Origin: Taxillus chinensis | Lineage: Eukaryota; Streptophyta; Magnoliopsida; Santalales; Loranthaceae | Assembly: GCA_023512835.1 (NCBI GenBank) | Contig: CM042092.1 | Span: forward strand, 50,474,400 to 50,538,399 | Length of the DNA stretch: 64,000 nt | Direction: 5' to 3' | Shown here: positions 1-64,000 of the stretch, in pieces | Position numbering within the stretch: position 1 is the first letter of the stretch | Layout: each line of letters starts with the position of its first letter | Program-made: the position numbers and the translations under genes | The notes under the pieces: model-generated | The model's database searches: none | What the model was told of the DNA's origin: nothing | Seen by the model: only the letters and a program-made list of their open reading frames with translations

Positions 1-1755
1 CACAATCATAAACTATGGTGCCACCTGAAACAAAACCATCCAACGGTTTAGATGTACTAATAGGATATAGGTTGGTTAGTTTTGGAGTGTAGTCCGGAGG
101 GCACTCAGTAGCTGGAGCAGTGGAAGTGGATTCGGATCCTAGGCCAGGTTTGACTCGGATATTGTCAGGATCAGTTCTAAATGTAGAGGCTATTTCTCCG
201 GATTTTAGCCATTTACAATTTATTTCCTTTTCCTTCTCAAGTTCAATCTCGAGTCTTTTAAGATTTACATTCATGCCTGTGAGGTTGGTATTCAGTAGGT
301 GATTCTCAGCTCTTAGGTCGTGATACCAAACCTCCCTGCTTCGGTAGTCAGCTATGTCCTTTTCAAGTTTAGAAACAGTAAGTTCTAGGCATTTAGTTTG
401 ACCACTCATATTTTGATACATTTGAGTAATTATTAATCTCTCATTCTTTTCATTATCACGTTCCTTAGTAAGAGATTCTAGTTTACTCAAGAGCTCAAAG
501 ATAGAAGGTACCTCAGCGTTTGCCATGAGGCAGACGTTCGCCTTTTCCATTGGTTGGTCGTCTGAAGATTCCTCTTCTTCTTCCGAGCCACTGTTGTTTT
601 TTGAGACGAATGCCTTCCTCTTCATTTTGCTGTTGTCTGAGGTGGAGCGTCGGGGTTTAACCTTGTCATCCTTGTCGGCCATCTTGGGTTTGGATCTACA
701 GCCCTTGGCCCAATGACCAGGTTTCCCGCAATTGTAGCAGTCTTGGGATGTCGACTTCGACCGCTCCTTCCTTCTTGAGGATGAGGAAGAACCTCTTCTG
801 AATCCTTTTCTGCTTTTCCGCAGAAATCGTGTGAAGAATTTCACCAGGAGTGCTATTTCTTCTTCCATGTCCGAGTCATAGTTTTCTGACTCTTCTGTAT
901 TATCCTCTGTCAGCATGCTTGGTCCAGCCGTAGCCTTAAGAGCTACCCCCTTTTCTTTCTGAGCTATCTTCTCGTCTTGGTCAGTGTATTTGAATCTGAT
1001 CTCTCATGAGTCCGTAGCTCTCCATATAGCTCTTCAAGGGGAGCATACTGCCAGTTGTCTTTGGATTGCACCTGGAGCTGTTTGGAGTAATAGCGATCCG
1101 GCAAGGAACGAAAGAACTTGTTATTTATTTGGAACTGAGTGTAGTGCTCATTGACAATTTTCAATTCCAGGATGAGCTTGCCGAATCGCCGATAGATACT
1201 CTCCAGGGATTCGCCAAGTTTGTGGTTGAAGCTCTCAAAGTTCTGTCTAAGAGCGCAAATGACGTTCTGCATCTGGGACTGACTTCCTTCATATAGAATA
1301 GTCAATTTGTCCCACACAGCTTTTGTTGTCGTGCAGCCCTGGACGTCCGTGAAAGCCTCTGGATCCAAGGACGATGTCACATAAGCTAGAGCCTTTTCAC
1401 TGGCGTATTGCCAGGCTCTTTCATTGTGAGTGAGTTCAGCATCAGTCTTTGGCCTCCTGACCCCATTTTCTCCGATGGTCATCGGAATGGGAAGCTCCTG
1501 ATAAAGACAAGGCCACATTAGATGATCATGACAGGTCATGAACATCTTCATGCGAGGTTTCCACTGGGAGAAAAGCTCTGGTGTGAACTTTGGCGGTTTG
1601 CTTAAAGTGTAGCCTGAACTCCGTGGTTGAGGAGCAGCGGAAGCAACAGGTTGAGGTGGATCAATATTTTCATTGCTGCTTCGGTTGTGAAGGGGCTCTT
1701 GAGCTCCCCCGGAGTTAAGGCGGGTATTGAATAGCATGCTGCTTTCTTCGGCCAT
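1..1755 (-). pseudogene. gag: gag of copia element B (one frameshift, runs off window)
   Basis: Copia-type capsid polyprotein. The start is taken at the ATG at 1755 (MAEESSML), which element G shares; an in-frame upstream ATG at 1815 lies in the PBS region and is unlikely to be used. The UBN2/gag-like helical region covers roughly residues 50-260. The frame breaks near 1000, just after the segment reading ELRTHE, and gag continues in another frame. A CCHC zinc knuckle (C-x2-C-x4-H-x4-C) lies at 698-739, followed by an acidic Glu/Ser stretch and a long charged, coiled-coil-like stretch at about 150-520. Apart from the frameshift it is nearly intact, so B looks less decayed than A. Its role in the family is to form the particle and bind genomic RNA. 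Confidence 0.85.
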
Positions 1756-1801
1756 TGTTAAGTTAAGAGGGAGTGAGGGATCTCTACGAGCAGGTAGAAC
1801 T

Positions 1802-1814
1802 TGCTCTGATACCA
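1802..1814 (-). other. Primer-binding site of element B (initiator tRNA-Met)
   Basis: On the minus strand it reads TGGTATCAGAGCA, complementary to the 3' end of plant initiator tRNA-Met. It is two bases inside the LTR edge (1817), as in A and G, and marks the start of minus-strand DNA synthesis. Confidence 0.9.
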
Positions 1815-1816
1815 CT

Positions 1817-3125
1817 TGTTGGTCCCGGAGAGCCTAAAGGGGGGGGGGGGGTGAATAGGCTCTTTAAAAATTCTTTCTCTCTCTTAATAGCTTAGACACT
1901 CACTCTGGTTAAACGGATAAAATCAGTGCGGAAGATTAACCAGGTAGTGGAAGTATGTTGCTTTATTATCTGAAGATAATTACAACAAAGCAAAACAACG
2001 TTTTAGCTGATTACAACACAACACTCTGTTATAGTTACACACACTTGGCAGTGAATCTCTATGTTTGGCTCTTTACAAGATATACGGTTATGAGTGTATA
2101 AGTACAAGTAAGCACGCGCATATTAATTTATATTGCTTCAGGCATATATATAGACATCCTAGAAATCTATCCTGGAACTCCATTTTCCGAGCAGTGTGGA
2201 GCATTAAAGTTCTTCATCGGAAAATGCTGAAGCTTTAACTGCTGCAGATGTGGAGCTCGAAATATTGGAAGCATAAGTTGTAATGAATTCTTTGCTTGAT
2301 TCCAATTGCATTTGAGACTGCGTCCACTTCTCCGTGTGTTCCACGTGTCAGACAATTTAGGTATTCAATGAGTTTGTCTTACATCGGGACGTAGCGAGCT
2401 GCTAGCATTAATTGCGGCTTGGAGAGATGAAGCAGCGTCTTCTTGGTCCATTGCAAGGTTCCTTAATCCACATGAACGAAGCTCGGATCCTTATTCCGTA
2501 TCAGTGATTGCTTACTCCGTATGAATAAAGTCCTGGAATCCTTATTCCGTGTCAGCGCTTCCTTACTCCGCATGAGTAGTGGTTCGGAGAGCTTACTCCG
2601 CATCAACACTTCCTTACTCCGCATGAGTAATGGTTCGGATTCCTTATTCTGCATTTGATGTCCTTACTCCGCAACAGTTGCCCTTACTCCGCTCGAATGA
2701 CAGACTCGGATTTCTGCATCCGTGTCTTCTTTTCCTTAGTCCGGTTGGAGTGGCAACTTCGATTCTTTCTCTCTCACAAGTCTCTTTTACTCCGTGCAAG
2801 ATGTAGACTCAGGAACTTACTCCGCATTAATTGACGTAATCTAGTTAAGTGTTAGACGCGGGTTCCTAGTCGTTTTGTCAAGTGTTTAATCAGCACGAAG
2901 GGTCCTTACTTCGGATGATGACTTGGTTATATACCAAGTGAATGACGATACTCAAGATGATCCGGATCAGGATTATGTATCCTGTCCTTTGCTTTGTACT
3001 CACATGAGTAGGTCCAGATTTAGAGTTAACTCATCTGCACAGACTTAATGGTAAACATGAAACATCTCGAGTCAAATTACATAGGGTTTGTTCTGCATTA
3101 TCCAAATTCTTGGTTTGATCCAACG
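1817..3125 (-). repeat. 5' LTR of copia element B
   Basis: It is 1309 bp and begins at the PBS side with TGTTGGTCCC. Its inner edge has a run of 13 G (1839-1851) before GTGAATAGGC; in element G the same place has only a short C run before TAGGCTCC. From about 2455 to 2840 it holds a degenerate array of the decamer CCTTACTCCG (CGGAGTAAGG in LTR sense), spaced about 25-45 bp, the hallmark of this LTR family. The far end ends GATCCAACG, matching the TGTTGGATC start of the G LTRs apart from the terminal base. Confidence 0.85.
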
Positions 3126-4175
3126 GATATAGAGTTTTTTCTTCCAAGACTTGGAAAAGTTATAACTTTAAGTGAAATTAAAGTGGATGAAAATTGGAAG
3201 AAGAATGTAATCCAGGATGAGAATCCAGATTTTGAAGTAGCAGAACCTCAGATGGAAGAAGAGACTGAGCATGAAAAGGAAAAGAAAGATGAGGACACAC
3301 ACTCAAAGAAGTCTGATGAAGAAGAGAAGCAAGAATCCAGCCCTGGAGAAAATTCAACTAAAAAGACCAAGAGGACATGGTCCAGTGTGCATAAGAAGGA
3401 TCAGATTCTTGGTGATCCACAAGCAGTTGTAACTACCAGGAGAAGGTTTACAAGGGCTGCTGCACTTCTCTCTCAGATAGAGCCCAAAATAGTTGGAGAA
3501 GCAGTAAAGGATAAAGCTTGGGTCACAACAATGAATGATGAGCTGGACCAAATTGAAAAGAACAAGACATGGGAGTTGGTTCCTAGACCAAAGAGTAAAA
3601 ATGTCATCGGAACAAAGTGGGTGTTCAGGAATAAACTGAATGAAGATGGCAAGATTATTAGGAACAAGGCTAGACTGGTATGCAAGGGATACTCTGAGAT
3701 TGAGGGTATAGATGTAGATGAAACATTTGCACCAGTGGCAAGGCTAGAAACGAAAAAGTTGTTTCTTGCATTGGCAGCACACAAGAGATTCAAAGTCTAT
3801 CAAATGGACGTGAAGTCTGCATTTCTGAATGGCTTGCTAAAAGAGGAAGTTTACATTGAGCAAACAGATGGAGTACAGATTGATGATGATGAGACACATG
3901 TGTGCAGGTTAAAGAAAGCCTTGTATGGCCTGAAGCAAGCTCCTAGGGCATGGTACAACCAATTGGATGGGTATCTATAGAAGATGAATTTTAGTAGAGG
4001 AATAGTGGATCATAATTTATATATATTGAATTCAGATAGAGGTCAGCTGGTTACCATAGTCTATGTAGATGACATCATATTCGGAGGAAGTCACTCAGGA
4101 TTTTGTGAAGAATTTGCTAAGAAAATGAGTGATGAATTTGAAATGTCTCTCATAAGTGAGTTAACATACTTCTAA
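3126..4175 (+). pseudogene. pol: Reverse transcriptase fragment of copia element C
   Basis: The frame open from 3048 begins in antisense LTR sequence of B; true pol starts at 3126. It shows an acidic, Lys/Glu-rich linker, then the copia RT core with [32 protein letters not shown] and [20 protein letters not shown] at 3978-3980 interrupts the frame, which then goes on to the catalytic motif YVDDIIFGG around 4060-4090 and ends at ELTYF (4175). After that the sequence no longer matches copia RT. It is diverged from the RTs of A, G and D ([10 protein letters not shown] rather than [10 protein letters not shown]), so it belongs to a different copia family. Confidence 0.85.
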
Positions 4176-4677
4176 CATACTTCTTGGGAATACAGTCCCG
4201 GACCGATAAAGGATCTTATCAGGCACGTGTAGACCCGTCTTGAGTTAGGAATCTTTCTATCACAAAGACAAGTATGCCAAAGGAAGATGCAGACCCAGTA
4301 TGGGAGTGAACTGATATGGGTCATTCACAAGAAAGGGGACTTTGAGTTGCTGTTGGAACCCCAATGGCCCTTTTTTTACAGTTGCAAATTACACATAGAT
4401 CAGGAAGGCACAAGTGTAAATCAAAGAGTATCGAGGTATGATTGGAAGCCTCTTATACCGCACTCTCCTCTGTTTAGACCTTATCTAATGCAAAGCCAGT
4501 GTGTCAAGCAAGTAGATATCAAGTCGATCCCATTGAAGGAGTCTCATGTTTTGAAATCTCCGCGACCAGCCACTTGTATGTGCGGTTCAAGTGAATTCTT
4601 AGATACCTACAAGGTTCCCACCATTCGGAAATGTTGACTGTTGGTATCCATCTAGGGATTCAATTGAGTTATAGGCT

Positions 4678-4678
<1 letters not shown>
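4176..4678. other. Unassigned stretch inside element C
   Basis: About 500 bp between the broken RT and the first poly-C run, where the rest of RT and the start of RNase H would be expected. I see no copia motif and no long reading frame of known type. Near 4580-4600 there is a small hairpin (CACTTG paired with CAAGTG around TATGTGCGGTT) that faintly recalls a group II intron tip, but I cannot support that identification. Origin unknown. Confidence 0.4.
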
Positions 4679-4714
<36 letters not shown>

Positions 4715-4908
4715 TTTGGCCGACTGGTCCCGAGTTCGGTGAGCACTTAAGTCTACACCCATTCCGAGGGTAGATGTGGCCCAGATGGTTGACCATACGA
4801 CTCGGGTGGAATGTTGCATTGGTGTCCAGCCCCGAGTCCTGCCGGTGCGGGTCGTTTTATCTGGGTTCAAAGTGTGTTGCATGGTTGAGCCATAAACGGG
4901 AGTAATGT

Positions 4909-4971
<63 letters not shown>

Positions 4972-5126
4972 TTAGCGGTAGGTGAAGGCGGGGCAGCCCC
5001 AGGAAATGTGTTGATTTTTTTTTTTTTTTTTTTTTGGCTTCCCGGGGTTTTTCCACCCCCCGGGTACCTTAATAAATGAGTGTTGTCAATTTGTGTTTGT
5101 GTGCATGTTTGACCCCCCCCCCCCCC

Positions 5127-5160
<34 letters not shown>

Positions 5161-5287
5161 ACTCAAGTGGTATGGATGCATACTCAATAATGTCAGGACT
5201 TGGGAGTGAATGTGGAGTTACCTATCAATATTTGGTGTGACAACTAACACAGGCCCCTGCCGCCCCCCCCCCCCCCCCCCCCCCCCC
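4679..5287. repeat. Cluster of long poly-C runs (and one poly-T)
   Basis: C runs lie at 4679-4714 (36), 4913-4968 (56), 5113-5160 (48, with one T) and 5263-5287 (25); a T run of 21 lies at 5015-5035. The last two C runs interrupt one recognisable RNase H reading frame. The pieces between the first three runs have different origins (a gypsy LTR fragment at 4715-4912, an unknown piece at 4969-5112). Such homopolymers are rare in plant DNA and are typical of poly-G sequencing artefacts, although a true G-quadruplex-forming insertion cannot be excluded. Confidence 0.8.
4715..4912 (+). repeat. Gypsy LTR fragment between poly-C runs
   Basis: The stretch resembles, in reverse complement, about 57670-57790 of the element F LTR. 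Shared blocks include AAGTCTACACCCATTCC, GGTTGACCATAC and GTTGCATTGGTGTC. It is therefore a piece of a gypsy LTR in plus orientation, bounded on both sides by poly-C runs, and has no relation to the copia element around it. Confidence 0.7.
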
Positions 5288-5510
5288 GAGTGCAATTCAT
5301 ATTAGCAGGAATCCCGTTCAGCATTCAAAGACCAAGCATATCGACTACCGATACCACTACATCAAAGAACAAGTGGAGGAGGGCACTGTGCAACTAGTGT
5401 ATGTCCCCACGCAGGAACAGACTGCAGATATTCTCACCAAACCTCTTTCCATTGAGATGTTTGATAGGCACCAAAGCAGGCTGTCTGTACAGCTACCTCC
5501 TCCCGCGTAA
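5161..5510 (+). pseudogene. pol: RNase H C-terminus of copia element C, split by poly-C
   Basis: The frame before the last C run reads VVWMH, then QDLGVNVELPINIWCDN (about 5165-5247). After the C run it resumes as IHISRNPVQHSKTKHIDYRYHY and ends [16 protein letters not shown], with a stop at 5508-5510. This is the conserved copia RNase H/pol C-terminus: KTKHID, then ADILTKPL. About 40 bp containing 25 C interrupts the codons between CDN and IHI. Family RNase H degrades the RNA strand of the RNA-DNA hybrid during reverse transcription. Confidence 0.85.
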
Positions 5511-5551
5511 GGCATCAGTGGGGTCTCCCCCTCTTTCTTTGCAATTGGTTG

Positions 5552-5680
5552 GCAAAGGGGGAGAAGAGAGTACTCTGTCTAGGGGGAGCACACAGTGGAG
5601 GACTGGAGGAGTTCAGGGGGAGTGGTTCGAACGGTTTGCGCATTTTGTCTGTTGCCAACAATTCCAAAGGGGGAGGTTAT
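5552..5680 (+). other. Four PPT-like purine tracts of element C
   Basis: GGGGGAG occurs near 5556, 5581, 5614 and 5669, the last as AAAGGGGGAGG just before the LTR start at 5681. The last copy is the likely plus-strand primer. Multiplied polypurine tracts upstream of the 3' LTR are, to my knowledge, described for Sirevirus copia elements. Confidence 0.65.
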
Positions 5681-5745
5681 TGTTCCCGCGAGGTTGAGTT
5701 GTCATTGTTGTCAACATGTTGCCGGAATCGAAGAATTGTACTTGG
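5681..5745 (+). repeat. Start of 3' LTR of element C (truncated)
   Basis: It begins TGTTCCCGCG three bases after the last purine tract, the usual spacing. It is lost at about 5740-5750, where the sequence becomes homologous (reverse complement) to the tail region downstream of ORF-X in element G (34491-34570). No second copy is in the window, so the LTR identity rests on its position only. Confidence 0.5.
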
Positions 5746-5828
5746 TTGGATAACAAACAGACAAGAAATTACACCCATTTTCATTGATCAACAATAAAGT
5801 ACAATTCTGCCTTTATACAAAATTTTCA

Positions 5829-8540
5829 TTAAGGTACATAACGCTTACTATACTTGAAGATCATCATTGTAGCCTTCTCTCTAAGCTCCATTGTCTACTC
5901 CATTGTGTAGGCTTGGATACTGTTCCAGTTTTTATCCACCTTGACAATAGATTTGATAAAGAAACAGACAAAGGCTCCGCAGCTATCTCCATTAGGCTGT
6001 TGTGGCACTAGCTTCTTGCCTCGGACCGTCGCCTTCATCTTTTCAGTTGGACCCAACGGAGTTAGGCCCCTTTCTTCATAAAGCCCCGATTGCTTTATGG
6101 CTTCTGTCAGATGAATACGCAGAGGCTCAAATTGATTCTTTCTAACATTTTGCTCCACAATTTGATGAGAATCAATTAGAATCAGCTGCTTGGACGAAAT
6201 CATAAAGACAACCAGCATGAAGTGCGGCGTCATGACCCGATATGGAATGAGAACAGATTGAAGAGTCTTCCAGGGAGTGCTATCTTCAGCAGTTCCGTTA
6301 ATAAAGGTCTGAATATCGGCTAAGTCTGGAAGATATCATTCATTCCAACAAGGCAAGATATCAAACATGTGCCTGTCCTTGTATAGGGAAGAAAACAGCC
6401 TCATTTCCATTTTAACTGCCAGCGAGAAGTTGTCTATGTCTTCTGTGGTGAGCAGACCCGTCTCAGAACGAATAGTCCTTATGTCTTGTGGAGAGAAGGG
6501 GTACAACTCGGATAGACATCTTCTCTCAGCATTTGACGTGGCATACCTGGCCATAGCATTAAAAACACTTCCATCCTCATCAAGAGGATCAAGATCCGCG
6601 TATGATGGGAGGAAGGTGTCAGCCGCTGCAGATGGAGTGGTCGAAGGAGGAGCTGCACTAGAGGAGCTGGGCTGAGAGAAGCGGCTGCGTTTGGGGATGG
6701 TAACTCCCCGAAGCAGTGAGGATGCAGACTGCTTTTTTTCAGCATGAGAGGAGGATGGTGCAAGAGGATCAGATGACACTTTCTCCCCCGGTTGGGCAGA
6801 TCGGCGAGGGACGGGAGGAGGACGAGCCATCGTGTGGGCCAAGTCCGCAAAAGAGGTGGACAGGGAATGGATGGACGAGGCGACAAGGTCCATCTTTTGC
6901 TCGATGGAGGTGGAAGAGTTGGTTAAGGCGGGGAGGAGTTGGGCACCAAGGGCATCAACCTTAGCGGCGATGGCAGAAATTTGGGTGGTTTGAGCTTGGG
7001 CATGACGGTCCAGCTGAGCAGATAGCACATCATCGGAGTGAACCGTGCCAAAGGAGGCACGTCCAAGCGCTAACTTTGGAGCTTTGGAGGACTCCCCGGT
7101 AGGAATGGGTGCAGGTGTGCGGTGGGTAGAGGAGTCAGTAGGAGTGGAAGGGACATCAGCAGCAGTAGCAGAGGGGGCATCCGTAGCAGCAGAGCCACTT
7201 TGACTAGAGAGGTCAACAACAGGGATGGCATCTGCGGGAGAGGCAGACCGAGCCTTAGCAGGGGAGGGAACCCATGCGTCATGGGCCTTTCCGGAGGAGA
7301 CAGTGAAGGGAACGTCCGGAATGTGAGTAGGCGTAAGAAAGCCATGGTTCAGATTCCAGACGATCATATCCTCCGGGGTGCGTGTGTGTTTGGCATAAAA
7401 CACCTTGAGGTCATTGTCGGGGATGGAGGCTGTACATGGGAGGCTAAAACGGAACCATAGGTCCGTTAGGGTGTCAGCAGAGAGATGGTCAAGGTAGTCT
7501 TGGGGTAGAGGTAGAGGAGGCAGAGGAGCTTCTAGAGAAGATTCTGGGACATCAGCGACGGCAGTGGCAATGGCAGTATCAACTGCAGCAACAACAGCGG
7601 AAGTGGAGGGAGTGGGGACATCCATAGCAGATGGTGCTGGGGAAGCAGCCTTAGGTAAACTGGGCTGAGATGGTCCCACAACCTCAGAGGGGTTGGCATG
7701 GATGCTGTGCTGGGAGGCTCGAGAGATGGAAGGGGCAGCAACAGACCGAATCTGGGAGGACCGGTGAGCAGAGCTGACTTCGGGGGCACGGCTGTCAGAG
7801 GGGTCACCAACCGAGCTGCCTTGTTGTTCCGAGGCAGGAAGAAGGCGGAGAGCAGTAGAGGGACAGCGAGCTGTCATGTTCCCATCAGGCGTAAGGTGGT
7901 GAAGATAATAAGCTTGAGGGAAAGGAACAGCATCATATCGGGCAAAATGGTCCGGATGAAGATGCCGGAAGACAACACTAAGTATCCGCCCAAAAGAATG
8001 ATTCTTTGGACCGTTCTTCAGTAGTCGGAACAAGAAAGTCCCCCAGTCCATCGGGAGACGCTCAAAGACGCCGTACATAGCCAATAGAAGGTCGTATGGG
8101 ACGGAATCCAGAGCAATGGTACGAGCTAGGAGGCAGCGGCTCAATATGGTCGCCATACAACAGTAGCGACCTTGAAAAGACTTCATTTTGTACTCCTTCC
8201 CCTTATAGGAGCAACCCATGGAAACAGCCATTGTCTCAGCATCCGGGTGCTGAGGATCACCAGGAGGGAGGTTGAGAGTGGCGCGAAGGACATCAGGGGT
8301 GATCAAGATGGATTCACCACGGATGTAGGAGATAATGGAGTCGGTGGTGCAGCAGATCCATTGGTAGAACTCAAGGATGTCTTCAATAAGAAGGTCGACA
8401 GGGTTGGAGATTAGGTTCAGGATGTGAGAGGCTTCCAGGAGTGGGCGGAGTTCCAGAAACCAAGCCGGAGGATCGGAGATAGCACGCCAATTAACCAGAT
8501 GGCCGGGGTTAACGTCGGAAAGAGAAGTTTTGGGTGCCAT
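5829..8540 (-). pseudogene. ORF-X: plant-transposon-like domain plus Ulp1-like (C48) protease, element A
   Basis: A frame of 904 codons starting at ATG 8540 (MAPKTSLSDV), broken only by TGA at 6336-6338 (codon 735). Residues about 20-210 (WRAISDPPAW, FYQWICCTTDSI, MDWGTFLFRLL, VFRHLHPDHF) resemble the 'putative plant transposon protein' domain. Residues about 215-600 are Ser/Ala/Pro-rich with a short coiled-coil-like segment (QISAIAAKVDALGAQL). The C-terminus has a Ulp1-like tetrad: His in TPHF (6222-6224), Asp in LIDSHQ (6171-6173), Gln in PQQ and Cys in GDSCGAF (5979-5981). His-Asp spacing is 17 and Gln-Cys 6, as in yeast Ulp1 (H514, D531, Q574, C580). The family cleaves SUMO-type isopeptide bonds; activity and partner here are unknown. 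It lies in sense, downstream of pol, where Sireviruses may carry an env-like ORF. Confidence 0.85.
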
Positions 8541-10229
8541 TTGAGGGAAAGATTGAGAGGAGAAGGAGGTGAGGTCTTGGGGATTGAAGGAGCGGCGAGG
8601 GTTTTAGGGATTTGGAAGATGTAAAACTCGCGCTGCGCAGGAATGTCCAGGATATATAAGACCGAGTCCGTGAATGTCAGTGGGTCTAGGGATTAAGTGA
8701 GTGGAATAGTGAACCACTTGACATGCTGATGTCATGAGTCTTGAGAGCGGCGCGCCTCCGGATATAGAGATGACGTGGAGACGGCATGACCAGAGAATGA
8801 TAACAGTTGTTTGCCTTCTTTGGGAAGTGTGTGCATCCCAAGACATGCATTTAATGGACCATCATTATTGCTCCTCAAAAGCACACGATATATAATAAGA
8901 CATGATTTATTGCGATTTGAGAGTTCCAAGAGTTCGGAGGAATAAACCGTCAATCATCCGGAGTATACGATATCCGAGATAAGATCATCTGGATGAAAAG
9001 TAGACCGTGTCCGGAGAAATAGAGTGCGGTAAAAGAGAAGTAGATTCCTTTGTTGTCGCGAAGTCGAAGAGAAGAGAAGTACCACAATACTTTAAATCTG
9101 AGACTATAGACAAGATATATTGGTAAAGGTGCAAAGAGAATCTGAACCTGTAGCTTCACGAAACTAAACTAAAATAACAGGAAGCTGTACGGGAAGGAAT
9201 TAGTACGAATATGAACAAATAGTCAATTGAAGAGCAACAGAATCCGAACTAATGAGGAACAGAACTTTATGCATTGAAAATGAATGTAATAAACACATAC
9301 AGACAAAAGAATGATTAGTGTTACTGAATCAAGGTATATGTCAGATAATAAACACAAAAGTTCATATTGGTCAACAGAGCGAAACCTTCTTGCTGAACAA
9401 CGTAGCTAAGATAATTAAAAATTATATGATTTGTCCAACTTAGGATTCATGAGTGAAACTTGATAAATGAATACTTGTCAAAAGCAAGCAAATGATTAAC
9501 CGATTAAAATGCACGGTTGAAGGAAGAAAAACATCCTTGCATGCCACAATTCTGATTCAACAATGCATGTCCAGTTAGATCCAGAAGTAAAAGTTGAGAG
9601 GAAAGAGCATCTGAGACATATTAGGGGATTATTACAAAGGTTGCTCCCCCTTAGATCGTGCGATCCTCTTAGTGAGAGACTCCCCCTCAGATAGACAGCC
9701 AGGAAAGAGGTCACGAGACATATACAGGGGGTATTACTTGGATAATAAATAAAGCATTTTCTCCCCCGTAGATCATGCAATCCTCTCGATGGCATTACCT
9801 GTTAAAGAATTTAGATCTTGAAACAACACTGTCTACCCATTAGGAAACTACACTTCAGGAGCTAATCAGACTGCGATTGTGAGTACCGTCACCAAGCATT
9901 CCGAGCTAACCCATTTCATTTCTTCAACCATACAAGTTAATAGAGCAATCAATATGAAACAACATTCGTCATGTGGTGATGAGTGGAGAATAAAATCATG
10001 AAATCCTAAAGAGGTTATTCATATACGTTTTAATTATGTTGGCTTTAACGGCTTCAGTCGGGAAACGCAAGCATCCTCCCAAAATGAAATTTGATATTTA
10101 TCAGATGCATAAGACACGTTAAGCAGTAAGTATGACCAACATAAAGTTCAGTATGTGTTTTCTACTTTCAATAAAAGCACAATGCAAGTTTTGAAAAAAA
10201 ATATACTGGTGGGTAATTTAAATGTGAAG
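8541..10229 (-). other. Non-coding spacer between pol and ORF-X, element A
   Basis: About 1.7 kb, colinear in reverse with 30089-31781 of element G and without a long reading frame. It holds the TATA-like box (8651-8660) and, at 9635-9785, two copies of a block with a purine-rich core (CTCCCCCTTAG, CTCCCCCTCAG and CTCCCCCGTAG on the plus strand), each followed by GATC-rich sequence. In the sense direction these cores look like polypurine tracts, so the spacer may hold internal plus-strand priming sites. Confidence 0.6.
8651..8660 (-). promoter_or_regulatory. TATA-like box upstream of ORF-X in element A
   Basis: On the minus strand it reads CTTATATATC, 111-120 bp before the ORF-X ATG, followed by a C/T-rich leader without ATG. 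Element G has the equivalent at 31660-31667. It could give ORF-X its own transcript, but conservation between A and G extends over the whole spacer, so it is not by itself proof of promoter use. Confidence 0.45.
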
Positions 10230-11755
10230 CTATTCAGAAAAGTCAATCATACCTAATCGGAAGAGTAGTTCAGAGAATCTTGCATCAGGTAGGGGCTTTG
10301 TAAGTATGTCTGCCAGTTGATCTTCAGTAACAACATGTTCAAGAGATATATGCTTTTTGAGAACATGATCGCGAATGAAGTGATACCTAACCTCAATGTG
10401 CTTGGTCTTTGGGTGCATGACAGGATTGTTGCTTATAGCAATTGCACTGGTATTGCCGCAGTAGAGTGGAATAGATGTTATGTTGAAACCGTAGTCAGTA
10501 AGTTGACTTTGCATCCAGAGTAGCTGTGCGCAGCAACTCCCAGCAGCTATATATTCCGCCTCAACAGTAGAGGTTGATATGGAATTCTGCTTCTTACTGA
10601 ACCATGAAATTAATCTATTTCCAAGAAACTGACACGTACCACTTGTGCTTTTCCTGTCGATGCGACACCCAGCAAAATCAGCATCAGAATATCCGGATAA
10701 GGTGAAGTTGGACTCCTTTGGGTACCAGAGTCCCAAATTCACAGTCCCTTTGAGATACCTTAATATCCGTTTGACATGAAGTATATGTGACTCTTTGGGA
10801 TTCGCTTGATATCTTGCACAGATGTAGGTTGCAAACATAATGACTGGGCGACTTACTGTAAGATACAGCAGGGATCCTATCATCCCTCTGTATTCAGTCA
10901 CATTTACTGATTTGCCGTCCACATTAGGGTCTAACTTGGCACTGATTGACATTGGAGTCTTGACGGGAGATGAACCTTCCATACCAAACTTCTTAATTAA
11001 GTCACGTGTGTACTTAGCTTGATTGATGAAGATCCCTTCCTTCAATTGTTTGACTTCTATTCCAAGGAAGTAGGACAGTTCTCCCATCATACTCATCTCA
11101 AACTTGCCAGTCATCAACTTTGCAAACTCTTCACAAAGCTTCGGATTTGATGATCCGAAAATGATATCATCCACATATATCCGTACGATCAGAGTATGTT
11201 CTTTCTCTTTTCGTAGGAATAAAGTGGTGTCTATCTTCCCTTTTTGGAAGTTGTGAGCAAGTAGAAATTCTGACAGTGTGTACCAGGTTCTTGGAGCTTC
11301 CTTCAAACCATACAAGGCTTTCCGTAGCTTGTAGACTTGATGTCCAGCCTTAGGTTCAATGAAACCGGGAGGTTGTTCAACGTACACCTCCTCTTGAAGA
11401 TCTCCATTTAGAAATGCGCTTTTGACGTCCATTTCATATACTATGAAGTTTTCATAAGAAGCATACGCCAAAAACATTCTGATTGCCTCAAGTCTTGCTA
11501 CCGGAGCAAAGGTCTCGTCATAGTCTATTCCTTCTTCTTGACGATATCCTTTGGCTACCAGTCTGGCTTTGTTCCAGATTACTATTCCATCCGTATCAAG
11601 CTTGTTCCGGAACACCTATTTAACTCCAATGACTTGTTGAGACTTAGGCCTTGGTACTAGTGTCCACACATCATTTCTCTTAAACTGATTCAACTCCTCT
11701 TGCATGGCTTCTATCCAGTTTGAATCCTGAAGAGCTTCATCTACCACCTTTGGTT
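10230..11755 (-). pseudogene. pol: RT and RNase H of copia element A
   Basis: The uninterrupted frame 11615-10230 holds most of [36 protein letters not shown], the catalytic YVDDIIFGS, then RNase H with [36 protein letters not shown] and DILTKPLP, ending [12 protein letters not shown]. Upstream the frame meets TAG at 11616-11618, where the neighbouring copies have Trp (G to A change). The catalytic residues of RT and RNase H are intact, so this is the best preserved enzyme segment of A. It converts the element RNA to DNA in the particle. Confidence 0.9.
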
Positions 11756-12695
11756 CTATTGAGATAGAAAACATGAGTAAAGACAAATGTTGGAGGTGGC
11801 TACTCTTGTTCTTACACCAACAGTAGGATCACCAATCACCTGTTCTGAAGGGTGGTTTCGAGTCCGCCTGTAATTATGTGCATGTGATGGTTGATCTTGT
11901 ATAATTTGAAGCTCTTCCAGATTAGGTGGTTCAGTTATATCCGCTGGTTGAGCTTCTTCCGGACCAAATGTTTCCGTATTAGTAGGTTCGGAAGAACTAG
12001 GTGGTTCTTTGACACTATTGCTTTTAGTGTTAACTGGTCCGGAGGGACTTGAAGGTGCTCCGGAATTTTGGCTATCCAAAAGAATATGTCCAGAGTTGAA
12101 TGGAAGTCCACAGTCCGATTCATCCGTAGCATCATCCATATCATTTCTTTGTGCTTTGTTGGTGCCACGTGGTTGGTCAATATGTGTAATAGGTACATTC
12201 ATAACCTTTGAATAGTCGATGTTGTCATCCTGATCCTGCACATTTGAACTTGATGGACCAACTTTTGACCAATCCAGGTTAGCTTCATCAAAGGTCACAT
12301 GAATATATTCTTCAACTTTAAAAAGTTTTCTATTGAAGACTCAATAAGCCTTGCTATGTAGTGAGTACCCGACAAAGATCCCATCATCAGATTTTAGTTC
12401 AAATTTATTTCGGGGTTCTTTGCCGTTGTTCAATATATAGCAAGTACACCCAAAAGCTCTGAAATGTGAAATCGAGGGCTTTCGTCCTCTCCACATCTCA
12501 TAGGGTGTTTTCATGGTAAATTTATTTATTAGAGTTCTGTTTTGAACATAGCAGGCAGTGGACACAGCTTCAACCCATAGACTGAGAGGAAGCTTAGGCC
12601 CTGCTAACATAGATCTGCCAGCCTCGACTAAAGTGCGATTCTTGCGCTCAGCTACCCCATTTTGTTGTGGAGTTCTGGGCGCAGAGAAGTCGTGC
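11756..12695 (-). pseudogene. pol: Integrase C-terminal part and acidic linker, element A
   Basis: The frame from 12695 holds the end of the integrase core (PRTPQQNGVAERKNRTL, with the third catalytic residue Glu), then the conserved copia stretch from AGRSMLAG to KAY. It stops at a TGA near 12344, where the sister copy has Arg. Downstream, 12298-11756 encodes the variable linker rich in Ser, Asp and Pro before RT. The core is split by the solo LTR at 12701-14369; its N-terminal half continues at 14375. Confidence 0.85.
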
Positions 12696-12860
12696 TGAAT
12701 TGTAATGACCCGTGTTTTGGGATGTGAGGAGTTAGTCACAGTTTTGCCTTTTTGGGTGGAAATTGTTGGGTTTTAGGGAGTTTTATTTCCACACACTTTG
12801 GCTAAATCATCTTGTATGTTGATGAGCAAGCAAGAGGCAAAGTTTGAGCCAAATAGGGAG

Positions 12861-13001
12861 TGCCCGTGAGAATGCCCGTGAGAATGGCTTTTCACGTGCA
12901 GTGATATTTTTGAATGGGAGCCTTCCTGATGTTGTTCTAAGGCTTGTGGCAAAATTCTAAAACATTTGGAGGTGCTCGTGAGAAGGGCCTTTCTCACGTG
13001 C
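12861..13001 (+). repeat. Two inverted repeats in solo LTR 1
   Basis: Copy 1 at 12861-12900 (TGCCCGTGAGAA, with an internal duplication, against TTCACGTGCA). Copy 2 at 12973-13002: TGCTCGTGAGAA, 6-base spacer, TTCTCACGTGCA. The arms pair with one or two mismatches. The same design recurs in the other gypsy LTRs with different inner arm bases. Confidence 0.75.
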
Positions 13002-13108
13002 AGCCTCCATTACCCTTATTTTGTTGTTCTGATACTCTTTTGCTAAAGGACCATGGTGAAATTATGAGTGTTTTGTCCGGTGTGGTTGCAAAAAGGTTGT
13101 AGTCTGTC

Positions 13109-13220
13109 ATCAAAACTACGTCGTTTTGATGTTGAGATTCATTTAATCAAAACTATGTCGTTTTGATTTTGATGTGTCTATATAAAAAGAAGGAGCCTCT
13201 TGGTTTTGGGTTTAGGGTTT
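13109..13220 (+). promoter_or_regulatory. Core promoter region of solo LTR 1: two palindromes, TATA box, telo-box
   Basis: Two 22-bp near-palindromes ATCAAAAC-n6-GTTTTGAT with ACGT-like centres lie at 13109-13130 and 13146-13167. The TATA box TATATAAAA is at 13179-13187 and the telomere-like GGGTTTAGGGTTT (telo-box) at 13208-13220, followed by a GA-rich leader. The order and spacing are the same in E and in F. ACGT cores are typical bZIP targets and telo-boxes are bound by plant telomere-repeat-binding factors; use here is inferred. Confidence 0.6.
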
Positions 13221-13746
13221 TCGCTGTCAGCCGCCGCAAGCCGTCGCAGAGAGTGAGAGAGAGGGATTGATAAGGGAAGAGGGAGAGTTCCCGATCGCTG
13301 CTGCTGGTGTGACTTGTGTGGAAGAGGGGAGTCGACGTTTAGCGTGGAAGCAGGAGCAGGAGGACGTTTTCAAGGTAGGGGTTCTGTTTTCCCTTAGACC
13401 TATCCCAGGGCTCTGACCTGGTAGTAGGCGATGCATGTTTATTCGGGATATATATATATATATATATGTAAATCCATATAGGTGTGATCTCCTATATGGA
13501 TGTTGGCCTTCAATGGCGTCTTGGTGTGATTTTGACGTTGGGCGGTTAGTGCATGTTAAATGTTCGATAAAATGCCAGTGTGAATATGCCTGTTTGAATA
13601 TACCTAGTACGTGTTTGATAATATGCCTGTGTGGCTGGATTTGTGAGTGTAAATGTGTGCATGCTAAGTGTTTGTTTTTATGCCTGAGTGACCAAGGTGT
13701 ATGCTGTGTACTTGACTGCATGGTTGTTCGCCTGAGACGCTGTGGA

Positions 13747-13852
13747 AAACGTTTGCCTGAGGAGGCGGTTAAATCACTTGCCTGAAGAGGCGGTTAAATT
13801 ATTTGCCTGAGAGGCGGTTAAATCATTGGCCTGAAGAGGCGGTTAAATCACT
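13747..13852 (+). repeat. Short tandem repeat in solo LTR 1
   Basis: Four units of about 25-27 bp with the core GCCTGAGAGGCGGTTAAAT. Element E has a five- to six-unit version at about 52990-53115. Confidence 0.75.
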
Positions 13853-14374
13853 TGCTTGGCTGTGGAGCCTGTGTGGCTGGGGCTGAGGTTGCGCCCGTTT
13901 GGTGTGGTGTGTTTCCGTGTTATTTGTTCCTACCACGTCATTGCATTAGTACACGTTCTCATGTAGTGGTTAGGTGCATGGGATGGGTTGGGGAGACTTG
14001 ATCCCTACTGAGCTGTGGTTGCTCACCCCTCCTACCGTGTTTGTTTTCTTTACAGGGACCTACAGGCGTTAGGTGGGAACACCAAGGTGGAAGACTTTCT
14101 GCCTTGTGGCTTTGCTCCTTTTGTTATTTGAGTGTTTTGTCAAATGTTATGTTGAGAGACTATTGTAACTCCAAATGGAGATGATGTAATGGATTTTGGA
14201 ATTTAATAAAGATAAGTGGTTTGCCTTTCGGTTATTTATTGTGGATTATTATGAATGTGTTTGTTGTCCTACTTGGATGTCAGATTCTGTACATCTACCC
14301 CTTGCCCACCGGGTGGGTAAAGGGGAGTCACGAACCGGTTTCCTTGGGTTGGAAATCCGGGGCGTGACATGAAT

Positions 14375-15168
14375 GCCCTGTTTAGAACAATATGACCTCA
14401 TATCTGAAAAATCAAATTCTGTACCATGATCACTCCTGATGCATTTAATGCTTAGTCCTTGTGAGTTGCTTATCTAGTTGAAAAGATCTATAAGATGCTC
14501 AAAAGTTTGATCCTTAGATTTCAGGAACATCACTCATGTGTACCTGGTGAAATCATCGATAACCACAAGGCTATATCTCGCACCAGCTAGTGAAGGAACA
14601 GAAATGGGACCGTAGAGGTCCATATGAAGAAGTTGTAGAGGAGCAGTTATTGAATTAACTGATTTGCTCTTAAAACTATGTTTGGTGTGTTTGCCAAGTT
14701 GACATTCTCGATAGAGAGTGTCTCTGGAGTATTTGTGTTTAGGCAGACTAGTGACCAGATCAAACGATGATAACTTAGACAAGGTCTTAAAATTTAAATG
14801 TGCGCAATGCTTGTGTCATAGCCAACTATCTCCATCCGATGCTGTAGTGAGGAAGCATACAGGGTCAGAAGAATTATTTCTTATGACCACAGAATATATG
14901 TCCCCATCTCTTGATCCGGATAATTTAATATTTCCGGATACGTTTTCCCTGACCATGCAGGTATTGGACATAAAGGAAACAGTAAATCCTTTGTCATATA
15001 AATTATTGACACTCAGCAGATTATGCTTCAAACCTTCAACTAGTGCAACTTTAGTGATTGATACACAACCATTGGTTAAAGTGCCATACCCGACAGTCTT
15101 ACCTTTGTTGTTTTCACCATATGATACGGATGGACCTTGTTTGTCATTAATTTCAACAAGTAGAGTCT
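14375..15168 (-). pseudogene. pol: Protease C-terminus and integrase N-terminal half, element A
   Basis: Reading leftwards from 15168: the end of the copia aspartic protease (GLKHNLLSVNNLYDKGF), then the pre-integrase region with CRECQLG (zinc-binding Cys pair), the integrase Asp in LLHMDLYGPI, and the segment IKCIRSDHGTEFDFSD with the second catalytic Asp. Trp codons have become stops at 14534-14536 (TGA) and 14474-14476 (TAG). The piece is bounded by solo LTR 2 on the right and solo LTR 1 on the left. Joined across both insertions it is colinear with 26820-27620 of element G. Confidence 0.85.
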
Positions 15169-15173
15169 GATCA

Positions 15174-17583
15174 TGTAAGGACCCGTATTTGAGGGGCCTT
15201 GGAGATAGCCTTGAGTTAGAGACCTTATTTTAACAAATGGATATCAGCACGATGATGTGTTCATCAAATGGAAAATTTTGACTATACTTGGACTAAATTT
15301 GGGATTTGAGGCCCTGAGGGGTATTTTCGGGATTTCACAAATAATTTTGTATTCCCTTTTAAATTACTTGGGTTTGTATTTTGAGCTTTGGGTCTCCCTT
15401 TAAGGGAAAACCCAATATGAGAGAGTGGGCTATTTTGCCTTTGTTCTTGGGTTTACACTTGGGCTTACTTAACCACTATTGGGCTGCATTTGGTCTTAGG
15501 CTTCTATTTTAAAATAAAAATAAAAATAAAGAAAATAGGAGAAAAGAAAAGGAAAAAAAGAGCAAAAGGAAAACCAATCCCTACTCATTGTTGGTAGTCG
15601 ACCCAGAGAGAGAGAGAGAGAGAGGGGATTTGCAAATTCACGCCAAGGGAAAAAGAGGCCTGAGGCCTGAGGAAGAGAAGGAGAAGACGATCCGGAGGCT
15701 GGAAGGGAGATTTCTGGCGATCAAGGATCTCTTCTGGTGGCTGGAAGATAATTCCTGGAGAAATTCTTTTTCTGCAACACATCGGAGGTAGGGATTTCAA
15801 GTTTGTCTCTATGCCGTCTCTTTCTTACAGATTCTAGAAAACAAAATTTATGTGACATGATCTGGGATGTTGAGAAGAGATTTTTAAATATATTGAGTTT
15901 CTGAGTTTCACCTTGAGCCTATGGATGATCTAGGGTTTTTGTTTGAGTTTTCTGAATTTCTGAATTTCTGCGTGAGATTATTTGTGCTTTTGGGTTAGGG
16001 GTCATTTGTATACCCATTGTCTTGAGATTATTTAGATGAAGAATTTTGGGGAAACCCTGTATCTGGTTTGGCTAAGTCCTTTGGTATTGGGAAATCAAAA
16101 TGAGAGTGAGGTCAGAGTTGGGTTTAGACCCTGTTTACGGACTTAGAATCTTAATAACTTCTAAACTAAAACGAATTTGAGGTTGGTCCTTTAGGGAAAA
16201 GTGATTAGAATGACAAAAGAGAGGTTTTGGAGCCTGCTCGTGAGAATGACTTTTTCACTTGCAGATTCATTCTTGCTCCAAATTGCCCCAAATTTTAGGT
16301 GGAGCTTCCTTAGAGGCATATGAGTCAAAATACCCCTGCCCGTGAGAATGACCTTTTCACATGCAACCTTATTTTTGGCTAAAAAGCGTCCCTGAACCTT
16401 CTGGGATGGTTAGAATGATGTTCTGAGTTGATTTGCCTCTGCCCACGACAATAGGTTGTCACGTGCAGCTTGTTTTGGGCTCCCCTTGAGGTGGATAAGC
16501 TTCCTTTGAAAGGTTATTGATGATCCAGACTATGAGTGTGAGAAATGTGTGGACTTTAGGGACCATGAGGAGTTAGGTGATGTTATGTGTGATGATTTGA
16601 TTGTTCTGAGACTATCTGTTGTTTCACATTCTGAGTTGAGTTTTTGTATGCTAAAAGAGTTGCATGTCTGAGCTGTGTCTTTGAGTTGTGTTTATGAGCT
16701 TACTGGTTGAGTTGCACAGTATCTGTTGAATTGTGCTTATTGAGTTAAGCTTACTAAATTGTACTGTGTTTGTTGAGTTATGTTTATTGAGTTGAGATTG
16801 TTGAGTTGTATATGTTGAAATGTGTATGTTGAGGACCCCAAAAACACGGGGAGTTGAGATGAGAACCCCAGAAATGCGGGGATTGAGCTGAGTATGGGAC
16901 AATCATTATACTGTACCCCTTGAGATGAGATTCACATTTGCCTGGTGTGGTATGTCACGTCGCCGTGGTGGCTGGGTGTCCTCTACCCTCCAGTGCAGGC
17001 AGAGGTATGAGGCGTGTTTACTGGGTGATGGTTATTGTTATAGCTTAAGTCACTACACGAGCGCATGCATCCACTTGACATGCATAGTTTTAGAGTGGGA
17101 TGGGCCTGGGGAGACTTGATCCCTACTAAGCTGTGGTTTGCTCACCCCTCCTATGAACTGTTCTTTGCAGGACCTAGCAGGCGATAGGCGGAAGAGCTGC
17201 GTTGGTAAGCCGCTGGGGCTGTATGGCCTTATATATATATACATTTGGTTATTTTGTTGTATTTGAGATTCTGTTTGTTTGAACTGTGTATCCTGGCTAT
17301 ATTGATGGGAGCTTGTTCCCTAGTGGATTTTAAAGGGCTTGAAGCCTCTGAGCAATGTAATTGATGTATTGTGTTGTGAATAATGTATGTATATATTGTG
17401 GTGGTGTGCTTGGCATGGAAACAGGTACATGCCCCTTGGCATGTTGACTTGTGATATAGGGATAGGATCGCACCCGCAGTAGGTGTCCTTACTTTGGTGT
17501 TTACACCGATCCCTTGACCCTTCGGGTGCGGGCATGGGCAGTCACTACCCATTTCCAGGGGGAAGGAAATTTGGGGCATGACA
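15174..17583 (+). mobile_element. Solo gypsy LTR 2, TSD GATCA
   Basis: It is 2410 bp, starts TGTAAGGACCCG and ends TTGGGGCATGACA. A perfect TSD GATCA flanks it (15169-15173 and 17584-17588), and element G shows the single GATCA of the empty site at 26816-26820, inside the protease. It is related to, but distinct from, LTR 1 and E. Its start resembles the element F LTR (TGTAAGGACCCG) and parts near 16945-17160 match the F 3' LTR. A GA microsatellite lies at about 15606-15625 and an ACCCCAAAAAC/ACCCCAGAAAT duplication near 16835-16880. Confidence 0.95.
16235..16467 (+). repeat. Three inverted repeats in solo LTR 2
   Basis: Copies at 16235-16263, 16337-16365 and 16440-16467. The third has arms TGCCCACGACAA and TTGTCACGTGCA, while the first two have TGC-C/T-CGTGAGAA against TTTTCAC-A/T-TGCA. 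The spacers are short. The design is the same as in LTR 1, E and F. Confidence 0.7.
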
Positions 17584-17588
17584 GATCA

Positions 17589-17701
17589 CCCGTCATATGT
17601 CCGGAGCATCCGCTATCGAGTATCCACTTGTTTTGATTGATCTTTGACTTCAAGTGGGATGGCAGTGAGTTCCAGTGATGCTCCTGCAAGACAACAGTTT
17701 A
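17589..17701 (-). pseudogene. pol: Protease N-terminus of element A
   Basis: Reads LKSKINQNKWILDSGCSGHMTGD, with the aspartic protease triad DSG (Asp codon at 17615-17617). It is cut by solo LTR 2. In-frame TAA at 17699-17701 separates it from gag; element G has TAA at the same place (26702-26704). Confidence 0.85.
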
Positions 17702-20027
17702 CACTTTTGGTGCCCAAACTTGTTTCGGGCGGTTAGGAGAAACAATAGTAGTGTCAACAGTTCCGGATTTAACTCTGTTAGGAATTTTTGCTTTCTAGGT
17801 TGACTTTATTTTGTTGGTTTTAGTTGCTTCTCTTACTTGGGTTTTCTTGGGAGAGACGCTCCTTTGAGATTTAGATTTTAATTTGCTCGAAGAACCCTTT
17901 TTATTTAACTGATCTTTATTAATATGAATTTGATTACAAAGCCAGTTATTAGATAAACGCCAACATTCATAGTGATAATGACCTATTTCCCTACAGATAG
18001 AACAAACACTATGGTGCGGAGTACAAACAGGGGATATAGGTCTCTTAGATTTTACAGACGTTATACTCTGTTTCCTATGGCCTAGTCCATTGCGTTTGGG
18101 TGACGCGCTCTTGGCCCTAGATGCGTCAGCCTTAGCCTTTCCTTTCTTTCTGGGTGCTACAGTTTCGGATTTAACTGCAGCAACCTTCCCTTCATCATTA
18201 GATACGGGTGCTACTGCTTCGGGAACAGCAGTAACAGCCTCAGCTCCACAATCATAAACTATGGTGCCACCTGAAATGAAACCATCCAATGGTTTTGATG
18301 TACTAACAGGATAAAGGTTGGTTAGTTTCGGAATGAAATCCGGAGGACACTCAGTAGTCTGTGTGGAGGTCGATGGTTCGGAACCTAGGCTAGGTTTGAC
18401 TCGGATGTTATCCAAATCAGTCCTAAATGTAGAGGCTATTTCCCCGGATTTTAGTCAATTACGATTTATTTCCTTTTCCCGTTCCAGTTCATTCTCGAGT
18501 CTTTTCACAATAACTTTTAGGCTTGATAGGTTGGTATTTAGCAAATGATTTTCAGCTCTTAGATCATGATACCAAGCCTCTTTTCCTCTGAAGTCAGCTA
18601 TGTCCTTTTCAAATCTAGTAATAGTAAATTCAAGACGTTTGTTTTGACTTTCCATATCTTTGTACATTTGAGTAATTATTAGTCTCTCATTCTTTTCATG
18701 ATCACGTTCAGTAATAAGAGATTCTAATTTACTCATGAGCTCAGAGATTGAAGGTACCTCAGTATTTTCCATGAGGTAGACGTTCGGTTTAGGAGTTGGC
18801 TCATCATCCGAGGATTCCTCCTCTTCTTTTGAGCCACTGACGTATTTTGTGACGAACGCCTTCCTCTTGTTTTTGCTGTTGTCTGAGGTGGAGCGGCAAG
18901 GAGTTACCTTGTTACTTTTCTTGGCCACTTTAGATTTGGATTTGCAGTCCATGGCTCAGTGACCGGTTTTCCCACAGTTGTAGCATTCCTGGGAACTGGA
19001 CTCTGATCACTCCTTCCTTCGGAAAGATGATGAGGAGCCTTTTCTGAATCCTTTTCTGCTTTTCCGTAGGAATCACTCAAAGGATTTGACAAGGAGAGCT
19101 ATTTCCTCTTCCTCGTCAGAGTTAGAATTCTCGGACTCGTCCGTATCATCATTCCTCAGTATGCTGAGACATTCCGTAGCTTTGAGAGCTACCCCCTTTT
19201 CTCTTCGAGCTATTTTCTCATATCGGTCAGTGTATTTAAACCTGACCTGACCTCGTGAGTCCGTAGCTCTCTATAAAGTTGTTCAAGGGGAACATACTGT
19301 CAGTTCTTGTCGGATTGCATCTGGAGTTGTTTGGAGTAGTAACGATCTGGCAAGGAGCGAAAGAACTTGTCATTGATATGAGATTGAGAATAATGCTCAT
19401 TGACAGTTTTCAGCTCCAGGATGAGCTTGCTGAATCTCCGATAGATGCTCTCGAGTGATTCGCTCGGTTTGTGATTGAAACTCTCAAAGTTCTGTCTGAG
19501 AGTACAGATAATGTTCTGCATTTGGGACTGACTTCCCTCATAGAGGATTGTCAGTTTATCCTAAACAACTTTCGATGTTGTGCAGCCCTGGACGTCCGTG
19601 AAAGCCTCGGAATCCAAAGACGATGTAATATATGCTAGAGCCTTTTCGTTAGCACACTGCCAGGCTCTTTCATCATTGGTGAGTTCGGCATCAGTCTTTG
19701 GTCTTCTAACTCTATGTTCTCCGATTGTCATCGGAGTGGGTATCTCCTGATGAAGACATGGCCACATGAGATGATTATGGCAAACCATGAACATTCTCAT
19801 GTGAGCTTTCCACTGGGAGAAAAGCTTAGGTGTGAATTTGGGTGGCTTTGTCAGAGTGAAACCAGAACTCCGTGGTTGTGAAGTAGCGGCAGCAGCAGGT
19901 TGAGGTGGATCGACATTTTCACTGCTGCTACGATTTGGAAGGGGCTCTTGTGCACCTCCGGAGTTAAGGCGAGTGTTGAATAGCATGCTACTTTCTTCGG
20001 CATTTGGTAAGAGTGAAAGAGTGGGAT
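17702..20027 (-). pseudogene. gag: gag of copia element A
   Basis: Broken capsid gene. Around the start the sequence is ATGCCGAAG where G has ATGGCCGAAG, a 1-base loss that puts the native ATG out of frame. Trp codons are now stops at 19561-19563 (TAG) and 19300-19302 (TGA). There are two CCHC zinc knuckles, each 14 residues: 18944-18985 (with a Trp-to-stop change inside) and 17963-18004 (CSICREIGHYHYEC). Between them lies a charged, coiled-coil-like stretch and an Ala/Lys-rich segment. It is closely similar to gag of G along its whole length, so the two are members of one family. Confidence 0.85.
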
Positions 20028-20050
20028 CTCTACTTAGAACAAATAGAACT

Positions 20051-20063
20051 TGCTCTGATACCA
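20051..20063 (-). other. Primer-binding site of element A
   Basis: Minus strand TGGTATCAGAGCA, initiator tRNA-Met type, two bases from the LTR edge at 20066. Confidence 0.9.
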
Positions 20064-20065
20064 CT

Positions 20066-20804
20066 TGTTGGTCCCTTAGAGCATAGAAGGGGGTGAATAG
20101 GCTCTTATCGAAACTCTTTTCTTTCTCTATGGCACAACACTTATCTGGTTAAGAGATAGAATCAATGCGGAAGATAACCAGATAGTGGAAGTATTTTGTT
20201 TTATTATCAGAATGATAAATACAACAAAATTGAAACAGACTAAAGCTTGAAAGCTTTTAGACCTACTTAACAACTCTTTAACACTCTGTTTACAAGTACA
20301 CACACGCTAACCTCTATGATCTCTATGAGCTTTTAGTACATACACAAAACTATGTCCTTTCACTTATGCACTCCTCTATAAATATACAAGTGTTGCTATT
20401 TATAGTGACATCCACAAGAGACAACCTTGAAACTTGTTGTTTCGGATATTGTGCCCATTTACTGTCTCTCGGAAATCTCTCTGCATTAATTGCTGCGGAT
20501 GTGGTCTTCAAGATCTTTGGTTTGCAACGCATAAGAGTTTTTGTAAGTTCCCAAGTGTAGTTAAAGTTGTGTCTACATATCCGGATGATCCACGTGTAAG
20601 ATGCTTTAGGTTCTCAACAAGTTTGTCTTACATCGGGAAACAGCGAGCTGGCGACTTTGATTACGAAGAGATAAGTTGAAGTAGCGTCTTCTTGAATCCA
20701 GTGTAAGGTTCCTTACTTCGTGTTTAAGTTAAGCTCGGATCCTTACTCCGTAATACTGATTGCTTACTCCGTATCAATTTGGTACTGGAATCCTTATTCC
20801 GTGT
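20066..20804 (-). repeat. 5' LTR of element A, segment 1
   Basis: It starts TGTTGGTCCC and matches the reverse complement of the inner half of the G LTR. It contains the first CCTTACTCCG units from about 20710 and breaks off after CCTTATTCCGTGT at about 20804. Confidence 0.85.
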
Positions 20805-22433
20805 AATCCATTTTATATTTCAACCCAAGATAGTCAATAAACATTCACAAGGTGAAAAAGATTAAACTAAAACATTGCAAATTAATTCATTATATCAAAC
20901 TCCATCCTAACCCCAATCAAGGGTTTTTAAACTTCCACAGTCAAATTGAAAACAACAAAATTACAGAACATGGATAAGAAAAACCAAAAGGATAGCTTGC
21001 CTATTTAGACCAAGAATTCCAAGCTTGATATTCTTTTCCCAGCAGGTTGCCTTGAAGCTCCAAGAGATGCCTCAAACCTTCTTCTTTCTCTCTCTCTACT
21101 CTAGGTGAGGAATGGAATGGAAGAGAATTGTTGAATATTGGATGATGACTTGATTGATGATTACAAATGATGGAGTAGCTCCCCTTTTATAGCCACCTAG
21201 GAGGAATTTGAATATTTTGAATTTGAATATCTCATTATTCCTCATAATTCCTCCAAATAATTAGCCCCTCTTAATTCTTTTGTAACTCCCCTTATTTTTG
21301 AATTTGAAAATGAGATAAATCACTCTCTTAAACCCCATAAAGACCTCAATCCAAATACAAAGCACCCATTTGAATTTGAATTTCTTCAATTAATTCTTCT
21401 TTGACTGAGTGTTTGGTGCTTGTCTTTTGATCAAATGACTTTGGTCCAGAAGGGAATAAGTATGCTGCAAAAATAAGGGGTCAATCACCAAAATCTGAGC
21501 TTGGTCGGGTGAAGAAATCTTCACTCAACCATCATCTAGGGTCTTCAAACTTCACTCGACCAGAAGGAAGTAATGTTCCATGATACTTGGAGAGTCTGAA
21601 TATGCAAAATAAGCTTCACTCGACCTGGTCGGGTGAAGAGTCCTTCACCCGACCACCTCCAAACGATCTCAGATTTCACCCGACTAGAAGGAAAAACTAT
21701 TCAATATGTCTCTTAGAAGCCTTCCATGAAGTATGGGCTTCACCCGACCTTCACCCGACTAACTTGAGATTTGGGCGTCGTGATCTTTAGGTCTTTGGGA
21801 TTCTTTTTTCCTTCTGTGGATTTGGTGAATTCTTCCTTGATTGTTGGATTCCTGTAAGAAATATAGCAAAAATACCACAAAAACTATAAGAAATCCTCTT
21901 TTCCGGGTTAGGCCATGAAAATATGAAAATGTAGCACAAATGGGCAGTAAATGAATCAAAAGTGTATGAAAATATACCCAAAATGGCCCTAAAAAGGGGG
22001 TATAAATCCCCTCGATCAGTTCCCACGAAGGAACAGACTGCAGATAATTCTGGAGCAATACTATTTTGTATTTGCATTGAATAGAAGAGAGAGTTGATCC
22101 TATTATAATAAGGGCTGGACCCTACTGTATTAAAGGAGAATAGTGGATTGGACTCGGTGTAGGTACACCCTCACCATTGTGAAGTAGATCACATTGATCG
22201 AACCATGTATATTATGTGTCTCTGTCTTTTTTTTCTCTTACATGCCTGCTTGTGACTGATATTGCATGAGACATTAAAATATCACCCAAACGAAGATCAC
22301 ATCTATTAGAGCAATCTCTCCAAAGTATTCTACTCATAAAACTTAAAGAAAGTTTTTATAGTATACAGATTCACCCCCCTCTTTGTATACAAACACTTAT
22401 ATAAAGATAACTGTGCTTGGAATCTGGGAATAT
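20805..22433. mobile_element. Composite insertion in the LTR of A: reverse LTR-like piece and copia remnant
   Basis: It replaces about 80 bp of the LTR, so it is not a simple insertion. Part 1 (20805-22018) reads from its right end on the minus strand as TGATCGAGGGGATTTATACC, a plausible LTR start; it is AT-rich, with repeated TCACCCGACC-like motifs at 21500-21770, and I see no coding region. Part 2 (22019-22433) starts with CCCACGAAGGAACAGACTGCAGAT, corresponding to the VPT-x-EQTAD end of copia pol (compare element C at 5404), then non-coding copia-like sequence ending in CACCCCCCTC. TSDs were not found. Confidence 0.5.
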
Positions 22434-22957
22434 CACTTACTCCGGAAGAGTTCCTTACTCGGCATGAGTTAAAGGAATGGATGGCTTACTCCGTATCAGC
22501 ACATCCTTACTCTGCATGAGTAACAGGTTCAGATTCCTTACTCCGTATCTAGTTCCCTTATGCCGTGCGAACAAAGGACTCGGGTCCTTATTCCACACAA
22601 GTCGTTCCTTACTCCGCATGTATAGAAGATTCAGATTCCTTACTCCGTGTCTTCTTTTCCTTAGTCCGCTTGAGTAGAAGACTTAGCTTTTTCTTCAGCC
22701 ATCACTTTCTCTTACTCTATGCGAGTTGTAGACTAGGATTCTTATTCCGCATCTAATTGACTTAGTCTGTTTAAAGTGTTATGTGCAGTTTCCTTAGTCC
22801 ATAGCTTTAAGTGATTAGTCTGCACGAATGATCCTTATTCCGTATGTGAAGTGTAGACTTGGTTATTTACCAAGTTTTGACGATACTCACTCTTGTCTGG
22901 ATCAGGATTATGTATCCTGTCCTTAGCTTTGCTCTCAGGAGTGAAGGTCCGGATTAA
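22434..22957 (-). repeat. 5' LTR of element A, segment 2
   Basis: It resumes the CCTTACTCCG array (10 or so degenerate units) and runs to GGTCCGGATTAA, directly before the GATCA target duplication of element G (22958-22962). It continues at 36026. Confidence 0.85.
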
Positions 22958-22962
22958 GATCA

Positions 22963-24349
22963 TGTTGGATCAAGCCCAGAATTTGGATAATGCTGATAAA
23001 GCCCTATGTAATTTGATCTGAGATCTTTTGTGTTTCTTTGATCGTTGCAGAAGATATGTTATTAATCCGGAGATACACTCATGAGAGCAAAGCTAAGGAC
23101 AGGATACATAATCCTGATCCGGACAAGAGTGAGTGTCGTCAAACACTTGGTAAATAACCAAGTCACCAATACATACGGAATAAGGAACATTTGTGCGGAC
23201 TAAGAACTTAAAAGCTACGGATTACGGAATTTGTTCCTAATGCCTCAAACGGACTAAGTCAAACGGATGCGGAGTAAGAGTCTTGGTCTACAAGGTCGCA
23301 TGAAGTAAAAGGTTTGACATGGAGTTAAAAAGTTAAGTCTTCCCCTCAAGCGAACTAAAGTAAAGAAGACACGGAGTAAGGCATCCGAGTCTTTCATACA
23401 TATGGAGTAAGGAAGTATTGATGCGGAATAAGGACCCGAGTCTTTATTTGCACGGAGTGAGGAAACTAGATGCGGAGTAAGGAATCCGGGCCACTCACTC
23501 ATGCGGAGTAAGGATGCGCTAGTACGGAGTAAGCCATCCGATCCTTTGAACTTACATACGGAGTAAGGAACTTACATGCGGAATAAGGAAGCACTGATAC
23601 GGAATAAGCACTCCGACCTTCTCATTCACACGGAGTAAGGAAGCGCTGACATGGACTAAGGATTCCAGTACCAAATAGATACGGAGTAAGCAACCACTTA
23701 CACGGAGTAAGGTTTCGAGCTTCATTAGCAACGGAGTAAGGAAAATTACACCGGACCAAGAAGATGCTACTTCAAACTACCGCATTTTAAGTTATCAGCT
23801 CGTGGTGTCCCGATGTAAGACAAACTCGTTGAGAACCTGAAGAATCTTACACGTGGATCACCCGGATATGTGGACACAAGCTTAATTATATTTGGGAACT
23901 CACAAAGGCACTTATACTCTTCAAACCCAAGATCTTGAGCTCCACAAACCGCAGCAGTCAAGGCAGAGAGATTACCGTGGAACAGTTAGTGTTGAACGCA
24001 TTCCGAAACTACAAGTTCCAATGTTGTCTCTTAGGAATGTTTGCATAAATATTCATACTTTTACATTTGTGTGGGTGCGCGAATGAGCCTGAATTAACCC
24101 TGTGTATGCACAAGAGCTCAAAGATACAATCTAGGCTAGTGTGTGAATCTTTTTGTAAATAGAGTGTAAGAGAGTCTTGCTTCTATTTTGTTGTAATTAT
24201 CTCTTGATAATAAAACAAAATACTTCCACTATCTGGTTATCTTCCGCAGTGATTCTATCACTTAACTAGATAAGTGTGGTGTCTTAAGAGATTAGAAAGA
24301 GTTTCGATAAGAGCCTATTCACCCCCCTCTAGGCTCCAAGGGACCATCA
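22963..24349 (+). repeat. 5' LTR of element G
   Basis: It runs from TGTTGGATCAAG to GGGACCATCA. About 20 degenerate CGGAGTAAGG/CGGAATAAGG units lie between about 23175 and 23750. A possible polyadenylation signal AATAAAA is at 24209-24215 and the conserved terminal block CACCCCCCTCTAGGC at 24321-24335. It drives rightward transcription of the element in the family model. Confidence 0.95.
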
Positions 24350-24351
24350 AG

Positions 24352-24364
24352 TGGTATCAGAGCA
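24352..24364 (+). other. Primer-binding site of element G
   Basis: TGGTATCAGAGCA, initiator tRNA-Met type, two bases after the LTR end. Confidence 0.95.
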
Positions 24365-24410
24365 AGTCTATTTGTTTAAAAGTAGAGATCCTACTCTTTT
24401 ACTCTAAGCA

Positions 24411-26704
24411 ATGGCCGAAGAAAGCAGTATGCTATTCAATACTCGCCTTAACTCCGGAGGTGCACAAGAGCCCATCCCGAATCGAAGCAGCAGTGAAAAC
24501 GTTGACCCACCTCAACCTGCTGCTGCCGCCGCTCCTCTACCACGGAGTTCTGGTTTTACCCTGACAAAACTGCCCAAATGCACACCTGACCTTTTCTCCC
24601 AGTGGAAAGCTCGCATGAAGATGTTTATGGTATGCCATGATCATCCCATGTGGCCATGTCTTCATCAGGAGATTCCAATTCCGATGACTAACGGAGAACA
24701 TGGAGTTAGAAGACCAAAGACGGATGCCGAACTTACCAACGATGAAAGAGCCTGGCAGTGCGCTAGTGAAAAAGCTCTAGCTTATGTTACATCGTCTTTG
24801 GATTCCGAGGCTTTCACGGACGTCCAAGGCTGCACGTCAGCAAAAGCTGTCTGGGATAAACTGACAATCCTTTATGAGGGGAGTTAGTCCCAGATGCAAA
24901 ATGTGATATGTGCTCTCAGACAGAATTTTGAGAGTTTCAATCACAAACCTAGCGAATCCCTTGAAAGCATCTATCGGAGATTCGGCAAGCTCATTCTAGA
25001 GCTAAAAACTGTCAATGAGCACTACACTCAGTCTCAAATCAATGACAAGTTCTTTCGATCCTTGCCGGATCGCTACTACTCCAAGCAGCTCCAGATGCAA
25101 GCTGACAAAAACTGGCCGTTTACTGCCCTTGAGGAAATATATGGAGAGCTTCGGACTCATGAGGTCAGATTCAGACACACTGACCGTGATGTGAAAATAG
25201 CTCGGAAAGAAAAAGGGGTAGCTCTCAAAGCTACAGAATGCTCCAGTAATCATCAAGAGGATGATATGGATGAGTCAGAGAATTCTGACTCAGACGCAGA
25301 AGAGGAAATAGCTCTTCTTGTCAAATCCTTTGAACGATTCCTTCGAAAAAGTAGAAAAGGATTCAGAAGAGGCTCCTCATCATCCAGAAGGAAGGAACGA
25401 TCCGAGTCGAGCTCCCAAGAATGCTTTAATTGTGGGAAACTGGGTCACTGGGTCAAGGAATGCAGATCCAAATCTAAGATGACAGAAAAAAGTGACAAGG
25501 TTACTCCTCTACGTACCACCTCAGACAACAGCAAGAACAAGAGGAAGGCGTTCGTGACAAAGTACATCAGTGGCTCGGAAGAAGAGGAAGAATCCTCGGA
25601 TGATGAGCCAACTCCTAAGCCGAACGTCTGCCTCATGGCAAATACTGAGGTACCTTCTATCTCTGAGCTCATGAGTAAATTAGAATCTCTTACTACTGTA
25701 TGTGATCATGAAAAGAATGAGAGACTAATAATTACTCAAATGTACAAAGATATGGAAAGTCAGAATAAACGTCATGAATTTACTATTACTAGACTTGAAA
25801 AGGACATAGCTGACTTCAGAGGGAAAGAAGCTTGGTATCACGATCTAAGAGCTGAAAATCATCTGCTAAATACCAATCTTTCAGGCCTAAAAGTTATAGT
25901 AAAAAGACTCGAGAATGAACTTGAACAGGAAAGGGAAATAAATCATAAGTGGCTTAAATCCGGGGAAATAGCCTCTACATTTAGGACTGATCCGGATAAT
26001 ATTCGAGTCAAACATGGCCTAGGCTCCGAATCATCAACCTCCAATGCTCAAGCTACTGAGTGTCCTCTGGATTTCACTCCAAAACTAACCAACTTATATC
26101 CTGTTAGTACATCTAAACCGTTGGATGGTTTCATTTCAGGTGGCACCATAGTTTATGACTGTGGAGTTGAGGTCACATTCGCACTTCCCGAAGCAGTAGC
26201 ACCCGTAACTAATGATGAAGGGAAGGCTGCTGCAGTTAAAGCCAAAACTGTAGCACCCAAAAAGAAAGGAAAGGCTAAGGCTGACGCATCTAGGGCCAAG
26301 AGCGCGTCACCCAAACGCAATGGATTAGGCCACAGGGAACAGAGTAGAAAGTCTGTAAAATCTATGTATCTCCTGTTTGTACTTCGCATTATAGTGTCTG
26401 TTCCATTTGTAGGGAAATGGGTCATTATCACTATGAATGTTGGAGTTTATCTAATAACTGGCTTTGTAATCAAATTCGTACCAATAAAGATCAGTTTAAT
26501 AAAAAGGTTTCTTCGAGCAAAACAAAATCTAAACCACAAAGGAGTGTCTCTCCCAAGAAAACCCAAATAAAAGAGGCAGCTGAAACTAACAAGTTAAAGT
26601 CAACTTGGAGAGCTAAAAGTCCTAGCAAAATTGAATCCGGAACTGTTGACATTACTGCTGCTCTCTCTAACCGCCCGAAACAAGTTTGGGCACCAAAAGT
26701 GTAA
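24411..26704 (+). pseudogene. gag: gag of copia element G
   Basis: The start is at ATG 24411 (MAEESSMLFNTRL), 47 bp after the PBS. The UBN2-like capsid region covers residues about 50-260 (FSQWKARMKMFMVCHDHPMW, VWDKLTILYEGS, LESIYRRFGKLILELK, FFRSLPDRYYSK). TAG at 24885-24887 interrupts it where the relatives have Gln. Zinc knuckle 1 (ECFNCGKLGHWVKEC) is at 25422-25463 and knuckle 2 (CSICREMGHYHYEC) at 26399-26440. A short deletion near 26363, relative to A, puts knuckle 2 in another frame. Between the knuckles lies a Glu/Lys-rich coiled-coil-like stretch. gag ends with TAA at 26702-26704, and protease follows in the same frame. Confidence 0.9.
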
Positions 26705-28470
26705 ACTGTTGTCTTTCAGGAGCATCTCTGGAATGGATTGCCGGATCACTTGAAGTTAAAGATCAATCAAAGCAAGTGGATCCTCGATAGTGGATGCTCC
26801 GGACATATGACGGGTGATCAGACTCTTCTTGTAGAAGTTAATGAAAAACGAGGTCCATCCGTTTCATATGGTGAGAACAGCAAAGGTAAGACTGTCGGGT
26901 ATGGCACTTTAACTAACGGCTGTGTATCAATCACTAGAGTTGCACTAGTCGAAGGTTTAAAGCATAATTTGCTAAGTGTCAGTAATTTATGTGACAAAGG
27001 ATTCACTGTTTCCTTTATGTCCAACACCTGTACAGTAAGAGAAAACTTATCCGGAGATGTTAAGTTATCCGGATCAAGAGATGGGGACATATACTCAGTG
27101 GTCTTAAGAAATAATTCTTCTGACCCTGTATGCTTCCTCACTGAAGCTTAAGATGAAGATAGTTGGTTATGGCACAAGTGATGCGCACATTTAAACTTTA
27201 AGACATTGTCTAAATTAGCATCACTTGATCTTGTCACTGGCCTACCTAAACTCAAATTCTCCAGAGAGACTCTCTGTCGAGAATGCCAACTGGGCAAACA
27301 GACCAAACATAGCTTTAAGAGCAAATCAGTTAATTTAATAACTGCTCCTCTACAACTTCTTCATATGGACCTCTGTGGTCCTATTTCTGTTCCGTCACTG
27401 GCTGGTGCGAGATATACCCTTGTGGTTATCAATGATTTCACCAGATACACATGGGTGATGTTCCTGAAATCAAAGGATCAAACTTTTGAGCATCTTGTAG
27501 ATCTTTTCAACTGGATAAGCAACTCACAAGGACTGGGCATAAAGTGCATCAGGAGTGATCATGGTACAGAATTTGATTTTTCAGAAATGAGATCATATTG
27601 TTCTGAACAGGGCATACAGCATGACTTCTCTGCGCCCAGAACTCCACAACAAATTGGGGTAGCTGAGCGCAAGAATCGTACCTTAGTTGAGGCTGGTAGA
27701 TCTATGTTAGCAGGGGCAACGCTTCCTCTCAGTCTATGGGCTGAAGTTGTGTCCACTGCCTGCTATGTTCAAAACAGAACTCTAATAAATAAATCTACCA
27801 TGAAAACACCCTATGAGATGTGGAGAGGACGAAAACCTTCAATTTCACATTTCAGAGCTTTTGGGTGTACTGGCTACATATTGATAAATGGCAAAAAGAG
27901 ACCCGGAATAAATTTGAACCAAAATCTGATGATGGGATTTTTGTTGGGTACTCATTACATAGCAAAGCTTATCGGGTCTTCAATAGAAAACTTTTTAAAG
28001 TTGAAGAATCTATCCATGTGACTTTTGATGAAGCTAATCTTGATTGGTCAAAAGTTGCTTCTTCAAGTTCTAATGTGCAGAATTAGGACGATACATCAAC
28101 TATTCAAAGTTTATGAATGTTCCTGTTACACATACTGACCAACCACGTGGCACCAGTGAAGCACAAAGAAATGATATGGATGATGCTATGGACGATTCGG
28201 ACTCAGGACTACCATTAAACTCCGGACATATTCTTACGGATATCCAAAATCCCGGAGTCCCTTCAAGTCCGTCCGGACCAGTTAACACTGAAAGAAATAG
28301 TGTTGAAGAACTACCTAGTTCTACCGTACCTTCTAATATGGAAACATCTAGTCTGGACGAAGCTCAACCAGCAGATACACCTGAACCACCTAATCTGGCA
28401 GAGCTTCAAATTATTTAAGATCATCCATCACATGCACAGAATTACAGATGGACCCGAAACCATCCCTCAG
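26705..28470 (+). pseudogene. pol: Protease and integrase of copia element G
   Basis: Aspartic protease: WILDSGCSGHMTGD (Asp codon at 26786). Integrase: zinc-binding region with CRECQLG, catalytic Asp in HMDLCGP (about 27365), Asp in IRSDHGTEFD (about 27560) and Glu in PQQIGVAERKNRT (about 27660), so the DDE triad is present. Breaks: stops at 27149-27151 and 27179-27181, a frameshift near 27890 (GKKRPG), and stops near 28084 and 28416 where sister element A has Gln. The segment 28113-28418 is the Ser/Pro/Asp-rich linker before RT. In-frame with gag but for the TAA at the boundary. Confidence 0.9.
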
Positions 28471-30088
28471 ATCAAGTGATTGGTGATCCTACTGTTGGTG
28501 TAAGAAAAAGAGCAGCCACCTCCAACATGAGTCTTTACTCATGTTTTCTATCTCAAATAGAACCAAAGGTGGCAGATGAAGCTCTTCAGGATTCGAATTG
28601 GATAGAAGCCATGCAAGAAGAGCTGAATCAATTTAAGAGAAATAATGTGTGGACTTTAGTACCAAGGCCTAAGTCTCAGCAATTCATTGGAGTTAAATGG
28701 GTGTTCCAGAACAAGCTTGATATGGATGGAATAGTAATCCGGAACAAAGCCAGATTGGTAGCCAAAGGATATCGTCAAGAAGAAGGAATAGACTATGATG
28801 AGACCTTTGCTCCAGTAGCAAGACTTGAGGCAATCCGAATGTTTTTGGCGTATGCTTCATATGAAAACTTCATAGTTTATCAAATGGATGTCAAGAGCGC
28901 ATTCCTGAATGGAGATCTTCAAGAGGAGGTTTACGTGGAACAACCTCCCGGTTTCATTGAACCTAAAGCAGGACATCTAGTCTACAAACTTCGGAAAGCT
29001 TTATATGATTTGAAGCAAACTCCAAGAGCCTGGTACGACACACTGTCAGAATTCCTACTTGCTCACAACTTCCAAAAAGGGAAGATAGACACCACCTTAT
29101 TTCTACGAAAAGAGAAAGGACACACTCTAATCGTACAGATATACGTGGATGATATCATTTTCGGATCAACGAATTCGAAGCTTTGTGAAGAGTTTGCTAA
29201 GTTGATGACAGGCAAGTTTGAGATGAGCATGATGGGAGAACTGTCCTACTTCCACGGAATAGAAGTTAAACAATTGAAGGAAGGAATCTTCATTAATCAA
29301 GCTAAGTACACTCACGATCTTATTAAGAAGTTTGGTATGGAAGGTTCATCTCCCGTCAAAACTCCCATGCCTGTCAGTGCCAAGTTAGATCCTGATGTGG
29401 ATGGCATATCAGTAAATGTGACTGACTACAGAGGGATGATAGGATCCTTGTTGTATCTTATGGCAAGTCGCCTAGACATTATGTTTGCAACTTGCATCTG
29501 TGCACGATATCAGGCGAATCCCAAGGAGTCACATATGCTTCATGTTAAATGGATATTAAGGTATCTCAAGGGAACGATGAATTTGGGACTCTGGTACCCA
29601 AAGGAGTCTAACTTCACCTTATCCGGATACTCTGATGCCGACTTTGCTGGATGTCGCATCGACAGGAAGAGCACAAGTAGTACGTGTCAGTTTCTTGGAA
29701 ATAGATTAATTTCATGGTTCAGTAAGAAGCAAAATTCCGTATCAACCTCTATCTCGAGGTGGAATATATAGTCTTTGGAAGTTGCTGCGCACAGCTACTC
29801 TGGATGCAAAGTCAACTTACTGACTACGGTTTCAACATGTCATCTATTCCACTCTACTGTGATGACACTAGTGCAATTGCTATCAGCAACAATCCTGTCA
29901 TGCACCCTAAGACGAAGCATATTGAGGTCAGGTATCACTTCATACGCGACCATGTTCTCAAAAATCACATTTCCCTAGAACATGTTGCTACTGAAGATCA
30001 ACTGGAAGACATACTTACAAAGCCCCTACCTGATGCAAGATTCTCTAAACTACTCATCCGATTAGGTATGCTTGACTTCTCTGCATAG
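28471..30088 (+). pseudogene. pol: RT and RNase H of copia element G
   Basis: RT shows [49 protein letters not shown] and the catalytic YVDDIIFGS (Asp-Asp at 29148-29153). RNase H starts with [19 protein letters not shown] frameshift near 29745 removes the region around the conserved Glu (AEYI in A); the frame resumes at 29759 with [35 protein letters not shown] and ILTKPLP, stopping at 30088. Colinear with A 11755-10230. Confidence 0.9.
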
Positions 30089-31659
30089 TTTCACATTTAA
30101 ATTACCCAACAGTATACTTACTATCAGAACATGCATTGTGCTTTTAGTGAAAGTAGAAGATACATACTGATTTTAATGCTAATAATACTTACTGATTAAC
30201 GGCTTCATGCTTCTGATATTAACATCAACTTCATATTGGGAGGATGCTTGCGTTTCCCGATTGAAGTCGTTTAAGCAAACATGATTAAAGTTTATATGAT
30301 TAACCTCATTCTGGTTTCATGATCTTAATTTCCACTGATCACCACATGACAAAAGCCTGTTCATTTAGATTACTCTATTAACATGTATAGTTGAAGAAAT
30401 GAAATGGGTTAGCTTGGAATGCCTGGTGGATGAATACTCAATCATGATCGATCAGCTTGAAGTATAGTTTCCTAAAAAGATAGACAGTGCTGAATTTCTA
30501 TAAGCCGGAAAGGTCTACCGAGAGGATTGCACAATCTACAGGGGAGAAAATGCTTTATAAATTATTCGAGTAATACCCCCCGTATATGTCTCATGACCTC
30601 TTTCCTGGCTGTCTATTTGAGGGGGAGCCTTTCATTGAGAGGATCAAATGATCTACGGGGGAGCTTAAGCTTCATCTATTACCTCAGTAATGACCCCCTA
30701 ATATGTCTCGGATACTCTCTCCTCTAAACCTTTACTTCCGGATCTGACTGGACATGCGGTTTTGGAATAGAATAGTGGCATGTTTCGATGTATTTTTTTT
30801 CTTCAACCGTGCATTTTAATCGGGTAATCAACAGCTTACTTTTGCCATGTGCCCGCTTCCTCATTTTTCACTCATGAATCCTAATTTGGCCAAATCATAT
30901 GATCTTTAATTAATCTTAGCTACGTCGTTCAGCAGGACGGTTTCGTTATGTTGACCTATATGAACTTGTGTATTTATTATCTGACATATGTCCTGATTCA
31001 GTCACAATGATCATTCTCTCGTCTGTATATGTCTATTTCATTCTTTGTAATGCATGAGTTCTGTTTCTCTTTAGTTCGGATTATGTAGCTCTTCACTGAC
31101 TATTTTCTCCTATCCGTACTAATCCGTGCCTATTCAACTTTTGTATTTTTAGTTTATTTTTTTAAGCTACAGGTTCAGTTTTTCTTTGCAACCTTATCGG
31201 TAAATCTAGTCTATAGTCTTGGATTTGAAGTGTTGTGGTACTTCTCTTCTCTTCGACTTATTGACAGCAAAAGAATCTACTTCTCTCTCCACGCACTTTG
31301 TTACTACGGACACAGTCTACTTTTCATTCGGATACTCTTCACTCGACTATCGTTGATTCTGGATGATTGTCGGTTCATTCCTCCGGACTCCTAACACTGT
31401 CAAATTGCGATAATCCATGTCTTCTTTAATATCGCGTGCTTTTGAGGAGGAATCATGATGATTCATTAAATGCATATCTCGGGATGCACACACTTCTCCG
31501 GAAGGCGAACAGCTGTTACCTTTATTTGGTCATGCCGCCTCCACGTCATCTTTTAATTCGGAGGCGCATCGATATCAAGACTAATGACATCAGCCTGTCA
31601 AGCGGTTCACTGTTTCACTCGCCAAATTCCTAGACCCATTGACATTTACGGACTCGGTC
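30089..31659 (+). other. Non-coding spacer between pol and ORF-X, element G
   Basis: About 1.57 kb with no credible coding region, colinear with the A spacer. At 30520-30725 there are two tandem copies of a block: GAGAGGAT, a purine core (CTACAGGGGAGAA; CTACGGGGGAGC), then AATACCCCCCGTATATGTCTC or AATGACCCCCTAATATGTCTC. A third purine run GAGGGGGAGCC lies between them. The cores look like polypurine tracts. Confidence 0.6.
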
Positions 31660-31667
31660 TTATATAT
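31660..31667 (+). promoter_or_regulatory. TATA-like box upstream of ORF-X in element G
   Basis: TTATATAT in the context GACTCGGTCTTATATATTCTGG, 115-122 bp before the position of the ORF-X start codon and followed by a C/T-rich leader. It matches the element A box in sequence and distance. Confidence 0.45.
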
Positions 31668-31781
31668 TCTGGTCATTCCTGCGAAGCACGAGCGTTACCC
31701 CTTTCAAATCCCTAAATCTCTTGTTGCTCCTTCAATCCCCAAGACTTCACCTTTCCTCTCACCCTTCAACTTTCGTCTACA

Positions 31782-34490
31782 TTAGCACCCAGAACCTCTC
31801 TGTTCGGTGTTAATCCCGGCCATCTGGTTGATTGGAGCGCTGTCTCCAACCCTCCAGACTGGTTTTCCGACATTCGCCCTCTTCTAGAAGCCTCTCACCT
31901 ACTCGACCTGATCTCCATTCCTGTCGATCTGCTTATAGACGACATTCTCGAGTTTTACCAATGGATTCGTTGTACCGCCGACTCCATCATCTCCTATGTT
32001 CGCGGTGAATCCATCCTCATTACCCCCACTGTTCTCCGTGCTGCTCTCCATCTACCCCCCGGTGAACCACAGCGCCCCAATGCCGATCCCATGGCAGCTT
32101 CTATGGGTTGCACCTACAAAGGCAAGGAATACAAGGTGAAGTCCTTCCAAGGTCGCTATCGCTGTATGGCGACCATCTTGAGTCAATGTTTATTGGCTCG
32201 CACATCCGCCCTGGACTCCGTTCCGTACGACCTTCTTCTGGCCATGTACGGCGTTTTCGAAGGTCTTCCAATGGACTGGGGGACATTTTTGTTCCGACTG
32301 CTGCAGACTGGACCCAAGAACCGTTCTTTCGGGCGCATACTCAGCATTGTCTTCCGGCATCTTCATCCGGACAATTTCGCCCACTCTGATGCTGTTTCAT
32401 TCCCTCCGGCTTATTACCTTCGCTATCTTATGCCTGATGGAAACATGGCAGCCCGTCGTCCCTCTGTAGCTCTTCGCCCCCTCCCTGCCGCGGAACAACA
32501 AGACAGTTCTGTTGGTGACCCCTCTACCAGCCATGCCCAAGAGGTCAGCTCTACTCAGCGGTCCTCCCGGATTCGGTCCGTTGCTGCACCCTCCGTTTCT
32601 CGGGTTTCCCAGCACAGCGTCCGTGCCGATCCTTCCGAGGTTGCGGGGCCCTCTCAGCGCAGCGTCCCTAAAGCTGTTTCCTCAGCCCCTTCTGATGTGG
32701 ATGTCCCCACTCCCTCCACTTCCGCCATTGCTGCCGCAGTTGATACTGCTATTGCTGCCGTCACTGCTGATATCCCGGCATGTACTCCGGAAGCTCCTTT
32801 GCCTCCCCTACCTAAACCCCAAGATTATCTTGACCATCTCTCTGCTGACACCTTAACGGACCTATGGCTCCATTTCAGTCTTGCCCACACTGCCTCCATT
32901 CCTGACACCGATCACCGGGTGTTTTACACGCGCCATACCCAATCGCCGGAGACCATGATCATCTGGAACTTGGACCATGGCTTTCTTACGCCGGCCTCCA
33001 TTCCAGATGTGGCGTTCCCTACCCCCTCCAGCCCAGTCCCTGCCGCACGGAGTCCTTCCCCTGCTAAGGCTGGCCCCTCTTCTCCTGCTGCCGCGATTCC
33101 CGTGGTTGACCTATCTGGTGAAAGCGGGTCAGCTGCTCTGGATGCCCCTTCTGCTGCTGCTGCGGATACTCCGGCGGACTCCTCTGCCCAGCGCACTCCT
33201 GCTCCTGTTCATGCGGGGGAGTCCTCCAAAGCTCCGGAGTTTGTCCTTGGGCGTGCTTCTTTTGGCACGGTCCACTCCGACGCTGTGCTCTCCGCCCAGC
33301 TGGACCGACACGCTTAAGCTCATAGCGCCCAAATATCCGCCATCGCCGCCAAGGTTGATGTACTTGGCACCCAACTCCTCTCCGCTCTCACTGATTCCTC
33401 CACTTCCATGGAACAGAAGATGGATCTCGTCGCCTCGTCTGTCCATTCCTTGTCTACCTCCTTCGCGGACCTGGCACACACGATGGCTCGCCCTCCTGTT
33501 GCTTCCCGGCGATCTGCCAAACCGGGGGAGAGAGTGTCATCTGATCCTTCTGCTCCTCCTGCACCATAACCATCCACTAGTGTTGAGAAGCGGCCTGCCT
33601 CTTCATTGCTTCAGGGAGTTCAAATTCCCAAAAGTAGCCACTTCTCTCAGCCAAGCTCCTCGACTGCAGCTCCTCCTCTATCCTCTTCACCCGCAGCTGA
33701 CAACTTCCTCCTATCATACGCGGTGTGTGACCCTTCTGATGCGGATAGAAGCGTGCGTAAGGCAATGAAGTCCTATGCTGCGTCTTCTGCTGAGAGAAGA
33801 TGTCTCTCTGACCTGTACCCTTTCTCCTCGGCCGACATTCAGACCCTTTGTTCGGAGAGAGGACTCTTTACAACAGAAGACATTGACAACTTCTTTAGGG
33901 CTCCTAAAATGGAGATGAGGCTGTTTCCATCTCTATACAAGGATGGGCACTTGTTTGAAGTTCTGCCGTGCTGGAATGAAGGTTATCTTCCCAGTGTAGA
34001 TCTCATTCAGTCCTTCATCGACGGAACTACTGAGGATAGCAAGCCATGGAAAACTCTCTCAACTATCCTCATTCTGTACCGGATCATGTCGCCACATTTC
34101 ATGATGGCTGTCTTCATGATTCCATCCAAACAAATGATTCTGATTGATTCTCATCAGATTGTGGAGCATTATGTAAGAAAGAATCAATGGGAACCACTGT
34201 GTCTCAGCCGATCAAAAGTCGTGAAGAAAGCTGGATTATATGAAGAGTTGGGCATCACACCCTTGAGTCCAATTGAGAAGCTGAAGGCGACATTCCGGGG
34301 CAAGAAGCAAGTGCCACAACAGTCGGATGGAGATAGCTGCGGGGCCTTTGTCTGTTACTTCATCAAGTTATTCTTAACTGTGGACAAATCTTGGAGCCAA
34401 CACACCACTTATACGATGAAGCAGACAATGGAGCTTAGAGAGAAAGCAGCAACTATGATCTTCAAGTATAGTAAGCCTTATGTACCTTAA
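31782..34490 (+). pseudogene. ORF-X: plant-transposon-like domain plus Ulp1-like (C48) protease, element G
   Basis: 903 codons in one frame, colinear with ORF-X of A. The start codon position reads TTA instead of ATG, and TAA stops fall at 33315-33317 (codon 512) and 33567-33569 (codon 596). The N-terminal domain (about residues 20-210) has WSAVSNPPDWF, FYQWIRCTADSI, MDWGTFLFRLL and VFRHLHPDNF. The middle is Ser/Ala/Pro-rich. The C-terminus (about 730-903) is the Ulp1-like domain: His in SPHFM (34095-34097), Asp in LIDSHQ (34146-34148), Gln in PQQSD and Cys in GDSCGAFVC (34338-34340). His-Asp is 17 residues, Asp-Cys 64 (49 in yeast Ulp1) and Gln-Cys 6. The usual His-Trp pair is His-Phe. A role in SUMO removal or host-protein control is possible but inferred. 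Confidence 0.85.
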
Positions 34491-34620
34491 TGAAAATCTT
34501 GTATAAAGGTTGAATTGTATTCTGTTGCTGATGAATGAAATTGGTTGTGATGCGTATTCTGTATGTTATCTTCTTGCACTGCTTACCAGATTAGATTACA
34601 AAGGGTTTGGGCATATCCAT

Positions 34621-34633
34621 AATTGGGGGAGAT
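34621..34633 (+). other. Polypurine tract of element G
   Basis: AATTGGGGGAGAT ends directly at the 3' LTR start (34634). It would prime plus-strand synthesis. Confidence 0.85.
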
Positions 34634-36020
34634 TGTTGGATCAAGCCCAGAATTTGGGTAATGCTGATAAAGCCCTATGTAATTTGATCTGAGATCTTTT
34701 CTGTTTCTTTGATCGTTGCAGAAGATATGTTATTAATTCGGAGATACACTTGTGAGAGCAAAGCTAAGGATAGGATACATAATCCTGATCCGGATAAGAG
34801 TGAGTGTCGTCAAACACTTGGTAAATAACCAAGTCACCAATACATACGGAATAAGGAACATTCGTGTGGACTAAGAACTTAAAAGCTACGGATTACGGAA
34901 TCTGTTCCTAATGCCTCAAACAGACTAAGTCAAACTGATGCGGAGTAAGAGTCTTGGTCTACAAGGTCGCATGAAGTAAAAGGTTTGACATGGAGTTAAA
35001 AAGTTAAGTCTTCCCCTCAAGCGAACTAAAGTAAAGAAGACACGGAGTAAGGCATCCGAGTCTTTCATACATACGGAGTAAGGAAGTATTGATGCGGAAT
35101 AAGGACCCGAGTCTTTATTCGCACGGAGTAAGGAAACTAGATGCGGAGTAAGGAATCCGGGCCACTCACTCATACGAAGTAAGGATGCGCTAGTATGGAG
35201 TAAGCCATCCAATCCTTTGAACTTACATACGGAGTAAGGAACTTACATGCGGAATAAGGAAGCGCTGATACGGAATAAGCACTCCGACCTTCTTATTCAC
35301 ACGGAGTAAGGAAGCACTGACACGGACTAAGGATTCCAGTACCAAATAGATACGGAGTAAGCAACCACTGACACGGAGTAAGGTTCCGAGCTTCATTAGC
35401 AACGGAGTAAGGAAAATTACACCGGACCAAGAAGATGCTACTTCAAACTACCGCATTTTAAGTTATCAACTCGTGGTGTCCCGATGTAAGACAAACTCGT
35501 TGAGAACCTGAAGAATCTTACACGTGGATCACCTGGATATGTGGACACAACCTTAATTATATTTGGGAACTCACAAAGGCACTTATACTCTTCAAATCCA
35601 AGATCTTGAGCTCCACAAACCGCAACAGTCAAGGCAGAGAGATTACCGCGGAATAGTTAGTACTGAACGCATTCCAGAACTACAAGTTCCAAGGTTGTCT
35701 CTTAGGAATGTTTGTATAAATATTCATACTTGTACATTTGTGTGGGTGCGCGAAGGAGCCTGAATTAACCCTGTGTATGCACAAGAGCTCAAAGATACAA
35801 TCTAGGCTAGTGTGTGAATCCTTTTGTAAACAGAGTGTAAGAGAGTCTTGCTTATATTTTGTTGTAATTATCTCTTGATAATAAAACAAAATACTTCCAC
35901 TATCTGGTTATCTTCCGCAGTGATTCTATCACTTAACTAGATAAGTATGGTGTCTTAAGAGATTAAAAAGAGTTTCGATAAGAGCCTATTCACCCCCCTC
36001 TAGGCTCCAAGGGACCATCA
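34634..36020 (+). repeat. 3' LTR of element G
   Basis: 1387 bp, TGTTGGATCAAG to GGGACCATCA, the same length as the 5' LTR, with no indel visible by eye and about 3% substitutions. It is followed by the TSD GATCA at 36021-36025. Confidence 0.95.
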
Positions 36021-36025
36021 GATCA

Positions 36026-36122
36026 TATCTTCTGCAACAACTTAAGATAAAACAACCAAAGTCTCAGATCAAATTACATAAGGTTTTATTTACATCATCC
36101 AAATTCTGGGCTCGATCCAACA
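36026..36122 (-). repeat. 5' LTR of element A, segment 3 (outer end)
   Basis: The last 97 bp of the A LTR beyond element G, ending GATCCAACA (TGTTGGATC on the minus strand). The flank is ATACT (36123-36127), the possible TSD of A; the partner copy is lost with the 3' LTR of A. Confidence 0.85.
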
Positions 36123-36169
36123 ATACTAGACCAAGGAGAAGCCAAACTGTCAATGTGGGACAAACACGC

Positions 36170-36790
36170 ATATGAAGAATCAAAATTCGTTGAAAATAAG
36201 GCAGATTTCTGGGGCAACTTCAAATATTCATAACTTTCGCCACAGAGGTCAGATTGAGGCTAAATTGGTCTTGTTTTGCTCAAAATTTTATTATCTATCT
36301 TCTGAAATTAAAATCACTCAAAAAGGATCATCCATTAAGGAGAAAAGTGGGAAACACCACATAGAGATACATGACAAAGTGAGCATTCTGCCCGTCAGAT
36401 TCAAAAATTCATAGTTAATTGCACAGAACTCTAATTAACCTAAAATTGGTTGTAAATAATAGATAAAGATATTATCTAACCAACAAAATTGGCTTTGTTC
36501 AAATCTAGTAAGTATTGAGAAAGTTATTAGCAAAACAATGCGTTGTGCATCGTCTGTCTCCCCAAAATTCGTACAAGATTTGATCGCCAACTTCGAAAAT
36601 CATAACTAATTGAATACAACCCGGAATAATCTCAAATTGGTTGAAAATGACATATAAAGATGTTATCTAATCAATGTAATTGACATTTTTGGATTACGAC
36701 AAGTATCGGGGAAGTTGTTGGCAAAATAGTGGGCTGCACACCGACTGTCCAATTTAAATTCGTACAAAACATGATACTTTTGTCATAATC
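36170..36790 (+). repeat. Degenerate tandem repeat, about 190 bp, three units
   Basis: The units share the order: TCATAACTAATTG (or variants), AAATTGGTTGAAAATGA, ATATAAAGATGTTATCTAA, TTGACATTTTTGG, AAGTATCGGGGAAGTTGTT, ATTCGTACAAAA. The clearest pair is about 36407-36594 and 36595-36780; the first unit (from about 36170) is more diverged. Confidence 0.6.
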
Positions 36791-37401
36791 TCTTCATTTC
36801 TTTTCGGAATCAAGTGTGGTCAAGTGCATTATTCTCCAAATGTCATCCTCTATCACTTAGCGCTTACCTTGGGATATTTAAATGTCTTCCAAAGTGGTCC
36901 TTTGCCAAGTACGGTTGTGATCTAACCCGGTCAAAATGGGGTTCAATAGGGGGCTCTCATAATCCGAAATACCTAATCCAAAAATTACTACTCAATGTCT
37001 CGTCTCCCTCACCCTATTAGGGTTTTGCGGGATTGTACTCTACATGTTGGGGTTTTGCAGGATTGTAATCTATATTTTAGCATGTTACATCCCCCGTTTT
37101 CATCTAGACTCTCACTCCATGTTTTTTGAATTTATCCCGTGTTTTTTGTTTCAGCTTGGCTTTGAGTTTGTCCACTTTGATTATATTGGTTTTACATGCT
37201 AGCTTTGGGTTGATTATGACTCAAGCTGGTTATCTGTTTTATGTTAGTTTTTTTAACGATTGATTTTGTAGGTGCATCATAAACACTTGAATTTTATTTA
37301 CTTATATGTTATATTATTTATTTATTTATTTTTCTCTCATTTGTAATCAAGTCTAAGACCTCTCTTGTAATATGTAAATTAAAATCATATAGTGGAAATG
37401 A

Positions 37402-37433
37402 ATGGAATGAAAAGAAGAAGAAGAAGAAGAAGA

Positions 37434-37466
<33 letters not shown>

Positions 37467-37472
37467 GGGAGA
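37402..37472 (+). repeat. GAA/GA microsatellite
   Basis: An uninterrupted (GAA)n run passes into (GA)n and then GGGAGAGA-type repeats. Confidence 0.9.
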
Positions 37473-38104
37473 GTTTTTATTTGTGGTTGGATGTTGTCTT
37501 ATTTTCACATGCACTCACTTTCTTTTATAAAAATAATTTTTTGTTAAATATTTTGAACAAATAAAATAGTCACTTGAAAAGGTTGATCAAAATTTCATTT
37601 CCATTTTTTCAAACCAAGGCAAAGCAATAATAATTTGAAAATTCTTTAAAGTTTTAGAAATAAATTTAAATATACAGAAGTTTAGGACTTAAATTTTTTA
37701 GACTCTTCTAGACAATTTATTTTTTTAGGATTACTCTTTAGACTTCTTAGGAAAATTGAATTTAAATCAACTTTGACAGACAACTTAGAAAAAAATAAAA
37801 AAGGGGTAGAGATTTTAAGTCCTTAGGAAATAAAAACTTTTAGACAAGTGAAATATTAAAACAAATTAGAAACCTTCTCCTCCTAAAATAGATACCAAAA
37901 GGGCGTTGTGGGGATGCTAATTCTTTCCCGCACATAACTAATTCTTAGACTTAGCTCTAGCGATGTAGATCATTTTTAGGTGACCAACTGCACTCAAAAA
38001 ACAGTTGGTGGTGACTTTGTTTATTTTATCACCATTTAGATGAAGGTTGGGAAAATTAGAATCCCGAAAGCGGGTTTCCCCCGGATGAAATCCAGTGATG
38101 ACAG

Positions 38105-38123
38105 TTGGTGACTCTTCTGGGGA
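38105..38123 (+). other. Possible primer-binding site (tRNA-Arg type)
   Basis: TTGGTGACTCTTCTGGGGA resembles the TGGCGACTCTGCTGGGGA-type site of Tat/Ogre gypsy elements. It is one base after a CA terminus at 38103. Confidence 0.5.
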
Positions 38124-39090
38124 GTTTTTCTAGAGAATTAGGCCTAGAACTAGGATTAGGAGGTTTTCTTTTTGTTTTTACTTGCTTATTTATTAATTTA
38201 TTAATTTTATTATATTCACTTAAATTGTTATTGTATGATAGTTGTAATAATTTACACGCTTCGATGTCATGATAGTTTTGTTTTACTACTTTCATTAACT
38301 ATTGCATTTATGTATAACTCTATACGTGAGTTTTTGTCACAAATTAGGTTAACGAGGTTTAGTATGGTCCCTTACGCGTTGATCATTATCCGCAATAGGG
38401 CCCCAGACTCCTCCCTCAAATTGAGGTCTTTTTTGAGGCATCATAGTAGTCTTTTTTAAGGCCCCCCTCTGGTAAATCCCATGGTGTACGGAGCCCTCTA
38501 TGGAGGTGGCTTGTGAACCAACGAATAAGATAGGCATAACAACAGAAGTCAATTAGGGGCATTGACCCATATATTGTTTGTTTATTTTAGCCTTCCTTTT
38601 AAAGGATAGATGCATTCATATTAGACTGTGTTGTTTTATTACTAATATCCTGTTATATACTATCTTGTAAATATTTCTTTGATTTTTTTTACTAACCTTA
38701 TCTTGATTTATATAATTATTCATTATTGTTTTTTACTAGCCTTATTTTGATGTATATTGTTATCCTTTTTAGTAACCTTGTCTTGATTATTATTATCTTT
38801 TCTTTTTGCTAACCTTATCTCGTATATTGTTTTTTTAATAATTTGACTTTCATTTATATAACTATCCATATAGTTTTACGATATAAATACCAAACATGAA
38901 TTTAGGTATATATTGAAGCATAAGGATAGGTAAAATTAGTCTTCATTAATCTATGTGTACCCATTCATGAATTTCAAAACCAAAAAAAAAAAAAAGAAGA
39001 GAAGGAGATCACATAAATAATACAAACCCCTATGACTCATAACATGCTTCATGCATCACTCTAAGAAAAGTAGGTATTTAAATCTCTCAT
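38124..39090 (+). other. Leader remnant of the Tat/Ogre-like element
   Basis: About 970 bp with no coding region that I can support. A block at 38460-38520 (CCCATGGTGTACGGAGCCCTCTATGG) looks like leader sequence. At about 38680-38830 there are four degenerate units around CTAACCTTATCTTGAT. Cut at 39091 by LTR H, with CTCAT (39086-39090) as its possible TSD. Confidence 0.4.
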
Positions 39091-39805
39091 TGTTGGATCA
39101 AGCTCAGAATTTGGATGATGCTGATAAAACCTTATGTAATTTGATTTGAGACTTTGGTTGTTTTATCTTAAGCTATTGCAAAAGATATGTTCTTAATCCG
39201 GATCTACAATTGTGATAGCAAAGTTAAGGACAGGATACATAATCTTGATCCGAATGAGAGTGAGTATCGTCAAACACTTGGTAAATAACCAAGTCTTTAA
39301 TTCATACGGAATAAGGATCATTCATGCAAACTAATGACTTAAAGCTACGGACTAAGGAATTTGCGTCTTAGAGTTTTAAATGGACTAAGTCAGTTAGATG
39401 CGGAATAAGAATCCTAGTCTACAACTCGCACGGAGTAAGAAAAAGTCATCGCGGAACTAAATGGTTAAGTCTTCCACTCAAGCGGACTAAAGAAAAGAAG
39501 ACACGGAGTAAGGAAGTACTTGTGCGGAATAAGGACCTGAGTCTTTTATTCGCACGGAGTAAGGAAACTAGATGCGGAGCAAGGAATCCGAACTACTCAA
39601 TCATGCGGAGTAAGGATGTGCAGATACGGAGTAAGCAATCCGTTCCTTTTAACTCATGTGTAGTAAGGAAGTCTCGCGGAGTAAGGAAGCACTGATGTGG
39701 AGTATGCACTCCGACCTTCTCACTAATACGGAGTAAGGAAGCGCTGACACGGAATAAGGATTCCAGTACTAAATTGATACGGAGTAAGCAATCACTGACA
39801 CGGAG
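39091..39805 (+). repeat. Copia LTR H (A/B/G family), first half
   Basis: It starts TGTTGGATCAAGCTCAG and follows the G LTR through the CGGAGTAAGG array to CACTGACACGGAG, where element D begins. The remainder should lie beyond the window, after D. It is more diverged from G than the two G LTRs are from each other. Confidence 0.85.
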
Positions 39806-41756
39806 TGTAGGTCCCAAAGTCAACCTAGAGGAGGGGGGGGGTGAATAGACTTTCTTCATGCGTGGAAGTTAGATTGTTTGCTGGCATGTGTTACTTCTAA
39901 GGACAACTATGTATTTGTGGACAAGATGACAGTAGTAATTTGTGTGATTATGTGAGTTATGAACTAACAAACAAATCTGAGATGTAGTAAATGCTCCTTG
40001 TTCACAGATCTCAGTTGTGTAAGGAATGGTCTGTGATAGTTTTGATTATAGAAACCAACATTGAGGTTAGACTGTATAATTGTGCTGAATCTTGGGTGAA
40101 CAAGAGTATATGTTGGATCACAAAGTTTGATCTTGATCTTGGTTCAACGCGGCGCATAGCACTTGGAAGTTCTTTTCCCTCAGAGTCTCTCTATCTAGCG
40201 TTGGAACTCCTTTTTCTGAATTCTGCAAAAGATCTATTTCTTACTGTGCGTCAGAATCCTTTTTCTTGTGTTCTGTGTATTCCACGCTTTCACAGAAAGA
40301 GACTAACTCCATACTTTGTCGTTAAGTGTGAGAGAGATATATATTTTAAGTTTTGATTACTGTGCTCCTAGTTGTCCATCTGACAGACTGACTTCCCGCC
40401 ACTGGATATGCGGGATGTCAGGGGATGGGTTGATCTGCTATGATTTGAAGATCTATTGCCCATGCTGCGCAGTTGCATGCCCATACTTGCGCAGTCGATC
40501 TTGGCCATTCATCCGTGGAAAGTGGTTGATTGCAATTAGTACGACATTAACTGCACTCCAACTGCTCAAGACGGCACAAGCTTATTGTATAAACCCTAGC
40601 TGAAGATATCGCTATGTGAATATGCTTAGGGTTGTAAGTATGCCTTGAAAGTGGGTGCCTCGTAGGTTTGGTGACTAGAAGGTTTCAGTTAGAGCCTGTT
40701 GAAGTTGCGGAAGTTTACTTTAGGCTTTACAGTATTGATATCTGCGAGTCTACGACTCACATATCTTCGAGTCTCCGAGGCTAGAGTTCGAGTTAGATTA
40801 AGTCTGTTGTGTCACTCTATTAACTGTAAGTCTGCGACTCTGTGAGTCTACGACTCTACGAGTCTGTGACTATCCTAATGGCTCTTAGAGTGACTTTTTC
40901 GAGGTGCGCCTAATCTACCTGTTGTTACACCTTCGAGTCTACGTCCTTCGGGTTTCTCAGCTTATTTTACTTGACTAAGAGGCTCTTCAACTCTGCAAGT
41001 CTTCGACCTTAGAAACCATCGACTCTACGAGTCTTAGACTTTACATTTCTTCCTTAGCCTTTCGCATTTGCTTATGCACTGACTTTCCGTATTCTACGAG
41101 TCTTCGACTCTACGGCTACGACCCTTCAGCTATAACTCTCTGCCTTCATGATCTTCAAGTCTATGATGTGTCTGACAAGTTCCTTAAATTACCTGTATCC
41201 CTTGAGTCTACGACTCTACGACTCTCGAGTTACAGTTTCATTTTAGTTGGTCAATCTTTTTGGTTTCGACTCTTCGACCTTCGACCTATGAGTCTGTGAG
41301 TCCTATTTTCTTAACAGTGTTTTAAGGCTGCGACTCTACGACCCTTGAGTCTACGAGTCTAGCGGTACTTTATGTTCCGTTAAGTGACATAAGTGCTTTA
41401 GGGACTCTACAGTTCTACCGGCTTCAAGTCTTCAAGTTATTTAAGTCTGGTTACTGTTCTTTAAGATTCTTTGACTCTACGAGTCTCTGAATTTAATCGT
41501 CGCTTACAGTAACCGCTCTCTTTTCATACTGCGACTCTACGACCTTCAACCCTGTATCTACGAGTCGCAATGTGTTCTGTCATAAATAAGCTTCGAGTCT
41601 CCAGACCCCACGAGTTTACGAGCCTCTCGCCCATATGTCCTGTGACAGATTTACTTGTATTAACTTTGACTCGTCGACCCTATGACCCATTGAATCTACG
41701 AGTCTTAAGACTTAGACTGTATCTTGGCAGCTTCATCAAATCCTATATATCCAACA
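39806..41756 (-). repeat. 3' LTR of copia element D
   Basis: 1951 bp. On the minus strand it begins TGTTGGATATAT and ends GACTTTGGGACCTACA. At the outer end the plus strand shows a run of G before GTGAATAGAC (39831-39845), the same GTGAATAG block as in the A/B LTRs. The middle is filled with GACTC/GAGTC palindromes (next entry). Confidence 0.8.
40740..41720. repeat. Array of GACTC-n-GAGTC palindromic motifs in the D LTR
   Basis: GAGTC, GACTC, CTACGAGTC and CGACTCTACGA occur dozens of times over about 1 kb, many as self-complementary pairs such as GACTCTACGAGTC (for example at 40850-40864, 41089-41115, 41469-41485). Spacing is irregular. Conserved palindromes in LTRs are known from Sirevirus elements. 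Confidence 0.75.
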
Positions 41757-41770
41757 ATCTCCCCCTATTT
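41757..41770 (-). other. Polypurine tract of element D
   Basis: The minus strand reads AAATAGGGGGAGAT directly before the 3' LTR. Further CTCCCCC runs at 41911-41995 on the plus strand are extra purine tracts in sense (at least three), as in element C. Confidence 0.8.
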
Positions 41771-42313
41771 AATGTAAGCTGACAACCGGTGAAAATCATG
41801 AAGTCTGAGACTACGATTCTTCTTTTGGGCATTTTTAAGTTAACAGAACATATCTTTGCATATGAAAAATTTGGAGGAGATTCAAGTTACGAAAAGGTTC
41901 ACATTGCTCTCCCCCATAAGCATAAAATTCTTCGTTAGCTGCCTTTTGTCGAAGATACTCCCCCTACGACCTTGCTCCCCCTGAGAGATACTCCCCCTTT
42001 CTGGGGTGAGGAACAAGCACTAGAACATATGGGAGCAACACAAGATAGTATAGGGCAGTAGGCAGTAGATCAAAGATATAAGAGAAAAAGTAACTGAGAG
42101 AGAATAAGTACACAGAAATGGGAAAGAAGTGCAGTGTACAATTAAATAGAGTACAAGACAGTTACGGTTTAAAGTCAAAATATTTTACACTTTGCGTAAA
42201 TAGAAAAACAGTGGCTTGCTCACGCAAGAGTTGAGCAGTAGTCAGATGTAACAAGGCGGCTCGACTGCTCACACAATCGAATTCAGGCACGAGGGCAGGG
42301 AAGCTAGTGGTGG

Positions 42314-44439
42314 TCAGGATGCGAATATAGTTGCATACACCACAGCTGTGAGCATCATCCTAAGCAGGAACGCCTTGCTTGACTTGAGTGATCTCCATCG
42401 GCTTTGAAAGAGGATAGCTACCACACCCATGCGGGTATCCCTGCATGACACGTGTGAGGGTGCGATTGAATACACAGAGTTGTTCCCGCCTATGGAGTAA
42501 TAGAGTAGTGGGTTTGGAGGTGGTGAATAACTTAGAGTGGGCTCTGCTGTTTGTGTAAAATCTTCAACTGGTTCAGGTGCAGGCCTGTTTGTTGATAGCT
42601 GGTGTGAGTTTTTGACAGTTAGACATTCGGAGAAAATGGCACTCAAGGTTGTACTGAGACCTTGGTATTGCCTCTGGTAAGCACCTTTGATGTCTTCACA
42701 GTGTTCCTCCAGATGTCTGAACCCGTCGGAGTTTACACGGGTGAGAGACGTCATCTCTTGCTGCACCTTGTCTAGGGTATAGTCAGATAATTCTACTTGA
42801 GTGCGTACCTCTTCCATGCCTGATTCCACCGCAGAAAGTCGTTCCTCAAAAGCTTGAGATATTGATGCTTTAAGGATACCTGAGGAAATCAGTTTCTTAA
42901 GGACTTTGGTTGCAAGAAGATCTACCTCTTCAGCCGTCAGGGAATGGGAGTGAGACGCAACCGTCAATAGAATAACCATTGGGATATGGGCTGCTGAATC
43001 CTCACTCACCTGAGTGGCCACTTGATGAGTTTGTGGTACAGGTGGTATAGCCATCTCAGAGCCATCCACAGGTACAGAACCCTGTGGTGCTGCTTCAGCA
43101 TCAGAGCCACTTGCCTCAGCTGCAAGTGCTTCTTATGCTTCTTTCGTGTCCTCCGCCTCATCTGCTGAAATTATCGTCACATCATGGGGAGTTGAAGGGG
43201 CAGGTGTATTCTCCATGATACGAGATGGGGCAACTATTGAAACAGCTTCCACTGGGTCTCTCCTCACAAGACCCTGCTCCACCAACCAACTGATCAGATG
43301 GTCTCTATCCACCATCTGCTTGCCAAAGGCAATCCATGCCTTCCTCAATTTAGCGGTGGTCATATGAGCCTTGGCATACTCAATATAAAAGTCTTCTAGC
43401 TCAGACTCCCCAAGAGAACTTAACAGAACAGGTGCGGTACCCCTAACCTCTGGGGTTTCTGGTACCGGTGACTGCCCTCCAGCTGCAAGCTCTCTTACCT
43501 CTGCGTATCACTGGGCCTATCAACAGGTTGAGCTTCCTCTGGTGTAGGGTCAGTGGGGAGATAGGTCCTGACAATATTCTCCACCACTTCAGCTATATGG
43601 ACAGTTGCAGCAGACGCAGAGGATGCTCGAGAAGTCTGGGGAACAGGTGCCGCTTGACGTGGTCTAGGAGCTGGGGCTCTAGCAGAACTTGTAGTGTCCT
43701 CAGCGAGACTTCTCGCACTCGACTCGGGCCTTTCCATAGGCTTGATCTCTAGCCATCCATCCTAGTATATGCTCTTGAAAATAAACTTGGCTGGTAGTGG
43801 TACCGTGGGTCGGTGATTGAACACATCAGGGTGAAGGAACCTTCGGATTTTAGTAAGAACCAGTCCAAAGTGCCCCTTCTTGCTCTTGATCATGTTGTGT
43901 AGCTGAGCTCCCCACTCTATTCTTTTTCCTTGAAGTACACTACACATGATCTTCATCTGCTCATGGCTTACATAATCATGAGCAGTCTTCTTGCATATTA
44001 GGCACTATCCGGTGGCTATGAGAGTCGCCAGTGCCTGACCGGAAAACCCAATCTTTAGGGCTTCCCGACCTTGCTTTCCAGGGTTGGAATACCCCAAAAA
44101 AGACTTACACTCTTCTTTGGATAGATTAGGTAGAGGTTCAAAGTTACCTTTAGGGAGTGGAAGTGCATTTCGAAGCATTTCGGCAGAGACCCGAATCTCC
44201 ACTCTTTGTATTGTTCCCACTAGGTCGTCTCCAGAGATCGCCAGAGTCTCGTGAAACTCCGAGACGCCTTCCACAGTATATCATGCATCCTCAAACATAT
44301 GGATGCAATCCCAGATTCATCAAGGCGATTTCTGAACTCGCCCAGCCAGCTGACCTTCGTGTCGCCTATGGCTTCCTAGTCGACAATGAAGCCCGGAACG
44401 ATTTCAGCTAGACCTTCTGCCATCGATGAGCTGGGTCCT
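42314..44439 (-). pseudogene. ORF-X-like gene of element D without recognisable protease
   Basis: A decayed sense frame downstream of pol, with a possible ATG near 44439 (MLGPSSSMAEG) and several frameshifts and stops. The segments 44274-44005 (FHETLAISGDDLVG, VSAEMLRNALPLPKG) and 43956-43762 (RIEWGAQLHNMIKSKKGHFGLVL, RRFLHPDVFNHRPTVPLPAKF) line up in order with the N-terminal domain of ORF-X in A (FYQWICCTTDSI, MDWGTFLFRLL, VFRHLHPDHF). A Pro/Ala/Ser-rich middle follows, then 43069-42314 with a helical, coiled-coil-like part (SAVESGMEEVRTQVELSDYTLDKVQQEM). I see no DSCG or other Ulp1 motif before the PPT. Either the protease part was lost here or was gained in the A/G family. Confidence 0.65.
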
Positions 44440-44508
44440 AACATAGAGGTTATAGAGAGAGAAAGAGACACTCATAGAGAGAGATTGTAAGGTTCGAAGG
44501 TGGTCAGA

Positions 44509-44545
<37 letters not shown>

Positions 44546-46304
44546 ATGAGGATCGACAAGAGAGAGAGGGAGCGCTTAGGGTTAGGGATTCGAGTGTGAA
44601 AACGAAGAGCGTACCTTTGAGCTGCCTCTTTATCAGTGACTTATATATGAGGTGGGAAGTGTATCGTAGAAGTCACATACTTTGTCCATTCGTCTTCAGG
44701 GTCCGCGTTCTTTTCTCTGACCCGTCTCTTTATCTTCCGGATCCACCCGTTAGAGTACTCAAGCAACGAGTGCACGTCACCCCTTGCGTCAGTGTGTTTT
44801 GAATTTTAAGTGCACAGTAGCGTGCTGACATGTCTTCGACGCTTGAGCAACGAGGGAGCCAAATCTGTTAAGCTTCGACCCTTAGGACTGCGACCCTACG
44901 AAGTTGCGTAATGAGAATCTGAGCTTCTAGGCTACGAAGAAGCAATCTTCGAGGCAGCAGTTCTTCGATACTGTGTGTCTCGTGATCGACTACGGATTCA
45001 GCAAAAGTGGCGGATTCCTCTAGACTTTTTCAACACTTAACAACATGAATGTGACGCATATGATATCTCATATAAAATCATGCATGATGAACAGTACTAT
45101 AAATTGAATTATGAATACATGCTCAGAGCTTAAATTCTTTCAACCGTAATACCTGGTTTTCATGTACGATTCTGTTTTACGACCATTTACCTTTCCATTA
45201 CCCTTAGAAATGATTAAGTGCTTCATCATCTAATTATTTATGCAGAAAATTGATTACAATATTAACATAGCATCCAATAAACCATAGTCAGTTCATTTCA
45301 CCAACCCAATCATGAATTCGACAGTCAGCTCACATATAAACAAAACTCACTCAGTGAAGGCCTCACCCTCTCACTCTCGGATTAGCATGTGAGTATGACT
45401 CAGGAACTAGGATTTCACTATTTGGTATGCTCTTGGTTAACCGAATCGTACCACAAACCCTGATCCAATAATGATTTTCAGTTCAGCATAGATGATGAGA
45501 GACATGATTGTCCTATTGAGAATTAGAACACACACTCTATCAATCGTCTAATTTACAACACAGTACATGTATAGTGTTTGGAGGTTGATCATTCATATTG
45601 TCTGTGTGAGCTGTTCCTTTTTCTTTGTAGAGCACACATTTTCAGTGCTAATTCATGAACCTTTTCATTGGAACAAAGCTCAACACAGTTTCTTTTGGAT
45701 ATTAGATGATCATACAATTTGAACTCCAATTATTACTCTGAAAGAGATGCATTTGAGGGTAGTAGTGAGGACTCCCCCTAAGATAGGCAATCTATTTTAT
45801 AGTCTCTTTTTGCCTTTTTCACCTTGCCTTTTTCCATTGAAAGGTATCGACTCTTTTTGAGTAATAGGCTTTTTATGATTCTCAAGTACTACAGTCTCAA
45901 TCATCCTTAGAGCATTAAATCATTGAGGATCCTTTCCGTGTAAGTCAACAGTACCATGAGATACTACAGTTCCTGCTAGTTAATGAATGCAATGCCACAC
46001 AGACGATATTCACTCAGAAGAAGAACAACATATAATGGGAATATCATTTGATGGTTATGGAGGGAAATGCACTCATTACACTCACGACTTGTGGAATCAT
46101 GACAGGTTGCATAAAAGACTTATACTAGGTTCAGAGGTAGCAAGTTTCATCATGTGCTTTCTCAATTTCCCGCAGTAGAAATGTATGAATCACACTTAGG
46201 CACTACTAATTTTCATGGAGAGATAACCAGTTATTAACAGTGTTATACTTATGTTCATGCACAGGTACTTAGTTTGAAGTGAAACATAGGACATGCACTA
46301 AGAA
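44440..46304 (-). other. Non-coding spacer between pol and ORF-X-like gene, element D
   Basis: About 1.9 kb without a credible gene. A GA microsatellite lies at 44511-44539, shortly upstream (in sense) of the ORF-X-like start, and a sense TATA-like TATATAAGTC (minus strand of 44638-44650) lies about 200 bp upstream. A purine tract in sense (CTCCCCCTAAG on the plus strand) is at about 45771-45782. Confidence 0.5.
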
Positions 46305-47700
46305 TTATGGAGTTAAATCTAGCATGCCGAGTTTTGTCAGAAGTTCATTGAAGCTGGCTTCGTGTAGTGGTTTGGTAAATATGTCGGCAAGCTAGTCATC
46401 AGTAGATATATACTCAAGGGAAATGTCGTTCTTCAGCACATGGTCATGTATGAAGTGATGTCTGACCTCGATGTACTTGGTTTTGGGATGCATGACAGGA
46501 TTATTGGAAACTGCAATGGCGCTTGTGTTGTCACAGTATAGTGGCATAGCCTTCAAGTTAAATCCATAGTCTAAAAGTTGACTGGCCATCCAAAGCAACT
46601 GAGCACAGTAAGTTCCTGTAGCAATATATTCAACTTCAGCTGTTGAAGTCGAAACTGAATTCTGTTTCTTGCTGAACCAAGATACAAGTCTGTTGCTAAG
46701 CAGTTGGCATGTTCCACTTGTGCTCTTCCTATCAATCCTGCAACCAACAAAGTTTTCATCTGAAAAGCCTCTCAGTTTGAATTCAGACTCCTTTGGGTAC
46801 CAAAGTCCCAAATTTTCAGTTCCCTTGAGATATCACATAATCCTTTTGACATGAGACATATGAGACTCCTTGGGATTTGCTTGGTATCTTGCATAGATGC
46901 ATATTGCGAACATTATATCAGGTTTGCTTGCTATGAGATACAACAAAGATCTAATCATGCTTCTGTATTCTGTGATATCCACTTCTTTGCCTACTTCATC
47001 CATATCTAATTTAGCGTTTGTAGGAATGGACGTTTTCATGTGAGTCACATCAGTTATCTTGAATTTCTTCAGAATCTCCTTAGTGTATTTGGTTTGATTG
47101 ATAAAGATCCCATCCTTCAACTGCTTGACCTCCAACCTAAGAAACAATGAAAGTTCTCCCATCATACTCATTTCATATTCACTTTTCATCAAATGGGAGA
47201 ATTCTTCACACTGCTTTTTATCCCTTGATCCGAATATGATGTTATCAACATAAATCTGAACAATCAAGGGTGATCCTTTTCCTTGAGAAACAGAGTGGGG
47301 TCAATTTTGCCTTTTATGAACTTGTTTTTGAAGCAGAAATTCTGCTTGTTTTAGTCTATATAGAGCCTTCTTCAGTTTGTACACCTTGTGTTCTTGGTTT
47401 GGCCCTAAAAATCCAGGAGGTTGTTCAACATAGACTTCTTCTTGGAGGTCTCCATTAAGGAATGCACTCTTGACATCCATTTGATAAACCTTGAAGTCCT
47501 CGAATGCTGCATATGCTAAAAACATGCGGATGGCCGCTTGTTTAGCAACTGGTGCAAAGGTTTCATCATAGTCAATTCCTTCTTCTTGTCTGTAACCTTT
47601 TGCCACTAGTCTGGCCTTGTTTCTGATCACAAGAACATCAGCATCAAGTTTATTTCTAAAGATCCATTTCGCGCCAATGACTTGTTGTGATCTAGGCACG
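46305..47700 (-). pseudogene. pol: RT and RNase H of copia element D
   Basis: RT shows [39 protein letters not shown] and [13 protein letters not shown] small deletion follows KKALYRLKQ (the PRAWY motif is missing) with a frameshift near 47285. The catalytic motif reads YVDNIIFGS (about 47240), so the second Asp is now Asn, a G-to-A change. RNase [51 protein letters not shown] falls near 46397 before LADIFTKPL, and the true end is TAA at 46305-46307. Confidence 0.9.
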
Positions 47701-49040
47701 TTGATGAACTCCCATACTTTCTGTCTCTTGAACTGATTGAGCTCTTATTACATAGCGTCAATCCAATAGTGATCCTAAACTATATCATCAATTGCTTTTG
47801 GCTCCACTTGTGATAAGAAACACATGTATAGATTCTCATGAAGTATGGCAGCCCTTGTTTTGACCTGTGTTGCAGGATCTCCTATTATTAGTTCAGATGG
47901 GTGGTCCTTTAACCTTCTCCTTGCCTTTGGAAGGTCTTCTCTTTCTTCATGTTGAATGCCCAACTGCTCTATGTCAGGTTCTTGGGCTAGTGGAGGTGAC
48001 AGAGACTGTACAGGTTGAATGTTAGGGTCATGATCTTCTGTTGATTTTTGATTTTATTATGCAACAACCAGTTCAACTCTTTGGTCTTCAGGTTTAGGTG
48101 CATCTTCTATTGGTTCAGTTGTTGTAAGGTTATCCGTGTCTTGGTCTTCTACTATGATGGTATCCTGCACTTCATTTACATTTTGGTCTCCTTTCTGCAA
48201 ACCATGGTTAGTCTCATCAAAAGAAACATGAATAGACTCTTCATCAGTTTTAGTCCTTCTATTAAACACACGATAAGCCTTGCTAGTCATAGAATATCCA
48301 ACAAGATACCCATCATCTGACTTAGCATCAAACTTATTCAAGTAGTCCTTGCCATTGTTTAGAATATAGCAAGTACACCCGAAGATCTATAGGTGACCAA
48401 TGTTTGGTCTCCTTCCCTTCCATAACTCATAGGGTGTTTTCATGGCTCATTTGTTGATTAGAGTTCTATTTTGTACATAACAAGCAGTTGCAACGGCTTC
48501 AGCCCATAAGGATTTTGGGAACTAAGCTCCTGTCAACATGGTTCTAGCTACTTCAACTAAAGTCCTATTCTTTCTTTCAGCGACTCCATTTTGTTGTGGA
48601 GTTCTAGGTGCTGAGAAATTATGCTGAATACCATGTTCAGTACAAAACTCTAGCATATCAGAAAATTCAAATTCTTTGCCATGATCGCTTTTAGTGTATT
48701 TAATAGAGGCTTTTAACATTAGTTATCCAATTGAAGAGTTCAACAAGATTCTCAAATGTTTCAGTTTTGTTCCTGAGAAACATAACCCATGTATATCTGG
48801 TATAGTCATCTACTACTGCAAGAAAGTATCGTGCACCAGATAATAAATACACATTTATTGGTTCACATAGGTCTATGTGCAGAAGTTTAAGTGGTTGTGT
48901 GATTGAGGTTTTATCCACACTCTTAAAAGAGTGTTTCACTTGCTTACCCAGCTGACAATCCCTACAAGGGTGTTCTTTCTCATAAACATGCTTAGGTAAG
49001 CCCACAACCAAATCTAGAGATGCTAATTTAGACATAGTCT
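47701..49040 (-). pseudogene. pol: Integrase and linker of copia element D
   Basis: Frame pieces: 49035-48700 (CRDCQLGKQ, LLHIDLCEPI with the first Asp, VVDDYTRYTWVMF), 48719-48522 (IKYTKSDHGKEFEFSD with the second Asp, PQQNGVAERKNRTL with the Glu), and 48341-48057 (KSDDGYLVGYSMTSKAYRVFNRRTK). The stretch 47963-47775 is the linker before RT. Several stops and frame changes. The DDE triad is readable. Confidence 0.85.
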
Positions 49041-49840
49041 TAAAGTTTAAATAACCAAATCTCTTGTGCCATAACTAACTAATGTCAGGAGAAGCTTTGG
49101 ACAGAAAACAAATTCGTTCATTAGATTGAGCATTACCAAAGACCAATTTATAGACATTGCCTTGTCTGTGTCTATTCACCTTTACCTCTTTGGAGACAGG
49201 ATCTATAACTGTGCAGGTGTGTTTAGTGAACAACACTTCGTAACCCTTATCACACAATTGACTTATGCTCAACAGGTTATGCTTGAGACCTTGAACAATA
49301 GATACATTCTGAATTGAAACAGAACCATTAGAGAGAGTACCCTTACCGACAATCTTGCCCTTTTTGTTATCCCCGAATGTGACAGATGACGCTGCAACCT
49401 CCTTTACTTCACTCAATAGAGAGGCATCGTCTGTCATGTGTACAGAACAGGCACTGTCAAGGTACCACTGGCTGGAATTGATATTTTGTTCTCGGTGGCT
49501 ACTTTCAGCTTCATGTACCTGTTTCTGCACAACAGGCAACGAAGTCTTGGGGGCCCAATTATGATTGGGCTTTGGGTAAGTGAAAGCTGCAGTTAACAAT
49601 TTTGGTTTCCAATAAGTTAGAGATGATTTTATTTTCCATGCTAACGTTGGTGATCCATCATTAGATTTGTTAGTAAGTTTGTTCTTTGGGCTCTTTGTTG
49701 ATTCTCCTTTCTTATGGTTACTTTTGGCAGCTTTGCTAGGCACAGAGTTGACAGTTTTCATCACAGGTTTAGTAGTTTTGTTCTTTGGTGAAGTAACCTG
49801 TGTGTGCCTGGTTGCTTTCTTTTTCCTATCTGAGTTATGA
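49041..49840 (-). pseudogene. pol: Protease of copia element D
   Basis: The frame 49764-49075 has WYLDSACSVHMTDD (the active-site DSG is DSA here), GKIVGKGTLSNGSVSIQNV and GLKHNLLSISQLCDKGYEV, the typical copia protease C-terminus. It is preceded by a Lys/Ser/Asn-rich tail continuous with gag. Unlike A and G, no stop is seen between the gag tail and protease; the nearest in-frame stop is upstream at 49843. Confidence 0.85.
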
Positions 49841-51762
49841 GGTTACAGATTTTCAGTGATGTGTAATTGCTTAAGGCTTACCCTGATTTTTGTGGTAATC
49901 TCATTCTTAAGATACTCAGGGTAGAATCTGCACTGATAGGAAAGGTGTCCAACTTCACAGCAGATGGGGCAGATGACAGGATTGGGTTGGACATATTGTC
50001 TAAAGGGTTTGGTTGGAGTGTTAAGAGGCTTCCTAGGTTCTCTCACATATCCTAGACCGTTCTTAACTCTACCACCAGGGACAAACTTAGGCTGGGAGGA
50101 AACAGCTTTGCTGGATGAGCTAGTCTTAAACGTAGCAGTAAGTCTGCTTGAGTTTGTCTCCGTCAATACTACACCCTTACCCTTGCATTGGGATGTAGAG
50201 GACAGGTTGACTAAAGGTTCAGCTTCCAGTTCTATCTGATCAACTGCTACATCACTGTCCTGAGATGCAACAGTACCCATATCTCTAAGTTCAGGTGTTA
50301 CAGGTTTGGGTGGACAAGTAACAGCCATTTGTACCTCCTTTTCACAATCAAGAAGCACACTGCCAGCAAGAACAAAGCCAGCAAGACACTTGGTCTGCAC
50401 AGGATAAGCCTAGGCCTTGGTTATTTGGTTTTCAGAGAAGCCTAGACCTAAGGCTAGACCTTTAACATCTGGAGTAGTCCTAAAGTGAGCTACAATCTCA
50501 GCAGAACCTTGCCACTTTTTACTAATTTGTCTTTCTTTTTCCAGTTCTTCTTTGGTTTTAGCTAGTTCCTTTTCAAGCCTATCGATGTCTTTATTAGCCA
50601 TTTTCAATTATCCAGCTTTGTCCAAAAGATCATCGTGTGTGCTTCTCATCTTACTTACTTCAGCTCTTAATCTTCTCTTTGTTCTTTCATAGTCATCTAT
50701 AGAGTCTCTATATTCACATGAAAGCCTTTCCAGTTTAGAATAATATCTTTCTTTGTCAGCTTTCATAGGAAGAAATTGTTCCTCTATTTCTTTAAGAGCT
50801 TTATAGGTATCTTCATATTCAATGTAAAGTTGTACATAAGTTCTTACCTTGAGGGGAGGTGAATGGTCAGCCATGAAGCAGATGAGACCTTTTTCCTTCT
50901 TCTTCTCATCAGATGATTCTTCTTCCTCCTCAGTTTCACTATTAAACTTGTTGGTGATAAGAGCCTTCTTCCTCTTGTCATCCTTTCTGCTTGAGGAGCA
51001 TTTGGTCTTCTTCTTCTGCTCAGCTGCCTCCTTTTTCTCCCTCTTCAGCTTGTAACAGTCGGCAGCGAAGTGGCTGGGCCGGTTGCAGTGGTAACATTGC
51101 AACTTCTCCTTATCTTTTCCCTTAGAGAAAGATGAGGATGACTGCCTTGCTTTCCTCCTATAGTTCCCCCTTTTCTTTAGCAGTTTCTTGATTAGAAATG
51201 CCACCTTTTCATCTGAGGCACTATCTGAAACAAGTTCTTTAGCTTCATTTTCTTCTTCTTCTGAAGATGGTTCCCTTGGTTCAGCAGCCGCCTTAAAGGC
51301 AACAAACTTCTCCTTTTTCTTGAAAGGATTCTTAAATGCCTCAAGTTCTTCCTTTTGCATTTCAAACGTCTTGAGGTCCCCATATAATGCTTCCAAGGCA
51401 CAAGTTTTCCATTCCTTCAACTGATGGATGGCTGATGTCTGTATCAACAGTCTCAAGGGTAGAGATCTCAGAAATTTGTCATTCTTGTCCTTTTGAGAGA
51501 TCTCAACATTGTAAGTCTTTATCCATTAAATCAGAACTGTGAACCTTTTATAAATACTGTCAAGTGACTCTTTCAGTTCACATTTGAATGCTTCATACTC
51601 CTGTTTGAGCATGGATATCTTATTGTCCTGAATCTGTTCATCGCCTTCATAGATGAGATATAACTTGTCCCTTACCTCCTTCGATGTCTCAAAGTTTTGC
51701 ACATCCGTGAACATGTCATCATCGAGCGCAGAGAAAAGTATGGCTTTTACCTTGAAGCCAAG
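49841..51762 (-). pseudogene. gag: gag of copia element D, cut by element E
   Basis: From 51762 leftwards: the UBN2-like end of the capsid region (DDDMFTDVQNFETSKEVRDKLYLIYEGDE, ESLDSIYKRFTVLI), then 51456-50608 with zinc knuckle 1 (QCYHCNRPSHFAADC, 51055-51096), a Lys/Glu-rich stretch, and coiled-coil-like sequence to about 50410. Zinc knuckle 2 (CPICCEVGHLSYQC) is at 49930-49971. The two-knuckle layout is the same as in A and G. The N-terminus is displaced by the gypsy LTR at 51763; the 30 or so residues open before it in that frame are LTR sequence, not gag. Confidence 0.85.
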
Positions 51763-51932
51763 TGTAATGACCCGTGTTTCGGGATGTGAGGAGTTAGTCA
51801 CGGTTATGCCTTTTGAGTGGCGGTTGTTGGGTTTTAGGGAGTTTTCGTCCCACACACTTTATCTAAAACACCTTGTTTGTTGGTGGACAAGTTTGAGGTA
51901 AGAGATGAGCCCAAGAGGGAACCTTTAGGAGG

Positions 51933-52060
51933 TGCACGTCATATGGGGATATAACGTGCAAGGATATTATGGTAAGCCTACCTTCTACATGGTTCAAGGA
52001 AGCTTGGGGTAGAATTTCACAGCATTTGGAGCTGCACGTCATATGGGGATATGACGTACA
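51933..52060 (+). repeat. Two inverted repeats in the E LTR
   Basis: Copy 1 at 51933-51960: TGCACGTCATAT, GGGG, ATATAACGTGCA. Copy 2 at 52033-52060: TGCACGTCATAT, GGGG, ATATGACGTACA. Each pairs with a single mismatch over 12 bases. Confidence 0.85.
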
Positions 52061-52188
52061 TTATGGCATGTAGCCATATTTTTATACCATCACCATGGTT
52101 TTGTTATTCTAGTAATCTTTTCCCAAAGGACCATGTTTGAAAATTGGATATTTTGGTATGTATGGATGCGGGAAGGTCGTAGTGTGTC

Positions 52189-52300
52189 ATCAAAACTACA
52201 TCATTTTGATGCTGGGGTTCACTTAATCAAAACTACGTCATTTTGGTGTGGAGGTGTCTATATAAAGAGGTGGAGGTCTTCTTGTTTTAGGTTTAGGGTT
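52189..52300 (+). promoter_or_regulatory. Core promoter region of the E LTR
   Basis: Palindromes ATCAAAAC-n6-TTTTGAT-like at 52189-52210 and 52226-52247, TATATAAAG at 52259-52267 and telo-box GTTTAGGGTT at 52291-52300, followed by a CAGCCGCCGCAGCC leader and (GA)n. The same order as in solo LTR 1. Confidence 0.6.
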
Positions 52301-52321
52301 CCGTCAGCCGCCGCAGCCGTT

Positions 52322-52363
<42 letters not shown>

Positions 52364-53667
52364 AAGGAGAGCTTCTGGTCCTGCTGTGTTGATTCGCGGG
52401 AGTGGACGGCATTTGGCGTGGAGGCAAGAACATGAAGGATCCTTGAGGTAGGGGTTCTGTTCCTCCTTGAACCTATCCTAGGGCTTTGGCCTTGTGGTAG
52501 GAAATTTGGCTATTTGGTTATATATATATATAATATTAAATTCATATAGGTGTGACCTCCTATATGAATGTTGGCCTTTAATGGCGCGTTGTTTGGATGT
52601 ATCCATATATGCATGCTACGTGTTTGAGATTATGCCTGTATGACCATGCATATTATGTGTTTGAGATTATGCCTGTATGACCACACATATTATGTGTTTG
52701 AGATTATACTTGTGTGGCTGGGTTTGTGAGTCTGTGAATGTATGCATGCTAAGTGTTCGATGTTATGCCTGTGTGGCTGGGTTTGTGAGCCTGTGAATGT
52801 ATGCATTCTAAGTGTTTGATGTTATGCTTGTGTGACTATGCATATTAAGTGTTTGATGTTATGCCTATATGGCCATGTGTGCTGCGTGTTTGCTTATACA
52901 CCTGGTGGCTGTAGAAGCCCGGGCTTGTTTAATGGAACTCGGTGGCTGTGGAAGCTCGAGACTGTTTATGTTAGCTTGTAAGGCTGTGGAAACTGTTTGC
53001 CTGAGAGGCGGTTAAACTATTTGCCTGAGAAGCGGTTAAACTATTTGCCTGAGAGGCGGTTAAACATTTGCCCGAGAGGCAGTTAAATTGTTAGCCCGAG
53101 AGGCGGTTAAATTGTTAGCCTGGTAGGCTGTGAAATTGGTAGCCTGTGAGGCTGTGGAGCTAGCGTGGCTGGGGCTGTGGTTGCGCCCATTTGGGTGGTG
53201 TGCTTTACTTGTATTTACTACTGCCACGACACTGCACTAGTACACATTCTCATGTAGTGGTTAGGTGCATGGGATGGGTTGGGGAGACTTGATCCATATT
53301 GAGCTGTGGTTGCTCACCCCTCCTACTGTGTTATGTTTTTCTCAGGGACCTACAGGCATTAGGTGGGAACACCAAGGTGGACAATAGTTCTGTTTGTGGT
53401 TTTGATTAATGTTATTTGTATTATTATTTTTGAAAGGCTTTGTACCCTAGTGGAGAGATATTGTAAAGTGGATTTTATTGTAATTAAGGCATTTTTGATT
53501 TATAAACATTTATTCTAGTTTGAATTGAATAAAGATGTGATTTTGTTTATTGTGGTTGTTTGTTAAGCCCTGTGTGGTACCAGTATCCCAACCCCTTTGC
53601 CCTCCGCGTGGGTAGAGGGGAATCACGAACCGGTTTCCTCGTGTTGGAAATCCGGGGCGTGACAATA

Positions 53668-53680
53668 TGGTATCAGAGCA
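53668..53680 (+). other. Primer-binding site of element E
   Basis: TGGTATCAGAGCA, initiator tRNA-Met type, three bases after the LTR end. Confidence 0.95.
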
Positions 53681-54261
53681 TGGTCTAGTTGGCCTAGGGT
53701 AGTGGGCGGATCTGGTTGTCTTGAGTCCTTTGGAGGAGCCTGGAGGGACGTGCCTGATCAACACGGTCCTCTTGGAGCCTCTAAGGTGTACTTGGGGTAG
53801 AGCAGACCTGAGGTAGGATTTGCATGCATTGGCATTAGGGCACTAGTTGCATCTGTGCTTATATATAATTGCATGGATAAATAGTTTGAACGTGATAAAG
53901 TTTTAATTGTGCAACTCTGAAATTTTGTGATGAATTGAGCGTGAAAGCATGGAAAAGAATTTGTGGTATTCAAACTATGTGCTTGTGAACTTGAAGCTTG
54001 TGAAATGTGAACAAACTGAAAAACGACAATAATGTTGGTGTTCTTGGAATGATTGAGCATGTGATTTGTGTGGTATTGTGGGAAATAACCATGGTTATGA
54101 ACAATGTGATGGGGTGTGAATTTGTATCATCTGTGCAATGTGAATCTATGGATTTGTGTAGTATTAAGGCGTGTTATAGCTTAAGCTGCTTAGTCGGTAC
54201 TGGACTCGAGGTTGTTGAGATCATTGGGGTTAATCAGGATCGCTACCTTTTTGTGTAGCCA

Positions 54262-54900
54262 ATGTCTCCGAACACTGTAGACCGTGCGACTATTGTGGTA
54301 ACAGAGGAGGCCGCCACTCAGGCTGGGAAAGTGGGAGAGATGCAAGCTGAAGGTGATAATCTAATCACGCCAGAGGTTGGCGTTTTTGGCCCGATTATTC
54401 AAGAGATGAGGGATCAGATTCGATAACTGATTAGGAGCGAGGTACGCCGAGAACTGCCAACCCATATCATTGAGGGGAGTTTGGGTGCGGATCAACGGAA
54501 GCCGAATTTTCCCAATCAATAGGAAGGACTTAAGAGGCAAAGGGCGCAAGTTGAGAATGGTCACGAGTTTCAAGTTGGCGGTCAACCCTCAACACTTCCA
54601 TTTGAGTCCCGTTTCCCTAAGGGTTATGCTTGCTGTGGACAACCGGGACATTGGAAAAGAGAGTGTGCCAAGAAGCAGTACCGGTGCTGCCTTTGTGGAA
54701 AAGTAGGATATCTTCGTACAGTCTGTTTTGGTAGGACCAGGAGCGATGCCAGAGGACTGGCTCAGCGAGCTAGGGGTAAAGCTCAACGTCGAGCCCGATT
54801 GGAGGCAGGAAGACTACCTAGTGAGGCCAGTAGAAGTGCAAGACAGGACTTACCTTAATAAAGGGTATGATTTCAATTCTCGTGTGATAAGATTTTTTTT
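54262..54900 (+). pseudogene. gag: gag remnant of gypsy element E
   Basis: It starts at ATG 54262 (MSPNTVDRATIVV), about 580 bp after the PBS. In-frame stops TAA 54424-54426 and TAG 54520-54522. The N-terminal acidic part passes directly into the basic zinc-knuckle region: no capsid (Retrotrans_gag) domain is present, so a large internal deletion is likely. Knuckle 1 reads YACCGQPGHWKREC (first Cys now Tyr) and knuckle 2 CCLCGKVGYLRTVC (His now Tyr); TGT-to-TAT and CAT-to-TAT changes would explain these. An Arg-rich tail follows. It cannot make a normal capsid. Confidence 0.75.
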
Positions 54901-57480
54901 TTGTTATTATTGGTGGTAACGTGTTCTCTTAGTGAGTTGTCGGTTGAGTCTCATACTAGTTATGTGAGACTGGGTGAACCTTTTATTGCTAATTCTTGTG
55001 ATAGTGGGGTATGTTCTTTGGGAGGGCTTTTGAGCCACCATTTTTATGATAAGTGAAGCTTAGGAGATCATTTAGGTTACCATTTCAAATGAATGTGGTT
55101 GGAGACTTGTTTAAAAAAAAGGTAAAATGAATAAATAAATATATTTATAACACTAGAAGAATAATAAGTAACTAGTAAACATTTGGTTGTTGATTCTATA
55201 TGTGAGTGGCATTCAACTTCGGTACCTGTGGAAATTGAAAGTAATCAAATCTTGTAGGTTACCTTTTGCTAGCTAGTAGAGCTTGAGGCGTGAGGTGATG
55301 GCTTGTGGGTAACGTGTGACCCCTCCATGGCAACCTTGAATAATAGAAATATGTTCTTAAGTGGATAGAGGTATGTGTTGGAGTACTACTTGAAAGGGAT
55401 ATTCCTATGTTTACCTTTCCTTTCCAAGCGTTGTGGTTGAGGGGGAAAATGCAGGTAGTATAGCCTGCTCTTAGAGTCCTTGAAGTGTTATCTTGTTGGC
55501 TAGAGTGGTCGTTGCAAGTTCTGGTTAGTAACTATATAGGTGTTCTGGGTTCTCAGATGGTCAAGCAGTGGCCATGTGTCATGTTTGTGGTGTGTGAAAG
55601 ACCATGAGTGATATTCTTAGAACATGTTGTGAAATGGGGATGCACACGTGTAAAATGTGAAGTGTTCTGGAGCTCAGCTATCGGCTGTGAGTGGGTTTCA
55701 AGGGTCGTGGCCGATGCATCCAATTGGTAAAAAGAGGTAAGCAAATGAGATTTGGCAGGCCTCATTCGGGCTTTTTACCCACATCTGAAAAACATTTCTC
55801 TAGGGGCTGCGGGTGTGCTTTTGCATGCTAGGGCCATTCTTTTGGTCTGTATCTTGTGGGAAGTGGGTTTAAAGGAGAGGAGAAGGTGTAAAACTGGTAC
55901 GTTCTACTCGTCAGGTGTCTTGTGTTTCGTTGCATGAGTTGAGAATGTGTAGAAAATGTGGCATTGTGTTATGGTGTTATTGTATGTGTTGTATAAGTGG
56001 TAAAGGTATATAGCGGAGTTGCTACGTGTTGGTGTTGTGACACATATGCGTAGAGAAGGATGAGGCATGGTGTATTGGTATAGTAACTGTGGTGTGAGGA
56101 TGAGGAAGAATGTTAGAAGTGATATTGTTTATGTTATTCCTTGTCTGGTGTTATTAAAATGTTGGTAAGTTGGGAAAAAGGTTGTTTGATTCCCAGAATT
56201 GAGTCAGTTGGCAGTTTTTGCTTGTAAGGGGTATTAGTGCTACTCCTTGGGGAGAGATTTATGTCGGGTGGATGTCACAAAGGTGCATGTTTTAGAGCAG
56301 TGCTAGTAAGCGGATGACCTGCATCTGTGCTCTTGGAAACCTTTCATGTGCAATATCACGCGGTTAGTGAGATGGTTCATGCCATCAAGGTGTTGGTGTG
56401 TTTGGGAGCTACGCGAAAGTCACGAATCAGGAGTTTGCATGCCTTGTTTCTTGTGCCTACCCGGAGAAATTGCAGTGATCACATTAAGCTGAGGCTAAAG
56501 CCTGAGTATTTCTTGGTCCATTTGAGTGTTTTGTTGGTGTGTTGAGATAGAACGTGATTGTTGGTATAGCGGAGTTAGTGGGCCATGAGATGAAGTATGT
56601 CCTGGAGGCAAGGGATTCCCTTGTGACCTGTGAGTGGTGACACAGAGGATTCCGTTGTTGTCATGTTGCAGGTAGGAGAGTTTTCCAGGGTGGAGAGAAC
56701 TATGTTGTTGGTACCTACCCATCGTCAAAGGATTCCTATCGCATGGAATGTCTGCTGACTCAGTAAGGCGTTATCACTTGGGTTGTAACATAAGCCTCAG
56801 TTAGTGAAGGCTGTGTGGGACCTTAGTGGATCCATATTTGACCATAGTCAGAGAGGTGTTATGTGTGTGGCGTTCTGGTTCATGGGATTCTTTAGTAGAT
56901 TCTCAATGTTGGTGACTGGTGTTAGCCCGATAGTAGATTTTGGTCTTGCCGTGATTGGGTATGGTACTGAATTTGTTGTTTTGAGTTACTCCTTGGACTC
57001 CGTTGGGCGTCATGTTGACTATGACCAAATTGGTGGAGGGCAAACTTCATCCTGATGTAGTTGTGTCCTGGATTGTAAGTCATTTTGAGTTCCCTTTGGT
57101 GTTAGTTGGGTTCTGTTGTTGCATGTATCGCAATAGAGTGAGGCGGTTTTAGCAGTGATGATGGTGCTGCTGTGGTGATCTTCATGTGTGGAAATGTGAT
57201 TGTGGTTTGCATAATTCTTTTCTCTTGTTTGTTTGTGTTTCCTTATGACCTCATTGTGTTTGCTGTCAGGGTAAGGTCTACATATGGAGTGTGGCTGCGT
57301 TGTAAATTGTTGGTGTCCGTTGACATAAAATCTCAATGGTGTCATTGTTGGGTATTTTACATTGTGGAGTGTTGGTTCTATTGTGACACGAGTAGGCGTC
57401 TAATGCAGAGTACCCCGCTATGTCGATGCAGTGACTTCAAATTCAATCATATGAATTATCGCGAATAGATGCTTCACGCA
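54901..57480 (+). other. Unassigned non-coding region of element E
   Basis: About 2.6 kb, T/G-rich on the plus strand. I find no protease, RT, RNase H or integrase motif in any frame and no LTR. It could be the non-coding internal region of a LARD-type element or a heavily decayed pol. Confidence 0.5.
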
Positions 57481-58373
57481 TAGGCTTATGGTGTTGGAAT
57501 TGTCTGGTTGTCGGGGTCTTAGCAAATGTATGGGAGGTTTCTCGACCCCACTGTGGTCAGCCTTGCCCACATGAGTTGTTGTCAGCGCGCTACTTGGCCA
57601 CACTAGAGGGCAGAGGACACCCCGCCACCACGGCGACATGACATACCACATCCAGGCGAATGTTGCATAGACACCAATGCAACATTTTCCACCTGAGTCA
57701 GGTATGGTCAACCACCTCCTCGGGTGCCATACCTACCCTCAGGAATGGGTGTAGACTTAGCCCACCATTGTGAGTGCTACACCGAGACTCAGGACCGCAG
57801 TCCTGGCCAAATCTCAAAGGGTCCAGTTATCATGCCTGGCCCATAACTCAGCTCAATCCCATCACATTTGGGTGATCAATCTCAAACAACAATATAATTA
57901 GTTACAAAAGTACGGCTTAGTAACACATCTCAACTTAATACAAAACAGCAGTGCTACTCAACAGAGTATATCACAAACAAGGTTCACACGGCCAACATAG
58001 TCGGTTACAAACAACATATACCAGCCTCACAGGCTTAAAACCAAACACGCGACATACAACAGCCACACAGGAATATTATCAAACACATAGTGAGTGTAGC
58101 CACATAAACATTTTATCAAACACCTAGTGGGCATGGACAACCCAACGATTTCCAGCCCACTCTCAAACATCAAATCAACCAATATGCAATTGAAGGCCAA
58201 CATCCATATAGGAGATCACACCTAGACGGATTTACATATATATATAAGCATGTATAGGACAGATACCCTAGGACAGAGAAAGACTGGGAAGAACGGAGTC
58301 CCTACCTTGCAAACGTCCTCTGCTCTAGCCTCTACGATACACCGACCACCCACGCGAACCTCTACGGCCAAGA

Positions 58374-58415
<42 letters not shown>

Positions 58416-58435
58416 GGCGGCTGCAACAGCAATAG

Positions 58436-58546
58436 AAAACCCTAAACCCTAAACCTAAGCCTCAACACCATTATATAGACACCACACATCAAAACGACAT
58501 AGTTTTGATTTAGCGAAACCTAGGATCAAAACGACGTAGTTTTGAT
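58436..58546 (-). promoter_or_regulatory. Core promoter region of the F 3' LTR
   Basis: In sense (right to left): two palindromes ATCAAAAC-n6-GTTTTGAT at 58525-58546 and 58488-58509, TATA at about 58469-58478 (CTATATAATG), then a double telo-box (AAACCCTAAACCCTAAACC on the plus strand, 58437-58455), then the CT/GA microsatellite. Confidence 0.6.
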
Positions 58547-58664
58547 CACACAAGCTACCCCCTTCCCGCTTCCATACAGGGCAAAATACTCATAATTTCA
58601 ACATGGTCCTTTGGGGAAAAATCATTAGAATGACAAAACGAAGGTAACCATGCAAAAATATGTC

Positions 58665-58806
58665 TGCACGCCAATTTGAACGCCAATTCCCCAATTGGCG
58701 TGCAGCTCCAAATGCACTCAAAGTTTACCCCAAGCCTTCTTGCATCATGTAAAAGACATCCATGCAATAAAAACCTTGCACGCCAAATGGGTCCAATTCG
58801 CGTGCA
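58665..58806 (-). repeat. Two inverted repeats in the F LTR
   Basis: 58665-58704: TGCACGCCAATT and AATTGGCGTGCA, perfect 12-base arms with a 16-base spacer that itself repeats CGCCAATT. 58777-58806: TGCACGCCAAAT, GGGTCC, AATTCGCGTGCA. A third single arm lies at about 58868. Confidence 0.8.
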
Positions 58807-58966
58807 CGTCCTTTTCGCCTGAAACTTCTGTAGTAGATAGAAGACATCATTTTAAGAATCTTTTGGTCTGCACGCCAATTCATCTGAGCCCATCTACTAG
58901 GTCAAAATCTAGAAAGTTCCCATTCAGAAGGCAAGACTGCGACTAACTCAAAACACGGGTCCTTAC

Positions 58967-58981
58967 ATCCTCTCTCCCTTA
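58967..58981 (-). other. Polypurine tract of element F
   Basis: The minus strand reads TTAAGGGAGAGAGGA and ends exactly at the LTR start TGTAAGG (58966). Confidence 0.85.
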
Positions 58982-59171
58982 AGACTTTTCATCCTCGAAA
59001 AGAAAATGTGGCATGAAAGGAAACAGCAATCACAACCAATGAATAGACCTCTAACACAAATTAATACACACTGCATGAAAATACACACAAAAGAAATACT
59101 CTCAGGTCACTTAACCAGTTGGGCAAATACCTGATTATGTTGATGTTTGCCTTTCTCCCCCCCCCCCCCCG

Positions 59172-62100
59172 TCATGGCTGTTCGTCCTCGAACAAATCAG
59201 GGTAGTGAGCACGCATCTCAGCCTCACGTTCCCAAGTCTCTTCCTCCATCCCTCGGTGTTTCCACAACACCCGAAACAACGAAATAATCTTACCTCACAG
59301 CTGCTTCTCGCGCCTATCCAAAATACGGATGGGTGCCTCAACAACTGACACATCTGCCTCAAGATCCAGAGTACTCCAATCCAACACATGTGTGGGATCA
59401 GGATGATATTTCCGTAACTGGGATATATGGAAAACATCATGAACTCTTCTCAAACTAGGTGGTAATGCCAACCTATAAGCAACAAGTCCAACTCTGCTCA
59501 AAATCTCAAACGGTCCAATGTATCGCGGAGATAACTTGGACCATTTTCCAAATCTCTTATGCCCTCTCCATGGAGAAACACGGAGGAATATGTGGTCTCC
59601 TACCAAAAACTCCAACAGTCGGCGTCGGCGATCCGCATAAGTCTTTTGTCGGCTCTGAGCTGTAAGAAGGCGTTGCCTAATCAGCTGTACCTTTGCCGTA
59701 GCCTCCTCGACCAATTGAGGCCCTAACATAGCTGTCTCTCCAACTTCTGCCCAACATAATGGAGACCGACATGGGCGACCATACAATGCCTCAAACGGGG
59801 CCATCCCAATAGAAGACTGGTAGCTGTTATTATAGGCAAACTCCACCAGAGGAAGGTGAGAAGCCCATGATCCTCCAAAATCTAGTACACAAGCTCTCAA
59901 TAAGTCTTCCAATGTTTGAATGGTCCTCTTTGACTGACCATCAGTTTCAGGATGGAAAGCAGTACTCAAATTAAGTCGTGTTCCCAAGGCTTCTTACAAA
60001 CCTCCCCAAAACCGAGATGTAAGCCGGGCATCCCTGTCTGAAACAATAGACAAGGGCACTCCGTGCAATCGGACAATCGCATCAACATATAACTGGCTTA
60101 ATGTGCCGATAGGGTCTCGCTCCCGAATTGCCAAGAAATGGGCCGATTTAGTTAATCGGTCTACGATGACCCAAATCATATCCTTCCGCTCAGAAGTGGT
60201 AGGAAGTCCTGTCACAAAGTCCACGGTAATATGCTCCCACTTCCACTCAGCTACAGGCAAAGGCTGCAATTGACTAGAAGGTCGTTGATGCTCCACCTTC
60301 ACTTGTTGACAAGTAAGGCACCTGGAAACAAACTCTGCTACACTCCACTTCAGTCCCGGCCACCAGAACTGTGCTCGAACGGCATGATACATCTTAGTTC
60401 CTCCTGGGTGCATAGCCAAACGGGAATGATGAAACTCCCTCAGCACATCCTCACGCATGGGAGGCGGTATGATTAGACGCCCCCGAAATTTCATCTCATG
60501 TTCAACTCCTTCTGTCCAGTCTCCTGACAACTCTCCGGCCTCTATCTGGGCCCGGATCACTTCACAGTCCACGTCCCCCAACTGTCCATCATGGACGTGT
60601 TGATATAACTCTGGTATCACAGTGATAGGACACAGGATTGCTTCCCCACCGCTAAAATCAGGCTGTACCTGAAGCACTGCTAACTGTTCCATCATTTTCC
60701 ATTCTCTCATGGAAACCTTAGGCTTTCCCTTTCTACTTAGCGCATTGGCAACTAAATTCCCTTTCCCAGGCGTGGAGGAGAGCGTGAAGTCAAACATTTG
60801 CAGGTACTCTAACCATGTCCGCTGTCTCAAATTTAGGTCTCTCTGGGTGAAGATATACTGTAGGCTTTTGTGGTCAGTGTATACCACAAATTTCTCCCCC
60901 AACAGGTAATGTCGCCAAGACTTTAGGGCAAAAATAACTGTTGCTAACTCCAGGTCGTGCGTTGGATAATTTTGCTCATGGGACTTCAGCTGTTGCGAGC
61001 CATATGATATGACTTTGTGCTCCTGCATCAGGACACACCCCAGTCCAACACGACATGCATCGCAATACACTACAAATGGCACTCCCTCCTGTGGTAGACT
61101 CAACACCGGTGCAGTTGTCAGACGAGTCTTCAATTCTTCAAAAGCTTGTTGACACTTGTCTGTCCACTCGAATTTGGCTCCCTTCCGCGTAAGAGTTATC
61201 ATGGGCGCCGCCAACCGAGAAAACCCTTCCACGAAATGCCGGTAATACCCTGCTAGACCCAAGAAACTGCGGATCTCAACAACATTTGTGGGCCTCTTCC
61301 AAGATGATACGGACTCAATCTTGGTTGGGTCCACTCCAACCCCTTCGGCAGATATTACATGCCCAAGAAAATGCACCTCTTGCATCCAGAAGTCACACTT
61401 GCTAAATTTAGCATACAATTGACGATCTCGTAGTGTCTGCAACACCACGGTCAGGTGCTCCTCATGCTCAGCTCGGGTTTTAGAGTACACGAGGATGTCG
61501 TCAATAAATACCGCCACGAAGGAATCTAGGTATTGGGCAAATACCTGATTCATCAGATGCATGAACACTGCCAGTGCATTCGTGAGCCCAAAAGGCATCA
61601 CTAACCACTCATAATGGCCGTATCTCCACCTAAATGCTGTCTTAGGAATGTCCTCGCTTCGGACCCTCAATTGATGATATCCCGAACGTAGATCAATATT
61701 TGAGAACCATCGTGCTCCACTCAGCTGGTCAAGTAAATCATCGATCCGCGGTAAAGGGTATTTGTTCTTTACCGTCACTTGATTTAACTTCCGGTAATCA
61801 ATACAAAGCCGTAACGAACCATCTGCCTTCTTAGCAAACAAAACTGGTGCACCCCAAGGTGAGGTACTAAGGCGGATAAAACCTTTATCTCCTAGTTCCT
61901 TTATTTGCTTTTGAAGCTCCCACAACTCGGCAGGTCCCATCCGGTATGCCACTTGTGAGATGGGTCCCACCCCTGGCAGAAGTTCAATCGTGAACTCGAT
62001 ACTTCTATTCGGAGGCAACTCCAACAACTCCCCAGGAAAGACATCCTGGAAATTCTCAGCAACATCCGGCCACACCCGTTTCTCCACATTACCTCCCTCC

Positions 62101-62310
62101 TCAAAGGTTAGAGTGGCAAATTGAGGTAATATTTGCTATAGCTCTCCGTACGTAGTCAAAATACAGCATTCTATCCCATTATTAAGGTACAAGGAAGATC
62201 ATGAAGGTGAAGTAAACGTCACTCGTCGTCTATAACAATCCAATCTTAGCTTTGAAAGGCAATCAATGATCCATCCCCAAAATCAAACTAAAGGTCCTCA
62301 TTGGCATCAC
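59172..62310 (-). pseudogene. pol: pol (RT, RNase H, integrase, chromodomain) of gypsy element F
   Basis: Nearly open frame. [51 protein letters not shown] (catalytic Asp-Asp present). RNase [30 protein letters not shown], and VANALSRK where the final catalytic Asp is Asn. Integrase: HHCC finger ([11 protein letters not shown] to CLTCQQVK), [10 protein letters not shown] and [11 protein letters not shown] with both Asp, but [13 protein letters not shown] where the catalytic Glu is Lys. Breaks: TAA at about 59991 between FWGGL and EALGTRL, and TGA at about 59296 inside the chromodomain-like tail ([10 protein letters not shown], then GKIISLFRVLWKHRGMEEETWERE). True end: TGA at 59172-59174 after FEDEQP. 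Chromodomains of this kind guide integration to heterochromatin in the family. Confidence 0.9.
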
Positions 62311-63929
62311 GTATAGATCGAGAAAGAGAGTTTAACATCTCCCATCGTAGCGCACACTCCGACACACTCGGATGGATCGACTCCTCCATTGGCTCGACCC
62401 TTAGAGGTCTATCAACCTCCACACGATCAAGTCCAAGGCTCTCGACCACGGGACCCCGCTGGCGAGGAGCACGAGCTCCGGTACCAAACAATGCCGCAAC
62501 AACGGTGCGAGATATTAACGTAGTACCTCGAGCTTTGCCGAAGGTCCGGCTCCACCTTCCTCGGAGGGTGATGGTAAATCCTCCGTCTCTGCTTGGTCTT
62601 GAGGTGAGCGCAAACCTGCGCCTTGGCTTGCCCCACCTGCTGGCCTCGCTTGCCTTTCCTTTTAGTTCCTGTTTGGGAGTCCACTAGGACGCCCTCCGAA
62701 GACATCGCTTGTGGTTGCCTCTCCTCTGTGGTCTAGTGTAGTCGAACCATTTGAAGCGGCATGCCACGAATGAGTGCAAGCCGAATGGAGCTTGAAATTG
62801 GGTCTCACCCCTGCTTCTTTGTGCAAAACTTCCGGCTCCTCGGCTATTTCCTATTTGAAACACACCTTGCGATGTGCCTATCTTCCCACGGCTCGACACT
62901 TTAAGTCTTTGTTTGGAACCTCCACGTTTGACGTGCCCTGCCCTGTCTACTTAGTGCTACGACAGCAGAAGTTCCCATGAACCTCTGCCTCCAAAGTACT
63001 TGGGATGCGGGTGGAGCCATTGAAGCTGGCTCTAGTATCCTTGGAAAGAGTCCCACTCCCCGAGCTCGGCAACACATCTCTTGGTTTCCTCCTTGGCGCC
63101 GCGCATCTGTCTCGGCCCGCTGTGATGAGCCTGCCTCCCCTCTTAATCCTCTCTCCCCAATCTTCGATGTGTCCTGAACCGGCCCATATAAGTCTTGATC
63201 GCAGCATCACTTACCTCTGCTTTAGGGTAGGTCTGAGTCCCATGGTAAACTTATGAGCCTTTAGGTCCTCCACGAGATTCTTCGTAGAGCAACCGACTCA
63301 ACCCTCTAAAATCCCGTTCATCCTCTGCCACCGTCGTGATCCTTGCTTAAGGCTGAGGAACTCTTCCGGTTTACGGCACCGCGGCGACTCGGGGAAGAAC
63401 TCCTCATGGAATAGCTTGGAGAAACTCATTCCGGGACATGGCCTCCATGTCCGGCCTGAAATGCTAAGCCATTCCAGGCTTCCTCCTCAATTTCGGACTG
63501 CTAGCCTCACCTTGTCTTCCTCCCGGGGGTCGGAGAAAGGAGAATACATGTTACGATGCGCCGCGGCCAATGCTCTGCTCACGGAGGTTCGGCTCCTCCC
63601 TTGAACCTTGGTGGGTGTTCCTTTAGGAACCGCGTCACCACATCTTCCTCGTCTCGCCTCACCGGCACTTCACCCCTTTCTGCGACGGTCCCGCCTCACG
63701 GGGTGAAGAGGGTGGCCGGATGTCGTGCCATCATCTCCCGACGTACCTCGTTTAGGATCTCCCCCACGAGATCCTCACGCATTCCCTGAACATTCTCACT
63801 TGGGCACGACTTGGGCCATGATCCGCTCCGGGGATCATCGCCCTCTACGCCTTGTTCTTTCTCTCTCCGGCCGTGCGGAAGATTCATCTTCTTTGACTAG
63901 GGTAGCTCGGGTTACTCTCCCGGAGGCAT
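62311..63929 (-). pseudogene. gag: gag and protease of gypsy element F (frameshifted)
   Basis: Starts at ATG 63929 (MPPG), in frame only briefly. The capsid core is readable in pieces: VVTRFLKEHPPRFKGGAEP (about 63600-63690), WGGSLEWL, EFFPESPRCRKPEEFLSLKQGS (about 63330-63400), TKNLVEDLKAHKFTMGLRP (about 63230-63290). A Ser/Arg/Gln-rich stretch follows to about 62700; I find no intact zinc knuckle. The protease is seen as ALFGTGAR (62480-62490), where the active-site Asp of the usual D-T/S-G is Gly, followed by VVESLGLDRVEVDRPLRVE, and at 62230-62310 by SLILGMDH. Many indels. The stretch is more GC-rich than the copia elements. Confidence 0.75.
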
Positions 63930-63935
63930 AGTCTA

Positions 63936-64000
63936 TGTCGCGCCCAATTTCCTTTCAACTTGGAAATGGGTGGTGACTGCCCATCTCGCACCGAAGGGTC
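63936..64000 (-). repeat. LTR end adjoining gag of element F
   Basis: The minus strand ends AAATTGGGCGCGACA at 63936 and resembles the last 80 bp of solo LTR 2 (GACCCTTCGG, GGGCAGTCAC, CCCATTTCCA). Only six bases separate it from the gag ATG at 63929, and no PBS is present. It is either the F 5' LTR after a deletion or the end of another inserted LTR. Confidence 0.65.

What the first reader, a model, noticed from the sequence alone, without database searches (positions are those of the whole stretch)
5829..8540. A Ulp1/SENP-like protease is encoded inside a copia retrotransposon (ORF-X, element A)
Seen: downstream of copia pol, on the same strand and inside the element, a 904-codon frame ends with a His-17-Asp and Gln-6-Cys constellation (TPHF, LIDSHQ, PQQ, GDSCGAF). 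Established: yeast Ulp1 uses H514, D531, Q574 and C580, the same His-Asp and Gln-Cys spacings. Ulp1-like genes are known as cargo of MULE-type DNA transposons in plants, and Sireviruses can carry an env-like ORF at this position. Inference: this copia family has fused a plant-transposon-like N-terminal domain to a C48 protease, perhaps to control SUMO marks on host silencing or integration factors. I do not recall this arrangement being described.
Basis: partly seen in the sequence, partly recalled or inferred. Interest (0 to 1): 0.88.

Follow-up and report, generated by a model that had tools for sequence, protein, structure and literature searches.

The report
SUMO-protease-like gene in copia retrotransposons
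Two copies of a plant copia-type jumping gene carry, after their usual genes, an extra gene that ends in a protease domain of the kind cells use to remove SUMO-type tags; both copies here are broken, but the gene looks to have been kept under selection beforehand.

Summary
The frame is real. It lies on the minus strand (8540-5829, 904 codons) in copia element A, but is not open: stops at codons 735 and 882. Element B (22963-36020, + strand) is a complete LTR element with an allelic frame (to 34490) and two different stops. Both copies score above Pfam's curated cut-off for Peptidase_C48, and His773/Asp790/Gln848/Cys854 are present in both. B has most, not all, Sirevirus (SIRE) junction motifs tested, so the frame sits where SIRE elements carry their "envelope-like" extra ORF. 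Another Sirevirus-like element (D) has a related N-terminal domain there but no detectable C48, so C48 is a variable C-terminal module. Between A and B, 4 of 4 ORF-X indels are multiples of three and dN/dS is 0.22 (C48 part 0.24): a functional protein gene before these copies decayed. Its fourfold-site divergence is about 2.5-3.4 times that of gag-pol, suggesting module exchange. SUMO specificity and an anti-silencing role are untested; fold prediction failed and PDB sequence matches were weak. One 121-genome survey reports no gained domains in plant Copia; papers listed by my (capped) literature searches showed no C48-bearing plant LTR element. Verdict: new variant of the SIRE extra ORF, moderately high interest.

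The parts
5829..8540 (-). ORF-X, copy A: 904-codon frame with internal stops at 6336-6338 and 5895-5897
5829..6473 (-). C48 (Ulp1-like) domain of copy A (residues 690-903 and stop); H 6222-6224, D 6171-6173, Q 5997-5999, C 5979-5981
   Evidence: Pfam PF02902 25.5 bits, cut-off 20.7; residue positions; domain start at residue 690 is my choice
7842..8540 (-). N-terminal domain of ORF-X, copy A (weak PF20167 match, below cut-off)
   Evidence: 11.9 bits, E 0.21; 79% identical to copy B
31779..34490 (+). ORF-X, copy B: frame with internal stops at 33315-33317 and 33567-33569; start chosen one codon before the place of A's ATG, where B has TTA (31782-31784)
33846..34487 (+). C48 domain of copy B; H 34095-34097, D 34146-34148, Q 34320-34322, C 34338-34340; lies wholly in an open stretch (33570-34490)
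   Evidence: Pfam PF02902 26.3 bits, cut-off 20.7
31779..32480 (+). N-terminal domain of ORF-X, copy B (PF20167, 23.4 bits, below cut-off 45)
22963..36020 (+). Element B, complete copia element: LTRs 22963-24349 and 34634-36020 (96.8% identical), target-site duplication GATCA at 22958-22962 and 36021-36025
24348..24363 (+). Element B 5'LTR/PBS junction CA-AGTGG-TATCAGAGC (Sirevirus form)
   Evidence: motif described in PMC2829016
34625..34635 (+). Element B PPT and attachment site GGGGGAG-AT/TG at the 3'LTR
28419..29768 (+). Element B reverse transcriptase piece of pol
   Evidence: PF07727 261.9 bits
24411..26570 (+). Element B gag region
   Evidence: ORFs 24411-24887 and 24894-26570; PF14223 and PF00098 in 24888-26567
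10230..11615 (-). Element A reverse transcriptase piece of pol, same strand as ORF-X copy A
   Evidence: ORF; 91% aa identity to element B piece over 355 codons
20052..20067 (-). Element A 5'LTR/PBS junction CA-AGTGG-TATCAGAGC
42314..44280 (-). Element D extra ORF (frame-broken): related N-terminal domain (matched 44274-43678) and no detectable C48
   Evidence: tblastn E 2e-15 with A and 2e-17 with B, no hit of the C48 pieces there at E<=10; three-frame view; no C48 in Pfam in 4 pieces
41755..41998 (-). Element D cluster of four AGGGGGAG copies, the last followed by the AT/TG attachment site

Best explanation
Elements A and B are most likely SIRE-lineage (Sirevirus) Ty1/copia retrotransposons whose extra 3' sense ORF, at the 'envelope-like' position, encodes an N-terminal extra-ORF domain, a Ser/Ala/Pro-rich middle with a coiled-coil-like stretch (by eye), and a C-terminal clan CE, family C48 (Ulp1/SENP-like) cysteine protease. 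Shown: position, profile match, tetrad, constraint, decay of both copies. Inferred: the protein was made from its own mRNA (a CTTATATAT stretch lies about 120 nt before the start position in both copies), acted in the nucleus, and removed SUMO or another ubiquitin-like modifier from host or element proteins. The most likely benefit is helping the element escape silencing or complete replication, by analogy with the Ulp1-bearing VANC/KIU genes of plant MULE transposons. I put about 0.9 on the anatomy, 0.6 on an active C48 protease in the source copies, and 0.35 on an anti-silencing deSUMOylase.
For: C48 above the curated cut-off in two copies that are 73% identical over the whole protein and 68% in C48. 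Catalytic H, D, Q, C identical with the stated spacing. PDB sequence matches, though weak, are mostly Ulp1/SENP-type proteases (SENP1 in 5 of 6; SENP1, Dub1 or a membrane thiol protease in 10 of 10). ORF-X indels are 3, 9, 9, 3 nt, against 17 indels, 1 of 17 a multiple of three, in the adjacent linker. dN/dS 0.215 overall, 0.237 in C48 (95% bootstrap 0.16-0.36). Element B has LTRs, target-site duplication, PBS and PPT around the ORF, and several Sirevirus motifs match PMC2829016. A grapevine copia gene model runs from RT into PF20167 (1 of 120 listed RT relatives).
Against: Both copies are broken. Only two copies with C48 were seen. Pfam aligns only the part after the His, Asp to Cys, in A and the Cys part in B; the His part rests on spacing and A-B conservation. 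AlphaFold gave no usable model (mean pLDDT 35.3). PDB hits are not significant alone (best E 0.054; one of six is an unrelated cardiotoxin). His is followed by Phe, not the Trp I recall in Ulp1/SENP. For MULE-borne relatives (KIUs) a review judges action on SUMO unlikely. Two protein-database searches with the C48 part found no relative, though their length limit excludes ~900-aa proteins. B lacks the multiple-PPT cluster of Sireviruses.
Confidence: 0.72

Rival explanations
1. The C48 domain acts on the element's own proteins: a maturation protease, like the clan CE proteases that process virion proteins in adenoviruses (recalled), rather than on host SUMO conjugates.
For: It sits in the extra ORF of an element type that makes virus-like particles (established knowledge). 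His-Phe instead of His-Trp and the Ser before the Cys may mark a non-SUMO specificity (inference). The KIU relatives are judged unlikely to act on SUMO.
Against: LTR-retrotransposon pol already encodes an aspartic protease (PMC7264820). Element D has the same ORF position and a related N-domain without detectable C48, so C48 seems not needed for maturation across the lineage.
Confidence: 0.2
2. Catalytically dead binding domain: the C48 fold was kept for binding ubiquitin-like proteins or as an oligomerisation part, not for cleavage.
For: Pfam match is modest (25-26 bits) and the Trp after His (recalled) is missing. Raised identity around the tetrad is only suggestive (within 5 residues 31 of 39, reached by 20 of 213 circular shifts).
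Against: All four tetrad residues are identical in both copies, and within 3 residues of them 23 of 27 are identical against 122 of 187 elsewhere (8 of 213 circular shifts reach this).
Confidence: 0.15
3. Passive cargo: a captured host or MULE fragment, carried by one or a few copies and of no use to the element.
For: Plant TEs often capture gene fragments (PMC7264820; PMC13317346); both copies here are broken and only two were seen.
Against: In frame with the extra-ORF domain, colinear in two copies, frame-preserving indels and dN/dS 0.24 in C48; silent divergence of ORF-X exceeds that of gag-pol, so the module is old.
Confidence: 0.07
4. The higher silent divergence of ORF-X reflects faster mutation (methylated C in GC-rich DNA), not exchange of ORF-X modules between subfamilies.
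For: Fourfold sites of ORF-X are more GC-rich overall (0.47 against 0.32-0.40), and transitions are common.
Against: Transversions at fourfold sites are also higher: 61 of 367 against 36 of 398, Fisher p 0.002. The C-terminal third (residues 601-903) has GC 0.40 at these sites and still differs at 37 of 82 (p 3e-6), transversions 21 of 82 (p 1e-4).
Confidence: 0.35

Closest known systems
SIRE/Sirevirus extra 3' sense ORF (eORF-3'F, 'envelope-like')
   Same: Place between pol and 3'LTR, orientation, most junction motifs tested; in grapevine a copia gene model leads into PF20167 (sub-threshold)
   Different: Published SIRE eORFs fall into 19 groups with little or no mutual similarity and their function is questioned (PMC6317226, passages); here a catalytic domain is recognisable. 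Best 19-residue hydropathy is 1.76, at the C48 His strand, and up to 1.54 in the other pieces scanned, so no clear transmembrane segment
KIU (Kaonashi) / VANC genes of plant MULE (Vandal) DNA transposons
   Same: A TE-borne Ulp1/C48 domain in a TE-specific accessory gene, conserved in eudicots; linked with anti-silencing in Vandal elements (PMC13317346, passages)
   Different: DNA transposons, not LTR retrotransposons; N-terminal partner not shown to be related
Peptidase_C48 in plant CACTA transposons
   Same: C48 as a variable accessory domain of a plant TE (PMC8978399, passages)
   Different: Class 2 element; different partner domains
Ulp1-like domain of NeSL/Utopia non-LTR retrotransposons and of Ginger1 transposons
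   Same: Ulp1-like protease encoded by a mobile element, in nematode NeSL/Utopia a retrotransposon (PMC4640811; PMC2836005; passages)
   Different: Non-LTR or DNA elements, animals, domain in the main protein rather than in a separate 3' ORF
Orchid Ty3/gypsy elements with an AlkB demethylase ORF
   Same: Plant LTR element with a gained enzyme domain in an extra ORF (PMC9289625, section 12 and passages)
   Different: Gypsy, AlkB; that survey of 121 genomes reports no domain gain in Copia

Membership tests
Peptidase family C48 (Pfam PF02902) | Profile match above the curated cut-off | tested here: met
   25.5 and 26.3 bits, cut-off 20.7, both copies; 26.9 for the trimmed B domain
Peptidase family C48 (Pfam PF02902) | Catalytic His, Asp, Gln, Cys in order with family spacing | tested here: met
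Peptidase family C48 (Pfam PF02902) | Ulp1-type three-dimensional fold | tested here: inconclusive
   AlphaFold model of a 3-row alignment, mean pLDDT 35.3
Peptidase family C48 (Pfam PF02902) | Isopeptidase activity on a ubiquitin-like protein | not testable with these tools
   needs protein assay
Sirevirus / SIRE (Ty1/copia) | 5'LTR/PBS junction CA-A(T/G)TGG-TATCAGAGC | tested here: met
   Exact in elements A, B and the left-edge element; not found for D within 2 mismatches; motif from PMC2829016
Sirevirus / SIRE (Ty1/copia) | PPT AGGGGGAG followed by AT/TG at the 3'LTR | tested here: inconclusive
   B has T at the first octamer place (7 of 8), then AT/TG; D has the exact octamer and AT/TG
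Sirevirus / SIRE (Ty1/copia) | Multiple PPT copies near the 3'LTR | tested here: not met
   In B one exact copy in the linker (30620-30627), none between ORF-X and the 3'LTR besides the terminal variant; A has two in its linker (9644-9687); D has four in 41759-41998
Sirevirus / SIRE (Ty1/copia) | Inverted repeat flanking the terminal PPT | tested here: met
   Score 27 against a maximum of 22 in 300 mononucleotide shuffles, element B
Sirevirus / SIRE (Ty1/copia) | PolyC-rich integrase signal near LTR ends | tested here: inconclusive
   TTCACCCCCCTCTA at 24318-24331 and 35989-36002; picked by eye, the published consensus letters were not seen
Sirevirus / SIRE (Ty1/copia) | Reverse transcriptase phylogeny within SIRE | not tested
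   no reference RT set was aligned
Pfam PF20167 (Transposase_32) N-terminal domain | Profile match above the curated cut-off | tested here: not met
   B 23.4, A 11.9 bits, cut-off 45
Envelope-like protein | Transmembrane segment | tested here: inconclusive
   Best 19-residue hydropathy 1.76, at the C48 His strand, elsewhere up to 1.54; 4 of 5 stop-free ORF-X pieces scanned, plain hydropathy only

The most novel reading that the evidence does not exclude
A lineage of Sirevirus copia retrotransposons carries its own deSUMOylase (or deconjugase of another ubiquitin-like tag), built by adding a C48 protease to the SIRE extra ORF and passed between subfamilies by recombination, and used it against host silencing: an LTR-element counterpart of the VANC/KIU system of MULE transposons.
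Probability: 0.28. Interest if true: 0.82.

Novelty: new variant of a known kind. Interest (0 to 1): 0.62.

Why it matters
The extra ORFs of SIRE copia elements are carried by 74% of elements in one survey, yet whether they do anything was left open (PMC6317226, passages). A catalytic domain with an intact tetrad gives a testable biochemical function for one branch. If active, it would show that LTR retrotransposons as well as MULE and CACTA transposons recruited C48 proteases, pointing to the SUMO/ubiquitin-like pathway as a repeated target of plant transposons.

Tried and rejected
Nested MULE or gene fragment inserted into copia: rejected, because the frame is colinear in two copies and in frame with the extra-ORF N-domain, a relative of which element D has. 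Chance frame: rejected.

Structure prediction of the C48 part (3 rows) and N-domain (4 rows) gave mean pLDDT 35.3 and 38.1, so no fold search was run. Relatives: C48 part in viral contigs (1 stretch, none confirmed) and genome contigs (20 stretches, none confirmed), collections without plant genomes; N-domain in viral contigs (none); protein database with the 306-aa piece (0 of 628 candidates at E<=0.001) and the 243-aa piece (0 of 80 at E<=10). These two searches consider only proteins of 0.55-1.75 times the query length, so ~900-aa homologues could not appear. My third search went to the RT piece as a control and showed that plant copia proteins are in that database (7993 of 7993 scored candidates at E<=0.001, best 120 listed). 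I should have spent one on the 734-aa piece. NCBIfam gave nothing for 5 of 5 pieces, the RT included, so it is no evidence either way. Of the 120 listed RT relatives I scanned 4 with Pfam; only P0031 is listed with PF20167.

Direct BLASTP of B's N-domain with P0031 was not significant (E 0.15). Gag and integrase dN/dS (0.66, 0.52) are higher than for ORF-X; these pieces are short and decayed, and I do not read them as relaxed selection.

Full report
What is there. The frame at 5829-8540 is on the minus strand (one search shows the plus-strand reading closed, another the minus strand). It runs 904 codons from ATG at 8540 to a terminator at 5829-5831, with two internal stops at codons 735 and 882. 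An allelic frame lies in element B on the plus strand, ending at 34490; numbered from 31779 it has stops at codons 513 and 597, and TTA at 31782-31784 in place of A's ATG. No stop is shared, so the common ancestor was probably open. In both copies the reading frame holds 3 stops including the terminator, while the other five frames hold 23-59.

The element. Element B is complete. Its LTRs at 22963-24349 and 34634-36020 are 96.8% identical (K2P 0.0334), which at a recalled rate of 1.3e-8 per site per year is about 1.3 million years. It is flanked by GATCA on both sides. Gag, integrase and reverse transcriptase pieces match Pfam models. ORF-X ends at 34490 and the 3'LTR begins at 34634. Element A is colinear with B from about 20804 down to 5749, apart from insertions at about 12700-14370 and 15173-17584, and its 3' end including the 3'LTR is missing.

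Lineage. The 5'LTR/PBS junction CA-AGTGG-TATCAGAGC is exact in A, B and an element at the left edge, as described for Sireviruses (PMC2829016, abstract and passages). B's PPT is one letter off the published octamer, followed by AT/TG; an inverted repeat flanks it (score 27, none of 300 shuffles reached it); polyC stretches lie near the LTR ends. B lacks the multiple PPT cluster, so that test was not met. I did not build an RT tree. SIRE is the best fit, not proved.

The protease domain. Pfam Peptidase_C48 scores 25.5 bits in A (146-aa piece, profile 104-181) and 26.3 in B (profile 159-211), cut-off 20.7. H773, D790, Q848 and C854 occur in both. The profile alignment in A starts after the His and covers Asp to Cys; in B it covers the Cys part. 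The PDB sequence comparison is weak: 5 of 6 matches up to E 10 for the B piece are SENP1, best E 0.091, and one is a cardiotoxin. With the three-row profile 10 of 10 are SENP1 (5), the Dub1 deubiquitinase/deneddylase (3) or a membrane thiol protease (2), best E 0.054. AlphaFold gave mean pLDDT 35.3, so the fold is not confirmed. The match is real at the profile level in two diverged copies, but not structurally verified.

The N-terminal domain. PF20167 matches B at 23.4 and A at 11.9 bits, below the curated 45. It still has company. Element D (minus strand; its RT region 47840-46303 is 69% identical in DNA to B's) carries a related domain at 44274-43678 (tblastn E 2e-15 with A, 2e-17 with B), between RT and a cluster of four AGGGGGAG copies ending in AT/TG. 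Its frame is broken, ends at 42314, and shows no C48. I call D Sirevirus-like: its PBS junction was not found within 2 mismatches and I identified no LTR pair. A grapevine protein (P0031, 1 of 120 listed RT relatives) runs from copia RT into PF20167 (29.5 bits, also below cut-off), although direct BLASTP between B's domain and P0031 is not significant (E 0.15). In sunflower PF20167 was found in an Athila extra ORF (PMC11728184, abstract and passages). I conclude that this is probably a retrotransposon extra-ORF domain and that C48 is an add-on, or a part lost in D.

Selection. Across A and B, ORF-X differs by indels of 3, 9, 9 and 3 nt, whereas the adjacent linker has 17 indels, 14 of them of 1 or 2 nt. 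dN/dS is 0.215 for 896 codons (bootstrap 0.18-0.26), 0.112 in the N-domain and 0.237 (0.16-0.36) in C48. Identity is raised around the tetrad: 23 of 27 residues within 3 positions against 122 of 187 elsewhere, reached by 8 of 213 circular shifts; within 5 positions it is 31 of 39, reached by 20 of 213. The evidence at the tetrad is suggestive only.

An unexpected point. Fourfold-degenerate divergence between A and B is K2P 0.63 in ORF-X but 0.19-0.26 in six gag-pol pieces; LTR (0.242) and linker (0.218) agree with gag-pol. Differences are 150 of 367 against 78 of 398 sites (p 1e-10), transversions 61 of 367 against 36 of 398 (p 0.002); the C-terminal third alone, no richer in GC at these sites (0.40) than the integrase piece, differs at 37 of 82 (p 3e-6). 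Either ORF-X modules were exchanged between subfamilies, or ORF-X mutates faster. I lean to exchange, with about 0.65 confidence.

How it probably works. Inferred, not shown: an extra-ORF protein made from its own transcript. Both copies have CTTATATAT about 120 nt before the start position; an internal promoter for Sirevirus ENV is a hypothesis discussed in PMC2829016, whose authors could not identify one conclusively. The C-terminal protease would remove a ubiquitin-like tag. In MULE Vandal elements, VANC genes with a Ulp1 domain (KIUs) are tied to hypomethylation of related elements, with the Ulp1 role unknown (PMC13317346, passages); another review doubts that KIUs act on SUMO (PMC6117577, passages). 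I therefore keep the anti-silencing deSUMOylase claim at 0.35.

What is known. C48/Ulp1 domains are known in MULE, CACTA, Ginger1 and NeSL/Utopia elements. For plant LTR elements, a 121-genome survey lists 15 gained domains, all in Gypsy, and states no gain in Copia. I read its section 12 and passages; the words Ulp1, SUMO and C48 do not occur in its main text; its unfiltered supplementary chart was not seen (PMC9289625). SIRE extra ORFs fall into 19 dissimilar groups (PMC6317226, passages). My searches of the held library listed no paper whose title or abstract start describes a C48-bearing copia element; these lists are capped (for instance 25 of 102, 20 of 2,035, 40 of 47). Subscription papers and repeat databases were not searched, so prior description cannot be excluded.

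Verdict. Real feature, described with one main error (internal stops). New variant of the SIRE extra ORF. Interest 0.62.

Noticed in passing
window 4670-5300: Four runs of about 25-60 C (G on the minus strand) within 630 bases next to the broken 3' end of element A; possibly assembly artefacts or a real low-complexity tract.
   Followed up: no
window 3030-5749: Plus-strand copia fragment (RT in 3030-3980, 162.7 bits RVT_2; then a Sirevirus-like cluster of AGGGGGAG at 5556-5675) abuts the truncated 3' end of element A where its 3'LTR should be.
   Followed up: partly
window 12700-14370 against 51760-53664: A 1.7 kb insertion in element A's pol matches in pieces (71-84%) a stretch beside element D's gag; perhaps a solo LTR of a D-type element.
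   Followed up: no
window 1-3124: Another member of the A/B family (minus strand, LTR and gag) running off the left edge; its ORF-X region is outside the window.
   Followed up: no
window 5829-8540 against 31779-34490: Fourfold-site divergence of ORF-X is about 2.5-3.4 times that of gag-pol pieces, LTR and linker in the same pair of elements: possible module exchange.
   Followed up: partly
window 22963-24349 and 34634-36020: LTRs carry many tandem-like CGGAGTAAGGA units, some bounded by CGG...CCG, reminiscent of the Sirevirus repeated motifs (by eye).
   Followed up: no
window 59295-62135: Long gypsy-type pol frame (minus strand, 713 aa stop to stop) followed by a 232-aa integrase-like frame; identified by eye only.
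   Followed up: no
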